Source: Streptococcus sp. SN-1 (GTDB taxonomy: Bacteria; Bacillota; Bacilli; Lactobacillales; Streptococcaceae). From it: a DNA stretch of 64,000 nt. Made by a program: the position numbers and the translations under genes. The notes beneath the pieces are model-generated. The model ran no database searches, had not been told where the DNA came from, and saw nothing but the letters and a program-made list of their open reading frames with translations. This document shows, in pieces, positions 1 to 64,000 of this stretch (position 1 is the stretch's first letter; each line of letters opens with the position of its first letter). The stretch spans positions 248,001 to 312,000 of the forward strand of contig NZ_AP028929.1 in NCBI RefSeq assembly GCF_041154385.1, in the 5' to 3' direction.

Positions 1-212
1 CTGAAAATGCTAAGAAATACTTGGCAGATCACCCAGAAATCTTTGATGAAATTGACCATCAAGTCCGTGTTCAATTTGGTTTGGTTGATGGAGAAGAAGC
101 TTCTGTAGAAGGTGTTGAAACTAAAAAAGATGAAGCAGTTCAAGCAGACTCTGTGAATGAAGAAGTCACACTTGATCTAGGCGATGAACTTGAAATCGAA
201 ATTGAAGAATAA
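1..212 (+). CDS. recA: RecA recombinase, C-terminal end only
   Basis: The reading frame is open from the window edge and ends in TAA at 210-212. It gives about 69 residues: a short basic/helical stretch ending in [11 protein letters not shown], then an acidic tail rich in Glu and Asp. This matches the C-terminal domain and acidic tail of streptococcal RecA, the ATP-dependent strand-exchange protein of homologous recombination, competence and SOS-type repair. The ATPase core lies outside the window. The dinF gene directly downstream is the normal neighbour of recA in mitis-group streptococci, which supports the call. A terminator hairpin follows the stop codon. Confidence 0.9.
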
Positions 213-219
213 GCTGTCA

Positions 220-248
220 AAGTAGTGGAGAACATCCGCTACTTTTTT
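220..248 (+). terminator. Intrinsic terminator between recA and dinF
   Basis: The arms AAGTAGTGGA and TCCGCTACTT surround a 5-nt loop and are followed by a T run. It lies 8 nt after the recA stop and should separate most recA transcription from dinF. Confidence 0.75.
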
Positions 249-292
249 GTTGCCTTGTTCTGGTTTTTAGCTCACGCATAGTTTGCTGTTTC

Positions 293-321
293 TTGTCGCT
301 CCTCTAGAAAGCTGATATAAT
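293..321 (+). promoter_or_regulatory. Promoter of dinF, probably giving a leaderless mRNA
   Basis: A -35 TTGTCG (293-298), a 17-bp spacer and an extended -10 TGaTATAAT (hexamer 316-321) are visible. The predicted start of transcription, about 7 nt after the -10, falls on or next to the dinF ATG at 328. No Shine-Dalgarno sequence lies close to that ATG. Confidence 0.65.
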
Positions 322-327
322 AGCCTT

Positions 328-1698
328 ATGAATAAAAAACGAACAGTAGACTTGATTCATGGTCCAATTCTTCCCTCGCTCTTAAGCTTCGCCTTTCCAA
401 TCCTGCTGTCCAATATTTTTCAACAACTCTATAACACTGCTGATGTCTTGATTGTTGGGCGTTTTCTTGGTCAAGAATCCTTGGCGGCAGTAGGGGCTAC
501 AACGGCCATTTTTGACCTGATTGTAGGTTTTACTCTTGGTGTTGGCAATGGGATGGGGATTGTCATTGCTCGCTATTATGGGGCTCGGAATTTCACTAAA
601 ATTAAAGAAGCGGTAGCAGCTACCTGGATTTTAGGCGCTCTTTTGAGTATTGTGGTTATGTTGCTGGGATTTCTTGGTTTGTATCCTCTTTTACAGTACC
701 TAGATACCCCTGCTGAAATCCTCCCTCAATCCTATCAATATATTTCTATGATTGTGACCTGTGTTGGTGTCAGCTTTGCTTATAATCTTTTTGCAGGCTT
801 GTTGCGGTCTATTGGGGACAGTCTGGCTGCGCTTGGTTTTTTGATTTTCTCTGCTCTTGTCAATGTGGTTCTGGATCTCTATTTTATTACGCAACTGCAA
901 CTGGGAGTTCAATCTGCGGGACTTGCTACCATCATTTCGCAAGGCTTATCAGCGGTTCTTTGCTTTTATTATATCCGCAAGAGTGTGCCAGAACTTTTGC
1001 CTCAACTCAAGCATTTCAAATGGGATAAGGCCTTGTACGCGGATCTCTTGGAGCAAGGTTTGGCTATGGGTTTGATGAGTTCAATTGTGTCCATCGGCAG
1101 TGTGATTTTACAGTCTTCAGTTAATACCTTTGGTGCAGTAATTATTAGCGCCCAGACGGCGGCTCGACGCATTATGGCCTTCGCCCTTCTTCCTATGACC
1201 GCTATTTCTGCATCAATGACGACCTTTGCTTCTCAGAATCTAGGAGCTAAGCGCCCAGACCGGATTGTTCAAGGACTTCGAATCGGCAGTCGTTTAAGTA
1301 TATCCTGGGCAGTTTTTGTTTGTGTCTTTCTCTTTTTTGCCAGTCCTGCCTTGGTTTCCTTCTTGGCTAGTTCGACGGATAGCTACTTGGTAGAAAATGG
1401 AAGTCTCTATCTGCAAATCAGCTCAGCCTTTTATACAATTTTGAGCCTCTTGTTGATTTATCGCAATTGTTTGCAGGGCTTGGGGCAAAAAATCCTTCCT
1501 CTGGTTTCTAGCTTTATCGAACTAATCGGGAAAATCACTTTTGTGGTCTTGATTATCCCTTGGGCAGGCTATAAGGGTGTTATCCTTTGTGAACCCCTTA
1601 TCTGGGTTGCCATGACCATTCAGCTGTACTTCTCACTGTTCCGTCACCCCTTGATAAAAGAAGGCAAGGAAATCTTGGCAACAAAAGTACCATCCTAG
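328..1698 (+). CDS. dinF: MATE-family efflux protein DinF
   Basis: This 456-residue integral membrane protein has about twelve hydrophobic segments and the N-terminal MATE hallmark (PILPSLLSFAFPILLSNIFQQLYNTADVLIVG region, residues 13-45). MATE proteins export drugs and toxic compounds by cation antiport. DinF in streptococci lies after recA and has been linked to protection against oxidative stress and bile-type compounds. Length is normal for the family. The start at 328 has no ribosome binding site; its promoter sits so close that the transcript is likely leaderless. In S. pneumoniae lytA follows dinF, but here the next gene is a YebC-family regulator. Confidence 0.9.
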   Translation: MNKKRTVDLIHGPILPSLLSFAFPILLSNIFQQLYNTADVLIVGRFLGQESLAAVGATTAIFDLIVGFTLGVGNGMGIVIARYYGARNFTKIKEAVAATWILGALLSIVVMLLGFLGLYPLLQYLDTPAEILPQSYQYISMIVTCVGVSFAYNLFAGLLRSIGDSLAALGFLIFSALVNVVLDLYFITQLQLGVQSAGLATIISQGLSAVLCFYYIRKSVPELLPQLKHFKWDKALYADLLEQGLAMGLMSSIVSIGSVILQSSVNTFGAVIISAQTAARRIMAFALLPMTAISASMTTFASQNLGAKRPDRIVQGLRIGSRLSISWAVFVCVFLFFASPALVSFLASSTDSYLVENGSLYLQISSAFYTILSLLLIYRNCLQGLGQKILPLVSSFIELIGKITFVVLIIPWAGYKGVILCEPLIWVAMTIQLYFSLFRHPLIKEGKEILATKVPS

Positions 1699-1750
1699 CT
1701 TGATTTGCTAAATAAAATCCATTTCCTCTAGTGAAAATCGAAAAAACTTG

Positions 1751-1759
1751 TGTTATAAT
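1751..1759 (+). promoter_or_regulatory. Extended -10 promoter of the YebC-family gene
   Basis: TGtTATAAT lies 35 nt upstream of the start codon, with no good -35 hexamer. A Shine-Dalgarno GGAG sits 8 nt before ATG 1795. Confidence 0.6.
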
Positions 1760-1794
1760 AAGAAAGATTAAAATGTGAAAAAAGGAGATTCCTA

Positions 1795-2511
1795 ATGGGA
1801 CGTAAATGGGCCAATATCGTAGCCAAGAAAACGGCTAAAGATGGAGCTAACTCTAAAGTATATGCAAAATTTGGTGTAGAAATCTATGTAGCAGCTAAAA
1901 AAGGTGATCCAGACCCAGAATCGAACACTGCTTTGAAATTCGTTATCGACCGTGCTAAACAAGCCCAAGTGCCAAAACACGTTATCGATAAAGCGATTGA
2001 TAAAGCAAAAGGAAACACAGATGAAACCTTTACAGAAGGACGTTACGAAGGTTTTGGACCAAATGGTTCTATGCTGATTGTTGATACTTTAACTTCAAAC
2101 GTTAACCGTACAGCGGCTAATGTCCGTGCAGCTTTTGGTAAAAATGGCGGAAACATGGGTGCCTCAGGTTCGGTTTCATACCTATTTGACAACAAGGGTG
2201 TTATCGTATTTGCTGGTGAAGATGCGGACGCAGTCTTTGAGCAATTGCTAGAAGCAGATGTGGATGTGGACGATGTAGAAGCAGAAGAAGGTACAATCAC
2301 AGTTTACACAACTCCAACTGACCTTCATAAGGCTATCGTTGCTTTGCGTGAATCAGGTATCCAAGAATTCCAAGTGACTGAATTGGAAATGATTCCTCAG
2401 TCAGAAGTGGAATTGTCAGGCGATGACCTTGAAACTTTTGAAAAACTTTACAGCGTTCTTGAAGACGACGAAGACGTACAAAAGATCTACACAAACGTAG
2501 ACGGATTCTAA
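1795..2511 (+). CDS. YebC/PmpR (TACO1) family protein
   Basis: This 238-residue soluble protein begins [17 protein letters not shown] and contains the family core [25 protein letters not shown] at about residues 98-122. This is the YebC/PmpR/TACO1 family, first annotated as transcriptional regulators and more recently tied to translation of difficult stretches such as proline-rich sequences. The full family length and a clear AAAGGAG ribosome binding site support the call. It is a single gene between its own promoter and a strong terminator. Which branch of the family it belongs to (YeeN or YebC type) and its actual targets cannot be read from sequence. Confidence 0.88.
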
Positions 2512-2515
2512 TAGA

Positions 2516-2549
2516 AAAACGAACAGTTTTACTAGCTGTTCGTTTTTTT
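2516..2549 (+). terminator. Terminator after the YebC-family gene
   Basis: The arms AAAACGAACAG and CTGTTCGTTTT surround a short loop and end in a run of seven T. Confidence 0.85.
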
Positions 2550-2566
2550 GATATTTGAACTTAGAC

Positions 2567-3208
2567 TCAGGTTTCAGAATCGTTTTGTTGCTTGCTTTTT
2601 TCTAGACCTAGACCGACTGCATGTTTTTGGACGAGCAAGAGTTCTCCATTGTCCTGTTTTGCAAAAGTTAAGGTAACAGTCTTAATCTTGTCTCCAATAG
2701 AGATATAGGAGATTTTTTTCGTATCGTAACCCCCAAGAGTGAAGTCAAACTCGGAATCTGGCTTTCCGTGTTTGTTGATAATATCCTCGTAGTTGGTACC
2801 ACCTTTTCCTTTGTTTTCAAGGTCACCTTCGATTAAGACGTCGAACTGTTCTTGGGTCCAGGCGAAGGTATCGTCTGTCAAGCCGCTTTTTTCTTCGCGT
2901 TCCATTGATGCACTCGTATCTCTGTAGGAACGGTTAAACTCCTTGGCATACTCTTTGTAGACATCAGCGTATAGTGCCTGACTCGTAAAGAAAAGTACAA
3001 CAGAGGCAACTGCCAGGGATGTTCCGATAATAGCCATTGTTTTCCGTTTTTTGAGGTTGACGATAAGGCCGATAATCCCCAAGATAAATGCGACGATGGC
3101 GATGAACAACGATAGATAGTTAATAAACGGGATCCAGGATCCTAAAAGTCCGATGGCTCCAAAAATGGTTGCTAAGATTCCTAAAACTCTTTGTTCTTCT
3201 GGTTTCAT
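2567..3208 (-). CDS. Membrane-anchored hypothetical protein
   Basis: The 213-residue product has two hydrophobic blocks near the N-terminus (about residues 10-50) and a third at about 58-78. An extracytoplasmic region of about 130 residues follows, containing the pattern INKHGKPDSEFDF, which resembles small lipoprotein-type folds that sense or bind at the envelope. I do not recognise a named family with certainty; the N-terminal part looks like a DUF4190-type membrane domain. Just before the start is a tandem duplication of ATGAAACCAA that puts an out-of-frame ATG closer to the GGAG ribosome site, so the start is less certain than usual. Confidence 0.7.
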   Translation of the reverse strand: MKPEEQRVLGILATIFGAIGLLGSWIPFINYLSLFIAIVAFILGIIGLIVNLKKRKTMAIIGTSLAVASVVLFFTSQALYADVYKEYAKEFNRSYRDTSASMEREEKSGLTDDTFAWTQEQFDVLIEGDLENKGKGGTNYEDIINKHGKPDSEFDFTLGGYDTKKISYISIGDKIKTVTLTFAKQDNGELLLVQKHAVGLGLEKSKQQNDSET

Positions 3209-3318
3209 TTGGTTTCATTTGAAAGTTTTCTCTCCTCATTAAGTGAATGGATTTCTACCCACAGTAGTGAGTGCTTATTATATAAAAAATATTGCCTAAT
3301 GTCAATTTAAACTAAGAT

Positions 3319-3405
3319 AGTTCTCTTGGAAACTTTTTTCTTGACATCTTTTCTGAAAATGATAAAATAGTTCTCATGAAAACTTATTTAGTTCCCAGGA
3401 GAACT
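3319..3405 (+). promoter_or_regulatory. Three MarR-type palindromic operators around the marR promoter
   Basis: Three related palindromes are present: AGTTCTCTTGGAAACT (3319-3334), AGTTCTCATGAAAACT (3369-3384) and AGTTCCCAGGAGAACT (3390-3405). The consensus is AGTTCTC-N2-GAGAACT. The first lies just upstream of the -35, the second directly after the -10 and the third 21 bp further on. This layout fits autorepression by the MarR protein encoded immediately downstream. Confidence 0.75.
3341..3368 (+). promoter_or_regulatory. Promoter of the marR-ABC exporter operon
   Basis: TTGACA (3341-3346), a 16-bp spacer and TAAAAT (3363-3368). The element is bracketed by the palindromic operators. Confidence 0.75.
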
Positions 3406-3432
3406 AAATGCAATGGTTAGAAAGGAGTTAGT

Positions 3433-3903
3433 ATGGATAAACCGATGTTAGTCTTTAAGCGTTTTGGTCATCAAATTCACCTGATGGTGCAAAAGGAAGC
3501 CAAACGTTGTGGTATTGAATTTATGGGTGGACCTCAAGGTCAGGTTATGCGTTTTTTAGATAATCGTGAGAAAAACCAAGACTTGGTCTTGATTAAAGAT
3601 ATCGAGCAGGAACTCAATATTACCAAGTCTGTGGCGAGTAACCTGGTCAAGCGTATGGTGCAAAATGATTTGGTGGAATTGGAGGCGAGTCCTGTCGATA
3701 AGCGGGCTAAGTTTGTTCGTCTGACGGACAAATCGCGCTCTCAAATGCAGCAGGTTAAGGCCTTCTTTGAGCGCATTGACAAGCAGTTGATAGAAGACGT
3801 AGATGAAGATGAATTACTGATCTTTGAGAAAGTCCTCAGTCAACTACAGGAAAATATCAAGGGAATAGGAGGAGATAATGAAGAAATTAGCAAAACGAAT
3901 TAG
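3433..3903 (+). CDS. MarR-family transcriptional repressor
   Basis: The 156-residue protein has a central winged helix-turn-helix (about residues 50-105) with the typical MarR sequence ITKSVASNLVKRMVQNDLVELEASPVDKRAKFVRLT, in which the DKRAK wing is diagnostic. An AAAGGAG site precedes ATG 3433. The gene overlaps the next ABC gene by 26 nt, so the three genes form one operon. The palindromes around the promoter are the expected operators. It probably represses the exporter until a ligand, perhaps a drug or toxic metabolite, releases it. The ligand is unknown. Confidence 0.88.
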   Translation: MDKPMLVFKRFGHQIHLMVQKEAKRCGIEFMGGPQGQVMRFLDNREKNQDLVLIKDIEQELNITKSVASNLVKRMVQNDLVELEASPVDKRAKFVRLTDKSRSQMQQVKAFFERIDKQLIEDVDEDELLIFEKVLSQLQENIKGIGGDNEEISKTN

Positions 3904-5647
3904 TGGAAAAGAATGGGGGATTGTTTTACTAGCCATTCTCTTTACCTGCTTTCAAGTTTATCTAGAGTTGGAAGTGCCGACCTATATCTCGAAAATTACG
4001 GATTTACTAGGAACTCAGGGTAGCAACTTAGATGAGTTATGGCAGCCAGCAAGCATGATGGTGGGAATGTCCTTTCTGGCCTTCTTGTCCGCAGTTGCAG
4101 TTGGATTTTTTGCGTCTAGAGTGGCTGCTTCTTATACTAGTAGGCTAAGAAGTGATATTTTTAACCGAGTTTTAGACTACTCGCAGACAGAGATTAAGAA
4201 ATTCTCTATCCCTAGTCTCTTAACTCGTACCACCAATGATATTACTCAGGTTCAGATGTTGATTACCATGGGCTTGCAAGTGGTTACGCGTGGTCCGATT
4301 ATGGCTATCTGGGCCATCGGGAAGATTTTAGGCCATTCAGAATACTGGCTCTGGGCCGTTCTTGTGGCAGTGATTGTCAACGTTTTGATGACGATCGTTT
4401 TGGTGACGCTAGCCTTTCCAAAACAGTCCTTGATTCAGGGGCTGACAGATAAACTGAACAGTATCACTCGTGAAAGTTTAACAGGTATTCGTGTCGTTCG
4501 CGCCTACAATGCAGAGGATTACCAAAATGAAAAATTTGCTGCAGCAAATGATGAGCTGACACGCTTGAATTTGTTTGTTAACCGTCTTATGGCCATTTTA
4601 AATCCTATCATGATGGGGATTTCAAGTGGTTTGAGTGTGGCGATTTACTGGATTGGGGCTTATGTAATCAACGATGCTACTCCGACGGCGCGTCTGCCTC
4701 TCTTTAGTGATATGGTTGTTTTCATGTCTTATGCCATGCAGGTTGTTATGGGCTTCCTTCTCATGGGGGCGCTCTTCATCGTTCTTCCTCGAACCATGGT
4801 TTCTGCTAAGCGGATTAATCAAGTTCTAGATTTGCATTCCTCTATCCAAAATCCTGCTCAAGTGCAACAGGCTGATGAAAACTTCAAAGGTCAGGTCGAG
4901 TTTAAGGATGTGACCTTCCGCTATGCGGCAAATTCGGAGGCGGTTATTGAGAATGTTAGCTTCAAGGCAGAAGCTGGTCAAACAGTGGCCTTTATAGGGT
5001 CAACGGGTTCTGGTAAATCAACTCTAGTCAATCTGATTCCACGTTTCTACGATGTATCAGCAGGAGAAATTCTGGTGGATGGTGTCAATGTTCAAGACTA
5101 TGACTTGGAAGACTTGCGCAACAAGGTTGGCTATATCCCTCAAAAAGCGGTTCTCTTTTCAGGTGATGTCAAGGGCAATCTAGACTTTGGACACAGTCAA
5201 GAAACACCGCTTAGTGAGCAGGCTATGTGGCAAGCCTTGGAATTGGCCCAGTCTAAGAACTTTATCGAAGACAAGGAAGCTGGCTTGGCGTCAGAAGTGG
5301 CCCAAGGAGGAACCAACTTCTCAGGCGGCCAAAGACAGCGTCTAGCAATTGCGCGTGCCTTAGCTCGGAAGCCAGAAATCCTCATCTTTGATGACTCCTT
5401 CTCAGCTTTGGACTACAAGACAGACCGTGTCCTACGCCAAGAGCTAGCAGAGAAAACCAAGTCTATGACCAAGCTTATCGTCGCACAGCGTATTTCAACG
5501 ATTATGGATGCTGATTTGATTTTGGTCTTGGATCAAGGTAAAGTCGTGGGACAAGGCACCCACAAGGAACTTCTAGCTACCAACGAAGTTTACCAAGAAA
5601 TTGCCTATTCACAACTATCGAAGGAGGAATTGGAACATGGAAAATAA
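3878..5647 (+). CDS. Heterodimeric ABC exporter, subunit 1 (degenerate ATPase site)
   Basis: The 589-residue half-transporter has a six-helix membrane domain (about 1-320) and a nucleotide-binding domain (about 345-580). Walker A is GSTGSGKST (near 374), the signature is FSGGQ (near 480), and Walker B reads LIFDDSFSALD, with Asp in place of the usual catalytic Glu. This marks it as the partner that contributes the non-hydrolysing ATP site, as in LmrCD, BmrCD and PatAB-type multidrug exporters. It starts inside the marR gene with a GGAGGAGAT ribosome site and overlaps subunit 2 by 11 nt. The substrate cannot be stated. Confidence 0.88.
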   Translation: MKKLAKRISGKEWGIVLLAILFTCFQVYLELEVPTYISKITDLLGTQGSNLDELWQPASMMVGMSFLAFLSAVAVGFFASRVAASYTSRLRSDIFNRVLDYSQTEIKKFSIPSLLTRTTNDITQVQMLITMGLQVVTRGPIMAIWAIGKILGHSEYWLWAVLVAVIVNVLMTIVLVTLAFPKQSLIQGLTDKLNSITRESLTGIRVVRAYNAEDYQNEKFAAANDELTRLNLFVNRLMAILNPIMMGISSGLSVAIYWIGAYVINDATPTARLPLFSDMVVFMSYAMQVVMGFLLMGALFIVLPRTMVSAKRINQVLDLHSSIQNPAQVQQADENFKGQVEFKDVTFRYAANSEAVIENVSFKAEAGQTVAFIGSTGSGKSTLVNLIPRFYDVSAGEILVDGVNVQDYDLEDLRNKVGYIPQKAVLFSGDVKGNLDFGHSQETPLSEQAMWQALELAQSKNFIEDKEAGLASEVAQGGTNFSGGQRQRLAIARALARKPEILIFDDSFSALDYKTDRVLRQELAEKTKSMTKLIVAQRISTIMDADLILVLDQGKVVGQGTHKELLATNEVYQEIAYSQLSKEELEHGK

Positions 5648-7397
5648 AAAAATGTCTCTTTGGAAACAAAGTAAACCCTATCTTGCAGGTCTCCAGTTTG
5701 CCCTTCTGATAGCCTTTCTAGCAACAATCGTATCCAATATCATTACTGTTTATGGCCCAACCCGCATCAAGGAAATGACTAATATCATTGCCAGTGGTCT
5801 GGAAACAAGTGTGGATGTCGCTGCGGTTGCAGCTATTGGTAGTTTTTTAGCCGTCATCTATGTGATTGGACTTTTATCAAATTATTTGCAGGCCTTTCTG
5901 TTTACATCAGCCATTCAACGTTTTTCAGAGCGTTTGAGAACAGCTATTGCAGATAAAATCAATCGCCTACCATTGAGATATTTTGATGGACACTCTCAAG
6001 GGGATACCTTGTCTCGTGTAACCAATGATGTTGACACTGCAGCTCAGTCCCTCAATCAAAGTCTAGGAACAGTTCTTTCATCTAGTTTACTGGTCATGGC
6101 GGTCTTAGTAACCATGTTTGGCATGAACTGGATTTTAGCTTTGGTGACGGTTGTTTCAACTCTCATTGGTTTTGCTTTCGTGTCTGTCTTTATGGGCAAA
6201 TCACAGGGATTCTTTAAGAGTCAGCAACAGGATTTGGCAGCTGTCAATGGCTATGTGGAAGAAATGTACTCTGGCCATAATGTTGTGACCAGTTACAATG
6301 CCATCGAGAGTACAAAAGAAGAGTTTGCGAAATTAAACAATCGTCTGTATGATAGTATCTGGAAATCTCAATTTATTTCAGGGATTATGATGCCGATTAT
6401 GATGTTTATTGGGAACTTTAGCTATGCCTTGGTGATTATCGTTGGTGCAGCCTTGGCTCTGAATGGGCAGATTAGTATCGGGATTATCGTTGCCTTTATG
6501 GCCTACGTTCGTATCTTTTCTCAGCCCCTTTCCCAAATTGCTCAAGGGATTACTAGTCTTCAGCAAGCTAGCGCAGCCATGGGGCGTGTCTTCGAATTCT
6601 TAGGTGAAGAGGAAATGGAAGATGAATCCCATAAAGAAAGACAATTAACCGCTATGAAAGGTCAAGTGGTCTTTGATCGAGTTTCCTTTGGTTACACACC
6701 AGAGCGAACGATTATCCATGACTTTTCTGCGATTGCTCATGCAGGTCAAAAGGTTGCCATTGTCGGACCGACTGGGGCTGGTAAGACAACCATTGTCAAT
6801 CTTTTGATGAAGTTCTATGAGATTGATAAGGGAAGTATCCGCATCGATGGCGTGGATACCAAGACTATGAAGCGTTCGGAAGTACACGATGCCTTTTCAA
6901 TGGTCTTGCAGGACACCTGGCTCTTTGAAGGCACTATCCGAGACAATCTTATCTATAACCAAAAGGATATTAGTGATGAGCGCGTGATTGAAGCCAGCAA
7001 GGCTGTAGGGATTCACCACTTTATAATGACCCTACCAGATGGTTACGATACCGTCTTGGATGATACAGTGACCTTGTCTGTCGGACAAAAACAACTCTTG
7101 ACCATCGCTCGTGCTTTGTTGAAAGATGCGCCACTCCTAATCCTAGATGAGGCGACCTCTTCGGTTGATACACGGACGGAGGAATTGATTCAGAAAGCCA
7201 TGGACCGTTTGATGGAAGGTAGAACTTCCTTTGTCATCGCCCACCGCTTGTCAACCATCCGCAATGCTGACCTGATTCTTGTTATGAAGGATGGCAATAT
7301 CATCGAGCAAGGAAATCATGAGGAGCTAATGGCGCAAGCAGGCTTCTACGCTGACCTCTACAACAGTCAGTTTACAGAAGATGAAGCAGAAGAATAA
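5637..7397 (+). CDS. Heterodimeric ABC exporter, subunit 2 (catalytic ATPase site)
   Basis: This 586-residue half-transporter has a membrane domain followed by an ATPase domain with Walker A GPTGAGKTT (near 377), a weakened signature LSVGQ (near 479) and a canonical Walker B LLILDEATSSVD with catalytic Glu. Its Walker motifs pair with the intact FSGGQ of subunit 1 to make the one competent ATP site, while its own LSVGQ completes the degenerate site. I chose ATG 5637 because GGAGG precedes it at normal spacing; a longer open frame upstream starts inside subunit 1 without a ribosome site. The gene ends just before a terminator. Confidence 0.9.
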   Translation: MENKKMSLWKQSKPYLAGLQFALLIAFLATIVSNIITVYGPTRIKEMTNIIASGLETSVDVAAVAAIGSFLAVIYVIGLLSNYLQAFLFTSAIQRFSERLRTAIADKINRLPLRYFDGHSQGDTLSRVTNDVDTAAQSLNQSLGTVLSSSLLVMAVLVTMFGMNWILALVTVVSTLIGFAFVSVFMGKSQGFFKSQQQDLAAVNGYVEEMYSGHNVVTSYNAIESTKEEFAKLNNRLYDSIWKSQFISGIMMPIMMFIGNFSYALVIIVGAALALNGQISIGIIVAFMAYVRIFSQPLSQIAQGITSLQQASAAMGRVFEFLGEEEMEDESHKERQLTAMKGQVVFDRVSFGYTPERTIIHDFSAIAHAGQKVAIVGPTGAGKTTIVNLLMKFYEIDKGSIRIDGVDTKTMKRSEVHDAFSMVLQDTWLFEGTIRDNLIYNQKDISDERVIEASKAVGIHHFIMTLPDGYDTVLDDTVTLSVGQKQLLTIARALLKDAPLLILDEATSSVDTRTEELIQKAMDRLMEGRTSFVIAHRLSTIRNADLILVMKDGNIIEQGNHEELMAQAGFYADLYNSQFTEDEAEE

Positions 7398-7401
7398 ACC
7401 A

Positions 7402-7427
7402 AAAGAAGGCTTGACGGCCTTCTTTTT
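7402..7427 (+). terminator. Terminator of the marR-ABC operon
   Basis: The arms AGAAGGC and GCCTTCT are followed by a T run. The loop of this hairpin contains the -35 of the next promoter. Confidence 0.8.
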
Positions 7428-7439
7428 CTGCACTATACT
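7411..7439 (+). promoter_or_regulatory. Promoter of the PAP2 gene, embedded in the preceding terminator
   Basis: TTGACG (7411-7416), a 17-bp spacer and TATACT (7434-7439). The -35 lies in the loop and 3' arm of the terminator. Confidence 0.65.
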
Positions 7440-7480
7440 AGAAGACAAGTGCTTCCCTATAAGCAAAATTTGAGTAAGTG

Positions 7481-7996
7481 ATGAGAAAATATATGAAAAA
7501 TTATCAAGAATGGTATGACCATATTGCTACTAACATTAAAAATAAGCCCATTCTTCTGAAGTTGTTAAGAACTTTCAATCGGTTTATGACAGTAGTTATG
7601 CCTATAGTTTATCTGACCTTGTTAGCCACTACCTATTTCCAAGAAGGCTTAGGGGAACAGGTCTTGATCTATGTGTTTATCCCTGCGTCAGGTTTTGTGA
7701 TTTTATCCCTTCTTCGTAAGAAAATCAATGCTCCTAGGCCTTATGAGGAATGGACTATTAAACCCTTGCTTGACAGAGATAGTCCTGGTCAGTCTATGCC
7801 CAGTCGACATGTCTTTTCAGCAACCATTATTTCCATGGCTTGCTTTCATGCTAGTTTATCTCTAGGGGTTATCTTGTTGGTCTTTTCAGCTTTTCTCGGT
7901 GCAGTGAGAGTCTTAGGGGGTGTACACTACCCCAAGGATGTAGTGGTTGGTTATATTTGTGGTCTTGCGTGGGGTGTGATTTTCTTTCTATTTTGA
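7481..7996 (+). CDS. PAP2-family membrane phosphatase
   Basis: This 171-residue protein has several membrane segments and the three PAP2 motifs: RKKINAPRP (motif 1), PSRHVFSA (motif 2, PSxH) and RVLGGVHYPKD (motif 3). PAP2 enzymes remove phosphate from lipid phosphates such as undecaprenyl diphosphate or phosphatidic acid. Motif 1 has Arg where the strict K-x6-RP pattern has Lys, so activity is likely but not certain. The start is ambiguous: GTG 7478, ATG 7481 and ATG 7493 are all in frame and none has a strong ribosome site. I list ATG 7481. It is transcribed alone, with terminators on both sides. Confidence 0.8.
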   Translation: MRKYMKNYQEWYDHIATNIKNKPILLKLLRTFNRFMTVVMPIVYLTLLATTYFQEGLGEQVLIYVFIPASGFVILSLLRKKINAPRPYEEWTIKPLLDRDSPGQSMPSRHVFSATIISMACFHASLSLGVILLVFSAFLGAVRVLGGVHYPKDVVVGYICGLAWGVIFFLF

Positions 7997-8035
7997 CCTG
8001 TATGTTAAGCTGATCCTAGAACCACTTACGGGTCT

Positions 8036-8056
8036 AAAGCAACCACTTGCTTTTTT
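8036..8056 (+). terminator. Terminator after the PAP2 gene
   Basis: The arms AAAGCAA and TTGCTTT surround a 4-nt loop, followed by T residues. Confidence 0.65.
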
Positions 8057-8109
8057 GCTCTTGTTTTCTTATTTTGGCTTTGATATAGTAGAGTCAGAAA
8101 GGAGATGGA

Positions 8110-8556
8110 ATGAAGTTACGAATCGAAATTGACAGCAATTTAGAGGAAACTGAAATTATCATCAAGGCAGCGGCTTTGACAGATGAGATTGCGGATTTAC
8201 AGCGGCTCTTGCAAGAATCCAAGTCTCCTAGGTTGATTTTTTACAAGGGGACGGGTGAATATTATCTGGACTTGTCGGAAATTCTCTTCTTTGAGACGGA
8301 AGGTAGCAAGATTTATGCCCATACCCAGAAAGATGCCTACGAGGTTCGGCTTAAACTCTATGAGTTAGAGGCTATCCTTCCTCGCTATTTCAGTCGAGTA
8401 TCCAAGTCAACGATCGCAAATATCCGTCAGATTTATTCGGTGGACAAGTCCTTTTCAGGAACGGGCACCATTTCCTTTTATCAAACCCACAAGGAGGTTC
8501 ATGTCTCACGACATTACCAATCCCTCCTAAAAGAAAATCTAAGAAACATGAGGTAA
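8110..8556 (+). CDS. LytTR-family DNA-binding regulator
   Basis: The 148-residue protein has a short N-terminal part (about 1-45) and a C-terminal LytTR domain (about 50-146) with the typical IFYKGTGEYYLDLSEILFFETEG and SRVSKSTIANIRQI stretches. It has no receiver domain, so it is not a classical response regulator. LytTR proteins of this short form usually pair with a membrane protein that holds them inactive; in streptococci the HdrR/BrsR systems are the described examples. An AAAGGAG site precedes the start. The next gene follows after 4 nt and encodes a membrane protein, so the two probably work together. Confidence 0.85.
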   Translation: MKLRIEIDSNLEETEIIIKAAALTDEIADLQRLLQESKSPRLIFYKGTGEYYLDLSEILFFETEGSKIYAHTQKDAYEVRLKLYELEAILPRYFSRVSKSTIANIRQIYSVDKSFSGTGTISFYQTHKEVHVSRHYQSLLKENLRNMR

Positions 8557-8560
8557 TAAG

Positions 8561-9235
8561 ATGAAAAAGAAAGCATTTGGTATTGTGTTGCTTGTTTTGG
8601 CGGCTTTAGTATTATTGCAGGGGAATTTTGGAATCCCTTCTCTTGGAGGGCAAATTTGGCCCTTGATTGGTATTGCTTTTTTTGCCTACCAATCAGTTGG
8701 AGCTTTGTTGCGTCGCCACTTAACTTCAGCCTCTTTTACAGCTTTAGTAGCCTTACTAATTGCCAACCACTTTTATGATATTTTACCGATTCCAAATCAG
8801 TCATTGTTCTGGGCTAGTATTTTAATCGTAATGGGTGTCAGCGCACTCACTCATTCTAACAGAACTTGGAATGGGAAAAAATGGTGGTATGATGGTGAAA
8901 AAACCATTTTTATAGACAAGGAAGTCGCTTTTGGGACGGGGACTTTCTACAAGCAAAACCAAGAATTGGTAGAAGACCAAGTAGAAGTTGGTTTTGGCAA
9001 TGCCAAGATATATTATGACAATGCAGAAATTTTAGGAGATAGCGCAACCCTGAAAGTGGAAGTTGGTTTTGGCAATGCAGTTATCTATGTTCCCCAACAT
9101 TGGAGAGTTGATTTGAAGGTGGAAACTTTCTGTGGTGTAGCCAAGGCAGATACTTCTCTAGCTCCAACCAGTAAAACCTTGATTATCCGTGGAGATGTGG
9201 CTTTTGGGAAGTTGGGTGTGGTCTACGTTAAATAA
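8561..9235 (+). CDS. LiaF-like membrane protein paired with the LytTR regulator
   Basis: The 224-residue product has four hydrophobic segments in its first half (about 5-110). The C-terminal domain contains the repeated motif VEVGFGNAKIYYDNAEI / VEVGFGNAVIYVP and a final GDVAFGKLGVVYV, which is the beta-helical pattern of LiaF/DUF2154 'cell-wall-active antibiotic response' proteins. LiaF inhibits LiaRS signalling in other Firmicutes. Here the gene is 4 nt downstream of a LytTR regulator and not next to a histidine kinase. I infer that it controls the LytTR protein in response to envelope stress; no direct evidence for the signal is present. Confidence 0.78.
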   Translation: MKKKAFGIVLLVLAALVLLQGNFGIPSLGGQIWPLIGIAFFAYQSVGALLRRHLTSASFTALVALLIANHFYDILPIPNQSLFWASILIVMGVSALTHSNRTWNGKKWWYDGEKTIFIDKEVAFGTGTFYKQNQELVEDQVEVGFGNAKIYYDNAEILGDSATLKVEVGFGNAVIYVPQHWRVDLKVETFCGVAKADTSLAPTSKTLIIRGDVAFGKLGVVYVK

Positions 9236-9257
9236 AAAAATAAATCTTCCAATTCCC

Positions 9258-9336
9258 TTGCAAAAAAAGAGAAAGTGTGATAACATAGTACGGTATGTGG
9301 TGCTAGCACATCCGCTATATTAGATCTAATAGGAGG
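9258..9336 (+). promoter_or_regulatory. rpmB promoter and structured leader
   Basis: TTGCAA (9258-9263), a 17-bp spacer and TAACAT (9281-9286) form a promoter. The leader has a palindrome GTGCTAGCAC (9300-9309) and a 14-bp palindrome TATTAGATCTAATA (9318-9331) whose last base overlaps the AGGAGG ribosome site. This could act in translational autoregulation. Confidence 0.5.
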
Positions 9337-9344
9337 AAAACACA

Positions 9345-9533
9345 ATGGCTAAAGTATGTTACTTTACAGGTCGTAAGACTGTATCAGGAAACAACCGTTC
9401 ACACGCGATGAACCAAACAAAACGTGCCGTAAAACCAAACCTTCAAAAAGTTACTGTTCTTATCGATGGTAAACCTAAAAAAGTTTGGGCTTCAGCTCGT
9501 GCTTTGAAATCAGGTAAAGTTGAACGCGTTTAA
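9345..9533 (+). CDS. rpmB: 50S ribosomal protein L28
   Basis: The 62-residue basic protein starts [34 protein letters not shown], the highly conserved L28 sequence; full length is normal. L28 is part of the large ribosomal subunit. It has its own promoter and terminator and a perfect AGGAGG ribosome site. Only one Cys is present, so this is not the four-Cys zinc form. The Asp23-family gene and fakA that follow are its usual neighbours in streptococci. Confidence 0.97.
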
Positions 9534-9537
9534 TAAT

Positions 9538-9573
9538 AAAAGCAAAGGAGACCTTAGGGTCTTTTTTCTTTTA
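9538..9573 (+). terminator. Terminator after rpmB
   Basis: The inner stem is AGACC-TTA-GGTCT, flanked by A-rich and T-rich arms and followed by TTTTTT. Confidence 0.8.
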
Positions 9574-9632
9574 TTGTGGGTATAAAATCATTTGAAAAAC
9601 GGAGTAAATATCCGCTGATACAGTATTCTGCT

Positions 9633-9661
9633 TTTACACTTGGGCTGAAATATGATAAAAT
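9633..9661 (+). promoter_or_regulatory. Promoter of the Asp23-fakA operon
   Basis: TTTACA (9633-9638), a 17-bp spacer and TAAAAT (9656-9661). It lies 28 nt upstream of the ATG I chose at 9690. Confidence 0.65.
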
Positions 9662-9689
9662 AGAGTATCAACTAGTTGAGGTAAAAAGG

Positions 9690-10055
9690 ATGACTGTAAA
9701 AATTAATACAAAAGATGGTCAAATCGAACTAACAGATGAAGTGATTGCAACCGTCGTAGGTGGAGCAGCAACTGAAATTTTTGGTGTGGTCGGTATGGCT
9801 AGTAAAAATGCCCTCAAAGATAATTTCCAAGCCCTTCTAGGTAAGGAAAATTATTCCAAAGGTGTCGTCGTAAAGGCGGCCGAAGATGGCAGTATTGCAG
9901 TTGATGTATATACCGTGTTGAGCTACGGAACAAAGATTAGCGAAGTGTCAAAAAACATTCAAGAGCGTGTTCGTTTTAGTTTGGAAAACCAACTTGGAAT
10001 TACTGCTCAGACTGTAAATGTCTACATTCAAAATATCAAAGTTGTAGGAGAATAA
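9690..10055 (+). CDS. Asp23/Gls24 (YloU) family envelope-stress protein
   Basis: The 121-residue protein begins MTVKINTKDGQIELTDEVIATVVGGAATEIFGVVGMA, the Asp23/Gls24/YloU hallmark. Members are small cytosolic or membrane-associated proteins tied to envelope homeostasis, and the YloU type is normally encoded with the DAK-phosphatase/FakA gene, as here (2-nt gap). A longer in-frame start at 9576 exists, but a promoter lies inside that extension and AAAAGG precedes ATG 9690, so I use 9690. The precise biochemical role is unknown. Confidence 0.85.
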   Translation: MTVKINTKDGQIELTDEVIATVVGGAATEIFGVVGMASKNALKDNFQALLGKENYSKGVVVKAAEDGSIAVDVYTVLSYGTKISEVSKNIQERVRFSLENQLGITAQTVNVYIQNIKVVGE

Positions 10056-10057
10056 CC

Positions 10058-11725
10058 GTGTCAAAAATTACTACTAGCTTATTTCAAGAAATGGTGCAAG
10101 CTGCATCAACTCGCTTGAATAAGCAAGCTGAATATGTCAATTCATTAAACGTCTTCCCCGTTCCAGATGGAGATACCGGGACAAATATGGGAATGACCAT
10201 TGAAAATGGAGCTAAGGAAGTTGCAGACAAGCCAGCTTCTACAGTTGGAGAGGTAGCAAGCATTCTTGCCAAAGGGCTTTTGATGGGTGCGCGTGGGAAC
10301 TCAGGAGTTATTACATCTCAGCTTTTCCGCGGATTTTCACAAGCCATCAAGGATAAAGACGAGTTAACAGGTCAAGACTTGGCCCTTGCCTTCCAATCAG
10401 GTGTGGAAGTTGCCTATAAGGCCGTGATGAAACCAGTTGAAGGAACGATTTTGACAGTTTCTCGTGGAGCTGCTATCGGTGCTAAGAAAAAAGCTGAGCA
10501 AACAGATGACGCTGTTGAAGTCATGCGCGCAGCCTTGGAAGGCGCTAAAACAGCTCTAGCTAAAACACCAGACATGCTTCCAGTATTGAAAGAAGTTGGC
10601 GTTGTGGATTCAGGTGGTCAAGGACTGGTCTTCATCTATGAAGGTTTCCTTTCAGCCCTTACTGGTGAATATATTGCATCTGAGGACTTTGTAGCCACTC
10701 CAGCCAATATGAGTGAAATGATCAATGCAGAGCACCACAAGTCTGTGGCTGGTCATGTGGCGACTGAGGACATCACCTTTGGTTACTGTACTGAAATCAT
10801 GGTAGCCCTTAAGCAAGGTCCAACCTATGCCAAAGATTTTGACTACGACGAATTCCGTAACTACTTGAATGAACTCGGGGATTCTCTCCTCGTTGTCAAT
10901 GATGATGAAATCGTCAAAGTCCATGTCCATACAGAAGATCCAGGACTTGTCATGCAAGAAGGTCTCAAATATGGTAGCTTGGTCAAGGTAAAAGTTGACA
11001 ATATGCGTAACCAACACGAAGCACAGGTTGAGAAAGAAGCTGCTCAAGTTAGCAAGCCAGCTGAAGAAAAAGAGTATGCTTTGATTGCTGTGGTGGCTGG
11101 TAAAGGGCTAGCAGATATCTTCCGTTCTCAAGGTGTGGATTATGTTATCGAAGGCGGTCAAACCATGAACCCTTCAACAGAAGACTTTATCAAGGCTGTT
11201 GAACAGGTCAATGCCCGTAACATCATCTTCCTGCCAAATAACAAGAATATCTTCATGGCAGCTCAATCTGCAACAGAAGTTTTGGAGCAACCAGCAGTAG
11301 TGGTGGAAGCTCGTACTCTTCCTCAAGGATTGACTAGTCTTCTTGCTTTTGATCCAAGCAAGTCCATTGAAGAAAACCAAGAGCGTATGACAGCTGCTCT
11401 TAGCGATGTCGTTAGCGGAAGCGTCACAACAGCTGTGCGTGATACAACGATTGATGGCTTAGAAATCCATGAAAACGATAATCTTGGTATGGTCGATGGG
11501 AAAATTCTCGTGTCAAACCCTGACATGCACCAAACCTTGACTGAAACATTGAAACATATGTTGGATGAAGATAGTGAAATCGTAACATTCTATGTCGGTG
11601 AGGATGGAAACGAAGAACTTGCTAATGAAATTGCCCAAGAAATCGCAGAAGAATTCGAAGACGTTGAAGTCGAGATTCACCAAGGTCAACAACCTGTTTA
11701 CCCATATCTATTTAGTGTGGAATAA
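10058..11725 (+). CDS. fakA: Fatty acid kinase subunit FakA (DAK2-domain protein)
   Basis: This 555-residue protein has an N-terminal DhaL-type kinase domain (about 1-205) with the ATP/Mg-binding signatures NVFPVPDGDTGTNMGMT and LLMGARGNSGVITSQ. It is followed by middle and C-terminal FakA domains that bind the lipid carrier FakB. FakA phosphorylates exogenous fatty acids presented by FakB to give acyl phosphate for phospholipid synthesis; the older name is YloV. The start is GTG at 10058, 2 nt after the Asp23-family gene, with GGAG upstream, so translation is coupled. A terminator follows. No FakB gene lies in this window. Confidence 0.9.
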   Translation: MSKITTSLFQEMVQAASTRLNKQAEYVNSLNVFPVPDGDTGTNMGMTIENGAKEVADKPASTVGEVASILAKGLLMGARGNSGVITSQLFRGFSQAIKDKDELTGQDLALAFQSGVEVAYKAVMKPVEGTILTVSRGAAIGAKKKAEQTDDAVEVMRAALEGAKTALAKTPDMLPVLKEVGVVDSGGQGLVFIYEGFLSALTGEYIASEDFVATPANMSEMINAEHHKSVAGHVATEDITFGYCTEIMVALKQGPTYAKDFDYDEFRNYLNELGDSLLVVNDDEIVKVHVHTEDPGLVMQEGLKYGSLVKVKVDNMRNQHEAQVEKEAAQVSKPAEEKEYALIAVVAGKGLADIFRSQGVDYVIEGGQTMNPSTEDFIKAVEQVNARNIIFLPNNKNIFMAAQSATEVLEQPAVVVEARTLPQGLTSLLAFDPSKSIEENQERMTAALSDVVSGSVTTAVRDTTIDGLEIHENDNLGMVDGKILVSNPDMHQTLTETLKHMLDEDSEIVTFYVGEDGNEELANEIAQEIAEEFEDVEVEIHQGQQPVYPYLFSVE

Positions 11726-11733
11726 GATTAATG

Positions 11734-11759
11734 AAGGACTGAGAAATCAGTTCTTTTTT
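11734..11759 (+). terminator. Terminator after fakA
   Basis: The arms AAGGACTGA and TCAGTTCTT (one G-U pair) surround a GAAA-type loop, followed by T6. Confidence 0.8.
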
Positions 11760-11832
11760 CTTTTTCAGTAAATGAAATCGGTATCTTTTTAATAAAAACA
11801 AAAATAACATTCATAAATAAACGTTAAAATAG

Positions 11833-11887
11833 AAAATTCAGAAAATTTCTTCTTTTGTCTTGAAAAATTTTGAAAAAGTGGTATGAT
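11833..11887 (+). promoter_or_regulatory. ilvB promoter with a CodY-like box
   Basis: AAAATTCAGAAAATT (11833-11847) matches 13 of 15 positions of the CodY consensus. Just downstream are TTGAAA (11860-11865), a 16-bp spacer and TATGAT (11882-11887). Repression by CodY when branched-chain amino acids are abundant is the expected control of this operon in streptococci. Confidence 0.6.
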
Positions 11888-11925
11888 AGTAACAAGTTAT
11901 TTTTAAGAGAAGAGAAAGGGGAACA

Positions 11926-13626
11926 ATGGAGAAAATCAGTTTAGAATCTCCTAAGACGGGGTCGGACCTAGTTTTGGAAACACTTCGTGATTTAGGAATT
12001 GATACCATCTTTGGTTATCCTGGTGGTGCGGTCTTGCCTTTTTATGATGCGATATATAATTTTAAAGGCATTCGCCACATTCTAGGGCGCCATGAGCAAG
12101 GTTGTTTGCATGAAGCTGAAGGTTATGCCAAATCAACTGGAAAGTTGGGTGTTGCTGTCGTCACTAGTGGACCAGGAGCAACAAATGCCATTACAGGGAT
12201 TGCGGATGCCATGAGCGATAGCGTTCCCCTTTTGGTCTTTACAGGACAGGTTGCGCGAGCAGGGATTGGGAAAGATGCCTTTCAGGAGGCAGACATCGTG
12301 GGAATTACCATGCCAATCACTAAGTACAATTACCAAGTTCGTGAGACAGCTGATATCCCTCGAATCATTACGGAAGCTGTCCATATCGCAACTACAGGAC
12401 GTCCAGGGCCAGTTGTCATTGACCTACCTAAAGACGTATCTGCTTTAGAAACGGACTTCATCTATTCACCAGAAGTGAACCTACCAAGTTATCAGCCAAC
12501 TCTTGAGCCAAATGATATGCAAATCAAGAAAATTTTGAAGCAATTATCCAAGGCTAAAAAGCCAGTCTTGCTAGCTGGTGGTGGAATTAGTTATGCTGAA
12601 GCAGCTGCAGAATTAAATGAATTTGCAGAACGCTATCAAATTCCGGTGGTAACCAGTCTTTTGGGACAAGGAACGATTGCAACGAGTCATCCACTCTTCC
12701 TTGGAATGGGAGGCATGCACGGGTCATTCGCAGCTAATATTGCCATGACGGAAGCGGACTTTATGATTAGTATTGGTTGTCGTTTCGATGACCGTTTGAC
12801 GGGGAATCCTAAGACCTTCGCTAAGAATGCTAAGGTTGCCCACATTGATATTGACCCAGCCGAGATTGGCAAGATTATCAGTGCAGATATTCCTGTAGTT
12901 GGAGATGCTAAGAAAGCTTTGCAAATGTTGCTGGCCGAACCAACAGTTCATAACAATACTGAGAAATGGATTGAAAAAGTCACTAAAGACAAGAACCGTG
13001 TTCGTTCTTATGACAAGAAAGAGCGTGTGGTTCAACCGCAAGCCGTTATTGAACGAATTGGTGAATTGACGAATGGAGATGCCATTGTGGTAACAGACGT
13101 TGGTCAACACCAAATGTGGACAGCTCAGTATTATCCCTACCAAAATGAACGTCAGTTAGTGACTTCAGGTGGTTTGGGAACGATGGGATTTGGAATTCCA
13201 GCAGCAATCGGGGCTAAAATTGCTAACCCAGATAAGGAAGTAGTCTTGTTTGTTGGGGATGGTGGTTTCCAAATGACTAACCAGGAATTGGCTATTTTGA
13301 ACATTTACAAGGTGCCAATCAAGGTGGTTATGCTGAACAACCACTCACTTGGAATGGTTCGCCAGTGGCAGGAATCCTTCTATGAAGGTAGAACATCAGA
13401 GTCAGTCTTTGATACCCTTCCAGATTTCCAATTGATGGCACAAGCTTACGGTATTAAAAACTATAAGTTTGATAATCCTGAGACCTTGGATCAAGACCTT
13501 GAAGTCATCACTGAGGATGTTCCTATGCTAATCGAGGTAGATATTTCTCGTAAGGAGCAGGTGTTGCCAATGGTGCCAGCTGGTAAGAGTAATCATGAGA
13601 TGTTGGGGGTGAAGTTCCATGCGTAG
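11926..13626 (+). CDS. ilvB: Acetolactate synthase large subunit
   Basis: The 566-residue thiamine-diphosphate enzyme condenses two pyruvates to acetolactate, or pyruvate and 2-oxobutyrate to acetohydroxybutyrate, the first common step in valine, leucine and isoleucine synthesis. The N-terminal domain holds the catalytic Glu in GRHEQG (about residue 52). The C-terminal domain has the diphosphate-binding motif beginning GDGGFQM and continuing to NNHSLGMVRQWQ. The regulatory small subunit gene overlaps the 3' end by 8 nt, which makes this the biosynthetic IlvB form and not the catabolic AlsS form. GGGG before ATG 11926 is the ribosome site. Confidence 0.95.
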   Translation: MEKISLESPKTGSDLVLETLRDLGIDTIFGYPGGAVLPFYDAIYNFKGIRHILGRHEQGCLHEAEGYAKSTGKLGVAVVTSGPGATNAITGIADAMSDSVPLLVFTGQVARAGIGKDAFQEADIVGITMPITKYNYQVRETADIPRIITEAVHIATTGRPGPVVIDLPKDVSALETDFIYSPEVNLPSYQPTLEPNDMQIKKILKQLSKAKKPVLLAGGGISYAEAAAELNEFAERYQIPVVTSLLGQGTIATSHPLFLGMGGMHGSFAANIAMTEADFMISIGCRFDDRLTGNPKTFAKNAKVAHIDIDPAEIGKIISADIPVVGDAKKALQMLLAEPTVHNNTEKWIEKVTKDKNRVRSYDKKERVVQPQAVIERIGELTNGDAIVVTDVGQHQMWTAQYYPYQNERQLVTSGGLGTMGFGIPAAIGAKIANPDKEVVLFVGDGGFQMTNQELAILNIYKVPIKVVMLNNHSLGMVRQWQESFYEGRTSESVFDTLPDFQLMAQAYGIKNYKFDNPETLDQDLEVITEDVPMLIEVDISRKEQVLPMVPAGKSNHEMLGVKFHA

Positions 13627-14095
13627 AATGTTAACAGCAAAACTACAAAATCGTTCAGGAGTCCTCAATCGCTTTACCGGTGTCCTGTCTCGCCGTCAGG
13701 TTAATATCGAAAGCATTTCTGTTGGAGCAACAGAAGATCCGAATGTATCACGTATCACCATTATTATTGATGTTGCTTCACATGATGAGGTGGAGCAAAT
13801 CATTAAGCAACTTAATCGTCAGATTGATGTGATTCGCATTCGAGATATTACAGACAAGCCTCATTTGGAGCGCGAGGTAATTTTGGTTAAGATGTCAGCG
13901 CCAGCCGAGAAGCGCGCTGAGATTCTAGCGATTATTCAACCTTTCCGTGCAACGGTGGTAGATGTAGCGCCAAGCTCGATTACTATTCAGATGACAGGAA
14001 ATGCTGAAAAGAGTGAAGCTCTATTGCGAGTCATTCGACCATACGGTATTCGTAATATTGCTCGAACTGGTGCAACTGGATTTACCCGCGATTAA
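13619..14095 (+). CDS. ilvN: Acetolactate synthase small (regulatory) subunit
   Basis: The 158-residue protein has an N-terminal ACT domain (about 1-75; LTAKLQNRSGVLNRFTGVLSRRQVNIESISVG) and the C-terminal small-subunit domain. It binds valine and sets feedback inhibition and activity of IlvB. The ATG lies inside the ilvB 3' end with an 8-nt overlap, implying translational coupling and 1:1 synthesis. A BOX repeat starts directly at the stop codon, separating ilvBN from ilvC by 169 bp. Confidence 0.95.
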   Translation: MRRMLTAKLQNRSGVLNRFTGVLSRRQVNIESISVGATEDPNVSRITIIIDVASHDEVEQIIKQLNRQIDVIRIRDITDKPHLEREVILVKMSAPAEKRAEILAIIQPFRATVVDVAPSSITIQMTGNAEKSEALLRVIRPYGIRNIARTGATGFTRD

Positions 14096-14200
14096 TACTC
14101 TTCGAAAATCAAATTCAAATCACGTCAGCTTTGCCTTGCCGTACTCAAGTACAGCCTGCGGCTAGCTTCCTAATTTGCTCTTTGATTTTCATTGAGTATA
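14096..14200 (+). repeat. BOX element (boxA-boxC type) between ilvN and ilvC
   Basis: It begins ATACTCTTCGAAAATC, carries ACGTCAGCTTTGCCTTGCCGTA (the boxA core that resembles the BOX-PCR primer site) and ends GCTCTTTGATTTTCATTGAGTATA. The ends are inverted repeats. No boxB unit is visible; an 8-nt linker joins A and C. Confidence 0.85.
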
Positions 14201-14231
14201 AAAATATTTTAAATTTGTTAAACTAGCCTAA

Positions 14232-15287
<1,056 letters not shown>

Positions 15288-15308
15288 TTGATAGAAATTA
15301 AGGTGAAG

Positions 15309-15335
15309 GCGAGTTGGGGGACTAACTCGCTTTTA
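15309..15335 (+). terminator. Terminator between ilvC and ilvA
   Basis: GCGAGTT / AACTCGC hairpin followed by TTTT. Confidence 0.75.
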
Positions 15336-15401
15336 TAATCAATTCATATCTCTTTTTAAGAGGATGGATTGCGATAGTATGAAATAGTCTAGGAGAAAAA
15401 G

Positions 15402-16652
15402 ATGTTAAGTTCAAAAGATATCATCAAGGCTCATAAGGTCTTGAATGGTGTGGTCGTCAATACACCGCTTGATTATGACCATTATTTATCGGAGAAGTAT
15501 GGTGCTAAGATTTATTTGAAAAAGGAAAATGCCCAGCGTGTTCGTTCTTTTAAAATTCGTGGTGCCTATTATGCTATTTCTCAGCTCAGCAAGGAAGAGC
15601 GTGAACGTGGGGTAGTCTGCGCTTCTGCGGGAAATCATGCGCAGGGAGTAGCCTATACTTGTAATGAAATGAAAATTCCTGCTACTATTTTTATGCCCAT
15701 TACTACTCCGCAACAAAAGATTGGTCAAGTTCGCTTTTTTGGTGGGGATTTCGTGACCATTAAACTAGTTGGAGATACCTTTGATGCCTCAGCCAAAGCA
15801 GCTCAAGAATTTACAGTCTCTGAAAATCGTACCTTTATTGATCCTTTTGATGATGCCCATGTTCAAGCTGGTCAAGGGACAGTTGCTTATGAGATTTTAG
15901 AAGAAGCTCGAAAAGAATCGATTGATTTTGATGCTGTCTTGGTTCCTGTTGGTGGTGGCGGTCTCATTGCTGGGGTTTCTACCTATATCAAGGAAACAAG
16001 TCCAGAGATTGAGGTTATCGGAGTAGAGGCGAATGGAGCGCGTTCCATGAAGGCGGCCTTTGAAGCTGGTGGTCCAGTCAAACTCAAAGAAATTGACAAA
16101 TTTGCGGATGGGATTGCTGTACAAAAGGTAGGTCAATTGACCTATGAAGCAACTCGTCAACATGTTCAAACTTTGGTAGGTGTCGATGAGGGATTGATTT
16201 CTGAAACCTTGATTGACCTTTATTCTAAGCAAGGGATAGTCGCAGAGCCTGCTGGAGCAGCTAGTATCGCCTCTCTAGAGGTTTTAGCTGAATATATCAA
16301 GGGGAAAACCATTTGTTGTATCATTTCTGGAGGAAATAATGATATCAACCGTATGCCAGAAATGGAGGAGCGCGCCTTGATTTATGATGGGATCAAGCAT
16401 TACTTTGTGGTTAATTTTCCACAGCGTCCAGGGGCCTTGCGTGAGTTTGTAAATGATATCTTGGGGCCAAATGATGATATCACACGTTTTGAGTATATTA
16501 AGCGAGCTAGCAAGGGGACAGGTCCAGTATTAATTGGGATTGCCTTGGCAGATAAGCATGATTATGCAGGATTGATTCGTCGAATGGAAGGTTTTGATCC
16601 AGCTTATATTAACTTAAATGGTAATGAAACGCTCTATAATATGCTTGTCTGA
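15402..16652 (+). CDS. ilvA: Threonine dehydratase (threonine ammonia-lyase)
   Basis: This 416-residue pyridoxal-phosphate enzyme deaminates threonine to 2-oxobutyrate, the committed step to isoleucine. The PLP lysine lies in RSFKIRGAY (about residue 50), and the glycine-rich phosphate loop is PVGGGGLIAG. A single C-terminal ACT-like regulatory domain (about 330-416; VNFPQRPGALREFVNDILG) makes it the shorter Bacillus/Streptococcus form. TAGGAGA precedes ATG 15402. A terminator upstream suggests partly separate expression from ilvC, but function is shared with the operon. Confidence 0.95.
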   Translation: MLSSKDIIKAHKVLNGVVVNTPLDYDHYLSEKYGAKIYLKKENAQRVRSFKIRGAYYAISQLSKEERERGVVCASAGNHAQGVAYTCNEMKIPATIFMPITTPQQKIGQVRFFGGDFVTIKLVGDTFDASAKAAQEFTVSENRTFIDPFDDAHVQAGQGTVAYEILEEARKESIDFDAVLVPVGGGGLIAGVSTYIKETSPEIEVIGVEANGARSMKAAFEAGGPVKLKEIDKFADGIAVQKVGQLTYEATRQHVQTLVGVDEGLISETLIDLYSKQGIVAEPAGAASIASLEVLAEYIKGKTICCIISGGNNDINRMPEMEERALIYDGIKHYFVVNFPQRPGALREFVNDILGPNDDITRFEYIKRASKGTGPVLIGIALADKHDYAGLIRRMEGFDPAYINLNGNETLYNMLV

Positions 16653-16678
16653 GGACTAATAAAAAAATATCATATTAT

Positions 16679-16707
16679 TTGCACAACCGATGTATAGGTG
16701 TTATAAT
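16679..16707 (+). promoter_or_regulatory. Strong promoter downstream of ilvA
   Basis: TTGCAC (16679-16684), an exact 17-bp spacer and TATAAT (16702-16707). The only open frame with a ribosome site downstream is very short, so it may drive a small RNA or micropeptide. Confidence 0.6.
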
Positions 16708-16733
16708 GAGGGTGAAGAAAGGGGGCGATTCCT

Positions 16734-16781
16734 ATGGACTTAGGAAATCTATCGTGCTATTTCTACTACAACTCACTATAG
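16734..16781 (+). CDS. Possible 15-residue micropeptide
   Basis: ATG 16734 is preceded by AAAGGGGG at good spacing and lies about 20 nt after the predicted transcription start. The frame encodes MDLGNLSCYFYYNSL and stops at 16781. An alternative overlapping 48-codon frame, 16706-16852, would give a hydrophobic peptide, but its ATG overlaps the -10 box. Either could be spurious; the promoter and ribosome site are the only support. Confidence 0.3.
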   Translation: MDLGNLSCYFYYNSL

Positions 16782-17421
16782 CACCTATTATTTTTGATTC
16801 TGTTTATATTGAGGCGACAGAATTACTTACTATATATGAGGAAATTTTTTGAAATCCCCAATTGTATATATCCCTAATTTGAACTTTCACTAAATATAAT
16901 AGGAATCAGAAAAAATAATCAATGTTTGTGAGATGGTTGCTAGGTGAGTCGGCTGAAAAAACTCGTGAGATAAACAATAGTGCTAGACATGAAACGGCAA
17001 GTGCTGCTGTTTTCAAATGACTAGCTGGGAAGCGGGTATGTAATCAGAAGGTGCAAGATTGGACAAAGTAAGTAGTACCGGTTGTAAAACGAATAAGATA
17101 TAGATAAGGACAGGAAAGGAACCAAAGAAGGAGAAAGAAAAACGGAATGGTTTAGAGATAGTGTGGAGTGAAAGACTATCTTTAGTGGACTTGTTGATTT
17201 AAAAGGAATATATAGAATGAAATAGTAAATCCTGTCTATCCTATTAAGAAACTAGCATTTGGTTTGTATGAATATTTTTACGAATTTAAAGTTTAATAAT
17301 GCAATTGTTTTTTAGGAGTATACTATTGGGTTATAGTAAGTAAAAACCTATATATTATCGGCTTTAAAAAGGAAGTAAGAAGATTCGAAATCATTTGTTT
17401 TATTGAATATATGTTTTTTTA

Positions 17422-17450
17422 TTGACAAAAGACATAAAAACGTATAGAAT
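17422..17450 (+). promoter_or_regulatory. Promoter of the 71-codon gene
   Basis: TTGACA (17422-17427), a 17-bp spacer and TAGAAT (17445-17450). Confidence 0.75.
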
Positions 17451-17483
17451 AATATAACGTAAAGAAGAAAATAGGAGAAGAAC

Positions 17484-17699
17484 ATGGCTAAGTCAAACTT
17501 TGAAAAAGTAGAATCAGTTGTTGGCTGGGTTCGTGATAAGAAAATCACAGGCTACCGTATCTCTAAAGAAACGAATGCGCGTGAAATGTCTATCATTGCT
17601 CTAGCGCAGGGTCGTGCAAAAGTAAAAAATATTTCATTTGAAACAGCTCTAGGTTTAATTGATTTCTATGAAAAAAATCATGAAAAATTTGAAGATTAA
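17484..17699 (+). CDS. Small conserved-type hypothetical protein, possible DNA-binding
   Basis: The 71-residue product reads MAKSNFEKVESVVGWVRDKKITGYRISKETNAREMS and ends in a helical segment. The central pattern (GYRISKETNAREMSIIALAQGRAKVKNIS) looks like a compact helix-turn-helix, as in XRE-like antirepressor or phage-type regulators, but I cannot name a family. It has a good promoter and an AGGAG site and lies alone, convergent with the glutamine transporter operon. No neighbours point to a pathway. Confidence 0.65.
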   Translation: MAKSNFEKVESVVGWVRDKKITGYRISKETNAREMSIIALAQGRAKVKNISFETALGLIDFYEKNHEKFED

Positions 17700-17755
17700 T
17701 CTTTGGATAATGGTGGATTCTTGAGTAGAGTCTGCCTTTTCATTTTGAGGACAGC

Positions 17756-17785
17756 AAAAAGACTGCACGATTGATGCAGCCTTTT
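17756..17785 (-). terminator. Terminator of the glnPH-glnQ operon
   Basis: Read on the minus strand, GGCTGCA / TGCAGTC hairpin followed by TTTTT, 4 nt after the glnQ stop. Confidence 0.75.
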
Positions 17786-17789
17786 CTTT

Positions 17790-18530
17790 TTATTTGAGAT
17801 AGCGTTGAAGGAACTCTTTTGTACGGTCTTCTTTGGGATTGGTGAAGAGGTCTTCTGGTTTTCCTTCTTCAGCAATGACACCCTTATCCATAAAGATAAC
17901 ACGGTGAGAGACATCACGAGCGAATTCCATCTCGTGAGTCACGACAATCATAGTCAAGCCTTCTTGGGCCAGTTCCTGCATGATTTTGAGGACTTCTCCA
18001 ACCATTTCTGGATCGAGAGCTGATGTTGGTTCATCAAAGAGAATAGCGTCAGGATTCATAGAGAGGGCACGAGCGATGGCCACACGTTGTTTTTGACCGC
18101 CTGAGAGTTGTTTTGGCTTGGCTTGCCAGTAGCGTTCCCCCATGCCGACCTTTTCAAGGTTTTCTTTGGCAATCTTTTCAGCTTCTGTACGTTCACGTTT
18201 AAGGACTGTTGTCTGAGCGACGATTGTGTTTTCAAGAACGTTGAGATTTTCAAAGAGGTTAAAGGATTGGAAAACCATTCCCAACTTTTCACGGTATTGC
18301 GTGAGGTCATAGCCTTTTTCGAGGACGTTTTGTCCATGATAAAGGATTTGTCCATCAGTTGGCGTTTCAAGTAGGTTAATGGAGCGGAGGAAGGTCGATT
18401 TTCCGCTTCCAGAGCTTCCGATGATAGAGATAACTTCTCCCTTGTGGACAGTGAGAGAAATGTCTTTTAGCACTTCGTTTTGTCCATAGGATTTTTTGAG
18501 GTGTTTAATTTCAAGGATTGCTTGTGTCAT
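17790..18530 (-). CDS. glnQ: Polar amino acid (glutamine-type) ABC transporter ATPase
   Basis: This 246-residue ATPase has Walker [10 protein letters not shown] (about 36-44), signature LSGGQKQR and Walker [15 protein letters not shown]. The sequence is that of GlnQ/ArtP-type subunits that power uptake of polar amino acids. It overlaps the upstream permease gene by 1 nt (start of glnQ on the stop of the permease), a typical translationally coupled pair. The exact amino acid cannot be decided from sequence; glutamine/glutamate is the usual assignment for this fused permease arrangement. Confidence 0.92.
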
Positions 18531-20095
18531 TATTTCAAATCCTCCGTTTGCATTTGATTAGCACCTGTAGTATAGGTATCCATATCCATTCGGCGTTCGA
18601 TGAAGCGTAGGATACGTGTTACGGTAAAAGTGAGGACAAAGTAAATCACGGCGATGATTGTAAATGTCTGGAAGTATTGATAGGTTTGAGTTGCCACGGT
18701 ATTTCCTGAGAAATAAAGTTCAACAACAGAGATAACGTTCAATACAGATGTATCTTTGATATTGATGACAAATTCATTACCAGTTGCTGGTAGGATGTTA
18801 CGGACTACTTGAGGTAGGACAATCTTACGCATGGTTTGGTTATGAGTCATACCAAGAGCAGTCGCAGCTTCAAATTGTCCCTTGTCAACTGCTAGGATAC
18901 CACCACGGACGATTTCGGTCATGTAGGCACCAGTGTTGATTGAAACGATGAAGATAGCAGCCAGTGTACGGTCAAGGTTGATACCGAAAGCTTGGGCAGT
19001 TCCATAGTAGATAACCATCGATTGAACAATCATTGGTGTACCACGGAAAATTTCAATATAGACATTGAGGATCCAGCCGACTAGTTTTTGTAGGCCGTAG
19101 ATAGCTTTATTTTCAGAGAGGGGAGCAGTACGGAAAACACCAATGGCAAGTCCAATAATGAGACCTGTGATGGTTCCGACTATAGAGATTAAAAGAGTGA
19201 TACCAGCACCACGCAAGAGTTGTTGCCAGTTTTCAGAAAGAATTTTAGTGACTTGGCTAAAGAAACTACTGCTAGTCTCTTCAGTTGTTGTAGCTTCGGC
19301 AGGTTGTTCCTTGATCATACGATCCATCAAGGCAACTTGGTCGTCTTTTGAAATGGTTTCAATGCTGGCATTGATTTGGCTAATACGATTGTCATCTTTA
19401 CGAAGTCCGATGGCGATAGCTGTATCTTCTTCCCCAGTTTTGAAACCTGGTTCTACTTGGACCATCTTAAACTTAGAGTTCGCAGCTTCAGCAGTCAGTG
19501 CTTCTGGGCGTTCAGAAACATAAGCATCGATGACACCAGCTTCAAGAGCTTGGCGCATTTGAGCGAAGTCTCCCATGGCAGTTTCTTTTTTAGCGCCTGG
19601 GATTTGTGCAATCAAGTCATAAAGGTAGACACCTTGTTGAGAAGTGATTTTTGCACCGTTAAAGTCATCCAAAGATTTAGCATTTGCGTAGGCAGAATCT
19701 TTTTTGACTAGTAGGACAGGTTCGCTAGTGTAGTAGCTGCTTGAAAAGGCAATTTCTTGTTTGCGTTCGGCAGTAGGACTCATACCTGCGATAATCATGT
19801 CAATCTTACCAGAAGTAAGGGCAGGGACTAGACCTTCCCACTTGGTTTTAACAACCAAAGGTTCTTTACCTAAGTCCTTAGCGATTTTCTTGGCGATTTG
19901 AACATCGTATCCGTTAGCATACTGGTTAGTTCCATCGATTTTGACAGCTCCATTGCTATCATCGTCCTGAGTCCAGTTAAAGGGAGCATATGCTGCTTCC
20001 ATCCCGATGCGTAAATATTCATCGGCTTGGGCAACATTGACAAGTCCTAGCATCAGCAAGAGACTTGTGAAAATAGATAAGTATATTTTTCTCAT
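18530..20095 (-). CDS. glnP: Amino acid ABC transporter, fused substrate-binding protein and permease
   Basis: The 521-residue fusion starts with a signal peptide ([24 protein letters not shown], cleavage after about 24). A SBP_bac_3 binding domain follows (about 25-265: [14 protein letters not shown]...). Then comes a HisM/GlnP-type permease domain (about 290-505) with the conserved EAA-like loop [21 protein letters not shown]. Such fusions are common in lactic acid bacteria, where the binding domain stays tethered to the membrane. It forms an operon with glnQ. The region between this gene and the divergent DUF2207 gene is 135 bp. Confidence 0.93.
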
Positions 20096-20194
20096 GATTT
20101 CTCCTATTTCTAATCTATTAAAAAATAACTGTCTCCTATTTTATCGAAAAAAACTCTATTTTTCAATATAGGTAAGCCCTTACTTGATAAAAAA

Positions 20195-20203
20195 TGATAT
20201 AAT
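20195..20203 (+). promoter_or_regulatory. Extended -10 promoter of the DUF2207 gene
   Basis: TGaTATAAT with hexamer 20198-20203; no convincing -35. It lies 30 nt before ATG 20234. Confidence 0.55.
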
Positions 20204-20233
20204 GATAGCAAAGATAAAAAGGGGGCTTAGTTG

Positions 20234-22123
20234 ATGAAAAAAACTTTTTTCTTACTGGTCTTAGGCTTGTTTTGCCTTCTGCCACTCTCTGTTTTTGCCA
20301 TTGATTTCAAGATAAACTCTTATCAAGGTGATTTGTATATTCATGCAGACAATACGGCAGAATTTAGACAGAAGATAGTTTACCAGTTTGAGGAGGACTT
20401 TAAGGGCCAAATTGTGGGACTTGGACGTGCTGGCAAGATGCCTAGCGGATTTGACATTGATCCTCATCCAAAGGTTCAGGCTGCGAAAAATGGTGCTGAA
20501 CTAGCAGACGTTACTAGCGAAGTGATAGAAGGAGCAGATGGTTATACTGTTAAAGTTTATAATCCAGGTCAAGAAGGCGACACAGTTGAAGTTGACCTTG
20601 TCTGGAACTTAAAGAATTTGCTTTTTCTATATGATGACATTGCTGAATTAAATTGGCAACCTTTAACAGATAGTTCAGGGGCTATTGGAAAGTTTGAATT
20701 TCATGTAAGGGGAGATAAGGGAGCTGAAAAACTCTTTTTCCACACAGGAAAACTTTTTAGAGAGGGAACGGTTGAAAAGAGTAATCTTGATTATACTATC
20801 CGTTTAGACAATCTTCCAGCTAAGCGTGGGGTTGAATTGCATGCCTACTGGCCTCGGACCGATTTTGCTAGCGCTAGGGATCAGGGCTTGAAAGGGAATC
20901 GTTTAGAAGAGTTTAATAAGATAGAAGACTCGATTGTTAGAGAAAAAGATCAGAGTAAACAACTCCTTACTTGGGTGTTTCCTTCCATACTTTCCATCTC
21001 TTTGTTATTGAGTGTCTGCTTCTATTTTATTTATAGAAGGAAGACCACTCCTTCGGTCAAATATGCCAAAAATCATCGTATCTATGAACCACCAATGGAA
21101 TTAGAGCCTATGGTTTTATCAGAGGCTGTATACTCTACCTCCTTGGAGGAAGTGAGTCCCTTGGTCAAGGGAGCTGGAAAATTCACCTTTGACCAACTTA
21201 TTCAAGCTACCTTGCTAGATGTGATAGACCGTGGGAATGTCTCTATCATTTCAGAAGGAGATGCAGTTGGCTTGAGGCTAGTAAAAGAAGATGGTTTGTC
21301 CAGTTTTGAGAAAGACTGCCTAAATCTAGCTTTTTCAGGCAAAAAAGAAGAAACTCTTTCCAATTTGTTTGCGGATTACAAGGTATCTGATAGTCTTTAT
21401 CGTAGAGCAAAAGTCTCTGATGAAAAACGGATTCAAGCAAAGGGGCGTCAGCTCAAATCTTCTTTTGAAGAAGTATTGAACCAGATGCAAGAAGGAGTGA
21501 GAAATCGAGTTTCCTTCTGGGAACTTCCAGATTATTATCGTCCTTTAACCGGTGGGGAAAAGGCCTTGCAAGTAGGTATGGGTGTCTTGACTATCTTGTC
21601 CCTATTTATCGGATTTGGTTTGTTCTTGTACAGTTTGGATGTTTATGGCTATCTTTACATCCCCTTGCCAATACTTGGTTTTCTAGGTTTGGTTTTGGCT
21701 GTTTTCTATTATTGGAAGCTTCGACTAGATAATCGTGATGGTGTCCTAAATGAAGCAGGAGCAGAAGTATACTACCTCTGGACCAGTTTTGAAAATATGT
21801 TGCGGGAGATTGCGCGATTGGATCAGGCAGAGTTGGAAAGTATTGTGGTCTGGAATCGCCTCTTGGTCTATGCGACCTTATTTGGCTATGCGGACAAGGT
21901 CAGCCATTTGATGAAGGTTCATCAGATTCAAGTGGAAAATCCAGATATCAATCTATATGTAGCTTATGGCTGGCACAGTATGTTTTATCATTCAAGCGCG
22001 CAAATGAGCCATTATGCCAGTGTCGCAAATACAGCAAGTACCTACTCCGTATCTTCTGGAAGTGGAAGCTCTGGCGGTGGCTTCTCTGGAGGCGGAGGTG
22101 GCGGCAGTATCGGCGCCTTTTAA
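20234..22123 (+). CDS. DUF2207-family membrane protein with Gly-rich tail
   Basis: The 629-residue protein has a signal peptide (about 1-22) and an extracytoplasmic beta domain (about 23-235) typical of DUF2207. One transmembrane segment lies near 250-270, with a cytoplasmic part and a helix pair near 450-500. The C-terminus is an extreme Gly/Ser run (GSSGGGFSGGGGGGSIGAF). DUF2207 proteins occur widely in Gram-positive bacteria without a settled function. I prefer ATG 20234 over the in-frame TTG 20231 because GGGGGC lies just upstream. The gene is monocistronic, followed 60 bp later by uppP. Confidence 0.85.
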   Translation: MKKTFFLLVLGLFCLLPLSVFAIDFKINSYQGDLYIHADNTAEFRQKIVYQFEEDFKGQIVGLGRAGKMPSGFDIDPHPKVQAAKNGAELADVTSEVIEGADGYTVKVYNPGQEGDTVEVDLVWNLKNLLFLYDDIAELNWQPLTDSSGAIGKFEFHVRGDKGAEKLFFHTGKLFREGTVEKSNLDYTIRLDNLPAKRGVELHAYWPRTDFASARDQGLKGNRLEEFNKIEDSIVREKDQSKQLLTWVFPSILSISLLLSVCFYFIYRRKTTPSVKYAKNHRIYEPPMELEPMVLSEAVYSTSLEEVSPLVKGAGKFTFDQLIQATLLDVIDRGNVSIISEGDAVGLRLVKEDGLSSFEKDCLNLAFSGKKEETLSNLFADYKVSDSLYRRAKVSDEKRIQAKGRQLKSSFEEVLNQMQEGVRNRVSFWELPDYYRPLTGGEKALQVGMGVLTILSLFIGFGLFLYSLDVYGYLYIPLPILGFLGLVLAVFYYWKLRLDNRDGVLNEAGAEVYYLWTSFENMLREIARLDQAELESIVVWNRLLVYATLFGYADKVSHLMKVHQIQVENPDINLYVAYGWHSMFYHSSAQMSHYASVANTASTYSVSSGSGSSGGGFSGGGGGGSIGAF

Positions 22124-22150
22124 AGAGAGCTATCACTGGCTGAAAAAATA

Positions 22151-22159
22151 TGCTATAAT
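22151..22159 (+). promoter_or_regulatory. Extended -10 promoter of uppP
   Basis: TGcTATAAT with hexamer 22154-22159; an AAAGGAG site follows before ATG 22184. Confidence 0.6.
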
Positions 22160-22183
22160 GGAAGATAGAAAAAGGAGTAATCT

Positions 22184-23029
22184 ATGTATCTTATTGAAAT
22201 TTTAAAATCTATCTTCTTCGGTATTGTTGAAGGAATTACGGAATGGTTGCCGATTTCCAGTACAGGTCACTTGATTTTAGCAGAGGAGTTTATCCAATAC
22301 CAAAATCAGAATGAAGCCTTTATGTCTATGTTTAATGTTGTGATTCAGCTTGGTGCTATTTTAGCAGTCATGGTCATTTACTTTAATAAGCTCAATCCTT
22401 TTAAATCGACAAAGGACAAGCAGGAAGTTCGTAAGACTTGGAGACTGTGGTTGAAGGTCTTGGTTGCCACTTTACCTTTGCTTGCCGTCTTTAAATTTGA
22501 TGATTGGTTTGATACCCACTTCCATAACATGGTTTCAGTTGCTCTCATGTTGATTATTTATGGGATTGCCTTTATCTATTTGGAAAAGCGCAATAAAGCT
22601 CGTGCTATTGAACCAAGTGTAACAGAGTTGGACAAGCTTCCTTATACGACAGCCTTCTATATCGGTCTTTTCCAAGTTCTTGCCCTTTTACCAGGAACTA
22701 GCCGTTCTGGAGCAACGATTGTCGGTGGTTTGTTAAATGGAACCAGTCGTTCTGTTGTGACAGAATTTACCTTCTATCTTGGAATTCCAGTTATGTTTGG
22801 AGCTAGTGCATTAAAGATTTTCAAATTTATAAAAGCAGGACAACTCTTGAACTTTGGGCAATTGTTCTTGCTCTTGGTTGCGATGGGAGTCGCTTTTGCG
22901 GTCAGCATGGTGGCTATTCGTTTCTTGACCAGTTATGTGAAAAAACACGACTTTACCCTTTTCGGTAAATACCGTATCGTGCTTGGTAGTATCTTGCTAC
23001 TTTACAGTTTTGTCCGTTTATTTGTATAA
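22184..23029 (+). CDS. uppP: Undecaprenyl-diphosphatase UppP (BacA)
   Basis: The 281-residue polytopic membrane enzyme carries the two BacA motifs: [18 protein letters not shown] (about 12-29) and [17 protein letters not shown] (about 166-182). It dephosphorylates undecaprenyl diphosphate to recycle the lipid carrier for peptidoglycan, teichoic acid and capsule synthesis, and it contributes to bacitracin tolerance. The length is standard. It is convergent with dinB, separated by a terminator and a BOX element. Confidence 0.95.
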
Positions 23030-23030
23030 G

Positions 23031-23065
23031 AAAAACCTTGAAGGGGCAGCTCTTCAAGGTTTTAT
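23031..23065 (+). terminator. Terminator after uppP
   Basis: AAAACCTTGAAG / CTTCAAGGTTTT, a 12-bp perfect stem with an 8-nt loop. Confidence 0.85.
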
Positions 23066-23169
23066 ACTCTTCGAAAATCAAATTCAAACCGCGTCAGCTT
23101 CGCCTTGCCGTACTCAAGTACAGCCTGCGGCTAGCTTCCTAGTTTGCTCTTTGATTTTTCATTGAGTAT
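23063..23169 (+). repeat. BOX element (boxA-boxC) between uppP and dinB
   Basis: It has the same layout and near-identical sequence to the copy after ilvN: starts TATACTCTTCGAAAATC, ends TTTCATTGAGTAT. Its right end touches the dinB stop codon. Confidence 0.85.
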
Positions 23170-24230
23170 TAAAATCCAGTCACGGTAATCCCCAACAGGC
23201 GGACACCTCTTTCTTTTTCGCTTAACTCTTCATAGAGTTGCAGGGCTATTTGACTTATCTGACTAGCATCCTGTGTTTTTTGAACAATACTTTTTCGTTT
23301 AGTAAGAGTTGAAAAGTCTTCGTAGCGGATTTTCAAAATGACAATTTTTCCAGCTTTTTCTTGCTGATTGAGATTGAGAGCGACTCTTTCTGATAGAAGA
23401 GTCAGCTCTTTTTTGATATCTTCCTCGGCACGGAGAATCTTCCCGTAGGTTTTCTCCTTCCCGATTGATTTACGGATGCGATTGGATTTGACGGGGGAAT
23501 TGTGAATACCACGAGCCTTTCGATACAGGTCATAGCCCAGTCTGCCAAAGCGGTCTATTAGGGTCACTTCAGGAACTTCAAGTAAATCAGCGCCAGTAAA
23601 AACACCCATTTGATGCAGACGTTCTACTGTCTTTTTTCCTACTCCATGAAACTTGGAAATATCCATTTGTTTGAGAAAATCCTCAGCCTGGTCAGGTAGA
23701 ATCACTGTCAAACCATGAGGTTTTTGATAATCGCTAGCCATTTTAGCTAAGAATTTGTTATAAGAAACGCCAGCAGAAGCAGTTAGATGGAGTTCTTGCC
23801 AGATATCCTCTTGAATGAGGCGAGCGATTTTGACCGCTGACTTGATACCGAGTTTATTTTCTGTTACATCCAAATAGGCTTCGTCAATACTCATAGGTTC
23901 AATCAAATCTGTATAGCGCTTAAAAATAGCTCGAATCTGGAGTCCCACAGCTTTGTATTTCTCATAATTTCCTGAGATGAAGACGGCCTGGGGACAACGC
24001 TCATAGGCTTCCTTAGAGCTCATGGCTGAATGGACACCAAAAGCTCGCGCCTCATAGCTACAGGTAGAAACGACTCCCCGCCCACCTGTTTGCCGAGGGT
24101 CGTTTCCGATAATGACAGGTTTTCCTCTGAGCTTAGGATTATCCCTGATTTCCACGGCAGCAAAAAAGGCATCCATGTCAATATGGATGATTTTTCTTGA
24201 CAAATCATTTAACAAAGGAAAAATCAACAT
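23169..24230 (-). CDS. dinB: DNA polymerase IV
   Basis: The 353-residue Y-family polymerase does error-prone translesion synthesis. Catalytic acidic residues are visible in [12 protein letters not shown] (about 16-27) and [10 protein letters not shown] (about 112-121). Also present are the helix-hairpin-helix [15 protein letters not shown] and a little-finger domain. It ends in [10 protein letters not shown] start at ATG 24230 ([11 protein letters not shown]); a GTG three codons upstream is possible. The streptococcal protein lacks an obvious extended clamp-binding tail, or the tail is very short. It is convergent with uppP. Confidence 0.95.
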
Positions 24231-24382
24231 GCCTAGCACCTTTTTATTGCTTATTTTCTTTTATTATACCCTTTTTTCTGAAAAAAAGAAAAAATGCTTT
24301 ATTTTTTTCAAAAATATAATACAGTTTAGGGCGAAATATAGACTGTTTTAGAAAAGAAAGTGTAAAAATAGGCCTTTTCCAC

Positions 24383-24412
24383 TTGTTGAAATCGGTTACT
24401 GTGTGGTATACT
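24383..24412 (+). promoter_or_regulatory. pflB promoter
   Basis: TTGTTG (24383-24388), an 18-bp spacer and TATACT (24407-24412), 55 nt upstream of the start. Confidence 0.5.
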
Positions 24413-24467
24413 TGTCTCATGAATGTAACAGATGACTGTTACTAGAAAGAAAAAAGAGGACATTAAC

Positions 24468-26792
24468 ATGGTTGTTAAGACAGTTGTTGAAGCACAAGAT
24501 ATTTTTGATAAAGCTTGGGAAGGCTTCAAAGGCGTAGATTGGAAAGAAAAAGCAAGTGTATCACGCTTCGTACAAGCTAACTACACACCTTACGATGGAG
24601 ACGAAAGCTTCCTTGCAGGACCAACAGAACGTTCACTTCACATCAAAAAAATTGTAGAAGAAACTAAGGCTCACTACGAAGAAACTCGTTTCCCAATGGA
24701 CACTCGTCCAACATCTATCGCTGATATCCCAGCAGGATTTATCGATAAAGAAAACGAAGTTATCTTCGGTATCCAAAACGATGAGCTCTTCAAATTGAAC
24801 TTCATGCCAAAAGGTGGTATCCGTATGGCTGAAACTACTTTGAAAGAAAATGGATACGAACCAGATCCAGCTGTTCACGAAATCTTCACTAAATATGTGA
24901 CAACAGTTAACGACGGTATCTTCCGTGCTTATACTTCAAACATCCGTCGCGCTCGTCACGCTCACACTGTAACTGGTCTTCCAGATGCATACTCACGCGG
25001 ACGTATCATCGGTGTTTACGCACGTCTTGCTCTTTACGGTGCAGACTACTTGATGCAAGAAAAAGTAAACGACTGGAACGCAATTGAAGAAATCGATGAA
25101 GAAACAATCCGTCTTCGTGAAGAAATCAACCTTCAATACCAAGCATTGCAACAAGTTGTTCGCTTGGGTGACCTTTATGGGGTTGATGTTCGCAAACCAG
25201 CGATGAACGTTAAAGAAGCGATCCAATGGGTTAACATCGCTTTCATGGCTGTCTGCCGTGTTATCAACGGTGCTGCTACATCTCTAGGACGTGTGCCAAT
25301 CGTATTGGATATCTTTGCAGAACGTGACCTTGCTCGTGGTACATTTACTGAATCAGAAATCCAAGAATTCGTTGATGATTTCGTTATGAAACTTCGTACA
25401 GTTAAATTTGCTCGTACAAAAGCTTACGACCAATTGTACTCAGGTGACCCAACTTTCATCACAACTTCTATGGCTGGTATGGGTAACGACGGTCGTCACC
25501 GTGTTACTAAGATGGACTACCGTTTCTTGAACACTCTTGACAACATCGGTAACTCACCAGAACCAAACTTGACAGTTCTTTGGACTGACAAATTGCCATA
25601 CAACTTCCGTCGCTACTGTATGCACATGAGCCACAAACACTCTTCTATCCAATACGAAGGTGTAACAACAATGGCTAAAGACGGATATGGTGAAATGAGC
25701 TGTATCTCATGCTGTGTGTCTCCACTTGACCCAGAAAATGAAGAACAACGTCACAACATCCAGTACTTCGGTGCTCGTGTAAACGTATTGAAAGCCCTTC
25801 TTACTGGTTTGAACGGTGGTTACGACGATGTTCACAAAGACTACAAAGTATTTGACATCGAACCAATCCGTGACGAAGTTCTTGAATTCGAATCAGTTAA
25901 AGCTAACTTTGAAAAATCTCTTGACTGGTTGACTGATACTTACGTAGATGCTTTGAACATCATCCATTACATGACTGATAAGTACAACTACGAAGCTGTT
26001 CAAATGGCCTTCTTGCCAACTAAACAACGTGCCAACATGGGATTCGGTATCTGTGGATTTGCCAACACTGTTGACACATTGTCAGCTATCAAATACGCTA
26101 CAGTTAAACCAATCCGTGACGAAAATGGCTACATCTACGATTACGAAACAATCGGTGAATACCCACGTTGGGGTGAAGATGACCCACGTTCAAACGAATT
26201 GGCAGAATGGTTGATCGAAGCTTACACAACTCGTCTACGTAGCCACAAACTTTACAAAGACGCTGAAGCTACAGTATCACTTTTGACAATCACATCTAAC
26301 GTTGCTTACTCTAAACAAACTGGTAACTCACCAGTCCACAAAGGTGTATACCTCAACGAAGATGGTTCTGTGAACTTGTCTAAACTTGAATTCTTCTCAC
26401 CAGGTGCTAACCCATCTAACAAAGCTAAAGGTGGATGGTTGCAAAACTTGAACTCACTTTCTAGCCTTGACTTTAGTTATGCAGCTGATGGTATCTCATT
26501 GACTACTCAGGTTTCTCCACGTGCTCTTGGTAAGACTCGTGACGAACAAGTTGATAACTTGGTAACAATCCTTGATGGTTACTTCGAAAACGGTGGACAA
26601 CACGTTAACTTGAACGTTATGGACTTGAACGATGTTTACGAAAAGATCATGTCAGGCGAAGACGTTATCGTACGTATCTCTGGATACTGTGTAAACACTA
26701 AATACCTCACTCCAGAACAAAAAACTGAATTGACGCAACGTGTCTTCCACGAAGTTCTTTCAATGGATGATGCCTTGGATGCATTGAGCTAA
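24468..26792 (+). CDS. pflB: Formate acetyltransferase (pyruvate formate-lyase)
   Basis: The 774-residue glycyl-radical enzyme splits pyruvate with CoA into acetyl-CoA and formate in anaerobic mixed-acid fermentation. The active-site cysteine pair is in [11 protein letters not shown] (about residue 415). The radical glycine lies near the C-terminus in [10 protein letters not shown]. The codon usage is strongly biased, as in highly expressed genes. A frame extends 12 codons upstream, but AAGAGGA sits just before ATG 24468, which gives the standard streptococcal length. The activating enzyme PflA is not in this window. Confidence 0.96.
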
Positions 26793-26816
26793 TCTAGTTC
26801 TTGAATAATAAAAAGG

Positions 26817-26848
26817 AACCCTCGGTCAGTCGACTGAGGGTTGTTTTT
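26817..26848 (+). terminator. Terminator after pflB
   Basis: AACCCTC / GAGGGTT hairpin with an inner GTCAGTCGACTGA part, followed by a T run. Confidence 0.85.
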
Positions 26849-26930
26849 GGGCTCTTAAATTCCTTAAGTCAGGTACTGAAATGTCTGACCGGGATTCAAA
26901 GATACTTGTTGAGTTGCGGGAGGTATTTGA

Positions 26931-27076
26931 TACTTAATGAAAATCAAAGAGCAAACTAGGAAGCTAGCCACAGGTTGCTCAAAACACTGTTTTGAGGTTG
27001 TAGATAAGACTGACAAAGTCAGTCACATATATACGGCAAGGCGAAGCTGACGTGGTTTGAATTTTATTTTCGAAAA
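26931..27076 (-). repeat. BOX element (boxA-boxB-boxC), minus orientation
   Basis: Plus-strand reading starts TACTTAATGAAAATCAAAGA, contains CAAAACACTGTTTTG (boxB palindrome) and CGGCAAGGCGAAGCTGACGT (boxA core), and ends TTCGAAAA. It lies between convergent pflB and trkH. Confidence 0.85.
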
Positions 27077-27106
27077 ACACCACACTTGTAAGACACAAGG
27101 TGTGGT
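27073..27106 (-). terminator. Terminator of the trkA-trkH operon
   Basis: Minus-strand arms ACCACACCTTGT / ACAAGTGTGGT with one bulge, then GTTTTTCG; it is 7 nt past the trkH stop. Confidence 0.7.
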
Positions 27107-27112
27107 TATATT

Positions 27113-28552
27113 TTATCTCTTAGACCAAGTTCTCTTCATAAAGAGAAGTAGGATTGGATAAATCTCCAAGCGCCCTGCAATCATTGCAAAGGAGAGGAGA
27201 ATTTTTGAGATAGGGCTAAAGATTGAGAAACTAGATGTCGTTCCTAGAATAGGTCCGATATTATTGAAACAACTAAAGACAGCGCTGGTAACGACCAGGA
27301 AATCATTGCTATCTAGGCTGACGATAAAGATAAGCGCTAGCAAAATCATAGAATAGATGACAAAGTACTTGAGAATCTTATGCTGGGTATCTTTGTCAAT
27401 CACGGTTTTATTAACATGGAGGGTCAAAACACGGTGGGGTGATAGGATTGACAAAATCTGGTTTTTAGCAATTTTTGAAAGGATGAGGCCTCGAATAACC
27501 TTGAGTCCACCTGCGGTTGATCCAGCAGAACCACCGATTCCCATGAGGAAGAGAAGGATAAACTGGGAGAAGAGGGGCCAGTTGGTAATATCTCCGTAAC
27601 CAAAACCAGTCGTCGTAATGATGTTGGAAACCTGGAAGAAGGCCATTTCAAAGCTCTTAGAAAATCCTGGGTAGAGATAGAGGGTATTGAGGCTGATCAA
27701 GCCTGTAGAAACCAGTACGATGACCAAGTAAGCCCTGAGTTCTTCATCTCCAAAGAAGGCTTTGACCCGACGGAGCATGAGGTAGTAGTAGAGGTTGAAA
27801 TTTACCCCAAAAACCAGAACTCCGATACTAACCAGATAGGTAATCAGTGAGCTGCCATAGTGGGCAATCCCGTCGTTATAGACGGTAAAGCCTCCTGTAC
27901 CTGCTGTTCCCATGGCAATGACAAAACTATCAAATAGGGGCATACCGGCTAGGTAATAGATGATGACAAAGAGGGAAAAGAGAGCTAGGTAAAGGAGATA
28001 GAGAATCTGGGCAGTGTTTTTTAGTTTGGATACAACCTTACCAAAAACAGGGCCAGGAACCTCAGCCTTCATCACCTCTAGGTGGCTATTTTTGGCGTTA
28101 TCCATGATAGCAAGTGCAAAAACAAGCACCCCCATCCCTCCAATCAAGTGGGTAAAACTTCGCCAGAAGAGGAGGGAACGGCTGAGAACCGAAACGTCGT
28201 TCAGAATAGTTGCCCCAGTAGTTGTAAAGCCAGAACTAATCTCAAAAAAGGCATCGATAACGCTGAGAATTTGTCCAGCAAAGACAAAGGGGAGACCACC
28301 AAAGAAAGACCAAAGGATCCAACAGAGAGCAACAATCAAGATTCCCTCCTTGGCGTAAATTCGTTGATTTTTTGGCTTTTGTAAAATTCCTGAACCACCT
28401 AGTAATACGAGAAGCCCAATCGTTGTAAAGAGGGCTGTAAAGACTTGGCTCGATTCGTGGTAATAGACAGCTACAGCTACAGGAACCAAGAGGAGAACAG
28501 CTTCAATCAAAAGTAACTTTGAAAGGAGGTAACGAATCATACTTTTATTCAT
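27113..28552 (-). CDS. Trk/Ktr potassium transporter membrane subunit
   Basis: The 479-residue polytopic protein has the four pore-loop repeats of TrkH/KtrB, visible as SGFTTTGATI, GTAGTGGFTVY, ITTTGFGYGD and a last, less regular FNNIGP loop. It takes up K+ under control of the cytosolic RCK subunit encoded 3 nt upstream. Pores of this type select K+ by Gly residues in each loop; all four loops keep a Gly. The two genes form an operon on the minus strand. Confidence 0.92.
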   Translation of the reverse strand: MNKSMIRYLLSKLLLIEAVLLLVPVAVAVYYHESSQVFTALFTTIGLLVLLGGSGILQKPKNQRIYAKEGILIVALCWILWSFFGGLPFVFAGQILSVIDAFFEISSGFTTTGATILNDVSVLSRSLLFWRSFTHLIGGMGVLVFALAIMDNAKNSHLEVMKAEVPGPVFGKVVSKLKNTAQILYLLYLALFSLFVIIYYLAGMPLFDSFVIAMGTAGTGGFTVYNDGIAHYGSSLITYLVSIGVLVFGVNFNLYYYLMLRRVKAFFGDEELRAYLVIVLVSTGLISLNTLYLYPGFSKSFEMAFFQVSNIITTTGFGYGDITNWPLFSQFILLFLMGIGGSAGSTAGGLKVIRGLILSKIAKNQILSILSPHRVLTLHVNKTVIDKDTQHKILKYFVIYSMILLALIFIVSLDSNDFLVVTSAVFSCFNNIGPILGTTSSFSIFSPISKILLSFAMIAGRLEIYPILLLFMKRTWSKR

Positions 28553-28555
28553 TTC

Positions 28556-29905
28556 TTACCTCGCGATCAAGTCATAAATCTTGGTGATGTTTGGCAACAA
28601 GGTCGTTACTAGGAGCTTGTCTCCGACTTCAAGCATATCCTCCCCTGTAGGGAAAATAGTCTTGCCCTTTCGAATGATGGCTGCAATAAGAACCCCTTTT
28701 TTCAATTTCAGTTGAGAAAGTGGTTTAGCAGTCATTTTATTAGCTTCCTTGATATGGAATTGCAGGGTTTCGATTTGGCCATTGGCTAGATGGTGCATGG
28801 CTTGAAGGTCTGAATACTGGGCATTAACCCGACCACGAATAAAGTGCATAATCGTATCTACAGCGATGCTTTTAGGTGTGATGATACTTGAAAAATCAGG
28901 CGCATTGATAATCTCGAGGAGACTGGTACGATTGACCTTGGTGATGTTTTTCTGTACACCTACCCTGTCAAGGAACATAGAAGTAATCAGATTTTCTTCA
29001 TCGACTCCTGTTAGGGTCGCAACGGCATCATAGTTTTGAGCACTTTCTTCCAGTAGGATGTCTTTTGCGGTCCCATCTCCTTGAACGATGTAGAGATTTG
29101 GGAATTTCTCGCTAAAGAAGCTGGCGATCTCAGGATTGATTTCAATAACCTTGGTATCGATTCGACTATCTTTGAGGATACCTAGAAGATAATAAGCGAT
29201 TCTTCCAGCCCCGATGATGAGAAGGCTCTTCACAGCACGTGATTTGAAATAATTATGGAAGAGCATCATATCAACACGGTTACCAGTGACAAAGATTCTA
29301 TCTTTATCCTGTATGGTCATGTCACCACTTGGGATGATAATTTGATGATCTCTTTCTATCGCACATACAATGACATTGCCAAATTTTTTCCGAAAATCAG
29401 AAATGGGCATTTGGCAAAGACCACTTGAGGATTTAACAGTGAATTCCATCAAGCTGACCCGTCCACCAAAGAAACGTTCGACAGATAGGGCGTTGGGGAA
29501 GTCAATGATATTAGCAATAGCGCGGGCAGCCAAGAGTTCAGGATTAACGATAAGAGAAAAACCGAGAATATTCTTTTCCTTGAAATAAGAGTTAGAATAT
29601 TCAGGGTTCCGCACCCGAACGATGGTCTCTTTAGCTCCCATTTTTTTGGCTAGAACGGCTGCAATCATGTTCACTTCATCGTATTCAGTCAGAGCGATAA
29701 AGATATCACAATCCTGGACACTGGCTTGCTCAAGGATGGTAAAATCGGCCCCGTTACCAAGGATACCCATGATATCAAAGCGATTAACAATATGATTGAG
29801 AACAGCTTCGTCTTGCTCAATCAGCAAAACATCATGCTTTTCTGCAACCAAGGAGCGACAGAGGGCAAAACCAACTTTTCCCCCTCCGACAAGGATAATT
29901 TTCAT
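28556..29905 (-). CDS. trkA: Trk potassium uptake regulatory subunit TrkA
   Basis: The 449-residue cytosolic protein has two RCK units, each an NAD-binding Rossmann fold plus RCK_C domain: GGGKVGFALCRSL at about 7-19 and GAGRIAYYLLGIL at about 232-244. TrkA-type subunits gate the TrkH pore in response to nucleotides and, in streptococci, in some cases cyclic di-AMP. Whether this protein binds cyclic di-AMP cannot be read off here. It is the first gene of the operon; trkH follows after 3 nt. Confidence 0.92.
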   Translation of the reverse strand: MKIILVGGGKVGFALCRSLVAEKHDVLLIEQDEAVLNHIVNRFDIMGILGNGADFTILEQASVQDCDIFIALTEYDEVNMIAAVLAKKMGAKETIVRVRNPEYSNSYFKEKNILGFSLIVNPELLAARAIANIIDFPNALSVERFFGGRVSLMEFTVKSSSGLCQMPISDFRKKFGNVIVCAIERDHQIIIPSGDMTIQDKDRIFVTGNRVDMMLFHNYFKSRAVKSLLIIGAGRIAYYLLGILKDSRIDTKVIEINPEIASFFSEKFPNLYIVQGDGTAKDILLEESAQNYDAVATLTGVDEENLITSMFLDRVGVQKNITKVNRTSLLEIINAPDFSSIITPKSIAVDTIMHFIRGRVNAQYSDLQAMHHLANGQIETLQFHIKEANKMTAKPLSQLKLKKGVLIAAIIRKGKTIFPTGEDMLEVGDKLLVTTLLPNITKIYDLIAR

Positions 29906-30093
29906 ATTAAAACCTACTTTTTCATGATGTAACTATCATACCTTTTTTCAAGAAAAAATGCACCTACTAGCTAATAGCAAGAGCTTTTAGTAGGAATTTT
30001 GCTATAAGGTAAAACTATACCCTAATCAATTGAAATAGCTATTAGCACCTTTCTCTGAAATATGGTATGATAAAGGATATACAAGGAGATAAA

Positions 30094-30942
30094 ATGAATA
30101 ATAATTTACTGGTATTACAATCAGACTTTGGTCTGGTTGATGGTGCGGTATCGGCTATGATTGGAGTGGCTTTAGAAGAGTCTCCAACCTTAAAAATTCA
30201 TCATTTGACGCACGATATCACGCCTTATAATATTTTTGAGGGGAGCTATCGTCTCTTTCAGACGGTGGATTACTGGCCTGAGGGAACGACATTTGTATCG
30301 GTGGTCGATCCAGGTGTTGGCTCGAAACGTAAGAGTGTAGTTGCCAAGACTGCAAAAAATCAATACATTGTCACACCAGATAATGGGACGCTTTCTTTTA
30401 TCAAGAAACACGTTGGTATTGTAGCCATTCGTGAAATTTCTGAAGTGGCCAATAGACGCCAAAATACAGAGCATTCTTATACCTTCCACGGTCGTGATGT
30501 CTATGCCTATACTGGTGCTAAACTGGCCAGTGGTCATATTAGTTTTGAGGAAGTGGGGCCAGAGCTCAGTGTAGATCAGATTGTGGAGCTTCCAGTCGTA
30601 GAGACCATCATTGAAGATCATCTGGTGAAGGGAGCTATTGATATTCTGGATGTGCGTTTTGGTTCGCTTTGGACCTCTATCACGCGAGAAGAATTTTACA
30701 AGTTGGAACCAGAGTTTGGTGACCGTTTTGAAGTGACCATCTATCATGCAGATATGCTGGTCTATCAAAATCAGGTTGTCTATGGCAAATCATTTGCAGA
30801 TGTGAGAATTGGGCAACCCATCCTCTACATCAACTCCCTCTATCGTTTAGGTCTGGCTATCAACCAAGGTTCCTTTGCCAAGGCCTATAATGTGGGTGTC
30901 GGTTCATCTTGGACCATTGAAATAAAGAAAATAGAAGGATAA
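30094..30942 (+). CDS. S-adenosylmethionine hydroxide adenosyltransferase-like protein (DUF62)
   Basis: The 282-residue protein starts LVLQSDFGLVDGAVSAMIGV and contains VVDPGVGSKRKSV and TPDNGTLS, the signatures of the SAM hydrolase / fluorinase-like family (formerly DUF62), which cleaves SAM to adenosine and methionine. ATG 30094 has AAGGAG at good spacing; an earlier ATG at 30067 has none. It is followed after 18 bp by an ECF transporter S component and stands at the head of that import locus. The physiological role of the family is unsettled. Confidence 0.85.
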   Translation: MNNNLLVLQSDFGLVDGAVSAMIGVALEESPTLKIHHLTHDITPYNIFEGSYRLFQTVDYWPEGTTFVSVVDPGVGSKRKSVVAKTAKNQYIVTPDNGTLSFIKKHVGIVAIREISEVANRRQNTEHSYTFHGRDVYAYTGAKLASGHISFEEVGPELSVDQIVELPVVETIIEDHLVKGAIDILDVRFGSLWTSITREEFYKLEPEFGDRFEVTIYHADMLVYQNQVVYGKSFADVRIGQPILYINSLYRLGLAINQGSFAKAYNVGVGSSWTIEIKKIEG

Positions 30943-30960
30943 AATAGGAGAATAAATAGT

Positions 30961-31509
30961 ATGGAAATCAAATTTACAATTAAACAAGTTGTTGCTGTCG
31001 GAATTGGCGCTGCCCTCTTTGTCGTCATCGGGATGATCAACATTCCGACCCCTGTTCCAAATACAAGCATCCAGCTTCAGTATGCGGTACAAGCGCTACT
31101 TTCTATTATTTTTGGACCGATTATCGGTTTGCTTGTCGGGTTGATTGGTCATGCAATCAAGGACTCTCTTGCTGGTTACGGTTTGTGGTGGACTTGGATT
31201 ATCGCTAGTGGGCTCTTTGGTCTAGCTGTGGGGCTATTTAGAAAGTACGTTCGCGTAATCAATGGTGTCTTTGACTGGAAAGATATTCTTATTTTTAACC
31301 TCATTCAACTACTTGCAAATGCCCTTGTTTGGGGTGTCTTAGCACCACTTGGAGATGTTGTGATTTATCAAGAAGCTGCAGAAAAAGTATTTGCCCAAGG
31401 GATTGTTGCGGGAATTGCTAATGGTGTATCTGTAGCTATTGCAGGAACTCTTCTCTTGCTTGCCTATGCAGGAACTCAAACTCGTGCAGGAAGTTTGAAA
31501 AAGGATTAA
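30961..31509 (+). CDS. ECF transporter substrate-binding (S) component, UPF0397 family
   Basis: This 182-residue membrane protein has five or six hydrophobic segments and the UPF0397 pattern [46 protein letters not shown]. It would capture a vitamin or similar small molecule and dock on the ATPase/EcfT module encoded downstream. The substrate is not known. A terminator-like hairpin and a BOX element lie between it and the ATPase gene, which is unusual for an operon and may reduce readthrough. Confidence 0.85.
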
Positions 31510-31519
31510 AATGATGGGG

Positions 31520-31542
31520 AAGGCTGGGCAACCAGTCTTTTT
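31520..31542 (+). terminator. Terminator or attenuator inside the ECF locus
   Basis: AGGCTGG / CCAGTCT stem, GCAA-type loop, then TTTTT, 10 nt after the S-component stop. Confidence 0.65.
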
Positions 31543-31653
31543 GCTGTTTATAGGCTAGTCGGGTAAGCAATTTAGGATAGGAATTTTTTGGCGCTAAGAT
31601 TTTAAGAGAAGAGACTGCAAGAAGGGTTCGATTTATGATAAAATAGAAGTCTA

Positions 31654-31767
31654 ATACTCTGCGAAAATCTAATTCAAACCGCGTCAGCTCTATCTGCAAC
31701 CTCAAAACAGTGTTTTGAGCAACCTACGGCTAGCTTCCTGGTTTGCTCTTTGATTTTCATTGAGTAG
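31654..31767 (+). repeat. BOX element upstream of the ECF ATPase gene
   Basis: It starts ATACTCTGCGAAAATC, contains CAAAACAGTGTTTTG (boxB palindrome) and ends TCATTGAGTAG. It lies 23 nt upstream of ATG 31791. The boxA part is shortened. Confidence 0.8.
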
Positions 31768-31790
31768 AAGAAGCGAATGAAGAGAGTAAG

Positions 31791-33473
31791 ATGAAAGAAG
31801 CTATAATTGAGTGGAAGGATTTCTCTTTCCGGTATGAAACACAACAAGAACCGACCTTGCAAGGGGTAGACTTGACTATTTACAAGGGAGAGAAAGTCTT
31901 AATTGTTGGGCCATCTGGGTCAGGCAAGTCTACCTTGGGTCAGTGTTTGAATGGAATTATTCCCAATATTTACAAGGGGCAGATGTCTGGAGAATTTTTG
32001 ATCAAGGGGCAAGCAGCCTTTGATATGAGTATCTATGATAAATCTCATCTAGTCAGTACAGTTTTGCAGGATACAGATGGGCAGTTTATCGGCTTGTCCG
32101 TAGCAGAGGATTTGGCTTTTGCTCTGGAAAATGATGTGACAGCTCTAGATGAGATGAAAAATCGTGTTCATAAATGGGCTGAAAAGCTGGACCTTATTTC
32201 TTTACTGAATCAGCGTCCTCAGGATTTGTCTGGTGGACAAAAGCAGCGAGTTAGTCTAGCTGGTGTCTTGATTGATGAGAGTCCGATTCTCTTGTTTGAT
32301 GAGCCGCTCGCCAATCTGGATCCCAAGTCAGGTCAGGATATTATCGAATTGATTGACCAGATTCATAAGGAAGAGGGGACGACGACTTTTATTATCGAGC
32401 ACCGTTTAGAGGACGTTCTGCATCGCCCTGTGGATCGGATTGTCTTGATAAACGATGGCCGTATCCTCTTTAATGGGAGTCCTGATCAGTTATTGGCGAC
32501 TGATTTGTTGACCCAAAATGGGATTCGCGAACCCCTTTATCTAACTACTTTACGTCAATTGGGTGTGGATTTAGTCAAGGAAGAACAGTTAGCAAATCTG
32601 GATAACATGTCTATCTCAAAAGGTCAGGTTCAGTTGCAGACTGAATTGGTAAAAGAGACACCAGATTTGCAGTCACTTTTTAGACTAGATGATGTGTCTT
32701 TTTCTTATGATGATAGACCGATTTTAAAATCCCTACATTTAGATATTAAAAAGGGTGAAAAAATTGCCATTGTCGGAAAAAATGGAGCAGGGAAATCAAC
32801 CCTAGCCAAGTCCTTAAGTAGCTTTATCCAGACGGAAGGCCGCTATCTTTGGGAAGGACAGGATATCAAAGGAGATTCTGTTGCAGAGCGGGCGGAACGA
32901 GTAGGCTATGTGCTGCAAAATCCCAATCAAATGATTTCAACCAATATGATTTTTGATGAGGTGGCTCTAGGACTTCGTTTGCGAGGTGTAGACGAGCAGG
33001 AAATTGAAACGAGAGTCTATGAAACTTTGAAAATCTGTGGTCTCTATGAATTCCGTAATTGGCCTATTTCTGCCCTGTCATTTGGGCAGAAAAAACGTGT
33101 GACTATTGCATCGATTTTGGTTTTAGGGGCTGAAATTATCCTCTTAGATGAACCGACAGCAGGTCAAGACCAGAAGAACTATACTGAGATTATGGAATTT
33201 CTTGAAGAACTGCATCAAAAAGGGCATACCATTGTCATGATTACCCATGATATGCAATTGATGCTGGATTATTCAGATCGGGCCCTTGTCATGGTGGATG
33301 GGGAATTGATTGCTGATACTGATCCAGCTAGTCTGTTGAGCAATCCTGAGCTGTTAGTAAAAGCCAACCTAAAAGAAACTTCAATCTTTAACTTGGCCAA
33401 GAAACTAGACGTGGATCCACTTGCTTTAACGGCATTTTACAAAGAAAGGAGAGAAGGATGCAAGCTAAATTAA
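31791..33473 (+). CDS. ECF transporter ATPase with two fused ABC domains
   Basis: The 560-residue protein fuses two ATPase domains. The first has Walker [10 protein letters not shown] (about 38-46), signature LSGGQKQR and Walker [14 protein letters not shown]. The second has Walker [10 protein letters not shown] (about 328-336), signature LSFGQKKR and Walker [12 protein letters not shown]. It acts as the EcfA/EcfA' pair in one chain. It overlaps the EcfT gene by 16 nt. Together with the upstream UPF0397 S component this is a dedicated group I-type ECF importer of unknown substrate. Confidence 0.9.
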
Positions 33474-34288
33474 TCGGTTACCAGCATAGAGATACTGTGA
33501 TTCATCGCTTGTCAGGTGCTGGGAAACTCCTCTTTTTCATTCTCGTGTCATTGGCGGCCATGATTAGCTATGATACCAGATTGCTTGTTCTGATCGCCAT
33601 CTTTTCGGTCTTTCTCCTCTATTTGTCAGAAATCCGCTTTAAAGATGTTTCCTTTGTAGCTGTTTTTGCGACGGTATTTGCCGTTTTAAACGTCTTGATG
33701 GTCTATCTCTTTTCTCCTGAGTATGGGGTTGGACTTTACGGAGAGAGAAGTGTGATTTGGCAGGGAATCGGTGCCTACACTCTGACCAGTCAAGAGCTCT
33801 TTTATCTGCTAAATTTGGCCATTAAGTACCTTTGTACTATTCCTCTGGCTATTATCTTTTTGATGACAACTCATCCTAGTCAGTTTGCTTCTAGTTTAAA
33901 TCAAATTGGTGTGCCTTACAAGATTGCCTATTCTGTAAGCCTGACCTTGCGCTATATTCCAGATTTGCAGGAAGAATTCTTTACTATCAAGATGTCTCAG
34001 GAGGCGCGTGGGATGGAATTATCCAAGAAAGCTTCTCTTATGCAACGAATCAAAGGCAATCTGCGCATTATTACTCCCTTGATTTTCAGTTCGCTAGAAC
34101 GCATTGATACCATCGCGACCGCCATGGAGCTTCGACGCTTTGGGAAAGAGAAGAAACGCACTTGGTATAGTTATCAGGCCTTGAAAAAAGGAGACTATAT
34201 TACCTTGCTCTTGGCAACCTTGTTTTTAGTAACCAGTTTACTACTTATCTTGCAGAATCAGGGACGATTTTACAACCCTTGGAAATAG
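33458..34288 (+). CDS. ECF transporter transmembrane (T) component
   Basis: The 276-residue membrane protein carries the two Ala-Arg-Gly type coupling motifs of Ecf[10 protein letters not shown] (about 183-191) and TAMELRRFG (about 219-227). They contact the ATPase domains. It overlaps the ATPase gene by 16 nt and completes the S-AA'-T transporter set with the two upstream genes. The next gene, trmL, is separated by an independent promoter and a small RNA-like leader. Confidence 0.88.
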
Positions 34289-34321
34289 CTTGAAAAAATT
34301 GAAAAAATCAAGTCGTTTCTA

Positions 34322-34349
34322 TTGACAATGATTCTGAAAGTGTTATACT
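34322..34349 (+). promoter_or_regulatory. Promoter upstream of trmL
   Basis: TTGACA (34322-34327), a 16-bp spacer and TATACT (34344-34349). Confidence 0.75.
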
Positions 34350-34355
34350 AAGAAA

Positions 34356-34457
34356 GTAGTTTCGCTGATTTACTTCAAACCTGTTGTGAGGTAAGTTAAC
34401 GATGCCTTAACCACGCTGTTTGCTGAGCTTGACTCCGGGCAGTGTGGCTATTTTTTT
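34356..34457 (+). ncRNA. Candidate small RNA or attenuator leader before trmL
   Basis: About 100 nt run from the predicted transcription start to an intrinsic terminator formed by CCACGCTG (34411-34418), CAGTGTGG (34440-34447) and seven T. Two smaller hairpins precede it (ACCT...AGGT and GTTAA...TTAAC). No open frame fits. It could be a free small RNA or a transcription attenuator of trmL. I cannot match it to a known family. Confidence 0.55.
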
Positions 34458-34480
34458 GCAATGGTGAAAGGAAGCAAGTC

Positions 34481-34984
34481 ATGACAAATCACATTGTATT
34501 ATTTGAACCTCAAATTCCACAAAATACAGGCAATATCGCGCGTACTTGCGCTGCGACCAATTCTCCCCTCCACATCATAAAGCCTATGGGATTTCCTATC
34601 GATGACCGCAAGATGAAGCGAGCTGGGTTGGATTATTGGGATAAACTAGAGATTTATTTTTACGAGAGTTTAGAGGATTTCATGTCTCAGATGGAGGGAA
34701 AACTCTATCTGATTTCAAAATTCGCGGAAAAAGTCTATTCTGAGGTGGATTTATCGACTAACGAAGACCATTATTTTCTATTTGGACGTGAAGACAAGGG
34801 CTTGCCTGAGGACTTTATGCGAGAACATCCTGAGAAGGCTCTCCGTATTCCTATGAATGATGAACATGTCCGCAGTCTCAATGTGTCTAATACCGTCTGC
34901 ATGATTGTCTACGAAGCCCTCCGCCAGCAGAACTTTGCAGGTCTTGAGCTCGTTCATACCTATGAAGCAGATAAATTGAAATAA
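34481..34984 (+). CDS. trmL: tRNA (cytidine/uridine-34 2'-O)-methyltransferase TrmL
   Basis: The 167-residue SPOUT-class enzyme methylates the wobble ribose of tRNA-Leu. Signatures include [21 protein letters not shown] at the N-terminus and FGREDKGLP / [19 protein letters not shown] toward the C-terminal knot. ATG 34481 is preceded by AAAGGAAG; the frame extends upstream through the terminator hairpin, which is not credible coding. Expression depends on readthrough of, or a start after, the leader terminator. Confidence 0.92.
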
Positions 34985-35010
34985 AAAATGAAAATGAAAA
35001 TAAACAAAAT

Positions 35011-35033
35011 GCTTGCGCTTGCAAGCGTTTTTT
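35011..35033 (+). terminator. Terminator after trmL
   Basis: GCTTGC / GCAAGC hairpin followed by a T run. It contains the -35 (TTGCGC, 35013-35018) of the ribU promoter, whose -10 is TATGAT (35036-35041) after a 17-bp spacer. Confidence 0.7.
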
Positions 35034-35047
35034 GTTATGATAAAAGA

Positions 35048-35258
35048 GTCTTCAGGGCAGGGTGTGATTCCCGACCGGCGGTAAATTTGACTAGCTATTT
35101 TAGCTTTCTCGTCGTTGTCTGGTCTCGATATACTTTAAGTATTATCTTCGACTGCGACGCCTAGATAAATCTAAAATATCTTAGCCAAATAAGTCCGCGA
35201 GCGCAAGCTGATGTGGTGAGATTCCACAACCGACAGTATAGTCTGGATGGGAGAAGAC
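35048..35258 (+). promoter_or_regulatory. FMN riboswitch (RFN element) with an enlarged variable stem
   Basis: P1 is GTCTTC (35048-35053) paired with GAAGAC (35253-35258). Conserved blocks are visible: AGGGCAGGGTG, ATTCCCGACCGGCGGT, AGTCCGCGAGCG, TGAGATTCCAC, CCGACAGT and AGTCTGGATGGGAGAAG. It starts where transcription should begin and controls ribU by FMN level. A stem of about 107 nt (35084-35190) takes the place of the usual short variable hairpin. No clear terminator follows, so control may act at translation. Confidence 0.93.
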
Positions 35259-35425
35259 GAAAGAATAGCTTTGTCTGTTCTGATAGATTTATAGCTGAAC
35301 TGTAACCGCTTGCTTGAATTTCCTTAATAGAGTGAGAGGGAACTTTTGGGATATAAAAAGTGAGAATAGATAGAGGAATCCTTTCTAACTTCTTCTGATT
35401 TTATAGAAAATTGGAGGAACCTGTT

Positions 35426-35989
35426 ATGACAAACACACGTCGACTTTCGACCATTGCGATTTTATCAGCCATCTCATTTGTGCTGATGTACTTTGACTTT
35501 CCGCTTTTGCCAGCGGCGTCCTTCCTCAAGATCGAATTTAGTATCTTGCCAGTCCTTGTGGGTTTGGTGGTCATGGATTTGCCTGCTGCTCTAGGAATTC
35601 TCTTGCTTCGCTCACTCTTGAAATTGCTTCTTAATAGTCAAGGTGTGAATACTTACATTGGTTTGCCGATGAATATCGTAGCTTTAGGAGTTTTTGTCAT
35701 CGTATTTGCTTTGATTTGGAAAAAGGAACGGACAACTCTTCGTTTCCTACTAGGCTCTCTAGCTGGGACTATTGGTTTAACCGTGGCTATGTTGGTTCTC
35801 AACTATGTTTATGCTGTTCCTTTGTACGCTAAGTTTGCTAACTTTGATATTGGAAAAATTTTGGGACTTTCCAACTACCTAATGACCATGGTATTACCTT
35901 TTAACTTGATTGAGGGTGTAATCTTTTCCGTTTCATTCTGGTTGTTGTATATTCTCTTGAAACCAACCTTAAAACATTATGAGAGATAA
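35426..35989 (+). CDS. ribU: Riboflavin ECF transporter S component RibU
   Basis: The 187-residue protein has six hydrophobic segments and the RibU sequence LMYFDFPLLPAASFLKIEFSILPVLVG (about 18-44). It binds riboflavin and imports it with a shared ECF energising module encoded elsewhere. The FMN riboswitch directly upstream confirms the substrate. I use ATG 35426 with GGAGG upstream; an in-frame TTG at 35411 overlaps that site. The PAP2 gene overlaps the 3' end by 11 nt, so both are under riboswitch control. Confidence 0.93.
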   Translation: MTNTRRLSTIAILSAISFVLMYFDFPLLPAASFLKIEFSILPVLVGLVVMDLPAALGILLLRSLLKLLLNSQGVNTYIGLPMNIVALGVFVIVFALIWKKERTTLRFLLGSLAGTIGLTVAMLVLNYVYAVPLYAKFANFDIGKILGLSNYLMTMVLPFNLIEGVIFSVSFWLLYILLKPTLKHYER

Positions 35990-36629
35990 ACAAACATTTT
36001 TAATGAAGGGCAGTTTTGCCCTTTTACTTTTCGTTATTCTTGGCTACATGGTCAAATTTTACCCTGAAACGCTGGTCGGTTTTGACCAACCGATACAGAC
36101 TGCCGTTCGAGGAGACTTGCCAGATTACTTGACTATTCTTTTTAGGGCCATCACACGCTTGATTGATATTCCAGTGATTATCACTTGGGTTGTCATTACA
36201 GCTTTTGTCTTTTATCGTAAGCGGTGGAAGGTAGAAAGTTTCTTCATGCTGGGAAATCTGGCTTTGGCAGGTCTTTTAATCGTGACCTTTAAAAATATCT
36301 ACCAGCGCCCACGACCAGCTATTTTACACTTGGTTGAGGAGAAGGGATTTTCCTTTCCAAGTGGCCATTCTCTGGCTGTAACCTTGATGGTCGGTTCTCT
36401 GATTATCATTCTCAGTCAACGGATGAAAAATCCAGTCTGGAGAAAAATCGTACAAATCGTCCTTGGTCTCTACCTAGTCAGTGTGCTGGTATCAAGGGTC
36501 TATCTGGGAGTTCACTATCCATCAGATGTCCTTGCCAGTCTCTGTGTGGGCTTGGGAGTCCTGTTTATCGAGTTTCCCTTCTATGACAAGCTCCGATTCC
36601 AATGGCGATTTAAAGGCAAGCAGAAGTGA
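35979..36629 (+). CDS. PAP2-family membrane phosphatase
   Basis: This 216-residue membrane protein has complete PAP2 motifs: KNIYQRPRP (K-x6-RP), FPSGHS (PSGH) and SRVYLGVHYPSDV (SR-x5-H-x3-D). It likely dephosphorylates a lipid diphosphate such as undecaprenyl diphosphate. It overlaps ribU by 11 nt, so it should be co-transcribed from the riboswitch promoter; whether this link is functional or only positional is unclear. Its motifs are more canonical than those of the PAP2 protein encoded at 7481. Confidence 0.9.
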   Translation: MRDKQTFLMKGSFALLLFVILGYMVKFYPETLVGFDQPIQTAVRGDLPDYLTILFRAITRLIDIPVIITWVVITAFVFYRKRWKVESFFMLGNLALAGLLIVTFKNIYQRPRPAILHLVEEKGFSFPSGHSLAVTLMVGSLIIILSQRMKNPVWRKIVQIVLGLYLVSVLVSRVYLGVHYPSDVLASLCVGLGVLFIEFPFYDKLRFQWRFKGKQK

Positions 36630-36656
36630 GTATCAAATTCCTTTGAGGAGAAAGAA

Positions 36657-37076
36657 ATGAAAGTCAATATAGCAGATCTTCATCCGACTCAACTATACTT
36701 ATCAGAAAAGAAGTTGCAAGATATTCAGATGCTTTACCAGTCGGCAGAAACAATCCAAGTCGATCCAATCAGTATTCTTGCCTTTGGAAATTGCTTGTTG
36801 ATTACAGATGGACATCACAGGGCTTATCAGGCTTTATTGGCAGGTCGGGATACGATTTCTGCTGAGTGGGATAGAGATGGTGGTGATGAACTATATCATC
36901 TCTATGCGCAATCTTGTGAGGAAAGAATGATTTACTCTGTTCTGGATTTAAAAAATCATATCTTAGCTCAAGATGAGTATGAAGCAAAATGGTATAACTG
37001 GTGTGATGGTTTTAATCAAGCAGCAACTATTTTGTGGAAAAGGAAAGCAGATGAAACGGATTTTACAAATAGATAA
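36657..37076 (+). CDS. ParB-like nuclease-fold small protein
   Basis: The 139-residue protein contains ADLHPTQLYLSEKKLQDI near the start and the motif LITDGHHRAYQALLAG at about residues 43-58. This resembles the DGxHR box of ParB/Srx-fold proteins that hydrolyse nucleotides or act on phosphate esters. There is no DNA-binding domain, so it is not a chromosome-partition ParB. GGAG precedes ATG 36657. The next acetyltransferase gene starts within its 3' end (26-nt overlap). The cellular role is unknown. Confidence 0.7.
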   Translation: MKVNIADLHPTQLYLSEKKLQDIQMLYQSAETIQVDPISILAFGNCLLITDGHHRAYQALLAGRDTISAEWDRDGGDELYHLYAQSCEERMIYSVLDLKNHILAQDEYEAKWYNWCDGFNQAATILWKRKADETDFTNR

Positions 37077-37530
37077 TGCACTGCGTCTTGTTCCTTATTA
37101 TAAGGTCAATCATTGTGAAGAAGCTTTTGCTTGGTATCAGGATGTGAACTTAGTTCACCTCGTAGATGGTGTGAAGAAACCTTATAGTCAAGAAACTTTG
37201 GAAGCTATGTATTCCCATTTGGATCAGCATGGTGAACTTTTTTGGATTGAAGTCAAGGAGAAGGGAGAATGGTTTCCAATTGGGGATGTTACACTATCTC
37301 AGGATAATCTCCCCATTGTGATTGGGAATTCCGCTTACCAACATCGAGGACTTGGAAAAAAGATTCTAAGTGCTTTGATTGAATTGGCTCGAGTAAAAGG
37401 ATGGAAAGAATTGAGAGTCAAGGAAATCTACACCTACAATCATGCTTCTAGGAGGTGTTTCAAGTCGCTTGGATTTGTGGAAAATGGAGCAACAGAAAAA
37501 GGAATGAGTTTTGTATTGAAATTAATCTAA
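37051..37530 (+). CDS. GNAT-family N-acetyltransferase (RimJ/RimL-like)
   Basis: The 159-residue protein carries the acetyl-CoA-binding motif YQHRGLGKKILSALIELA (about 98-115) and the late motif NHASRRCFKSLGFVENG, typical of RimJ/RimL-like acetyltransferases acting on amino groups of proteins or small molecules. I choose ATG 37051, which has AAAGGAAAG upstream; a longer frame begins inside the previous gene without a ribosome site. The substrate cannot be inferred. Confidence 0.82.
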   Translation: MKRILQIDNALRLVPYYKVNHCEEAFAWYQDVNLVHLVDGVKKPYSQETLEAMYSHLDQHGELFWIEVKEKGEWFPIGDVTLSQDNLPIVIGNSAYQHRGLGKKILSALIELARVKGWKELRVKEIYTYNHASRRCFKSLGFVENGATEKGMSFVLKLI

Positions 37531-37570
37531 TCTAACTTGTTTTTTAACTCAAAATCTGATAAACTATGTA

Positions 37571-37755
37571 GTAATTGAATAGAAATCTGCAAGACTAGTA
37601 ACTCAAGGGAAGTATATCAGGGAGGAGAGCCGTGACTGCAAGCTCTCTATATGAAAGCTGGGTGAATTCACTTGTGCATGGATTTAGAAATGAAGGTCTG
37701 ACTTGTCAGATAAAAACGGATGGTACCGCGTGTCAACGCTCCGAGTGGAGTTTTT
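37571..37755 (+). promoter_or_regulatory. T-box riboswitch for phenylalanyl-tRNA synthetase
   Basis: The T-box core TGGTACCGCG lies at 37721-37730. A TTC phenylalanine specifier sits in GAATTCAC (37667-37669) after an AGGGAGGAGAGCC stem I. The terminator is CTCC-GAGT-GGAG followed by TTTTT (37739-37755). Uncharged tRNA-Phe should stabilise the antiterminator and raise pheS expression. Confidence 0.92.
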
Positions 37756-37800
37756 GGCATGTGGTTTTCTTTTTATCTACGAGAGACTGATGGAGGAATT

Positions 37801-38847
37801 ATGTCAACTATTGAAGAACAATTAAAAGCGCTTCGTGAAGAAACGCTGGCTAGCTTGAAGCAGATTACTGCTGAAAATAAAAAAGAGATGCAAGATTTGC
37901 GTGTTTCTGTCCTTGGGAAAAAGGGTTCACTTACTGAAATCCTCAAAGGGATGAAAGATGTCTCTGCTGAGATGCGTCCGATTATCGGGAAACACGTCAA
38001 TGAAGCTCGTGATGTCTTGACAGCAGCCTTTGAAGAAACAGCTAAACTATTGGAAGAAAAGAAAGTCGCAGCTCAACTGGCTAGCGAGAGTATCGATGTG
38101 ACACTTCCAGGTCGCCCTGTTGCGACGGGTCACCGCCACGTTTTGACACAAACCAGTGAAGAAATCGAAGATATTTTCATTGGTATGGGTTACCAAGTCG
38201 TGGATGGTTTTGAAGTGGAGCAAGACTACTATAACTTTGAACGTATGAACCTTCCGAAAGATCATCCAGCCCGCGATATGCAGGACACATTCTATATCAC
38301 TGAAGAAATCTTGCTCCGTACTCATACATCTCCTGTGCAGGCGCGTGCTATGGATGCTCATGATTTCTCTAAAGGCCCTTTGAAAATGATCTCACCAGGG
38401 CGTGTCTTCCGTCGTGACACAGACGATGCGACCCACAGTCACCAATTCCACCAAATCGAAGGTTTGGTTGTTGGGAAGAACATTTCTATGGCAGACCTTC
38501 AAGGAACCCTTCAGTTGATTGTGCAAAAAATGTTTGGCGAAGAGCGTCAAATTCGTTTGCGCCCCTCTTACTTCCCATTCACAGAACCATCTGTTGAGGT
38601 GGATGTTTCGTGCTTCAAATGTGGTGGTGAAGGATGTAACGTATGTAAGAAAACTGGTTGGATTGAAATCATGGGTGCTGGTATGGTTCACCCACGTGTT
38701 CTCGAAATGAGTGGAATTGATGCAACGGTCTACTCTGGATTTGCCTTTGGTCTTGGACAAGAGCGTGTAGCTATGCTCCGTTACGGAATCAACGATATCC
38801 GTGGATTCTACCAAGGAGATGTCCGCTTCTCAGAACAGTTTAAATAA
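37801..38847 (+). CDS. pheS: Phenylalanyl-tRNA synthetase alpha subunit
   Basis: The 348-residue class II catalytic subunit charges tRNA-Phe. Seen are an N-terminal coiled-coil arm, motif 2 region [25 protein letters not shown] and motif 3 region [18 protein letters not shown]. The Cys-rich stretch [17 protein letters not shown] is a normal insertion. Start ATG 37801 follows GGAGG; the open frame extends upstream through the T-box, which is not coding. It overlaps the acetyltransferase gene by 1 nt. Confidence 0.96.
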
Positions 38848-39356
38848 TGATTAAAAAAGTAGAACTGGCAGATGTTGGGGTGTTGGCCAAAATTGCCAAA
38901 CAAACCTTTCGTGAAACATTTGCTCATGATAATACAGAAGAGCAGTTACAGGAATACTTTGAAGAGGCTTATAGTCTGAGAGTTTTGTCAACTGAGTTGG
39001 AAAAGCCAGAATCCGAAACCTATTTCATTATGCATGAAGAGGAGATAGCTGGTTTTCTCAAAGTCAACTGGGGAAGTGCTCAGACTGAGAGAGAATTAGA
39101 GGATGCTTTTGAAATTCAACGCCTCTATGTGCTACAAAAATTCCAAGGATTTGGACTAGGTAAGCAACTGTTTGAATTCGCTCTTGAACTTGCTACCAAA
39201 AATAGTTTTTCTTGGGCTTGGCTAGGTGTTTGGGAGCATAATACAAAAGCTCAAGCGTTTTATAATCGATATGGTTTTGAAAAATTTAGCCAACATCATT
39301 TTATGGTTGGTCAAAAAGTAGATACAGATTGGTTACTGAGAAAGAAATTAAGGTAA
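38847..39356 (+). CDS. GNAT-family N-acetyltransferase between pheS and pheT
   Basis: The 169-residue protein carries the acetyl-CoA motif YVLQKFQGFGLGKQLFEFALELA (about 93-115) and the C-terminal WEHNTKAQAFYNRYGFEK. The start codon shares one base with the pheS stop, so it is translationally coupled and under T-box control. Placement inside the synthetase operon is the pattern known from pneumococcus, but no link to tRNA charging has been shown. The substrate is unknown. Confidence 0.85.
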   Translation: MIKKVELADVGVLAKIAKQTFRETFAHDNTEEQLQEYFEEAYSLRVLSTELEKPESETYFIMHEEEIAGFLKVNWGSAQTERELEDAFEIQRLYVLQKFQGFGLGKQLFEFALELATKNSFSWAWLGVWEHNTKAQAFYNRYGFEKFSQHHFMVGQKVDTDWLLRKKLR

Positions 39357-39432
39357 GAAGATGATTCTTCTATTGAAATGATAGGAAAGGAAAAGAACCA
39401 GAGTGGCAACTGTCATTCTGGAGAACTAAATT

Positions 39433-41838
39433 ATGCTTGTATCTTATAAATGGTTAAAAGAATTGGTGGACATTGCTGTGCCATCACAAGAGTTGGCTGA
39501 AAAAATGTCAACTACAGGGATCGAGGTAGAAGGTGTCGAATCACCTGCTGCTGGTCTCTCAAAAATTGTCGTCGGTGAGGTCTTGTCTTGCGAAGATGTG
39601 CCAGAAACTCACCTTCATGTTTGTCAGGTTAACGTTGGCGAAGAAGAAGCCCGTCAAATCGTTTGTGGTGCCCCAAATGTGCGTGCTGGTATCAAGGTTA
39701 TGGTGGCTATTCCAGGAGCTCGCATCGCTGACAATTACAAGATCAAAAAAGGAAAAATCCGTGGTTTAGAGTCACTTGGAATGATCTGTTCGCTTGGTGA
39801 ATTGGGAATTTCTGACTCAGTTGTGCCTAAGGAATTCGCAGATGGCATCCAAATCTTGCCAGAAAATGCCGTTCCTGGGGATGAAGTCTTCTCATATCTA
39901 GACTTGGATGATGAAATCATCGAACTTTCAATTACACCTAACCGTGCGGACGCTCTTTCTATGCGTGGGGTGGCTCACGAAGTGGCAGCCATCTATGATA
40001 AGGCAGTCAACTTTAAAGAATTTACTCTTTCAGAAACTGACCAAGCTGCAGCAGATGCTCTTTCTGTGGGCATTGAGACAGACAAGGCGCCTTACTATGC
40101 CGCTCGTATCTTGGACAATGTGACTATCGCACCAAGTCCACAATGGTTGCAAAACCTTCTCATGAACGAAGGAATCCGTCCAATCAACAACGTAGTGGAC
40201 GTGACAAACTACATCCTGCTCTACTTTGGTCAACCAATGCACGCCTTTGACTTGGATACCTTTGAAGGGACTGACATCCGTGTGCGTGAAGCGCGTGCTG
40301 GTGAAAAATTGGTGACCTTGGATGGCGAAGAACGTGACTTGGACGTGAATGACTTAGTTATCACTGTCGCAGACAAGCCAGTAGCCCTTGCAGGTGTCAT
40401 GGGCGGTCAAGCAACAGAAATCTCTGAGAAATCTAGTCGTGTCGTCCTTGAAGCTGCAGTCTTCAACGGAAAATCAATCCGCAAGACTAGCGGACGTCTC
40501 AATCTTCGTTCTGAGTCATCTTCTCGCTTTGAAAAAGGTATCAATGTGGCAACTGTTAACGAAGCCCTTGATGCGGCAGCTAGCATGATTGCAGAACTTG
40601 CAGGTGCGACGGTGCGTAAAGGTATCGTTTCAGCGGGTGAACTTGATACCTCTGATGTGGAAGTTTCTTCAACTCTTGCTGATGTTAACCGTGTCCTCGG
40701 AACTGATCTTTCTTATGCTGATGTAGAAGACGTCTTCCGTCGTCTTGGCTTTGGCCTTTCTGGAAATGCAGACGGCTTTACAGTCAGCGTACCACGTCGT
40801 CGTTGGGATATCACAATCGAGGCAGACCTCTTTGAAGAAATCGCTCGTATCTATGGTTATGACCGCTTGCCAACCAGCCTTCCAAAAGATGATGGTACAG
40901 CTGGTGAATTGACAGCCACACAAAAACTCCGCCGTCAAGTTCGTACGATTGCTGAAGGAGCAGGTTTGACAGAAATCATCACCTATGCTCTAACAACTCC
41001 TGAAAAAGCAGTTGAGTTTACGGCTCAACCAAGTAACCTTACTGAACTTATGTGGCCAATGACAGTGGACCGTTCAGTCCTCCGTCAAAATATGATTTCA
41101 GGTATCCTAGATACAGTTGCTTACAACGTGGCTCGTAAGAACAAAAACTTGGCCCTTTACGAGATTGGAAAAGTCTTTGAACAAACAGGTAATCCAAAAG
41201 AAGAACTTCCAAATGAGATCAACAGCTTTGCCTTTGCCTTGACAGGCTTGGTTGCTGAAAAAGATTTCCAAACAGCAGCAGTTCCAGTTGATTTCTTCTA
41301 TGCTAAAGGAATCCTTGAAGCCCTCTTTGCTCGTTTGGGACTCCAAGTAACTTATACAGCAACATCTGAAATTGCTAGCCTTCATCCAGGTCGTACAGCT
41401 ATGATTTCACTCGGTGACCAAGTTCTTGGTTTCCTTGGTCAAGTACACCCAGTCACTGCTAAGGCTTACGATATTCCAGAAACGTATGTAGCTGAGCTCA
41501 ACCTTTCAGCCATCGAAACTGCGCTTCAACCAGCTACTCCATTTGTAGAAATTACTAAATTCCCAGCAGTCAGCCGTGACGTTGCCCTTCTCCTCAAGGC
41601 AGAAGTGACTCATCAAGAAGTTGTAGATGCTATTCAAGCTGCCGGCGTGAAACGTTTGACAGATATCAAACTCTTTGACGTCTTCTCAGGCGAAAAATTG
41701 GGACTTGGTATGAAGTCGATGGCTTATAGCTTGACCTTCCAAAATCCAGAAGATAGCTTGACGGACGAAGAAGTAGCACGCTACATGGAAAAAATCCAAG
41801 CATCGCTTGAAGAAAAAGTCAATGCAGAAGTGCGTTAA
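39433..41838 (+). CDS. pheT: Phenylalanyl-tRNA synthetase beta subunit
   Basis: The 801-residue subunit has an N-terminal tRNA-binding OB domain (about 40-150), the B3/B4 editing domain (about 210-390), B5 (about 405-475), a catalytic-like core and a C-terminal FDX-ACB anticodon-binding domain (about 705-800, [21 protein letters not shown]). It binds tRNA-Phe and edits mischarged Tyr. It lies 76 nt after the acetyltransferase gene without its own obvious promoter. A terminator follows. Confidence 0.96.
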
Positions 41839-41878
41839 GTTATTAGAGTTTGAAATGAAAGTTTAGACTTAAACATAA

Positions 41879-41937
41879 AAAACGAATAAAACTAGTTTTC
41901 TAGACGGTTAGAATTCTATTTTGTTCGTTTTTTGTTT
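41879..41937 (+). terminator. Terminator of the pheS-pheT operon
   Basis: AAAACGAATAAAACTAG pairs imperfectly with CTATTTTGTTCGTTTT across a 19-nt loop, followed by T residues. Confidence 0.75.
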
Positions 41938-42151
41938 TTAAATCTTAGGTCTTGTTAGTGTGAATGAAGCTGTTCTTATATACTTTCTTGATTTCGCTTT
42001 TATAACTGTTTAAGACTACAGTAGATTGAAATAAACTGCGAACAAATCTATTGGGGAATTCAAACAAGTTTATAGCAATGTTTTAGAAGTTTCAATGTGC
42101 TGTTTCAACTTCGGCATGAAATAAAATCTAAGTGTATTTTTATTTTTCTGT

Positions 42152-42197
42152 CTAATAAATCAAAATACTTGATTTATTAGCATAACAATGATAAAAT
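42152..42197 (+). promoter_or_regulatory. Inverted repeat overlapping a candidate adhesin promoter
   Basis: CTAATAAATCAA (42152-42163) and TTGATTTATTAG (42169-42180) form a perfect 12-bp inverted repeat with a 5-nt spacer. The right arm includes the -35 TTGATT (42169-42174); the -10 TAAAAT is at 42192-42197 after 17 bp. It looks like a repressor operator. Confidence 0.5.
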
Positions 42198-42229
42198 TAG
42201 AATTAAAATAGTGTATATGTGATTCTTTC

Positions 42230-42257
42230 AGTTAATATATATATATATATATTAACT
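42230..42257 (+). repeat. 28-bp AT palindrome in the adhesin leader
   Basis: AGTTAAT, then a run of AT dinucleotides, then ATTAACT: perfectly self-complementary. It lies between the candidate promoter and the AAAGGAG site of the adhesin. Confidence 0.7.
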
Positions 42258-42306
42258 AGCATTACCGTCTTCACTAGTTTAATAAATTATAAAGGAGTCT
42301 TTATAG

Positions 42307-45300
42307 ATGGAAAATAATCATTCTATGAGTCGAGTAGAACGCTCACGTCGTGAGAAGGTAACTCGTTACTCTGTCAGAAAAGTAAGTTTTGGTGCGGCCA
42401 GTGTAGCGGTTGCAGCATTTTTCATGTTTTTGGGAAATGGTGCAGTGTATGCAGCAGCACCAAATGTAACAGCAACAGGTTCTGCCCTAGCAGCTACTCC
42501 AGCAAATAATCAGTTGGATGAAAATTCTGGTGCCAGTGACTCGACTGTTCCGAAAGCTCAAGCAGGCACAACTACTCCAACACCTGTTGATGCAAGCTCA
42601 ACATCAGTAGAGTCATCTACTGTTTCGAAAGCTCAAGCAGACACAACTACTTCAAAACCTGCTGATGCTACTCCAGCGCCAGTAGTATCATCTACTACTT
42701 CAACAACAGAAGAAAAATTAGCAGAAAAAAACACTGAGGCATCATCTGCAGAAGCAAATAGCGTAGAAAACAAAGAACAAACAACAGTGAAAGCTGAAGA
42801 GAAAGCTGCTACTCCAGTAACAGAAAGCAATAAGCCGAAATCACGAAAAAGACGTGCCGCAGACACTAGTTCAACAGCACCGAATACTACAAGTGATGAG
42901 GCGGCAAATCAAGTTTTTGAAACACCAAATCAAAATGTAACTTTAGAGGAGTTATCTAAAAAGTTACAAGGATTACCGAGTAAGGTAGAAAATAATAGCA
43001 AGCTACAAAATATGGATAAGCTAGGAGAAGAGAAAAGTCTTAAAGAAGGGACGGTTGCAGAAATTAACGAATTTGGTGGTTGGACATCGGTTAATGGAGG
43101 GGTTTTTGCTATCGCAAGAAAAACAATAGACGGGGTTTTTCCACTAGAGACTATAAATTCAACATTAGATGATAAAGTTTGGCTAAGAGAACAAGCCTTT
43201 GATAGATCAAGCCAATATATCTTACTGTTATCAAAAAGTAGAACTAGAGCAAACAAAGATGCATTAGTAAAAGACAATAGTCAATACAGAGATTCAAATG
43301 AAGGGAGTGGTATAACAAAGAATGTGGTAGGCTTCAATGGTATTGAAAAGACTTTTAAAGCTTACTCCAAAGAACATGGATCGAGTGTTGTTGTGAAATT
43401 TAAGACAGGTTATGCTGGAGATTCTGAAGGATATAAAGCTAACTATAAAGTAGAAGTATTCAGTATAGTTGGAAGCACTGAAAAAAAGGTCTATGAGACT
43501 ACTTTTGATCCGTCTAAGAATTATAGTGATCAAGATAAAATAGTGACCAAGGCGAGTGATGGAACTAATAAGGATATAATTAGAATTTCAGAAACTTCGA
43601 ATGGTTTTGTGCAGGGACAAACTAAGACTCGTAACAAGTTTATAGGTAAAGAACAAGCTGAGAAGAAAATTGCTGAAGCTAGTAATATTCCGAATGGTAA
43701 ATCGGGAACATTTACGAGTAAAAATATTGTATTAGATAAAGGTGTTGAAAAATATAAAGTAAGGGTCAGTTTAGCAGATGAAAATAGAACAGGTATGAGT
43801 TATCAAGCTTGGGATATAAAATATTCACTGCCGATATCAGGACTTGACTTCACTCTTTCTCAAGATACAAGAGATGTTGCAAAAGATTTGTTGACAAGGG
43901 TTTATAATAAATTAAAAGAAACTGAAGCGTCAGATGTAAGCTGGAGAACAGATGATAGTAAGGCGGCATATGAGGAACAATTAGCAAAAATTCAAAGTTT
44001 GATCTCAGGTTCAGATAATTCTAAATCTACAGATGATTATAAAGAAGCTTTAACGGAAGTGTTAGCTAAAAAAACAGCATTGGTAGATGAAGAGAAAACA
44101 GTAAAAGACGCCGCTAAACAACAAGTAACAGAAAAACTGAAAGAGAAGTTATCTGAAATTGAAACTTCAACAGTTACTACGCAAGAAGAAAAAGATATAG
44201 CAAAACAAGCAGCTCAAGACGAAGCTAAAAAAGCTATAGATAAAATTGATAATGCAACTGATAAAACAAAAGCAAATGAGGCAAGAGATGCTGGAGTAAA
44301 TCAAATAACGCCAATAATGCCGGTAGCAGCAGTAAAACCAGCCGCAAGACAAGCGATTGAAGATGCTTATACTGCAAAAGTTGCAGAGATTGAGAAACGT
44401 CCTGAGTTAACAACAGAAGAAAAAACAGCTGCGAAAGCAGAAGCACGTAAATTGGCAGATGCAGCTAAAGCAAATGTTGATAAGGCAAAAACAAACAATA
44501 GAGTGGATACAGTTAAAGCTTCAGGCGTTGATGAAGTAGATGCTTACAGTCCAGCGGGTGTGGAAAAAGACACAGCTAAAAAAGCCGTAGAAGCCGCATT
44601 AAAAGCACAAGAAAAAGCTATCGATGCTAAAGCAGATTCAACAACAGAAGAAAAAGAAGCAGCTAAAGCAGACGCTAGAGCGAAAGCAGAAGCAGCCAAA
44701 GAAGCTATCGATAAAGCAGATTCTAATGCGAACGTAACAGCAGCTAAAGAAGCAGGAGTAGGAACAATTACACCTGTAGAACCAAAAGCAGAAGTAAAAC
44801 CAGCCGCAAAACAAGCGATTGAAGATGCTTATACTGCAAAAGTTGCAGAAATTGAGAAACGTCCTGAGTTAACTACTGAAGAAAAAGAAGCAGCCAAAGC
44901 AGAAGCACGTAAATTGGCAGATGCAGCAAAAGCAAATGTTGATAAAGCTAAAACAGACGATGCAGTAGAAACAGCAAAAGAATCTGGAACAGGAAAAGTC
45001 GAAGCAGTAGATCCAGCAGCTGTAGAAAAAGACACAGCTAAAAAGGCCGTAGAAGCCGCATTAAAAGCACAAGAAAAAGCGATTGACGCAAAAGCAGATT
45101 CAACAACAGAAGAAAAAGAAGCTGCTAAAGAAGAAGCTAGAGCGAAAGCAGAAGCAGCCAAAGAAGCCATCGATAAAGCAACTTCTAATGCGAACGTAAC
45201 AGCAGCTAAAGAAGCAGGAGTAGGAACAATTACACCTGTAGAACCAAAAGCAGAAGTAAAACCAGCCGCAAAACAAGCGATTGAAGATGCTTATACTGCA

Positions 45301-48300
45301 AAAGTTGCAGAAATTGAGAAACGTCCTGAGTTAACAACAGAAGAAAAAACAGCTGCGAAAGCAGAAGCACGTAAATTGGCAGATGCAGCTAAAGCAAATG
45401 TTGATAAGGCAAAAACAAACAATAGAGTGGATACAGTTAAAGCTTCAGGCGTTGATGAAGTAGATGCTTACAGTCCAGCGGGTGTGGAAAAAGACACAGC
45501 TAAAAAAGCCGTAGAAGCCGCATTAAAAGCACAAGAAAAAGCTATCGATGCTAAAGCAGATTCAACAACAGAAGAAAAAGAAGCAGCTAAAGCAGACGCT
45601 AGAGCGAAAGCAGAAGCAGCCAAAGAAGCTATCGATAAAGCAGATTCTAATGCGAACGTAACAGCAGCTAAAGAAGCAGGAGTAGGAACAATTACACCTG
45701 TAGAACCAAAAGCAGAAGTAAAACCAGCCGCAAAACAAGCGATTGAAGATGCTTATACTGCAAAAGTTGCAGAAATTGAGAAACGTCCTGAGTTAACTAC
45801 TGAAGAAAAAGAAGCAGCCAAAGCAGAAGCACGTAAATTGGCAGATGCAGCAAAAGCAAATGTTGATAAAGCTAAAACAGACGATGCAGTAGAAACAGCA
45901 AAAGAATCTGGAACAGGAAAAGTCGAAGCAGTAGATCCAGCAGCTGTAGAAAAAGACACAGCTAAAAAGGCCGTAGAAGCCGCATTAAAAGCACAAGAAA
46001 AAGCGATTGACGCAAAAGCAGATTCAACAACAGAAGAAAAAGAAGCTGCTAAAGAAGAAGCTAGAGCGAAAGCAGAAGCAGCCAAAGAAGCCATCGATAA
46101 AGCAACTTCTAATGCGAACGTAACAGCAGCTAAAGAAGCAGGAGTAGGAACAATTACACCTGTAGAACCAAAAGCAGAAGTAAAACCAGCCGCAAAACAA
46201 GCGATTGAAGATGCTTATACTGCAAAAGTTGCAGAAATTGAGAAACGTCCTGAGTTAACAACAGAAGAAAAAACAGCTGCGAAAGCAGAAGCACGTAAAT
46301 TGGCAGATGCAGCTAAAGCAAATGTTGATAAGGCAAAAACAAACAATAGAGTGGATACAGTTAAAGCTTCAGGCGTTGATGAAGTAGATGCTTACAGTCC
46401 AGCGGGTGTGGAAAAAGACACAGCTAAAAAAGCCGTAGAAGCCGCATTAAAAGCACAAGAAAAAGCTATCGATGCTAAAGCAGATTCAACAACAGAAGAA
46501 AAAGAAGCAGCTAAAGCAGACGCTAGAGCGAAAGCAGAAGCAGCCAAAGAAGCTATCGATAAAGCAGATTCTAATGCGAACGTAACAGCAGCTAAAGAAG
46601 CAGGAGTAGGAACAATTACACCTGTAGAACCAAAAGCAGAAGTAAAACCAGCCGCAAAACAAGCGATTGAAGATGCTTATACTGCAAAAGTTGCAGAAAT
46701 TGAGAAACGTCCTGAGTTAACTACTGAAGAAAAAGAAGCAGCCAAAGCAGAAGCACGTAAATTGGCAGATGCAGCAAAAGCAAATGTTGATAAAGCTAAA
46801 ACAGACGATGCAGTAGAAACAGCAAAAGAATCTGGAACAGGAAAAGTCGAAGCAGTAGATCCAGCAGCTGTAGAAAAAGACACAGCTAAAAAGGCCGTAG
46901 AAGCCGCATTAAAAGCACAAGAAAAAGCGATTGACGCAAAAGCAGATTCAACAACAGAAGAAAAAGAAGCTGCTAAAGAAGAAGCTAGAGCGAAAGCAGA
47001 AGCAGCCAAAGAAGCCATCGATAAAGCAACTTCTAATGCGAACGTAACAGCAGCTAAAGAAGCAGGAGTAGGAACAATTACACCTGTAGAACCAAAAGCA
47101 GAAGTAAAACCAGCCGCAAAACAAGCGATTGAAGATGCTTATACTGCAAAAGTTGCAGAAATTGAGAAACGTCCTGAGTTAACAACAGAAGAAAAAACAG
47201 CTGCGAAAGCAGAAGCACGTAAATTGGCAGATGCAGCTAAAGCAAATGTTGATAAGGCAAAAACAAACAATAGAGTGGATACAGTTAAAGCTTCAGGCGT
47301 TGATGAAGTAGATGCTTACAGTCCAGCGGGTGTGGAAAAAGACACAGCTAAAAAAGCCGTAGAAGCCGCATTAAAAGCACAAGAAAAAGCTATCGATGCT
47401 AAAGCAGATTCAACAACAGAAGAAAAAGAAGCAGCTAAAGCAGACGCTAGAGCGAAAGCAGAAGCAGCCAAAGAAGCTATCGATAAAGCAGATTCTAATG
47501 CGAACGTAACAGCAGCTAAAGAAGCAGGAGTAGGAACAATTACACCTGTAGAACCAAAAGCAGAAGTAAAACCAGCCGCAAAACAAGCGATTGAAGATGC
47601 TTATACTGCAAAAGTTGCAGAAATTGAGAAACGTCCTGAGTTAACTACTGAAGAAAAAGAAGCAGCCAAAGCAGAAGCACGTAAATTGGCAGATGCAGCA
47701 AAAGCAAATGTTGATAAAGCTAAAACAGACGATGCAGTAGAAACAGCAAAAGAATCTGGAACAGGAAAAGTCGAAGCAGTAGATCCAGCAGCTGTAGAAA
47801 AAGACACAGCTAAAAAGGCCGTAGAAGCCGCATTAAAAGCACAAGAAAAAGCGATTGACGCAAAAGCAGATTCAACAACAGAAGAAAAAGAAGCTGCTAA
47901 AGAAGAAGCTAGAGCGAAAGCAGAAGCAGCCAAAGAAGCCATCGATAAAGCAACTTCTAATGCGAACGTAACAGCAGCTAAAGAAGCAGGAGTAGGAACA
48001 ATTACACCTGTAGAACCAAAAGCAGAAGTAAAACCAGCCGCAAAACAAGCGATTGAAGATGCTTATACTGCAAAAGTTGCAGAAATTGAGAAACGTCCTG
48101 AGTTAACTACTGAAGAAAAAGAAGCAGCCAAAGCAGAAGCACGTAAATTGGCAGATGCAGCAAAAGCAAATGTTGACAAAGCGAAAACAGACGATGCAGT
48201 AGCGGCAGCAGAAGACAAAGGAACTACAAAAGTAGCAGATGTAGATCCAGCAGCAAAAGCAAAACCAGCAGCAAAAGCGGCAGTAGATGCAGCATTGGCA

Positions 48301-51099
48301 GAAAAAGACAAAGCGATCGACGCTAACGACAAACTTTCAGATGCAGAAAAATCAGCAGCGAAAGAAGAAGCTAAGAAAGCAGCAGACGAAGCTAAGAAAG
48401 CGATTGATGCAGCAGCAGACCAAGCTGGAGTAGACGCTAAAGCAACTGAAGGAACAGCCGCAGTAGAAGCAGTCAACCCAGTAGGAAAAGACAAAGCTAA
48501 AGCGGCAGTAGATGCAGCATTGGCAGAAAAAGACAAAGCGATCGACGCTAACGACAAACTTTCAGATGCAGAAAAATCAGCAGCGAAAGAAGAAGCTAAG
48601 AAAGCAGCAGACGAAGCTAAGAAAGCAATCGATGCAGCAACTGATCAAGCTGGAGTAGACGCAAAAGCAACTGAAGGAACAGATGCAGTAGCGGCAGTAA
48701 ACCCAGTAGGAAAAGACAAAGCTAAAGCGGCAGTAGATGCAGCATTGGCAGAAAAAGACAAAGCGATCGACGCTAACGACAAACTTTCAGATGCAGAAAA
48801 ATCAGCAGCGAAAGAAGAAGCTAAGAAAGCAGCAGACGAAGCTAAGAAAGCAATCGATGCAGCAACTGATCAAGCTGGAGTAGACGCAAAAGCAACTGAA
48901 GGAACAGATGCAGTAGCGGCAGTAAACCCAGTAGGAAAAGACAAAGCTAAAGCGGCAGTAGATGCAGCATTGGCAGAAAAAGACAAAGCGATCGACGCTA
49001 ACGACAAACTTTCAGATGCAGAAAAATCAGCAGCGAAAGAAGAAGCTAAGAAAGCAGCAGACGAAGCTAAGAAAGCAATCGATGCAGCAGCAGACCAAGC
49101 TGGAGTAGACGCTAAAGCAACTGAAGGAACAGCCGCAGTAGAAGCAGTCAACCCAGTAGGAAAAGACAAAGCTAAAGCGGCAGTAGATGCAGCATTGGCA
49201 GAAAAAGACAAAGCGATCGACGCTAACGACAAACTTTCAGATGCAGAAAAATCAGCAGCGAAAGAAGAAGCTAAGAAAGCAGCAGACGAAGCTAAGAAAG
49301 CAATCGATGCAGCAACTGATCAAGCTGGAGTAGACGCAAAAGCAACTGAAGGAACAGATGCAGTAGCGGCAGTAAACCCAGTAGGAAAAGACAAAGCTAA
49401 AGCGGCAGTAGATGCAGCATTGGCAGAAAAAGACAAAGCGATCGACGCTAACGACAAACTTTCAGATGCAGAAAAATCAGCAGCGAAAGAAGAAGCTAAG
49501 AAAGCAGCAGACGAAGCTAAGAAAGCAATCGATGAAGCAACTGACCAAGCTGGAGTAGACGCAAAAGCAACTGAAGGAACAGATGCAGTAGCGGCAGTAA
49601 ACCCAGTAGGAAAAGACAAAGCTAAAGCGGCAGTAGATGCAGCATTGGCAGAAAAAGACAAAGCGATCGACGCTAACGACAAACTTTCAGATGCAGAAAA
49701 ATCAGCAGCGAAAGAAGAAGCTAAGAAAGCAGCAGACGAAGCTAAGAAAGCGATTGATGCAGCAGCAGACCAAGCTGGAGTAGATGCAAAAGAGGCTGAA
49801 GGAAAAGCAGAAATCGCTAAAGTAACACCAGCAGCAGCGGTAGAAGTAGGAAAATCAGCAGCGAAAGCGGAAATCGAAAAAGCAGCAAAAGCCAAAGAAG
49901 CAGCCATCGAAGCTAACGACAAACTTTCAGAAGCAGCAAAAGCAGCAGCAAAAGCACAAGTAGCAGCTGAAGCTAAGAAAGCAATCGAAGCAATAGAAAA
50001 AGCTGCAACAGAAGCAGATGTAGAAGTAGCGAAAGAAGCAGGAAAAGCAGAAATCGCTAAAGTAGCACCAGCAACAACAGATTACAAGGCTAAAGCCAAA
50101 GCAGAAGTAGAAGCTGAACTAGCTAAGAAATTAGCTGAACTTGAGAATGCAACTGATTTAACAGAAGCAGAAAAAGCAGCGGCAAAAGCACAAGTAGTCA
50201 ACAAAGCTAAGGAAGCAATTGAAGCGATTCAAAAAGCAGCAACAGAAGCAGATGTAGACCAAGCGATTCGTAACTTTGTTTACCGTATTTCAGCAGTTAT
50301 TCGTGAGCAAGAAGAATATGATTTATCAAAATTGTTTGTAAATGGTTCTGTAACTGTTAAACAAGGAGAAACTTTAACAGATCAAGAAGTACTATCTAAA
50401 GTAAACTTACCGAAGGATGTAGAGGTTATTAAAGTTGAAAAACCTACAACATCAGCTTTAGGTAGACTAGTAGCTAAAGTAACACTTAAGTTATCAGATG
50501 GCAGTGTAGAAGAAATCAACGTACCTGTTGAAGTTGTTGCTCCACAAAATCATGGAAATGAAGGAAATGGAGCAAATAACGGAGCTAATAACACTGAAGC
50601 CAAAGTTAATAAAGCTAAGTTAGAAGGTGCTATCCATCAATTAGATGAATTGCTCCTTAAAGAATCAGCTAAGCTTGATGCAGAAACTGCAAAAGAAGCG
50701 AATGTATTATCAGCAGATGCTAAGAAAGTATTTGCCAATGCAGACGCAACTCAAGCAGAAGTGGATGCAATGGTTAAACGTATCGAAGACTTCATGGCGA
50801 AAGTTGCTCCATTAACGGATCATGTAAATACAGCTAACGATCAATCTGCTCAAACACCAGCTGTAGTTCCAGCTAACAACCAATCTGCGCAAACAACAGT
50901 TGTAGCTCCAGCTACTACTCAAGCAGCAGCTAATGCTAGCCAAACATTATCAGCACAAGCAAATGCGCGTAAAGCGGCTAAAGAATTGCCAAATACAGGT
51001 ACAGTGGATTCTACTGTGGCTATGGTAGCAGCAGCTGCAAGTGCATTACTTGGTCTTGGTCTTGCAGGCCGTCGTCGTAAAGAAGACGAAGAAGCTTAA
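42307..51099 (+). CDS. Giant YSIRK/LPXTG cell-wall adhesin with DUF1542-type repeats
   Basis: This 2930-residue surface protein begins with a YSIRK-type signal (YSVRKVSFGAASVAVAAFFM from residue 21). A Ser/Thr/Pro-rich stretch (50-190) and a unique region of about 370 residues (about 200-570) follow; the latter may be the ligand-binding head. Next is a very long Ala/Lys/Glu helical stalk of about 77- and 75-residue DUF1542-like repeats (about 685-2520). A Rib-like beta domain lies near 2670-2745, and the end is LPNTG (2894-2898), a membrane helix and GRRRKEDEEA. Sortase A would link it to peptidoglycan. It resembles Ebh/SasC/FmtB-type adhesins. It stands alone, with an AAAGGAG ribosome site. 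The ligand is unknown. Confidence 0.9.
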   Translation: MENNHSMSRVERSRREKVTRYSVRKVSFGAASVAVAAFFMFLGNGAVYAAAPNVTATGSALAATPANNQLDENSGASDSTVPKAQAGTTTPTPVDASSTSVESSTVSKAQADTTTSKPADATPAPVVSSTTSTTEEKLAEKNTEASSAEANSVENKEQTTVKAEEKAATPVTESNKPKSRKRRAADTSSTAPNTTSDEAANQVFETPNQNVTLEELSKKLQGLPSKVENNSKLQNMDKLGEEKSLKEGTVAEINEFGGWTSVNGGVFAIARKTIDGVFPLETINSTLDDKVWLREQAFDRSSQYILLLSKSRTRANKDALVKDNSQYRDSNEGSGITKNVVGFNGIEKTFKAYSKEHGSSVVVKFKTGYAGDSEGYKANYKVEVFSIVGSTEKKVYETTFDPSKNYSDQDKIVTKASDGTNKDIIRISETSNGFVQGQTKTRNKFIGKEQAEKKIAEASNIPNGKSGTFTSKNIVLDKGVEKYKVRVSLADENRTGMSYQAWDIKYSLPISGLDFTLSQDTRDVAKDLLTRVYNKLKETEASDVSWRTDDSKAAYEEQLAKIQSLISGSDNSKSTDDYKEALTEVLAKKTALVDEEKTVKDAAKQQVTEKLKEKLSEIETSTVTTQEEKDIAKQAAQDEAKKAIDKIDNATDKTKANEARDAGVNQITPIMPVAAVKPAARQAIEDAYTAKVAEIEKRPELTTEEKTAAKAEARKLADAAKANVDKAKTNNRVDTVKASGVDEVDAYSPAGVEKDTAKKAVEAALKAQEKAIDAKADSTTEEKEAAKADARAKAEAAKEAIDKADSNANVTAAKEAGVGTITPVEPKAEVKPAAKQAIEDAYTAKVAEIEKRPELTTEEKEAAKAEARKLADAAKANVDKAKTDDAVETAKESGTGKVEAVDPAAVEKDTAKKAVEAALKAQEKAIDAKADSTTEEKEAAKEEARAKAEAAKEAIDKATSNANVTAAKEAGVGTITPVEPKAEVKPAAKQAIEDAYTAKVAEIEKRPELTTEEKTAAKAEARKLADAAKANVDKAKTNNRVDTVKASGVDEVDAYSPAGVEKDTAKKAVEAALKAQEKAIDAKADSTTEEKEAAKADARAKAEAAKEAIDKADSNANVTAAKEAGVGTITPVEPKAEVKPAAKQAIEDAYTAKVAEIEKRPELTTEEKEAAKAEARKLADAAKANVDKAKTDDAVETAKESGTGKVEAVDPAAVEKDTAKKAVEAALKAQEKAIDAKADSTTEEKEAAKEEARAKAEAAKEAIDKATSNANVTAAKEAGVGTITPVEPKAEVKPAAKQAIEDAYTAKVAEIEKRPELTTEEKTAAKAEARKLADAAKANVDKAKTNNRVDTVKASGVDEVDAYSPAGVEKDTAKKAVEAALKAQEKAIDAKADSTTEEKEAAKADARAKAEAAKEAIDKADSNANVTAAKEAGVGTITPVEPKAEVKPAAKQAIEDAYTAKVAEIEKRPELTTEEKEAAKAEARKLADAAKANVDKAKTDDAVETAKESGTGKVEAVDPAAVEKDTAKKAVEAALKAQEKAIDAKADSTTEEKEAAKEEARAKAEAAKEAIDKATSNANVTAAKEAGVGTITPVEPKAEVKPAAKQAIEDAYTAKVAEIEKRPELTTEEKTAAKAEARKLADAAKANVDKAKTNNRVDTVKASGVDEVDAYSPAGVEKDTAKKAVEAALKAQEKAIDAKADSTTEEKEAAKADARAKAEAAKEAIDKADSNANVTAAKEAGVGTITPVEPKAEVKPAAKQAIEDAYTAKVAEIEKRPELTTEEKEAAKAEARKLADAAKANVDKAKTDDAVETAKESGTGKVEAVDPAAVEKDTAKKAVEAALKAQEKAIDAKADSTTEEKEAAKEEARAKAEAAKEAIDKATSNANVTAAKEAGVGTITPVEPKAEVKPAAKQAIEDAYTAKVAEIEKRPELTTEEKEAAKAEARKLADAAKANVDKAKTDDAVAAAEDKGTTKVADVDPAAKAKPAAKAAVDAALAEKDKAIDANDKLSDAEKSAAKEEAKKAADEAKKAIDAAADQAGVDAKATEGTAAVEAVNPVGKDKAKAAVDAALAEKDKAIDANDKLSDAEKSAAKEEAKKAADEAKKAIDAATDQAGVDAKATEGTDAVAAVNPVGKDKAKAAVDAALAEKDKAIDANDKLSDAEKSAAKEEAKKAADEAKKAIDAATDQAGVDAKATEGTDAVAAVNPVGKDKAKAAVDAALAEKDKAIDANDKLSDAEKSAAKEEAKKAADEAKKAIDAAADQAGVDAKATEGTAAVEAVNPVGKDKAKAAVDAALAEKDKAIDANDKLSDAEKSAAKEEAKKAADEAKKAIDAATDQAGVDAKATEGTDAVAAVNPVGKDKAKAAVDAALAEKDKAIDANDKLSDAEKSAAKEEAKKAADEAKKAIDEATDQAGVDAKATEGTDAVAAVNPVGKDKAKAAVDAALAEKDKAIDANDKLSDAEKSAAKEEAKKAADEAKKAIDAAADQAGVDAKEAEGKAEIAKVTPAAAVEVGKSAAKAEIEKAAKAKEAAIEANDKLSEAAKAAAKAQVAAEAKKAIEAIEKAATEADVEVAKEAGKAEIAKVAPATTDYKAKAKAEVEAELAKKLAELENATDLTEAEKAAAKAQVVNKAKEAIEAIQKAATEADVDQAIRNFVYRISAVIREQEEYDLSKLFVNGSVTVKQGETLTDQEVLSKVNLPKDVEVIKVEKPTTSALGRLVAKVTLKLSDGSVEEINVPVEVVAPQNHGNEGNGANNGANNTEAKVNKAKLEGAIHQLDELLLKESAKLDAETAKEANVLSADAKKVFANADATQAEVDAMVKRIEDFMAKVAPLTDHVNTANDQSAQTPAVVPANNQSAQTTVVAPATTQAAANASQTLSAQANARKAAKELPNTGTVDSTVAMVAAAASALLGLGLAGRRRKEDEEA
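44359..48285 (+). repeat. 462-bp tandem repeats, paired as four 924-bp units
   Basis: The marker GAAGATGCTTATACTGCAAA recurs at 44359, 44821, 45283, 45745, 46207, 46669, 47131, 47593 and 48055, exactly 462 bp apart. Two forms alternate (encoding KTNNRVDT or KTDDAVET), so the true unit is 924 bp (308 residues), four complete copies plus a last partial one. Copies look almost identical by eye. Confidence 0.95.
48286..49860 (+). repeat. Seven 225-bp tandem repeats in the adhesin stalk
   Basis: GATGCAGCATTGGCAGAAAA recurs at 48286, 48511, 48736, 48961, 49186, 49411 and 49636. Variants (AAADQ/TAAVEAV versus AATDQ/TDAVAAV) show a higher 675-bp period: copies 1-3 resemble copies 4-6. Confidence 0.95.
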
Positions 51100-51133
51100 T
51101 TGGTAGATTATTTGATAATTATCAGAGGTTAAA

Positions 51134-51236
51134 TAGAGATTCACTACACGTCAGCAGGCGTGAGAATCCCTGATTTTAAGCGATTCTTGAGATTTCAAAT
51201 TTCAATGTATTGCAATACAAATCAGCCGAATCTCTA
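51134..51236. repeat. Structured inverted-repeat region left of the element
   Basis: TAGAGATTC (51134-51142) pairs with GAATCTCTA (51228-51236). Inside lies the 14-bp palindrome TGTATTGCAATACA (51206-51219). The right arm overlaps the first integrase arm-like repeat. Confidence 0.5.
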
Positions 51237-51254
51237 CATTTTTCTCTACATTTT
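51231..51254 (+). other. Left integrase arm-type repeats (attL side)
   Basis: TCTCTACATTT at 51231-51241 and TCTCTACATTTT at 51243-51254. Confidence 0.55.
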
Positions 51255-51286
51255 CAGATAAATAAAAAGAGATTACGGATATAAGA

Positions 51287-51324
51287 GAAGAGCTACTTCA
51301 CAGATGAGTAGCTCTTCTTTTTTT
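51287..51324 (+). terminator. Terminator, 190 bp after the adhesin stop
   Basis: GAAGAGCTACT / AGTAGCTCTTC 11-bp perfect stem followed by a run of T. Confidence 0.85.
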
Positions 51325-51386
51325 ATTCTTTCACTTCAATTTATTCATGAAAATAGTAAAATCTTTTGAATGAATAATTGAAGTCC

Positions 51387-51416
51387 AAAATGCAGGCATT
51401 AATCAGCCTGCATTTT
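51387..51416 (-). terminator. Terminator of the minus-strand surface-protein operon
   Basis: AAAATGCAGGC / GCCTGCATTTT perfect 11-bp stem abutting the last stop codon; it could work in both directions. Confidence 0.75.
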
Positions 51417-51803
51417 CTATCTAGCATTTATAGAGTAAATATAAGCTATATAACAAGCAAAATCTCCTATTTGCTTTCTGTTATCCTCTATAGCATCAAA
51501 CCATGAAACGTCCACACCTTCTTGCCCTAGATAACGACTAAGAAGCTTTAGACAATATATTACTCGCTCATGCTTTGCTGTTCTACCTTCATCTTTTTGT
51601 TGACGCTCTTCACGTTCCCATAGCAACCACTGGCTACGAATATGAGCATAGCTTATACTAGCTTGCAAAAACTCAGACCATACTTCTAAAATTTCCTCAT
51701 CGTTACCAGTATTGTTTAGAATTGTCTGATGAATGTTTTGACATTCTTCAAAAGTTAGAGCATCTTTAGCACTTAAAAATGCTTCATAATTTATCAGTTG
51801 CAT
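51417..51803 (-). CDS. Hypothetical protein, last gene of the SEC10-like operon
   Basis: The 128-residue product appears soluble and mostly helical, with no signal peptide and no motif I recognise. It has several Trp and Tyr residues and an acidic character. A GAGGTG ribosome site precedes ATG 51803. It lies 40 nt downstream of the next minus-strand gene and ends at a terminator, so it closes the four-gene operon that begins with the LPXTG surface protein. The function is unknown. Confidence 0.7.
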   Translation of the reverse strand: MQLINYEAFLSAKDALTFEECQNIHQTILNNTGNDEEILEVWSEFLQASISYAHIRSQWLLWEREERQQKDEGRTAKHERVIYCLKLLSRYLGQEGVDVSWFDAIEDNRKQIGDFACYIAYIYSINAR

Positions 51804-51843
51804 TTTAACACCTCGTACTATTTATTTTTATATAAATAGCAAA

Positions 51844-52404
51844 CTAATCTTCAGATACACTATTTGATTCAATTTCTTTCGTCATTGTCGTAAACCCTTG
51901 CGACCAAATAGATTTTACACTTTCACCAATTGGTTTCCCGTCCCGTTCTTCCACTTCAATTATTAGATTATCACTCTTTATAAATTCTCTAAGATTAGGC
52001 CTAAATCTCATTATAACTGCCACATCTTGCATTCTACCACTTACTAACAAACTACCATTTTTATAATAGTCTATCCCATATAATCTTTCTGGTACTCGAT
52101 AACTTTTATCCTTGTAGTCTGGGAACTTTGCATTGTCAATTTCTTCAAGAGGCGTATCTATTTGTTTACAATAGTCTTTAACTTTCCTAATCAGCTCACT
52201 AAACCTTTCTAGAGGCACTTTTTTGAACGAAAGTATACGATAAACTCTTACACCACGTTGTCTAACATATTCTTCAAACGCTTCTCGTTCTCCTGCACTT
52301 TGTTTATAATAGTTCTTTATCACAAGTTTATCATTCTCTAGGATATATTCTAATTCTGAGTATTTTGTTACATAATTGACTACGTTTCTAAAAAATAACA
52401 TCAT
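51844..52404 (-). CDS. Hypothetical protein in the SEC10-like operon
   Basis: The 186-residue product appears soluble with mixed alpha/beta prediction and many charged residues. It has no signal peptide and no family I can name. Start ATG 52404 has GGAAAGG at 6-nt spacing; a TTG 5 codons upstream lies in that ribosome site and is less likely. A 26-bp near-palindrome sits between this gene and the preceding one. Its role may relate to the surface protein with which it is co-transcribed. Confidence 0.7.
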   Translation of the reverse strand: MMLFFRNVVNYVTKYSELEYILENDKLVIKNYYKQSAGEREAFEEYVRQRGVRVYRILSFKKVPLERFSELIRKVKDYCKQIDTPLEEIDNAKFPDYKDKSYRVPERLYGIDYYKNGSLLVSGRMQDVAVIMRFRPNLREFIKSDNLIIEVEERDGKPIGESVKSIWSQGFTTMTKEIESNSVSED

Positions 52405-52422
52405 TATACACCTTTCCAAAGA

Positions 52423-52448
52423 AACTACCTAGTTATAACTAGATAGTT
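52423..52448. repeat. Near-perfect intercistronic palindrome
   Basis: It runs from AACTACCTAG to CTAGATAGTT around a central TTATAA, with one mismatched pair. It lies in the gap between two operon genes. Confidence 0.5.
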
Positions 52449-52456
52449 CCCATTTT

Positions 52457-53155
52457 TTATTCCCCAAAGACTCCTATTCTCACTGTACGATGTAATTTCT
52501 GAGTCTCTAATAGATGAATTGTTTGAATGACAGATTGATAAGTAGCATTTGCTTGAATAGAAGCAAGACTCTTTTGCATAACTTCTTGACTGTACTCTAT
52601 CTTATCACGGTGTTTCTCCTCGGCCAATAAGTTTGCTGCCTCTTTAAAATTATCTGCTCTATAAGTTTCTAAATAGCTATAAAGTAAATAAAGGTCATTC
52701 ATATTAAAGTAAGTTTCTGGAATTTCTCTTTTATATGCCAAAAACTGTTCATCTTTCATCAACTCAATACCTTTTTGGCGATAAGCATTAGAAGCATCAT
52801 TATTCGCAGCATTTGTAAATTCTTTTTTTGCAATGTGCTTATACACAGCTTTTACAATCAGAACAAGTGGGGAAAACAGAAGTTGGAAAACCACATAACC
52901 AAGCACACCTCCAATAATATATTCGGTTAATGATAGTACAGTTCCTTGAAGTATTCCTAATAAGGCACAAAATGCTATAAAACCTAATACACTTAAATTA
53001 TATACTTTTTTAAGCTTGCCATAGTTCCCCATAATACCACTATATGCTTTATTTTGTTCTGCTGAAATAGCTTTATTCAAGTCAGATACAGCTTTCAAAA
53101 CTTGGAAACTATATCCAAACATTTCAATCAATTGTTCTCTACTATATTTGTTCAT
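52457..53155 (-). CDS. Membrane protein of unknown function in the SEC10-like operon
   Basis: The 232-residue protein has two hydrophobic segments in the middle (about residues 55-72 and 80-105) flanked by helical, charged cytoplasmic-type regions. There is no signal peptide or sortase signal. AGGAG precedes ATG 53155, 33 nt after the surface-protein stop. The long C-terminal helix might bind a partner. I do not recognise a family. Confidence 0.7.
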   Translation of the reverse strand: MNKYSREQLIEMFGYSFQVLKAVSDLNKAISAEQNKAYSGIMGNYGKLKKVYNLSVLGFIAFCALLGILQGTVLSLTEYIIGGVLGYVVFQLLFSPLVLIVKAVYKHIAKKEFTNAANNDASNAYRQKGIELMKDEQFLAYKREIPETYFNMNDLYLLYSYLETYRADNFKEAANLLAEEKHRDKIEYSQEVMQKSLASIQANATYQSVIQTIHLLETQKLHRTVRIGVFGE

Positions 53156-53188
53156 ACTTCAAATCTCCTATAATTAATCACCCTTAAT

Positions 53189-56029
53189 TTAGTTTTTCCT
53201 CTTAATAAATAATCCTGCTAGACCAATCATTGCTAATAATCCGTAGCCAACTGTAACAATTGAATTTGCTACCCTAGAATTTTCTCCTGTATTTGGTAGA
53301 GCATGTTGTTCTGCTATCTTGTCTGCTGATTTATCTGCCGGCTTGTCTGCTGACTTATCCGCCGGCTTATCTGCTGGCTTATCTGCTGATTTATCTGCTG
53401 GCTTATCTGCTGGTTTATCCGCTGGTTTATCCGCTGGTTTATCCGCTGGTTTATCCGCTGGTTTATCCGCTGGTTTATCCGCTGGTTTATCCGCTGGTTT
53501 ATCCGCTGGCTTATCCGCTGGTTTATCCGCTGGCTTATCCGCTGGTTTATCCGCTGGCTTATCTGCTGGCTTATCTGCTGGCTTGTCCGCTGGATTATCA
53601 ATGATAGCACTTGGATCCAACTCTGGTAATTCATCCTCAACTGGTGCGTCTTTTGGTGTTGCTCCGATACCGTCAGGATTTTGTTTTGTATTCAAATCAC
53701 TAGGGATATCAGCAGTGATATCCAATTCTGGCAATTCATCTACGGTTGGAGCTACTTTTGGTGTCGCACCGATACCGTCAGGATTTTGTTTTGTAGTCAA
53801 ATCACTTGGAATGTCTGCTGTGATATCCAATTCTGGCAATTCATCTACTGTTGGGGCTACTTTCGGTGTTGCTGAAATGACACGGTTACCATCAGTATAT
53901 ACATTTAGCATCTTATCGATTGAAAAGATATCTGATTTGTATTTGTGGTCAGCTTGTGCTTGTGTCAAACGAGCTTTGGCATCCGCTAAGTCTTGCTCTG
54001 CAACTGTGATGCGTTGTTCCACGTTTGTTCTATCTGCTTCTGCCTGTTTTAAACTTGCACGCAATTGTGGTAATTGCGCGTGGACACGCATAGCATTATC
54101 ACGTTTGCTTGTTGCCGCATCAATTTCACTTTGAATTGTGTTGATACGTGCAGTTACATCGTTTACACGAGCAGTTGCTTTATCCAACTCTTTTTGTTTT
54201 TGAATAACAGCATCTGCTTTGTCTTGAGCGGTCGCTGTAAGTGTAGCTAAATCAGATTTTGCTTGATTTAGAGCTGTTGTCGCATTTGTACGCGCTGTAG
54301 CAATATCATTCAATTGATTGTTTAACGCATCCAACTCTTGAGTCAAATCAGCTTTCTTCGCAACTAATACGTCACGTTCGCGTTCTTGTGTAGCTTTTTG
54401 AGCTTTCAAAGCGTCCAACTCTGCTTGCATTTTTGGTCGGTCATCGATGATTTGACGTTTAACAAACACATAATGAGTGTCTGCGATAAACTTCATCTTT
54501 TTACCATAGAATGTTGGGTTCATTGGGTCATCTTGTTTGAAGTTGTTATTGTTATTCCAATAATCCTTCTCATCTTGGCTTTGATTTAGGGAATAGAACA
54601 TTTGATTATCTTCGTCCCATCCATAGGTTGAACCTTTGTGCGCACTAGCATTGAATGAACCGAAATAAGTTGTTTTGTCTTTTCCGTCAATGGTTGAAAT
54701 GGCAAGGCCCATTTTACCACCTGTTGGTGTTAATAAGTTCTTGCGGTGTCCGTAGTTTAAACCTCTAACATTATTGTAGTCACTATACCAACCTAATAGC
54801 ATTTCATAGGCTAATGTTTCGTTAGTTACAATGTGGTCAAATGTTAAATATTCACCTTCACGACTGATAATTTGACCGTATGCGCCACCAACGATGTTTT
54901 CGACGTTCTGGTCGGGTTGCACTCTTTCGATGTAGCCCGGTTTGTTTGTTAATGTTGTTCTGTGTGTCAAGATGCCCGTATTCTGCATTTCATCAGCACG
55001 TTTTTGTGCGTATGAAAGGTACTCATCGTCAACCACCATATCACCCTTTAAATTGTTATTAACACGTAGTTGATTAAGCAATTTGACAAAGGCTTCTGAA
55101 ATACCTTTGTTGTCAACTTTGTAACGATACGCTGGTCGTTCTTTTAATTTTCGAGCTACACGGTCAAATGGTTCTTTCTTATAATCCGCTAAATACTCTG
55201 TGAAGTCAATCATGTCTTTAGTTGCATCAATTTCTTTGATGTCGACACCTTGGAAATTAACTGGTTCCATTTGGTTGTTACGGAAGAATCCATGGTTATA
55301 CTCATAATCATTAAGATTATCATGAGCGGTGTGATTACGTTCATCAGGGTTTAAATCTGTTGAAATAACTTTAACTTTGTAGCTATCGATTTCCCCTTGT
55401 TTAGCAGCAATTTTAGCGTCTGTAGCTGTGATTTGCGCACCTTTAGCATTCAAATCATTATCTATGTTTGAAATTTTGCTAGTTGTGTTTGTGATGTTTT
55501 TACGTACATTAGTGTCTGTGATTGCGTCAAGGTCTGCTTGTTTCGTATCCACATCAGCTTTCTTAGTGTCACGAGCATTATCAGCCTCTGTTTTTGCTGT
55601 GTTAGCATTGTCTAGTGCTATATGCGCATCACGTTCACCATCTTTAGCGGTATTCAAATCGTTTGTTGCGTTTGTCTTGTCTGAAGTTTTGCTAGTGATA
55701 ATATCGTTTTGAGCATTGATAATTTTGTTTGCGTTATTAGCGGTGTCGATGTCTTTATTGATTGAGTCAATTTTGTCATCAGCGTTTACCTTGTCAGCTT
55801 TTGCTCGGTCAACAGTATCTTGTTTTGCGTCGACATCAGCTTTTGCCTTATCTACATCAGCTTTAGCATTTTTAACGTCTTGTTCAGTAACATAAACAGG
55901 GGTCGTCTTCACAGTTGGCTTGGGTTTACCAGAATCAACCTCTTCTGCATGGGCAGTTGTATTTACAGCACCAGCACCTACAAAAATAGTTGTTAAACCA
56001 GCACCTAACAAAATATCTTTTTTCTTCAT
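53189..56029 (-). CDS. SEC10/PgrA-like surface exclusion-type LPXTG protein
   Basis: This 946-residue wall protein has a signal peptide (about 1-28, ending THAEE) and coiled coils at about 50-215 and 530-700. Between them is a CAP/SCP-like domain (about 310-465) with LLNQLRVNNNL, THRTTLTN and GHRKNLL. Then come three 34-residue ATPKVAPTVDELPELD repeats, 23 PADK-type tetrapeptides, LPNTG, a membrane helix and KRKN. This layout is that of SEC10/PgrA surface exclusion proteins. In enterococcal plasmids, PrgA blocks uptake of a second copy by the host cell. That role here is inferred. GGAGCC precedes the start; it is divergent from an Rgg gene. Confidence 0.85.
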   Translation of the reverse strand: MKKKDILLGAGLTTIFVGAGAVNTTAHAEEVDSGKPKPTVKTTPVYVTEQDVKNAKADVDKAKADVDAKQDTVDRAKADKVNADDKIDSINKDIDTANNANKIINAQNDIITSKTSDKTNATNDLNTAKDGERDAHIALDNANTAKTEADNARDTKKADVDTKQADLDAITDTNVRKNITNTTSKISNIDNDLNAKGAQITATDAKIAAKQGEIDSYKVKVISTDLNPDERNHTAHDNLNDYEYNHGFFRNNQMEPVNFQGVDIKEIDATKDMIDFTEYLADYKKEPFDRVARKLKERPAYRYKVDNKGISEAFVKLLNQLRVNNNLKGDMVVDDEYLSYAQKRADEMQNTGILTHRTTLTNKPGYIERVQPDQNVENIVGGAYGQIISREGEYLTFDHIVTNETLAYEMLLGWYSDYNNVRGLNYGHRKNLLTPTGGKMGLAISTIDGKDKTTYFGSFNASAHKGSTYGWDEDNQMFYSLNQSQDEKDYWNNNNNFKQDDPMNPTFYGKKMKFIADTHYVFVKRQIIDDRPKMQAELDALKAQKATQERERDVLVAKKADLTQELDALNNQLNDIATARTNATTALNQAKSDLATLTATAQDKADAVIQKQKELDKATARVNDVTARINTIQSEIDAATSKRDNAMRVHAQLPQLRASLKQAEADRTNVEQRITVAEQDLADAKARLTQAQADHKYKSDIFSIDKMLNVYTDGNRVISATPKVAPTVDELPELDITADIPSDLTTKQNPDGIGATPKVAPTVDELPELDITADIPSDLNTKQNPDGIGATPKDAPVEDELPELDPSAIIDNPADKPADKPADKPADKPADKPADKPADKPADKPADKPADKPADKPADKPADKPADKPADKPADKPADKSADKPADKPADKSADKPADKSADKIAEQHALPNTGENSRVANSIVTVGYGLLAMIGLAGLFIKRKN
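53319..53594 (-). repeat. 12-bp minisatellite, 23 copies, in the surface protein gene
   Basis: Units such as TTATCCGCTGGT (plus strand) repeat 23 times, encoding (P/S)ADK tetrapeptides in the wall-spanning region. Copy number is likely to vary between isolates. Confidence 0.9.
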
Positions 56030-56055
56030 ATTGGCTCCTTTTTATTTTTTTGTAT

Positions 56056-56061
56056 AGTATA
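56056..56061 (-). promoter_or_regulatory. Candidate -10 of the SEC10-like operon
   Basis: TATACT on the minus strand lies inside the palindrome GTATAGTATAC (56052-56062). There is no good -35, as expected for an activator-dependent promoter. An inverted repeat CTACT / AGTAG (56141-56156) lies further upstream. Confidence 0.4.
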
Positions 56062-56184
56062 CAGTAAATAATCCCCTTTTTGGAACTTTCTATTGAAAAC
56101 AGTATAATTTTATTCCTTATCTTGATTTTAGAATAAAAATCTACTAAAAACAGTAGTTTTTCCCAAAAATGGAGAAATTTAAGT

Positions 56185-56190
56185 TATAAT
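56185..56190 (+). promoter_or_regulatory. Candidate -10 of the Rgg gene
   Basis: TATAAT at 56185-56190, 28 nt before ATG 56219; the -35 is weak. Confidence 0.45.
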
Positions 56191-56218
56191 AAAACCAATA
56201 AAACTCAAGGAGACTATC

Positions 56219-57148
56219 ATGGAATTCAAACACTATGGAGAAATTATCCACAAAATCCGTCAAGATCGTAATATGACCCTCAAAGAGGCTGCTGGAGATG
56301 TCATTACTCCCAATAACCTCAGTCGCTTTGAAAAAGGATTATCTTCTATCAAAGTCGATACTTTTTTTGAAATTTTGAGTAGATTTAATTTAGATGGAGA
56401 CGACTTTAATGAAGTTCTTCATATTCAAGATGAGAATGCCCAAAGAGCAAAGCAAATTATAAATGCATTAATTAAAAATGATAGAATAAAAGCTAGACAA
56501 ATACTAGGAAAGAAAAGTGACTGGGGAAATATCATAGACTATTACACACTAAAATTAGCTATTTTACAAACTCAAGGAAAGAAAATAGATGAATTGGCTC
56601 CTGATGAAGTAGAAGCTATTCATTACTTGGTCGACTATATATTTAGTATTGATACTCTTTATATTCGTGATTTTACTGTTATTGAAATTCTTTTGGGACA
56701 TAAGGTTCAATGTTTTGAGTTAAAATTCCTTGAATACCTCGAAAAGATAATTCTTAAAGGATTGGAAGAAACTAAGTATGTAACTTATGATTTTCCTTAC
56801 AGATATGCTATTACTGGAATGTTTTTAGTTAGAACATATTCTCGCTATGGCTATTATGATAAAGCTGAAAAACTCATCTATAAGTTGAAGATAAATATAT
56901 CTGAAAAATTCTCTCTTGAGTATTCAATATATCCCCTAATTTATTTAAACATATTCGAAGTTTTCAATCTACTACGACAAAATAATCCTAAGGCGATTGA
57001 ACTAGCTAATACTGTTCTTCACTACATTGATGCCCAAAACAACCTCTTCCCACTAGCAAAGATGTTTGAAGAAAAGAACACATTCGTCAAAGAAGTTCAA
57101 CGACTAAATAAAACTGGCATTCCATTCCCTACGGAAGATGAAGAATAA
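56219..57148 (+). CDS. Rgg/GadR/MutR-family transcriptional regulator
   Basis: The 309-residue protein has an N-terminal XRE helix-turn-helix (about 5-62: IIHKIRQDRNMTLKEAAGDVITPNNLSRFEKGLSSIKVDTFFEIL) and a long all-helical repeat domain that in Rgg proteins binds short peptide pheromones. AAGGAG precedes the start. It is divergent from the SEC10-like surface protein operon and is the obvious candidate regulator. No short hydrophobic peptide gene was seen next to it, so it may act as a stand-alone regulator or use a peptide from elsewhere. Confidence 0.88.
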   Translation: MEFKHYGEIIHKIRQDRNMTLKEAAGDVITPNNLSRFEKGLSSIKVDTFFEILSRFNLDGDDFNEVLHIQDENAQRAKQIINALIKNDRIKARQILGKKSDWGNIIDYYTLKLAILQTQGKKIDELAPDEVEAIHYLVDYIFSIDTLYIRDFTVIEILLGHKVQCFELKFLEYLEKIILKGLEETKYVTYDFPYRYAITGMFLVRTYSRYGYYDKAEKLIYKLKINISEKFSLEYSIYPLIYLNIFEVFNLLRQNNPKAIELANTVLHYIDAQNNLFPLAKMFEEKNTFVKEVQRLNKTGIPFPTEDEE

Positions 57149-57186
57149 CTATTAACACCAGTTTAGAGCAACATGTTTATAACTTC

Positions 57187-57224
57187 AAAAGCACCAAAGT
57201 CACTTTAGACTCTGGTGCTTTTTT
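57187..57224 (+). terminator. Terminator after the Rgg gene
   Basis: AAAAGCACCA ... TGGTGCTTTTTT hairpin. Confidence 0.75.
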
Positions 57225-57238
57225 GACTTGATTTTAAA

Positions 57239-57270
57239 GAAAAAAACTCACCAAGCTTAGTTGATGAGTT
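57239..57270 (-). terminator. Terminator of the decayed permease gene
   Basis: On the minus strand, AACTCATCAA / TTGGTGAGTT followed by TTTTT; it lies 6 nt past the fragment's stop. Confidence 0.7.
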
Positions 57271-57276
57271 CTTAAT

Positions 57277-57588
57277 CTATTTTCTAAATTTCCACTGGCT
57301 ATAAATCCCAAAACCGATAATCCAGATAGCTGATCCGATTGCTCCTACAAAGGTAGACTCTTGTAAAAAGAGGGTTACAAAGACAAAGACAAAGAAAAGC
57401 ATAGTTAAGGGATTTAGGAAACGATAATGGGGCATGAGATAGCCATCCGCCATAAAGTCCTGCGACTTGCGGTATTTAAGGTGAGCCACCATAATCAAGA
57501 TATAAATGGCGATATAGACACCTGATGATGATGCCGTAATCAAGACAAAGGCATCCGAAACTCCTGGCAAGACCTGACGTGGATTTTG
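57277..57588 (-). pseudogene. Amino acid permease (APC family), C-terminal fragment
   Basis: Only about 103 codons remain, equivalent to the last three membrane segments of an APC-type amino acid permease (LPGVSDAFVLITASSSGVYIAIYI, then YLMPHYRFLNPLTMLFFVFVFVTLF). The frame meets a TGA at 57589-57591 on its upstream side, and the sequence beyond is AT-rich and unlike a permease. The original terminator is kept. The missing N-terminal part is not found on the far side of the element. The junction near 57589 marks an insertion or deletion. Confidence 0.75.
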
Positions 57589-57730
57589 TCAATTATTTTT
57601 CACGAATATTACTATAGATTAAAGTTGAAAAATTTTAATTTTTTCTTTTAGAAAACAAAAAAACAGCCAAGAAAAACTCAACTGTTTGCATTTTTAATAT
57701 TGCATGAAAATTTATGCAACAACCCATTCT

Positions 57731-57780
57731 AGTTAGTTTCAGGTACCTGAAACTAACTTATCTAACGGGGCTACGCCCCG
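57731..57780 (+). other. Candidate oriT / nick region
   Basis: A perfect 28-bp palindrome (57731-57758; AGTTAGTTTC to GAAACTAACT around AGGTACCT) is followed 7 nt later by the hairpin CGGGGC-TAC-GCCCCG (57766-57780). Palindrome plus GC hairpin with a short exposed loop is typical of sites cut by HUH relaxases or Rep proteins. Confidence 0.5.
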
Positions 57781-57823
57781 ACTCCCCTTTTTCTTTATGA
57801 AAAAAATTTTTTTCTTATCTCTT

Positions 57824-58007
<184 letters not shown>

Positions 58008-58027
58008 GTCATGAGATAAATCAACAT

Positions 58028-58048
58028 ATAGTTGTTAAATACAACTAT
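58028..58048 (+). promoter_or_regulatory. Operator-like inverted repeat before the transfer genes
   Basis: ATAGTTGT-TAAAT-ACAACTAT, a perfect 8-bp inverted repeat 52 nt upstream of ATG 58101. Confidence 0.45.
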
Positions 58049-58100
58049 TACTCCTGTAGAATAAAAATTATTCTCCTCCTTAATAAGAAAGGTCAAAAAT

Positions 58101-58424
58101 ATGACATTCACAGTCAAATCATCAAGCTATTATAGCTCAGAAAATGCTGAGAAACTTCTTGGAAATGAAACAACTTATATTGTAGGACTGCAAATAGAAA
58201 CACAGTATGAATATAAAGACGATAAGCGGACAGATAAAGTTATTGGTTATCAGATTTGGATTGCTACGGATACTCATAATCCTTTTAAAGTGAAGTTCCT
58301 TCCAGATAACAAACCAGATTTATCTGAATTTAACATTGGTGAGAAAATAGCATTTGATAAATTAGAAGCAATTCAGATTAAATCAAATGCGTATTTCCGT
58401 GCCACAGGCATTCACAAAGCTTAG
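58101..58424 (+). CDS. Small conserved-type protein at the head of the transfer module
   Basis: The 107-residue product appears soluble and beta-rich, with no membrane segment. Its position, directly before the FtsK/TcpA-like gene (10-nt gap), is that of the YdcP/DUF961 proteins (Orf22/Orf23) of Tn916-like elements, but the sequence similarity is not clear to me. AAGAAAGG precedes ATG 58101. It may act as an accessory DNA-binding factor in transfer; this is inference from position. Confidence 0.6.
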   Translation: MTFTVKSSSYYSSENAEKLLGNETTYIVGLQIETQYEYKDDKRTDKVIGYQIWIATDTHNPFKVKFLPDNKPDLSEFNIGEKIAFDKLEAIQIKSNAYFRATGIHKA

Positions 58425-58434
58425 GGGGTAGTTT

Positions 58435-59544
58435 ATGACTATCCCTATTAAAATGCCTATGTCTGAAAATGAATTAGCTAAATTCATTACAAGCAATCTC
58501 AACAATACACTAGATATCAACGGAGAAACGAGCTTTACAAACTCTTTCTCCATTTCTTTAGAGGCAGAAGATAAGGGAATGTTTTTCATTCCCAATCTTC
58601 CTGTTTCCTATGTTTTAGATAAAAATCTGTATTTTAAGATAGCAGATATCTGTTCTGGCATCCTTTACCCTTATAAAACGCTTATGTTACAAAGTAATGC
58701 AATTTTTATCCCCTACAAGACAGGTGACCCTAATCTTGCTAGAGGTTTTTTCTTCCCTTGGGTAAATGGTATTCCAACTCGACTAACTATTCCTGATATC
58801 CAACATTTTATAAATCAAGAAGTTAGTGAGATTAGGGTTCCGCTCATGTCAAACCAAGTTAGTATCAATCTAAATGATGTTGTTCATTTAGCTATCAGTG
58901 GTTCATCTGGTTCAGGAAAAAGTTATTTCCTAGAATACCTTATTCGGTGTATTCGGAAAATAACTGACGATATTGTAGCAGTAGACCCTAAACGTGCCGA
59001 TATTTATTCTCTAGGTCGTGAATTAAATCTGTCTGTCCTGTCTCCGAAAAGAGGGGCTAACTTAAATAGTTTTATCACAGAAGTAAATGAAATTCTGGGG
59101 GATGCTATCAATAAGATTTACGAACGTCAAGAAATACTTTTAGAAAACCCAAAAGCTACATTAAAACGCAAATATATTATCATAGATGAGCTACTTGCTC
59201 TTGTTCAGGGTTCTTCAAAACAAGCACGAGATACGTTTGCACAACTATTAGGAACTGTGGCTCTCCTAGGTCGAGCTACCAAAGTTTCACTTATCCTAGT
59301 TTCCCAACGTTTTGATGCTACCGCATTTGGAGGAAATCTAGCAGTTAGAGAACAAATTAACTGTTCTATTATTTTGGGAGAGATAAATACTAACACCACT
59401 CAGTTTTTATTGCCAAACGCTCATATTGAAAATATTGTTGTTCCTAGCGGAATAGGGACAGGAATTGTCAAATTTAGTGATGGAAAGCATGACAGCAACA
59501 TCATGCCACTCCTCACCCCATACTATAACAAGAGGTGCTTATGA
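58435..59544 (+). CDS. FtsK/SpoIIIE-type coupling ATPase (TcpA-like)
   Basis: The 369-residue protein has an FtsK/HerA-type ATPase domain: Walker [12 protein letters not shown] (about 154-164), Walker B KYIIIDELLALVQ (about 245-257) and the later LILVSQRFDA. Such proteins recruit the relaxosome to a conjugation channel (coupling protein, TcpA family) in Gram-positive elements. Here it is short and lacks obvious N-terminal membrane helices; the following gene supplies a membrane protein. AGGGGG precedes the ATG. The next gene overlaps it by 4 nt (ATGA). Confidence 0.85.
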   Translation: MTIPIKMPMSENELAKFITSNLNNTLDINGETSFTNSFSISLEAEDKGMFFIPNLPVSYVLDKNLYFKIADICSGILYPYKTLMLQSNAIFIPYKTGDPNLARGFFFPWVNGIPTRLTIPDIQHFINQEVSEIRVPLMSNQVSINLNDVVHLAISGSSGSGKSYFLEYLIRCIRKITDDIVAVDPKRADIYSLGRELNLSVLSPKRGANLNSFITEVNEILGDAINKIYERQEILLENPKATLKRKYIIIDELLALVQGSSKQARDTFAQLLGTVALLGRATKVSLILVSQRFDATAFGGNLAVREQINCSIILGEINTNTTQFLLPNAHIENIVVPSGIGTGIVKFSDGKHDSNIMPLLTPYYNKRCL

Positions 59545-60083
59545 TAAACAAGTATAATCTATTCAAAATCTTATGTATAGGAACTGTAGTAAGCTTTTTC
59601 CCTATATTTATACTTATCTTGATTCAACAGAATCTGAACATTGAAATTAATTATCAAAATGTTGTTTTTCTTTTCTATCCTTTGATAATTTTTTCAATAC
59701 TACTTTTCTCTTTTTTCCTTTATCACTGGTTTAAAAGTGATATAAAATACATGCTCAAAGGATTACGAGCAACCTACGAACTGAGAAAATTTGCCCATTT
59801 TGAATCCGATTCTATTCTCGATACTCAAAATAAACAGATTTCTACTCAAAAATCAATCGTCAACAAAGCCAATCGTTCTTTGTTAACCTTATCGATGATT
59901 TATACAGAAGATGGGGCTATATTACGGTGGAAAGTTCCAAACAATCACGAAAGTTTCTTGAAAGTACAAGAAATATTCCCTGCTATTAAAGCAAAATTAC
60001 ACACTATAGAACCCGAATTGTTCTTTACCAACATAGCGCCTAGTAACGGTCGTTGGTATCAAGCAACAGGCTCTTACAATTAA
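59541..60083 (+). CDS. Two-helix membrane protein coupled to the TcpA-like gene
   Basis: The 180-residue product has two strong membrane segments at about 8-28 and 40-64 and a cytoplasmic C-terminal domain of about 115 residues. The ATG overlaps the TcpA-like stop (ATGA), which implies coupled translation. Since the ATPase appears to lack membrane helices, this protein may anchor it; this is inference. No family recognised. A 14-bp terminator stem follows directly. Confidence 0.7.
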   Translation: MINKYNLFKILCIGTVVSFFPIFILILIQQNLNIEINYQNVVFLFYPLIIFSILLFSFFLYHWFKSDIKYMLKGLRATYELRKFAHFESDSILDTQNKQISTQKSIVNKANRSLLTLSMIYTEDGAILRWKVPNNHESFLKVQEIFPAIKAKLHTIEPELFFTNIAPSNGRWYQATGSYN

Positions 60084-60088
60084 AATCG

Positions 60089-60135
60089 GTGGAAGGACTT
60101 TGTCAAAGACAAAAAGTCCTTCCACCATTTTTTTA
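60089..60135 (+). terminator. Terminator after the membrane protein gene
   Basis: GGTGGAAGGACTTT / AAAGTCCTTCCACC perfect 14-bp stem followed by T8. Confidence 0.88.
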
Positions 60136-60142
60136 TATTACA

Positions 60143-60240
60143 AAACTGTGCCAATGATACTACTTACTCTAAATATCCTTAATACTAACAATCCTGCGAG
60201 ACTGGTCTTGGCATTGTCTCGCATTCAAACTGTGCCAATG
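60143..60240 (+). other. Repeat and stem-loop cluster upstream of rep
   Basis: AAACTGTGCCAATG occurs twice (60143-60156 and 60227-60240). Between them is the hairpin GCGAGAC-13 nt-GTCTCGC (60196-60222), whose loop holds TTGGCA, complementary to TGCCAA in the direct repeats. This may be an origin or a control element of rep. Confidence 0.5.
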
Positions 60241-60272
60241 TGCCAAAAACAAAACGAAAGGAAATTCTTGAA

Positions 60273-61469
60273 ATGTCTTCAGAGAAAAAAACAAATAAAA
60301 AAATCCCTAAACAGCGTGCAATCATGTATACACAACAAATGCGACTAGCTATTTTATCTGATTGGAAAGAAGAAATTGATAGAATCGTTAAGCTATTAGA
60401 GCCATTACTCTGGGCAGGCATTTTACATGATAAAGATGTTAATGAAGATGGAGAAACTGTAGAACCCCATATTCATCTCATGATGTATTTCAAACATGCT
60501 CGTAGCCCACATAGCATAGCTTGGGAAATTAATGAACGAAATGGTAAGCGTGAAGATTCTCAAATCGAACGATTAGAATTCTTCAAGCATCCTAATAATG
60601 GTTTTAGTTATCTTGTTCACCAAACTAAAGATGCTCAAAATAAATATCAGTACCCTATTTCGGAAGTAATAAGTAACTTTGATTTTGCTAAAAAATTAGA
60701 AAACATTCGAAAACAAGTAGAGCGAAACCAAAGTAAAAAAGAAGGGGAACTAATACGAGAATATCTAGATATGCTTTATGACGGTTTATTAACTCTAGAA
60801 GAGATTGAATCTGAGCTAACGGGAAGTCAATATGCAAAAGCAAGTACGCGACTTAAAGCTGTTGCCGAAAAAAGGCAAGAAAGATTAGGAAGAGAATTCC
60901 TGAATCGTATGAAGTATGAACAAAAGACAAAACAAGTAGTCTATATCTATGGTGAGTCTGGACTTGGTAAGACAAGACTGGCTAAGACTTATGCAGAAAA
61001 TAAAAATACCTCTTATTTTGTAACAGGCTCAAGTCGCGATCCTTTTCAGAGTTATCAAAACCAGGAAACTATCATTATTGACGAACTGCGACCAGATAGC
61101 TTTCGATATGATGACCTTTTGAAAATTCTAGACCCTTATAATTTCGATGTTTTCTTACCTTCTAGATATATAGATAAAGCATTAACCGCTGAACTAATCT
61201 TCATAACTAGCCCTTACTCACCAAAGGAGTTGTATGATAATTTTCAAACCAGTAAACGAATTGACCGTTTCGACCAGCTAGAACGACGAATACAAACAGC
61301 CATACTAGTTGAAAAGGATAATATCTTTTATACACACTATAACAATGAGAGTCGGGAATACGAAAAAGATGACAGCAACTTTTTCACGAACCCCTTTGAG
61401 TCTCAGTCAATACATCGTGCTAATAGCTTCTTCACACAGTTTGAAACAACTATTCAAAGAAAGGAATAA
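60273..61469 (+). CDS. Rep/relaxase with HUH endonuclease and SF3 helicase domains
   Basis: The 398-residue initiator has an N-terminal HUH domain: PHIHLMM (about 64-70) holds the metal-binding His pair, and GFSYLVH (about 109-115) the likely catalytic Tyr. A C-terminal superfamily 3 helicase domain has Walker A GESGLGKT (about 227-234) and Walker B IIIDEL (about 267-272). This is the layout of Rep_2/RNA_helicase-type initiators of streptococcal elements and of CRESS-DNA virus Reps. It should nick the origin and unwind DNA for rolling-circle replication or transfer. AAAGGA precedes ATG 60273; an upstream GTG 60240 lies in a repeat. Confidence 0.88.
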   Translation: MSSEKKTNKKIPKQRAIMYTQQMRLAILSDWKEEIDRIVKLLEPLLWAGILHDKDVNEDGETVEPHIHLMMYFKHARSPHSIAWEINERNGKREDSQIERLEFFKHPNNGFSYLVHQTKDAQNKYQYPISEVISNFDFAKKLENIRKQVERNQSKKEGELIREYLDMLYDGLLTLEEIESELTGSQYAKASTRLKAVAEKRQERLGREFLNRMKYEQKTKQVVYIYGESGLGKTRLAKTYAENKNTSYFVTGSSRDPFQSYQNQETIIIDELRPDSFRYDDLLKILDPYNFDVFLPSRYIDKALTAELIFITSPYSPKELYDNFQTSKRIDRFDQLERRIQTAILVEKDNIFYTHYNNESREYEKDDSNFFTNPFESQSIHRANSFFTQFETTIQRKE

Positions 61470-61474
61470 CAATA

Positions 61475-61723
61475 ATGAACTCAGAACTATTTGAAATTAA
61501 AAACCTACTACTAAATCTCTTACAAATCCTACAACAGGAAACCCACATCTTCAATTATTGTGGTCTATATACCCAAAAAGACCTGTTGAATCTCCTTCAA
61601 ATTTCTCCGAATACATTGAAATCTTGGGAAGAGAAAGGACTAAAACGACTGGAACCACCTATAGAAGGAACCAGAACTGTTTACTATAAACTTGAAAATG
61701 TTCTCCAATTCTTAGAGAAATAA
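61475..61723 (+). CDS. Excisionase-like helix-turn-helix protein
   Basis: The 82-residue protein has a MerR-type helix-turn-helix: YTQKDLLNLLQISPNTLKSWEEKGLKRLEPPIEGTRTVYYKLENVLQFLEK (about 27-82), the form typical of excisionases and element regulators. It is 5 nt after rep and upstream of the integrase gene, the usual place for Xis. It would bend the att DNA to favour excision. AAAGGA precedes the ATG. A terminator separates it from int. Confidence 0.82.
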   Translation: MNSELFEIKNLLLNLLQILQQETHIFNYCGLYTQKDLLNLLQISPNTLKSWEEKGLKRLEPPIEGTRTVYYKLENVLQFLEK

Positions 61724-61733
61724 CATGAATTAT

Positions 61734-61786
61734 GCTAAAATAGAACTGTCTGTTATGTATAGAAAATGTTCTATTTTAGCCTTTTT
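61734..61786 (+). terminator. Terminator between xis and int
   Basis: GCTAAAATAGAAC / GTTCTATTTTAGC, a perfect 13-bp stem, followed by CTTTTTATTT. Confidence 0.8.
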
Positions 61787-61815
61787 ATTTTATATCCGTA
61801 TAATGAAAGGGCATT

Positions 61816-63081
61816 ATGACATCTGAAACTATAACTTACAATAACAAAAAAGTTATTAAAAAAACAAATTCAAACGGAGAGGTTAGTTATATTTTACGAG
61901 GCCTTTACTTAGGTATCGATGAAAAAACAGGCAAACAAGTAACAACGTCTATAACAGCTAAAACACTACGGCAACTTGACCGTAAAATCCTAACGGCTAG
62001 AGTTAATTTTGAAAAAGCAGGTGGAACGAGGAAAGAAGATAAACAATTATCCACTTTTTCTGAACTTGCAGAAGAATGGTTCAATAATTATCAAGTTTGG
62101 GTTACTTCTCATAATACAATCAATAGAGTGAAGGGATACGTATATAATTACATCATCCCTGCATTCGGGGATTACATTCCTGAAAAAATCACATCTGCCG
62201 ATATTCAAAGATGGGTTAACAATCTCGCCCAAAAAGCTAGAACATCGATTGAATCAGGGAAAAAACGTGCTGAAAAAGGTAGTGCAAAAGACTTTGGAGC
62301 AGTCACTCACAAACTTAGTGATATTTTCGATTTTGGCATCACACATTTTGGATTAACTAAAAACCCAGTGAAAACTATTAAAATCCCTCCAAAGCCTAAA
62401 TTAGCTTCTCGTAGAACTATGGTCTTACATGATGAAGAATTAAAAACATGGTTAGCATTCTTAAAAACTTTACCTAATAACAGAGCTAATCGACGATTTA
62501 TTACCATCTGCAATTCCTTACTCGCTTCTGCATTGCGAATCAATGAACTTCTAGCATTAGAAATAAATGACTTGGATTTCACAAACAATGAAATTATTGT
62601 AAATAAAACATTGATGTGGAAAAGTGCCAATAAGAAACTTGGTACTAAAGGATGTATGATTTGTAAACCAACCGCAAAAACCGATTCTGGTAATCGTCAG
62701 GTTCCCGTTCCAAGCTCTACTCTCACTGACCTTAGGGATTTCTACACAGAAATGAATAACTATTTCAAAAAACAAGGTCTACCTCAATCCAAGTTAATCT
62801 TTCCAACGATTTATGGAAATTATATGTGCGATAGAAACGAACGTGCTACTTTAAAAAAACGACTAACTTCTCTTGGCTTACCTGATTACGGTTTCCATAT
62901 TTTCAGACATACTCATGCTTCAATGATGTTAAATGCTGGGGCAAACTGGAAAGAACTACAAGTTCGTATGGGACATAAATCTATCAACACAACTATGGAT
63001 ACATACGCCGAGTTAGCACCGAAGAAGAAATTAGAGGCAGTAAATATTTATTTAGATAAAATAGCTGAACTATCTACTTAA
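61816..63081 (+). CDS. int: Tyrosine recombinase (integrase) of the element
   Basis: The 421-residue integrase has an N-terminal arm-binding part (about 1-60) and a core-binding domain (about 75-150, FSELAEEWFNNYQ). The catalytic domain (about 195-410) shows the residues SALRINELLALE (Arg about 241), HIFRHTHASMM (His/Arg about 361-364), GHKS and the nucleophile in TMDTYAEL (Tyr about 396). GAAAGGG precedes ATG 61816; TATAAT (61799-61804) is too close to serve as a normal promoter. TCTCTACATTT arm-like repeats start 3 nt after the stop. Confidence 0.93.
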   Translation: MTSETITYNNKKVIKKTNSNGEVSYILRGLYLGIDEKTGKQVTTSITAKTLRQLDRKILTARVNFEKAGGTRKEDKQLSTFSELAEEWFNNYQVWVTSHNTINRVKGYVYNYIIPAFGDYIPEKITSADIQRWVNNLAQKARTSIESGKKRAEKGSAKDFGAVTHKLSDIFDFGITHFGLTKNPVKTIKIPPKPKLASRRTMVLHDEELKTWLAFLKTLPNNRANRRFITICNSLLASALRINELLALEINDLDFTNNEIIVNKTLMWKSANKKLGTKGCMICKPTAKTDSGNRQVPVPSSTLTDLRDFYTEMNNYFKKQGLPQSKLIFPTIYGNYMCDRNERATLKKRLTSLGLPDYGFHIFRHTHASMMLNAGANWKELQVRMGHKSINTTMDTYAELAPKKKLEAVNIYLDKIAELST

Positions 63082-63084
63082 TCG

Positions 63085-63110
63085 TCTCTACATTTGTCTC
63101 TACATTTTTT
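63085..63110 (+). other. Right integrase arm-type repeats (attR side)
   Basis: TCTCTACATTT at 63085-63095 and TCTCTACATTTTTT at 63097-63110, the same 12-bp spacing as the left pair. Confidence 0.55.
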
Positions 63111-63582
63111 CTTCAATAAATTATAAAGCCTTTAAAATAAAGGTTTTGAGGGGTTATATAGAACTCTGTCTACTCCTTACAGATGATAAGTCCGATTTTC
63201 AAAGCTTAAACAAGTACCTCTCACAAGAAAATCTCCTAGCAGGAAAGCCTGCTAGGAGATTTTTGATACAGGTAAATTGAGTAGTGAATCTAAATTCTAA
63301 ATTTCATGGAATTTCATGAGGTAATGAGAGGTTTAGGTCAACTTGATTTCAAAATTTTTAGGTTTAGGGATGACTATTCATATAGAGATAGGTAATTTTT
63401 CAAAGATGGTAGTCATATAGAGGACGATAGTTGTTAAGTAATGTTTTAATTGATAATAGTTGCTATTTGATGATGTTTTATGTCAAAGTAAATAAATAGG
63501 ATTTTTATTTTTGACAAATGATAACATATGATGTAATGATTTTTAGGGAAAAGCTATTTGGAATAAAGGAGTTGCTCAAATA
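63111..63582. other. Intergenic region right of the element
   Basis: It contains the weak core candidate GGTTATATAGA (63152-63162), a strong terminator and two copies of TCATATAGAG (about 63377 and 63413). No credible gene is seen on either strand. Confidence 0.45.
63227..63265 (+). terminator. Strong terminator right of the element
   Basis: AAATCTCCTAGCAGG-AAAG-CCTGCTAGGAGATTT, a 15-bp perfect stem followed by T. Before insertion it may have ended the adhesin transcript. Confidence 0.85.
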
Positions 63583-63649
63583 ACAATTCAGGATCAAAAA
63601 TAGACAGTTGAGGAGCGGAGGTGATAAATTAAATTTGCTACTGTATAAT
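63583..63649 (+). promoter_or_regulatory. BlpR/ComE-type direct repeat with -10 box
   Basis: ACAATTCAG (63583-63591), a 12-bp gap, ACAGTTGAG (63604-63612), then TATAAT (63644-63649) 31 bp further on. This is the layout of promoters bound by the LytTR response regulators ComE and BlpR. Confidence 0.65.
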
Positions 63650-63720
63650 GGATTTATCACTAAAAACGCTCCAGGCCATATTTTACACAGCAATAGTCTT
63701 ATAAAAATGGACATAAGCTA

Positions 63721-63749
63721 TTGTAAAGGCTATCAAAAAGGAGTATAAT
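63721..63749 (+). promoter_or_regulatory. Second promoter before the ABC gene
   Basis: TTGTAA (63721-63726), a 17-bp spacer and TATAAT (63744-63749), 27 nt upstream of ATG 63777. Confidence 0.65.
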
Positions 63750-63776
63750 GAGTGCAAGACATTTCGGAGGTGAAAG

Positions 63777-64000
63777 ATGCTAGAAGTAAGAAGTCTAGAG
63801 AAAAGTTTTGGATCCAAGCAAGTTTTGTTTGGTATTGACTTTCAAGCGCGACCAGGTCGTATTTTGGGACTAGTCGGAAAAAACGGTGCTGGGAAAACAA
63901 CGATTTTCCACAGTATTTTGAAGTTTTTAGAATACCAAGGAGAAATCAGTCTAGATGGTCAGGATATTCGTCAAGAGACCTACGCTCGGATTGGCTATCT
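63777..64000 (+). CDS. ABC transporter ATPase, N-terminal part (cut by window end)
   Basis: The first 74 codons encode MLEVRSLEKSFGSKQVLFGIDFQARPG, then Walker [13 protein letters not shown] (about 33-44), the start of an ABC-2/CcmA-type ATPase. A GGAGGTG ribosome site precedes the ATG. The gene continues past 64000, so signature and Walker B are not visible. Upstream lie a constitutive-looking promoter and a BlpR/ComE-type box, so induction during competence or bacteriocin signalling is possible. In pneumococcus one ABC operon of this kind belongs to the early competence regulon; identity with it is inference. Confidence 0.85.
   Translation, partial: MLEVRSLEKSFGSKQVLFGIDFQARPGRILGLVGKNGAGKTTIFHSILKFLEYQGEISLDGQDIRQETYARIGY

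What the first reader, a model, noticed from the sequence alone, without database searches (positions are those of the whole stretch)
51231..63110. Likely 11.9-kb integrative mobilizable element bounded by matching integrase arm repeats
Two TCTCTACATTT repeats, each pair with 12-bp spacing and the same orientation, lie right after int and again 11.9 kb to the left, just past the adhesin gene. Tyrosine integrases of Gram-positive elements use such paired arm sites at both ends. The interval holds int, xis, rep, a coupling ATPase and surface cargo, but no mating-pore genes. Core sites are not obvious; GGTTA(A/T)ATAGA at both ends is the best candidate.
Basis: partly seen in the sequence, partly recalled or inferred. 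Interest (0 to 1): 0.72.

Follow-up and report, generated by a model that had tools for sequence, protein, structure and literature searches.

The report
Mobilizable island parked beside adhesin gene
A 12-kb mobile DNA island, of a known streptococcal type that usually sits at the end of a ribosomal protein gene, lies here at an unusual spot just after a surface-adhesin gene and carries a surface protein shaped like one that blocks DNA transfer between cells.

Summary
The interval is one integrative mobilizable element (IME), window 51127-63176 plus a 7-bp overlap (about 12.06 kb). Related genomes carry the empty site, flanks joined where predicted. Three sister elements (int, xis, rep, coupling ATPase 99-100% identical) sit at the 3' end of rpmG (S. 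mitis SK564, 17/34) or in tandem behind another element (S. hohhotensis). The paired TCTCTACATTT repeats behave as integrase arm sites: in the 32 of 49 relatives whose left end was found they lie 109-111 bp from the left core and match left to right, and their sequence follows the integrase tree. The proposed core was wrong; exchange occurs at TATCAGA/TTACAGA. The window copy is at a secondary site, after an LPXTG adhesin stop codon. A second secondary insertion (G087, empty in G233) fits a short overlap that tolerates mismatches. The 57.58-kb boundary is an internal cargo junction: a regulator plus broken permease piece that lie together on other strains' chromosomes. The LPXTG cargo protein resembles enterococcal PrgA (surface exclusion) in fold; function untested. 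Overall: a new member of a known kind.

The parts
51120..51126 (+). attL exchange region TATCAGA (chromosomal version); element starts at 51127
   Evidence: Empty site GATAAT-TATCAGA-TGATAAG in G137 against attL GATAAT-TATCAGA-GGTTAAATAG
51127..51136 (+). GGTTAAATAG: element-borne tail that would restore the last codons and stop of rpmG (..TEVK*) at the usual site
   Evidence: Sister element in S. mitis SK564 reads ..HVVFTEVK* across this junction
51231..51253 (+). left integrase arm pair TCTCTACATTT T TCTCTACATTT
   Evidence: fixed distance from the core and left-right match across the family
51283..51321 (+). terminator-like hairpin carried by the element's left end, downstream of the adhesin gene
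   Evidence: consensus scan; 8 terminator-like sites found against 6.2 sd 2.3 in shuffles, so no excess overall
51417..51803 (-). cargo, 128 aa, unknown
   Evidence: no family; 95-97% identical in the three sisters
51844..52419 (-). cargo, 191 aa, unknown; different allele (25% identity) in two of three sisters
52457..53155 (-). cargo, 232 aa, unknown; absent from the three sisters, 99% identical copy at the permease locus of G197
53189..56029 (-). cargo: 946-aa LPXTG protein, CAP domain at the tip of a long helical stalk (PrgA-like fold)
   Evidence: Pfam CAP and Gram_pos_anchor; model; fold comparison
56219..57148 (+). cargo: HTH regulator, 309 aa; absent from the three sisters
57232..57587 (-). 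fragment of an amino-acid-permease-like gene with an internal deletion of about 360 bp (57232-57573 joined to 57565-57587)
   Evidence: the permease name is read from the translation, no Pfam family at E<=0.001
57731..57779 (+). 28-bp perfect palindrome plus GGGGC-TAC-GCCCC hairpin: candidate replication/transfer origin (inference)
   Evidence: kept in the three sisters with paired changes in the palindrome
58101..58424 (+). 107-aa protein of the mobilization module
   Evidence: 96-100% in sisters, about 30% homologs in other elements of the family
58435..59544 (+). FtsK/TcpA-like coupling ATPase, 369 aa
   Evidence: PF01580 25.5 bits, cut-off 24
59535..60083 (+). 182-aa protein, two hydrophobic stretches (by eye)
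60240..61469 (+). Rep_2 + helicase initiator, presumed relaxase, 409 aa
   Evidence: PF01719 53.7 bits (cut-off 24.6) and PF00910 30.3 bits (cut-off 21.5)
61475..61723 (+). MerR-like excisionase candidate (Xis), 82 aa
   Evidence: PF13411 over cut-off; PHROG excisionase matches
61816..63081 (+). tyrosine integrase, 421 aa
   Evidence: PF00589 76.4 bits, PF14659
63085..63107 (+). right integrase arm pair TCTCTACATTT G TCTCTACATTT
63177..63183 (+). attR exchange region TTACAGA (element version); element ends at 63176
63230..63264 (+). adhesin gene's own terminator-like hairpin, now 12 kb away from the gene
   Evidence: Read by eye and at the empty sites; the scan does not list it

Best explanation
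An integrative mobilizable element of the streptococcal rpmG type. The tyrosine integrase binds the paired 11-bp arm repeats near both ends and recombines a roughly 7-bp exchange region (element TTACAGA) with a target; Xis helps excision. The Rep_2-helicase protein (as nicking relaxase and perhaps replication initiator) and the TcpA-like ATPase hand the circle to the mating pore of a helper element, since it has no pore genes. Its usual target is the 3' end of rpmG, where its left end restores the last codons. In this strain, where rpmG holds another element of the same integrase family, it sits at a secondary site, TATCAGA, between an LPXTG adhesin stop codon and that gene's terminator. Its cargo was rebuilt by taking up a chromosomal segment (surface protein, regulator, part of a permease). 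Shown by sequence: bounds, empty site, arm sites, sister elements, secondary site, co-location of the cargo segment on other chromosomes. Inferred: excision, mobilization, relaxase role, direction of cargo capture.
For: Empty sites: G137 and G153 (whole 701-bp query), G179 (116-701) and G093 (78-701); sequences. Sister elements at rpmG or in tandem. No rpmG-type core inside the element except at its ends. Arm pairs: left end located for 32 of 49 distinct integrases, core-to-arm distance 109-111 bp in all 32, left-right match mean 19.7 of 23 against 16.0 in 2000 shuffles (maximum 17.6); arm class needs 6 changes on the integrase tree (minimum 5), shuffled mean 30.0, 0 of 200 as low, 48 of 49 rows labelled. 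Of those 32, 22 lie at rpmG. Second secondary site with its empty counterpart. Module families over cut-off. rpmG of this genome occupied by an element with a 68% identical integrase.
Against: No excision or transfer was observed, and none can be from sequence. No VirB4-type ATPase over the PF12846 cut-off was found in this genome (one model only; the single weak match is the element's own ATPase), so no helper is evident here. Left ends were not located for 17 of 49 relatives. Seven of the 32 located ends are neither at rpmG nor recognised as tandem (window, G087 and five unresolved), so specificity is not absolute. Near-copies among relatives inflate the arm-site statistics.
Confidence: 0.93

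Rival explanations
1. Two elements side by side: a decayed cargo-only element (51.1-57.6 kb) and a small 5.6-kb element (57.6-63.2 kb).
For: The 57.58-kb point is a real discontinuity: the module resumes at 57578-57581 in the three sisters after other sequence.
Against: No rpmG-type core between the ends in the window or in the three sisters; arm pairs only at the two outer ends; the sisters carry left end, CAP gene and module in one element; empty sites lack the whole interval.
Confidence: 0.03
2. An immobile relic: the copy at the secondary site can no longer excise because attL and attR differ in the exchange region.
For: attL TATCAGA and attR TTACAGA differ at two of seven positions; no helper found by one model.
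Against: int, xis, rep and ATPase are intact and 99-100% identical to sisters; the two secondary insertions show that this integrase family recombines mismatched exchange regions.
Confidence: 0.25
3. A satellite prophage that is packaged by a helper phage rather than conjugated.
For: Integrase and excisionase match PHROG integration families.
Against: No match to a phage structural family among the nine module and cargo proteins other than the integrase beyond weak ATPase-type matches to terminase models; the Rep_2-helicase plus FtsK-like pair is the published signature of streptococcal IMEs (PMC5357655, passages).
Confidence: 0.04

Closest known systems
Streptococcal IMEs with Rel_PF01719-PF00910 relaxase and TcpA coupling protein (Coluzzi et al. 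2017, PMC5357655; passages seen)
   Same: Tyrosine integrase, PF01719+PF00910 initiator, FtsK/TcpA-like ATPase upstream of it, no mating-pore genes, size near the reported IME mean of 10 kb, tandem accretion at rpmG.
   Different: Copy at a secondary site beside an adhesin gene (secondary sites are noted for other IMEs in that paper); PrgA-like LPXTG cargo.
Integrase family Tyr_6 ('rpmG opposite', PMC5357655, passages)
   Same: Targets the rpmG 3' end with int at the far end of the element from rpmG.
   Different: Not compared with the reference sequences of that family.
Tn916 integrase system (low specificity; PMC4701971 passage; coupling sequences recalled)
   Same: Paired arm repeats at both ends; mismatched exchange region tolerated at secondary sites.
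   Different: Strong preference for one site (22 of 32 located ends at rpmG); exchange region conserved.
Enterococcal PrgA, surface exclusion protein of pCF10 (structure 6z9l/6z9k; PMC10588982 passages)
   Different: 15% identity; below the curated cut-off of TIGR04320 (49.1 of 70 bits); encoded on a mobilizable element without mating genes and also at chromosomal loci.

Membership tests
Integrative mobilizable element (IME) | Own integrase and att sites with definable ends | tested here: met
Integrative mobilizable element (IME) | Relaxase (here the Rep_2-helicase type proposed in PMC5357655) | tested here: met
   PF01719 and PF00910 over cut-off; nicking activity not tested
Integrative mobilizable element (IME) | No mating-pore (VirB4) gene | tested here: met
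   The ORFs and families of 51.1-63.2 kb include none; PF12846 over cut-off nowhere in the genome (one model)
Integrative mobilizable element (IME) | Excision to a circle and transfer with a helper | not testable with these tools
   Needs culture
Integrase family Tyr_6 (rpmG opposite) | Insertion at the rpmG 3' end with int at the opposite end | tested here: met
   Met by 22 of the 32 relatives whose left end was located, including sisters L134 and L135; the window copy itself is not at rpmG
Integrase family Tyr_6 (rpmG opposite) | Sequence clustering with the published Tyr_6 members | not tested
   Reference sequences were not fetched
TcpA coupling protein | FtsK_SpoIIIE catalytic domain (PF01580) | tested here: met
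   25.5 bits, cut-off 24; a narrow pass
PrgA/Sec10 surface exclusion proteins | TIGR04320 curated cut-off of 70 bits | tested here: not met
   49.1 bits; of 7 relatives scanned, 2 match at E<=1e-8, neither at the cut-off
PrgA/Sec10 surface exclusion proteins | CAP domain presented on a long coiled-coil stalk, LPXTG anchored | tested here: met
PrgA/Sec10 surface exclusion proteins | Lowers receipt of conjugative DNA | not testable with these tools
   Needs mating assays

The most novel reading that the evidence does not exclude
The mobilizable element arms its host with a PrgA-type exclusion protein on the cell surface: having no mating pore of its own, it lets or blocks matings by controlling cell-cell contact, keeping rival conjugative elements and sister IMEs out, and it refreshes this shield by swapping in versions from a chromosomal surface-protein locus (CAP gene, regulator, permease) that exists in other mitis-group strains.
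Probability: 0.25. Interest if true: 0.65.

Novelty: new member of a known kind. Interest (0 to 1): 0.42.

Why it matters
It gives an IME with proven ends, its empty site, sister copies at the usual site and two natural secondary insertions, so integrase specificity, overlap and arm binding can be tested directly. The arm-pair rule (two 11-bp repeats, 12-bp period, 109-111 bp inside the left core, matching the pair after int) is a simple way to delimit elements of this large group: integrases at least 61% identical over nearly full length are in 30 of the 147 Streptococcus genomes searched. If the cargo protein is an exclusion factor, a non-conjugative element would be controlling conjugation.

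Tried and rejected

MicroCIME scars at the same site in other genomes: inserts of roughly 150 bp found after the LPXTG stop codon in L203-L206 (G129, G089, G258, G260) share a repeated sequence that I recognise from memory as RUP-like; they lack the arm pairs and rpmG tail on reading. Rejected as IME scars.

Accretion of two elements at 57.58 kb: no internal core. Rejected.

A defence island in the cargo: PADLOC gives no convincing hit for the three unknown cargo proteins (best E 0.0027, a methyltransferase model). Not pursued.

Rep on plasmids: 22 of 72,556 plasmid records match, all under 60% identity, 6 covering at least 80% of the query; so no near plasmid version in that collection.

PrgA by sequence: phmmer of the window protein and a 14-row profile find no PrgA chain in the PDB; only low-complexity or coiled-coil matches. 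The PrgA link rests on fold and architecture.

Other mistakes: one search used the wrong stretch of L112 (its module instead of its flank), so its 34 of 147 says only that related modules exist; one search used the right flank. My first wish to count secondary sites family-wide failed: five ends (L111, L104, L156, L114, L158) are unresolved.
Full report
Four exact TCTCTACATTT copies form two pairs of 12-bp period at 51231-51253 and 63085-63107. As a paired motif they are the only two in the 2.11-Mb genome, with none for the reversed pattern. The second motif, GGTTA(A/T)ATAGA, exists but is not the core.

Bounds. A search of the right flank in 147 Streptococcus genomes matched 90, and in G093 and G137 the match began at window 63180-63181. 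Alignment showed that G137:C15 and G093:C8 carry the adhesin 3' end joined directly to that point: 51132|63180 and 51121|63181. A 701-bp empty-site query taken from G137 matched 37 of 284 genomes at E<=1e-20. It ran across the junction in one piece at the same locus in G137 itself and G153 (whole query), G179 (116-701) and G093 (78-701), and was split only in the window genome (1-342 and 333-701, 12 kb apart). In G045 and G211 the query matched in separate pieces with the core region intact. Many other matches stop near query position 418; I read these as 3' ends of other LPXTG genes that share the same tail, of which the window genome itself has one (L212).

Exchange region. Empty GATAAT-TATCAGA-TGATAAG; attL GATAAT-TATCAGA-GGTTAAATAG; attR CTACTCC-TTACAGA-TGATAAG. 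The element is therefore 51127-63176 plus one 7-bp region, 12,057 bp.

Sister elements. Integrases 99-100% identical lie in S. hohhotensis IMAU99199 (L133), S. mitis SK564 (L134) and S. mitis 17/34 (L135). All three share the left end (from about 51123, or 51099 in L133), the CAP-domain gene (about 88-90% DNA identity) and 57578/57581-63189/63191 (97-98%). Two sit at the 3' end of rpmG, reading ..KLRKHVVFTEVK* across the junction; the third sits behind another element of the family. The left end GGTTAAATAG supplies the last codons of rpmG.

Arm sites. Sixty-three full-length relatives reduce to 49 distinct ones. The left end could be located without using the right arms in 32 of 49; 16 lack a left core in the DNA held and 1 lacks a pair. 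In all 32 the left pair lies 109-111 bp from the core. Left and right pairs of one element match at 19.7 of 23 positions on average against 16.0 when shuffled (maximum of 2000 shuffles 17.6). Five of the 32 score only 8-13 because the automatic right pair was taken out of phase; they were kept. Arm class needs 6 changes on the integrase tree against 30.0 for shuffled labels (one row unlabelled). Near-copies contribute to both numbers.

Target use. Of the 32, 22 are at rpmG, 2 were recognised by script as tandem, a third (L119) is tandem by eye because its left flank is the right end of the neighbouring element, and 7 are other: the window, L112 and five unresolved. For L112 (G087) the empty counterpart is in G233: empty GTTGTTT-TATTAGA-AAATAAAG, attL GTTGTTT-TTACAGA-AGTTAAATAG, attR CACAACCT-TATTAGA-AAATAAAG. 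Here the element's version of the exchange region is in attL, in the window it is in attR; exchange points on either side of the mismatches are what a staggered overlap of about 7 bp predicts. This is an inference from two cases, in the manner recalled for Tn916 coupling sequences. In the window genome rpmG holds another element whose integrase is 68% identical (L108). The G087 insertion also has an LPXTG-type gene end in its right flank on reading.

Effect at the site. Insertion is 20 bp after the adhesin stop codon and moves the adhesin's own hairpin (63230-63264, by eye, not in the scan) 12 kb away. The element's left end has a terminator-like hairpin at 51283-51321, which may take its place (inference).

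Module. FtsK_SpoIIIE ATPase (25.5 bits, cut-off 24); Rep_OBD plus RNA_helicase initiator, MerR-like candidate Xis and tyrosine integrase. The published class Rel_PF01719-PF00910 with TcpA has this make-up (PMC5357655, passages); the review PMC5704250 (passages) counts 15 such IMEs, 4 with TcpA. A 28-bp palindrome and hairpin at 57731-57779 are kept in the three sisters with paired changes: a candidate origin. No VirB4-type gene passes the PF12846 cut-off in the genome; the control rang in 10 of 14 genomes, over the cut-off in 3.

Cargo. The 56.04-57.58 kb piece (regulator plus permease fragment) is absent from the three sisters. A chromosomal order 232-aa gene, CAP gene, regulator, permease matches window 52454-57573 in two overlapping pieces at 88% in G197:C6; G106 has CAP gene, regulator and permease; G031 and G092 have regulator and permease; the window genome's own permease locus has only the permease. 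The window fragment joins two permease stretches about 360 bp apart in intact copies at a short shared sequence. A broken chromosomal gene inside the element argues that the segment moved from chromosome to element (inference).

Verdict. A new member of a known kind, well delimited, at a secondary site, with interesting cargo. Searches for print on the combination returned listings in which I saw no paper describing this element; subscription papers are mostly not held.

Noticed in passing
57731-57779: 28-bp perfect palindrome followed by a GGGGC-TAC-GCCCC hairpin, kept in three sister elements with paired changes (CAGGTACCTG, CGGGTACCCG, CGGTACCG): candidate replication or transfer origin.
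   Followed up: partly
51844-52419: This cargo slot holds a 98% identical protein in S. mitis SK564 but only a 25% identical one in S. mitis 17/34 and S. hohhotensis, between nearly identical neighbours.
   Followed up: no
L203, L204, L205, L206 (G129, G089, G258, G260): Inserts of roughly 150 bp with a shared repeated sequence (RUP-like from memory) sit at the same place after an LPXTG stop codon, so this 3' end is hit by different mobile DNA.
   Followed up: partly
L112 (G087), right flank from about 17070: The second secondary insertion also has an LPXTG-type gene end close by (LPNT motif on reading).
   Followed up: no
L249 (G197:C6) and L248 (G106:C11): Chromosomal locus with CAP-domain LPXTG gene, HTH regulator and permease in a row; present in some mitis-group genomes and not at the window genome's own permease locus.
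   Followed up: partly
42307-51099: 2930-aa LPXTG protein with long near-identical repeats; chromosomal, next to the insertion.
   Followed up: no
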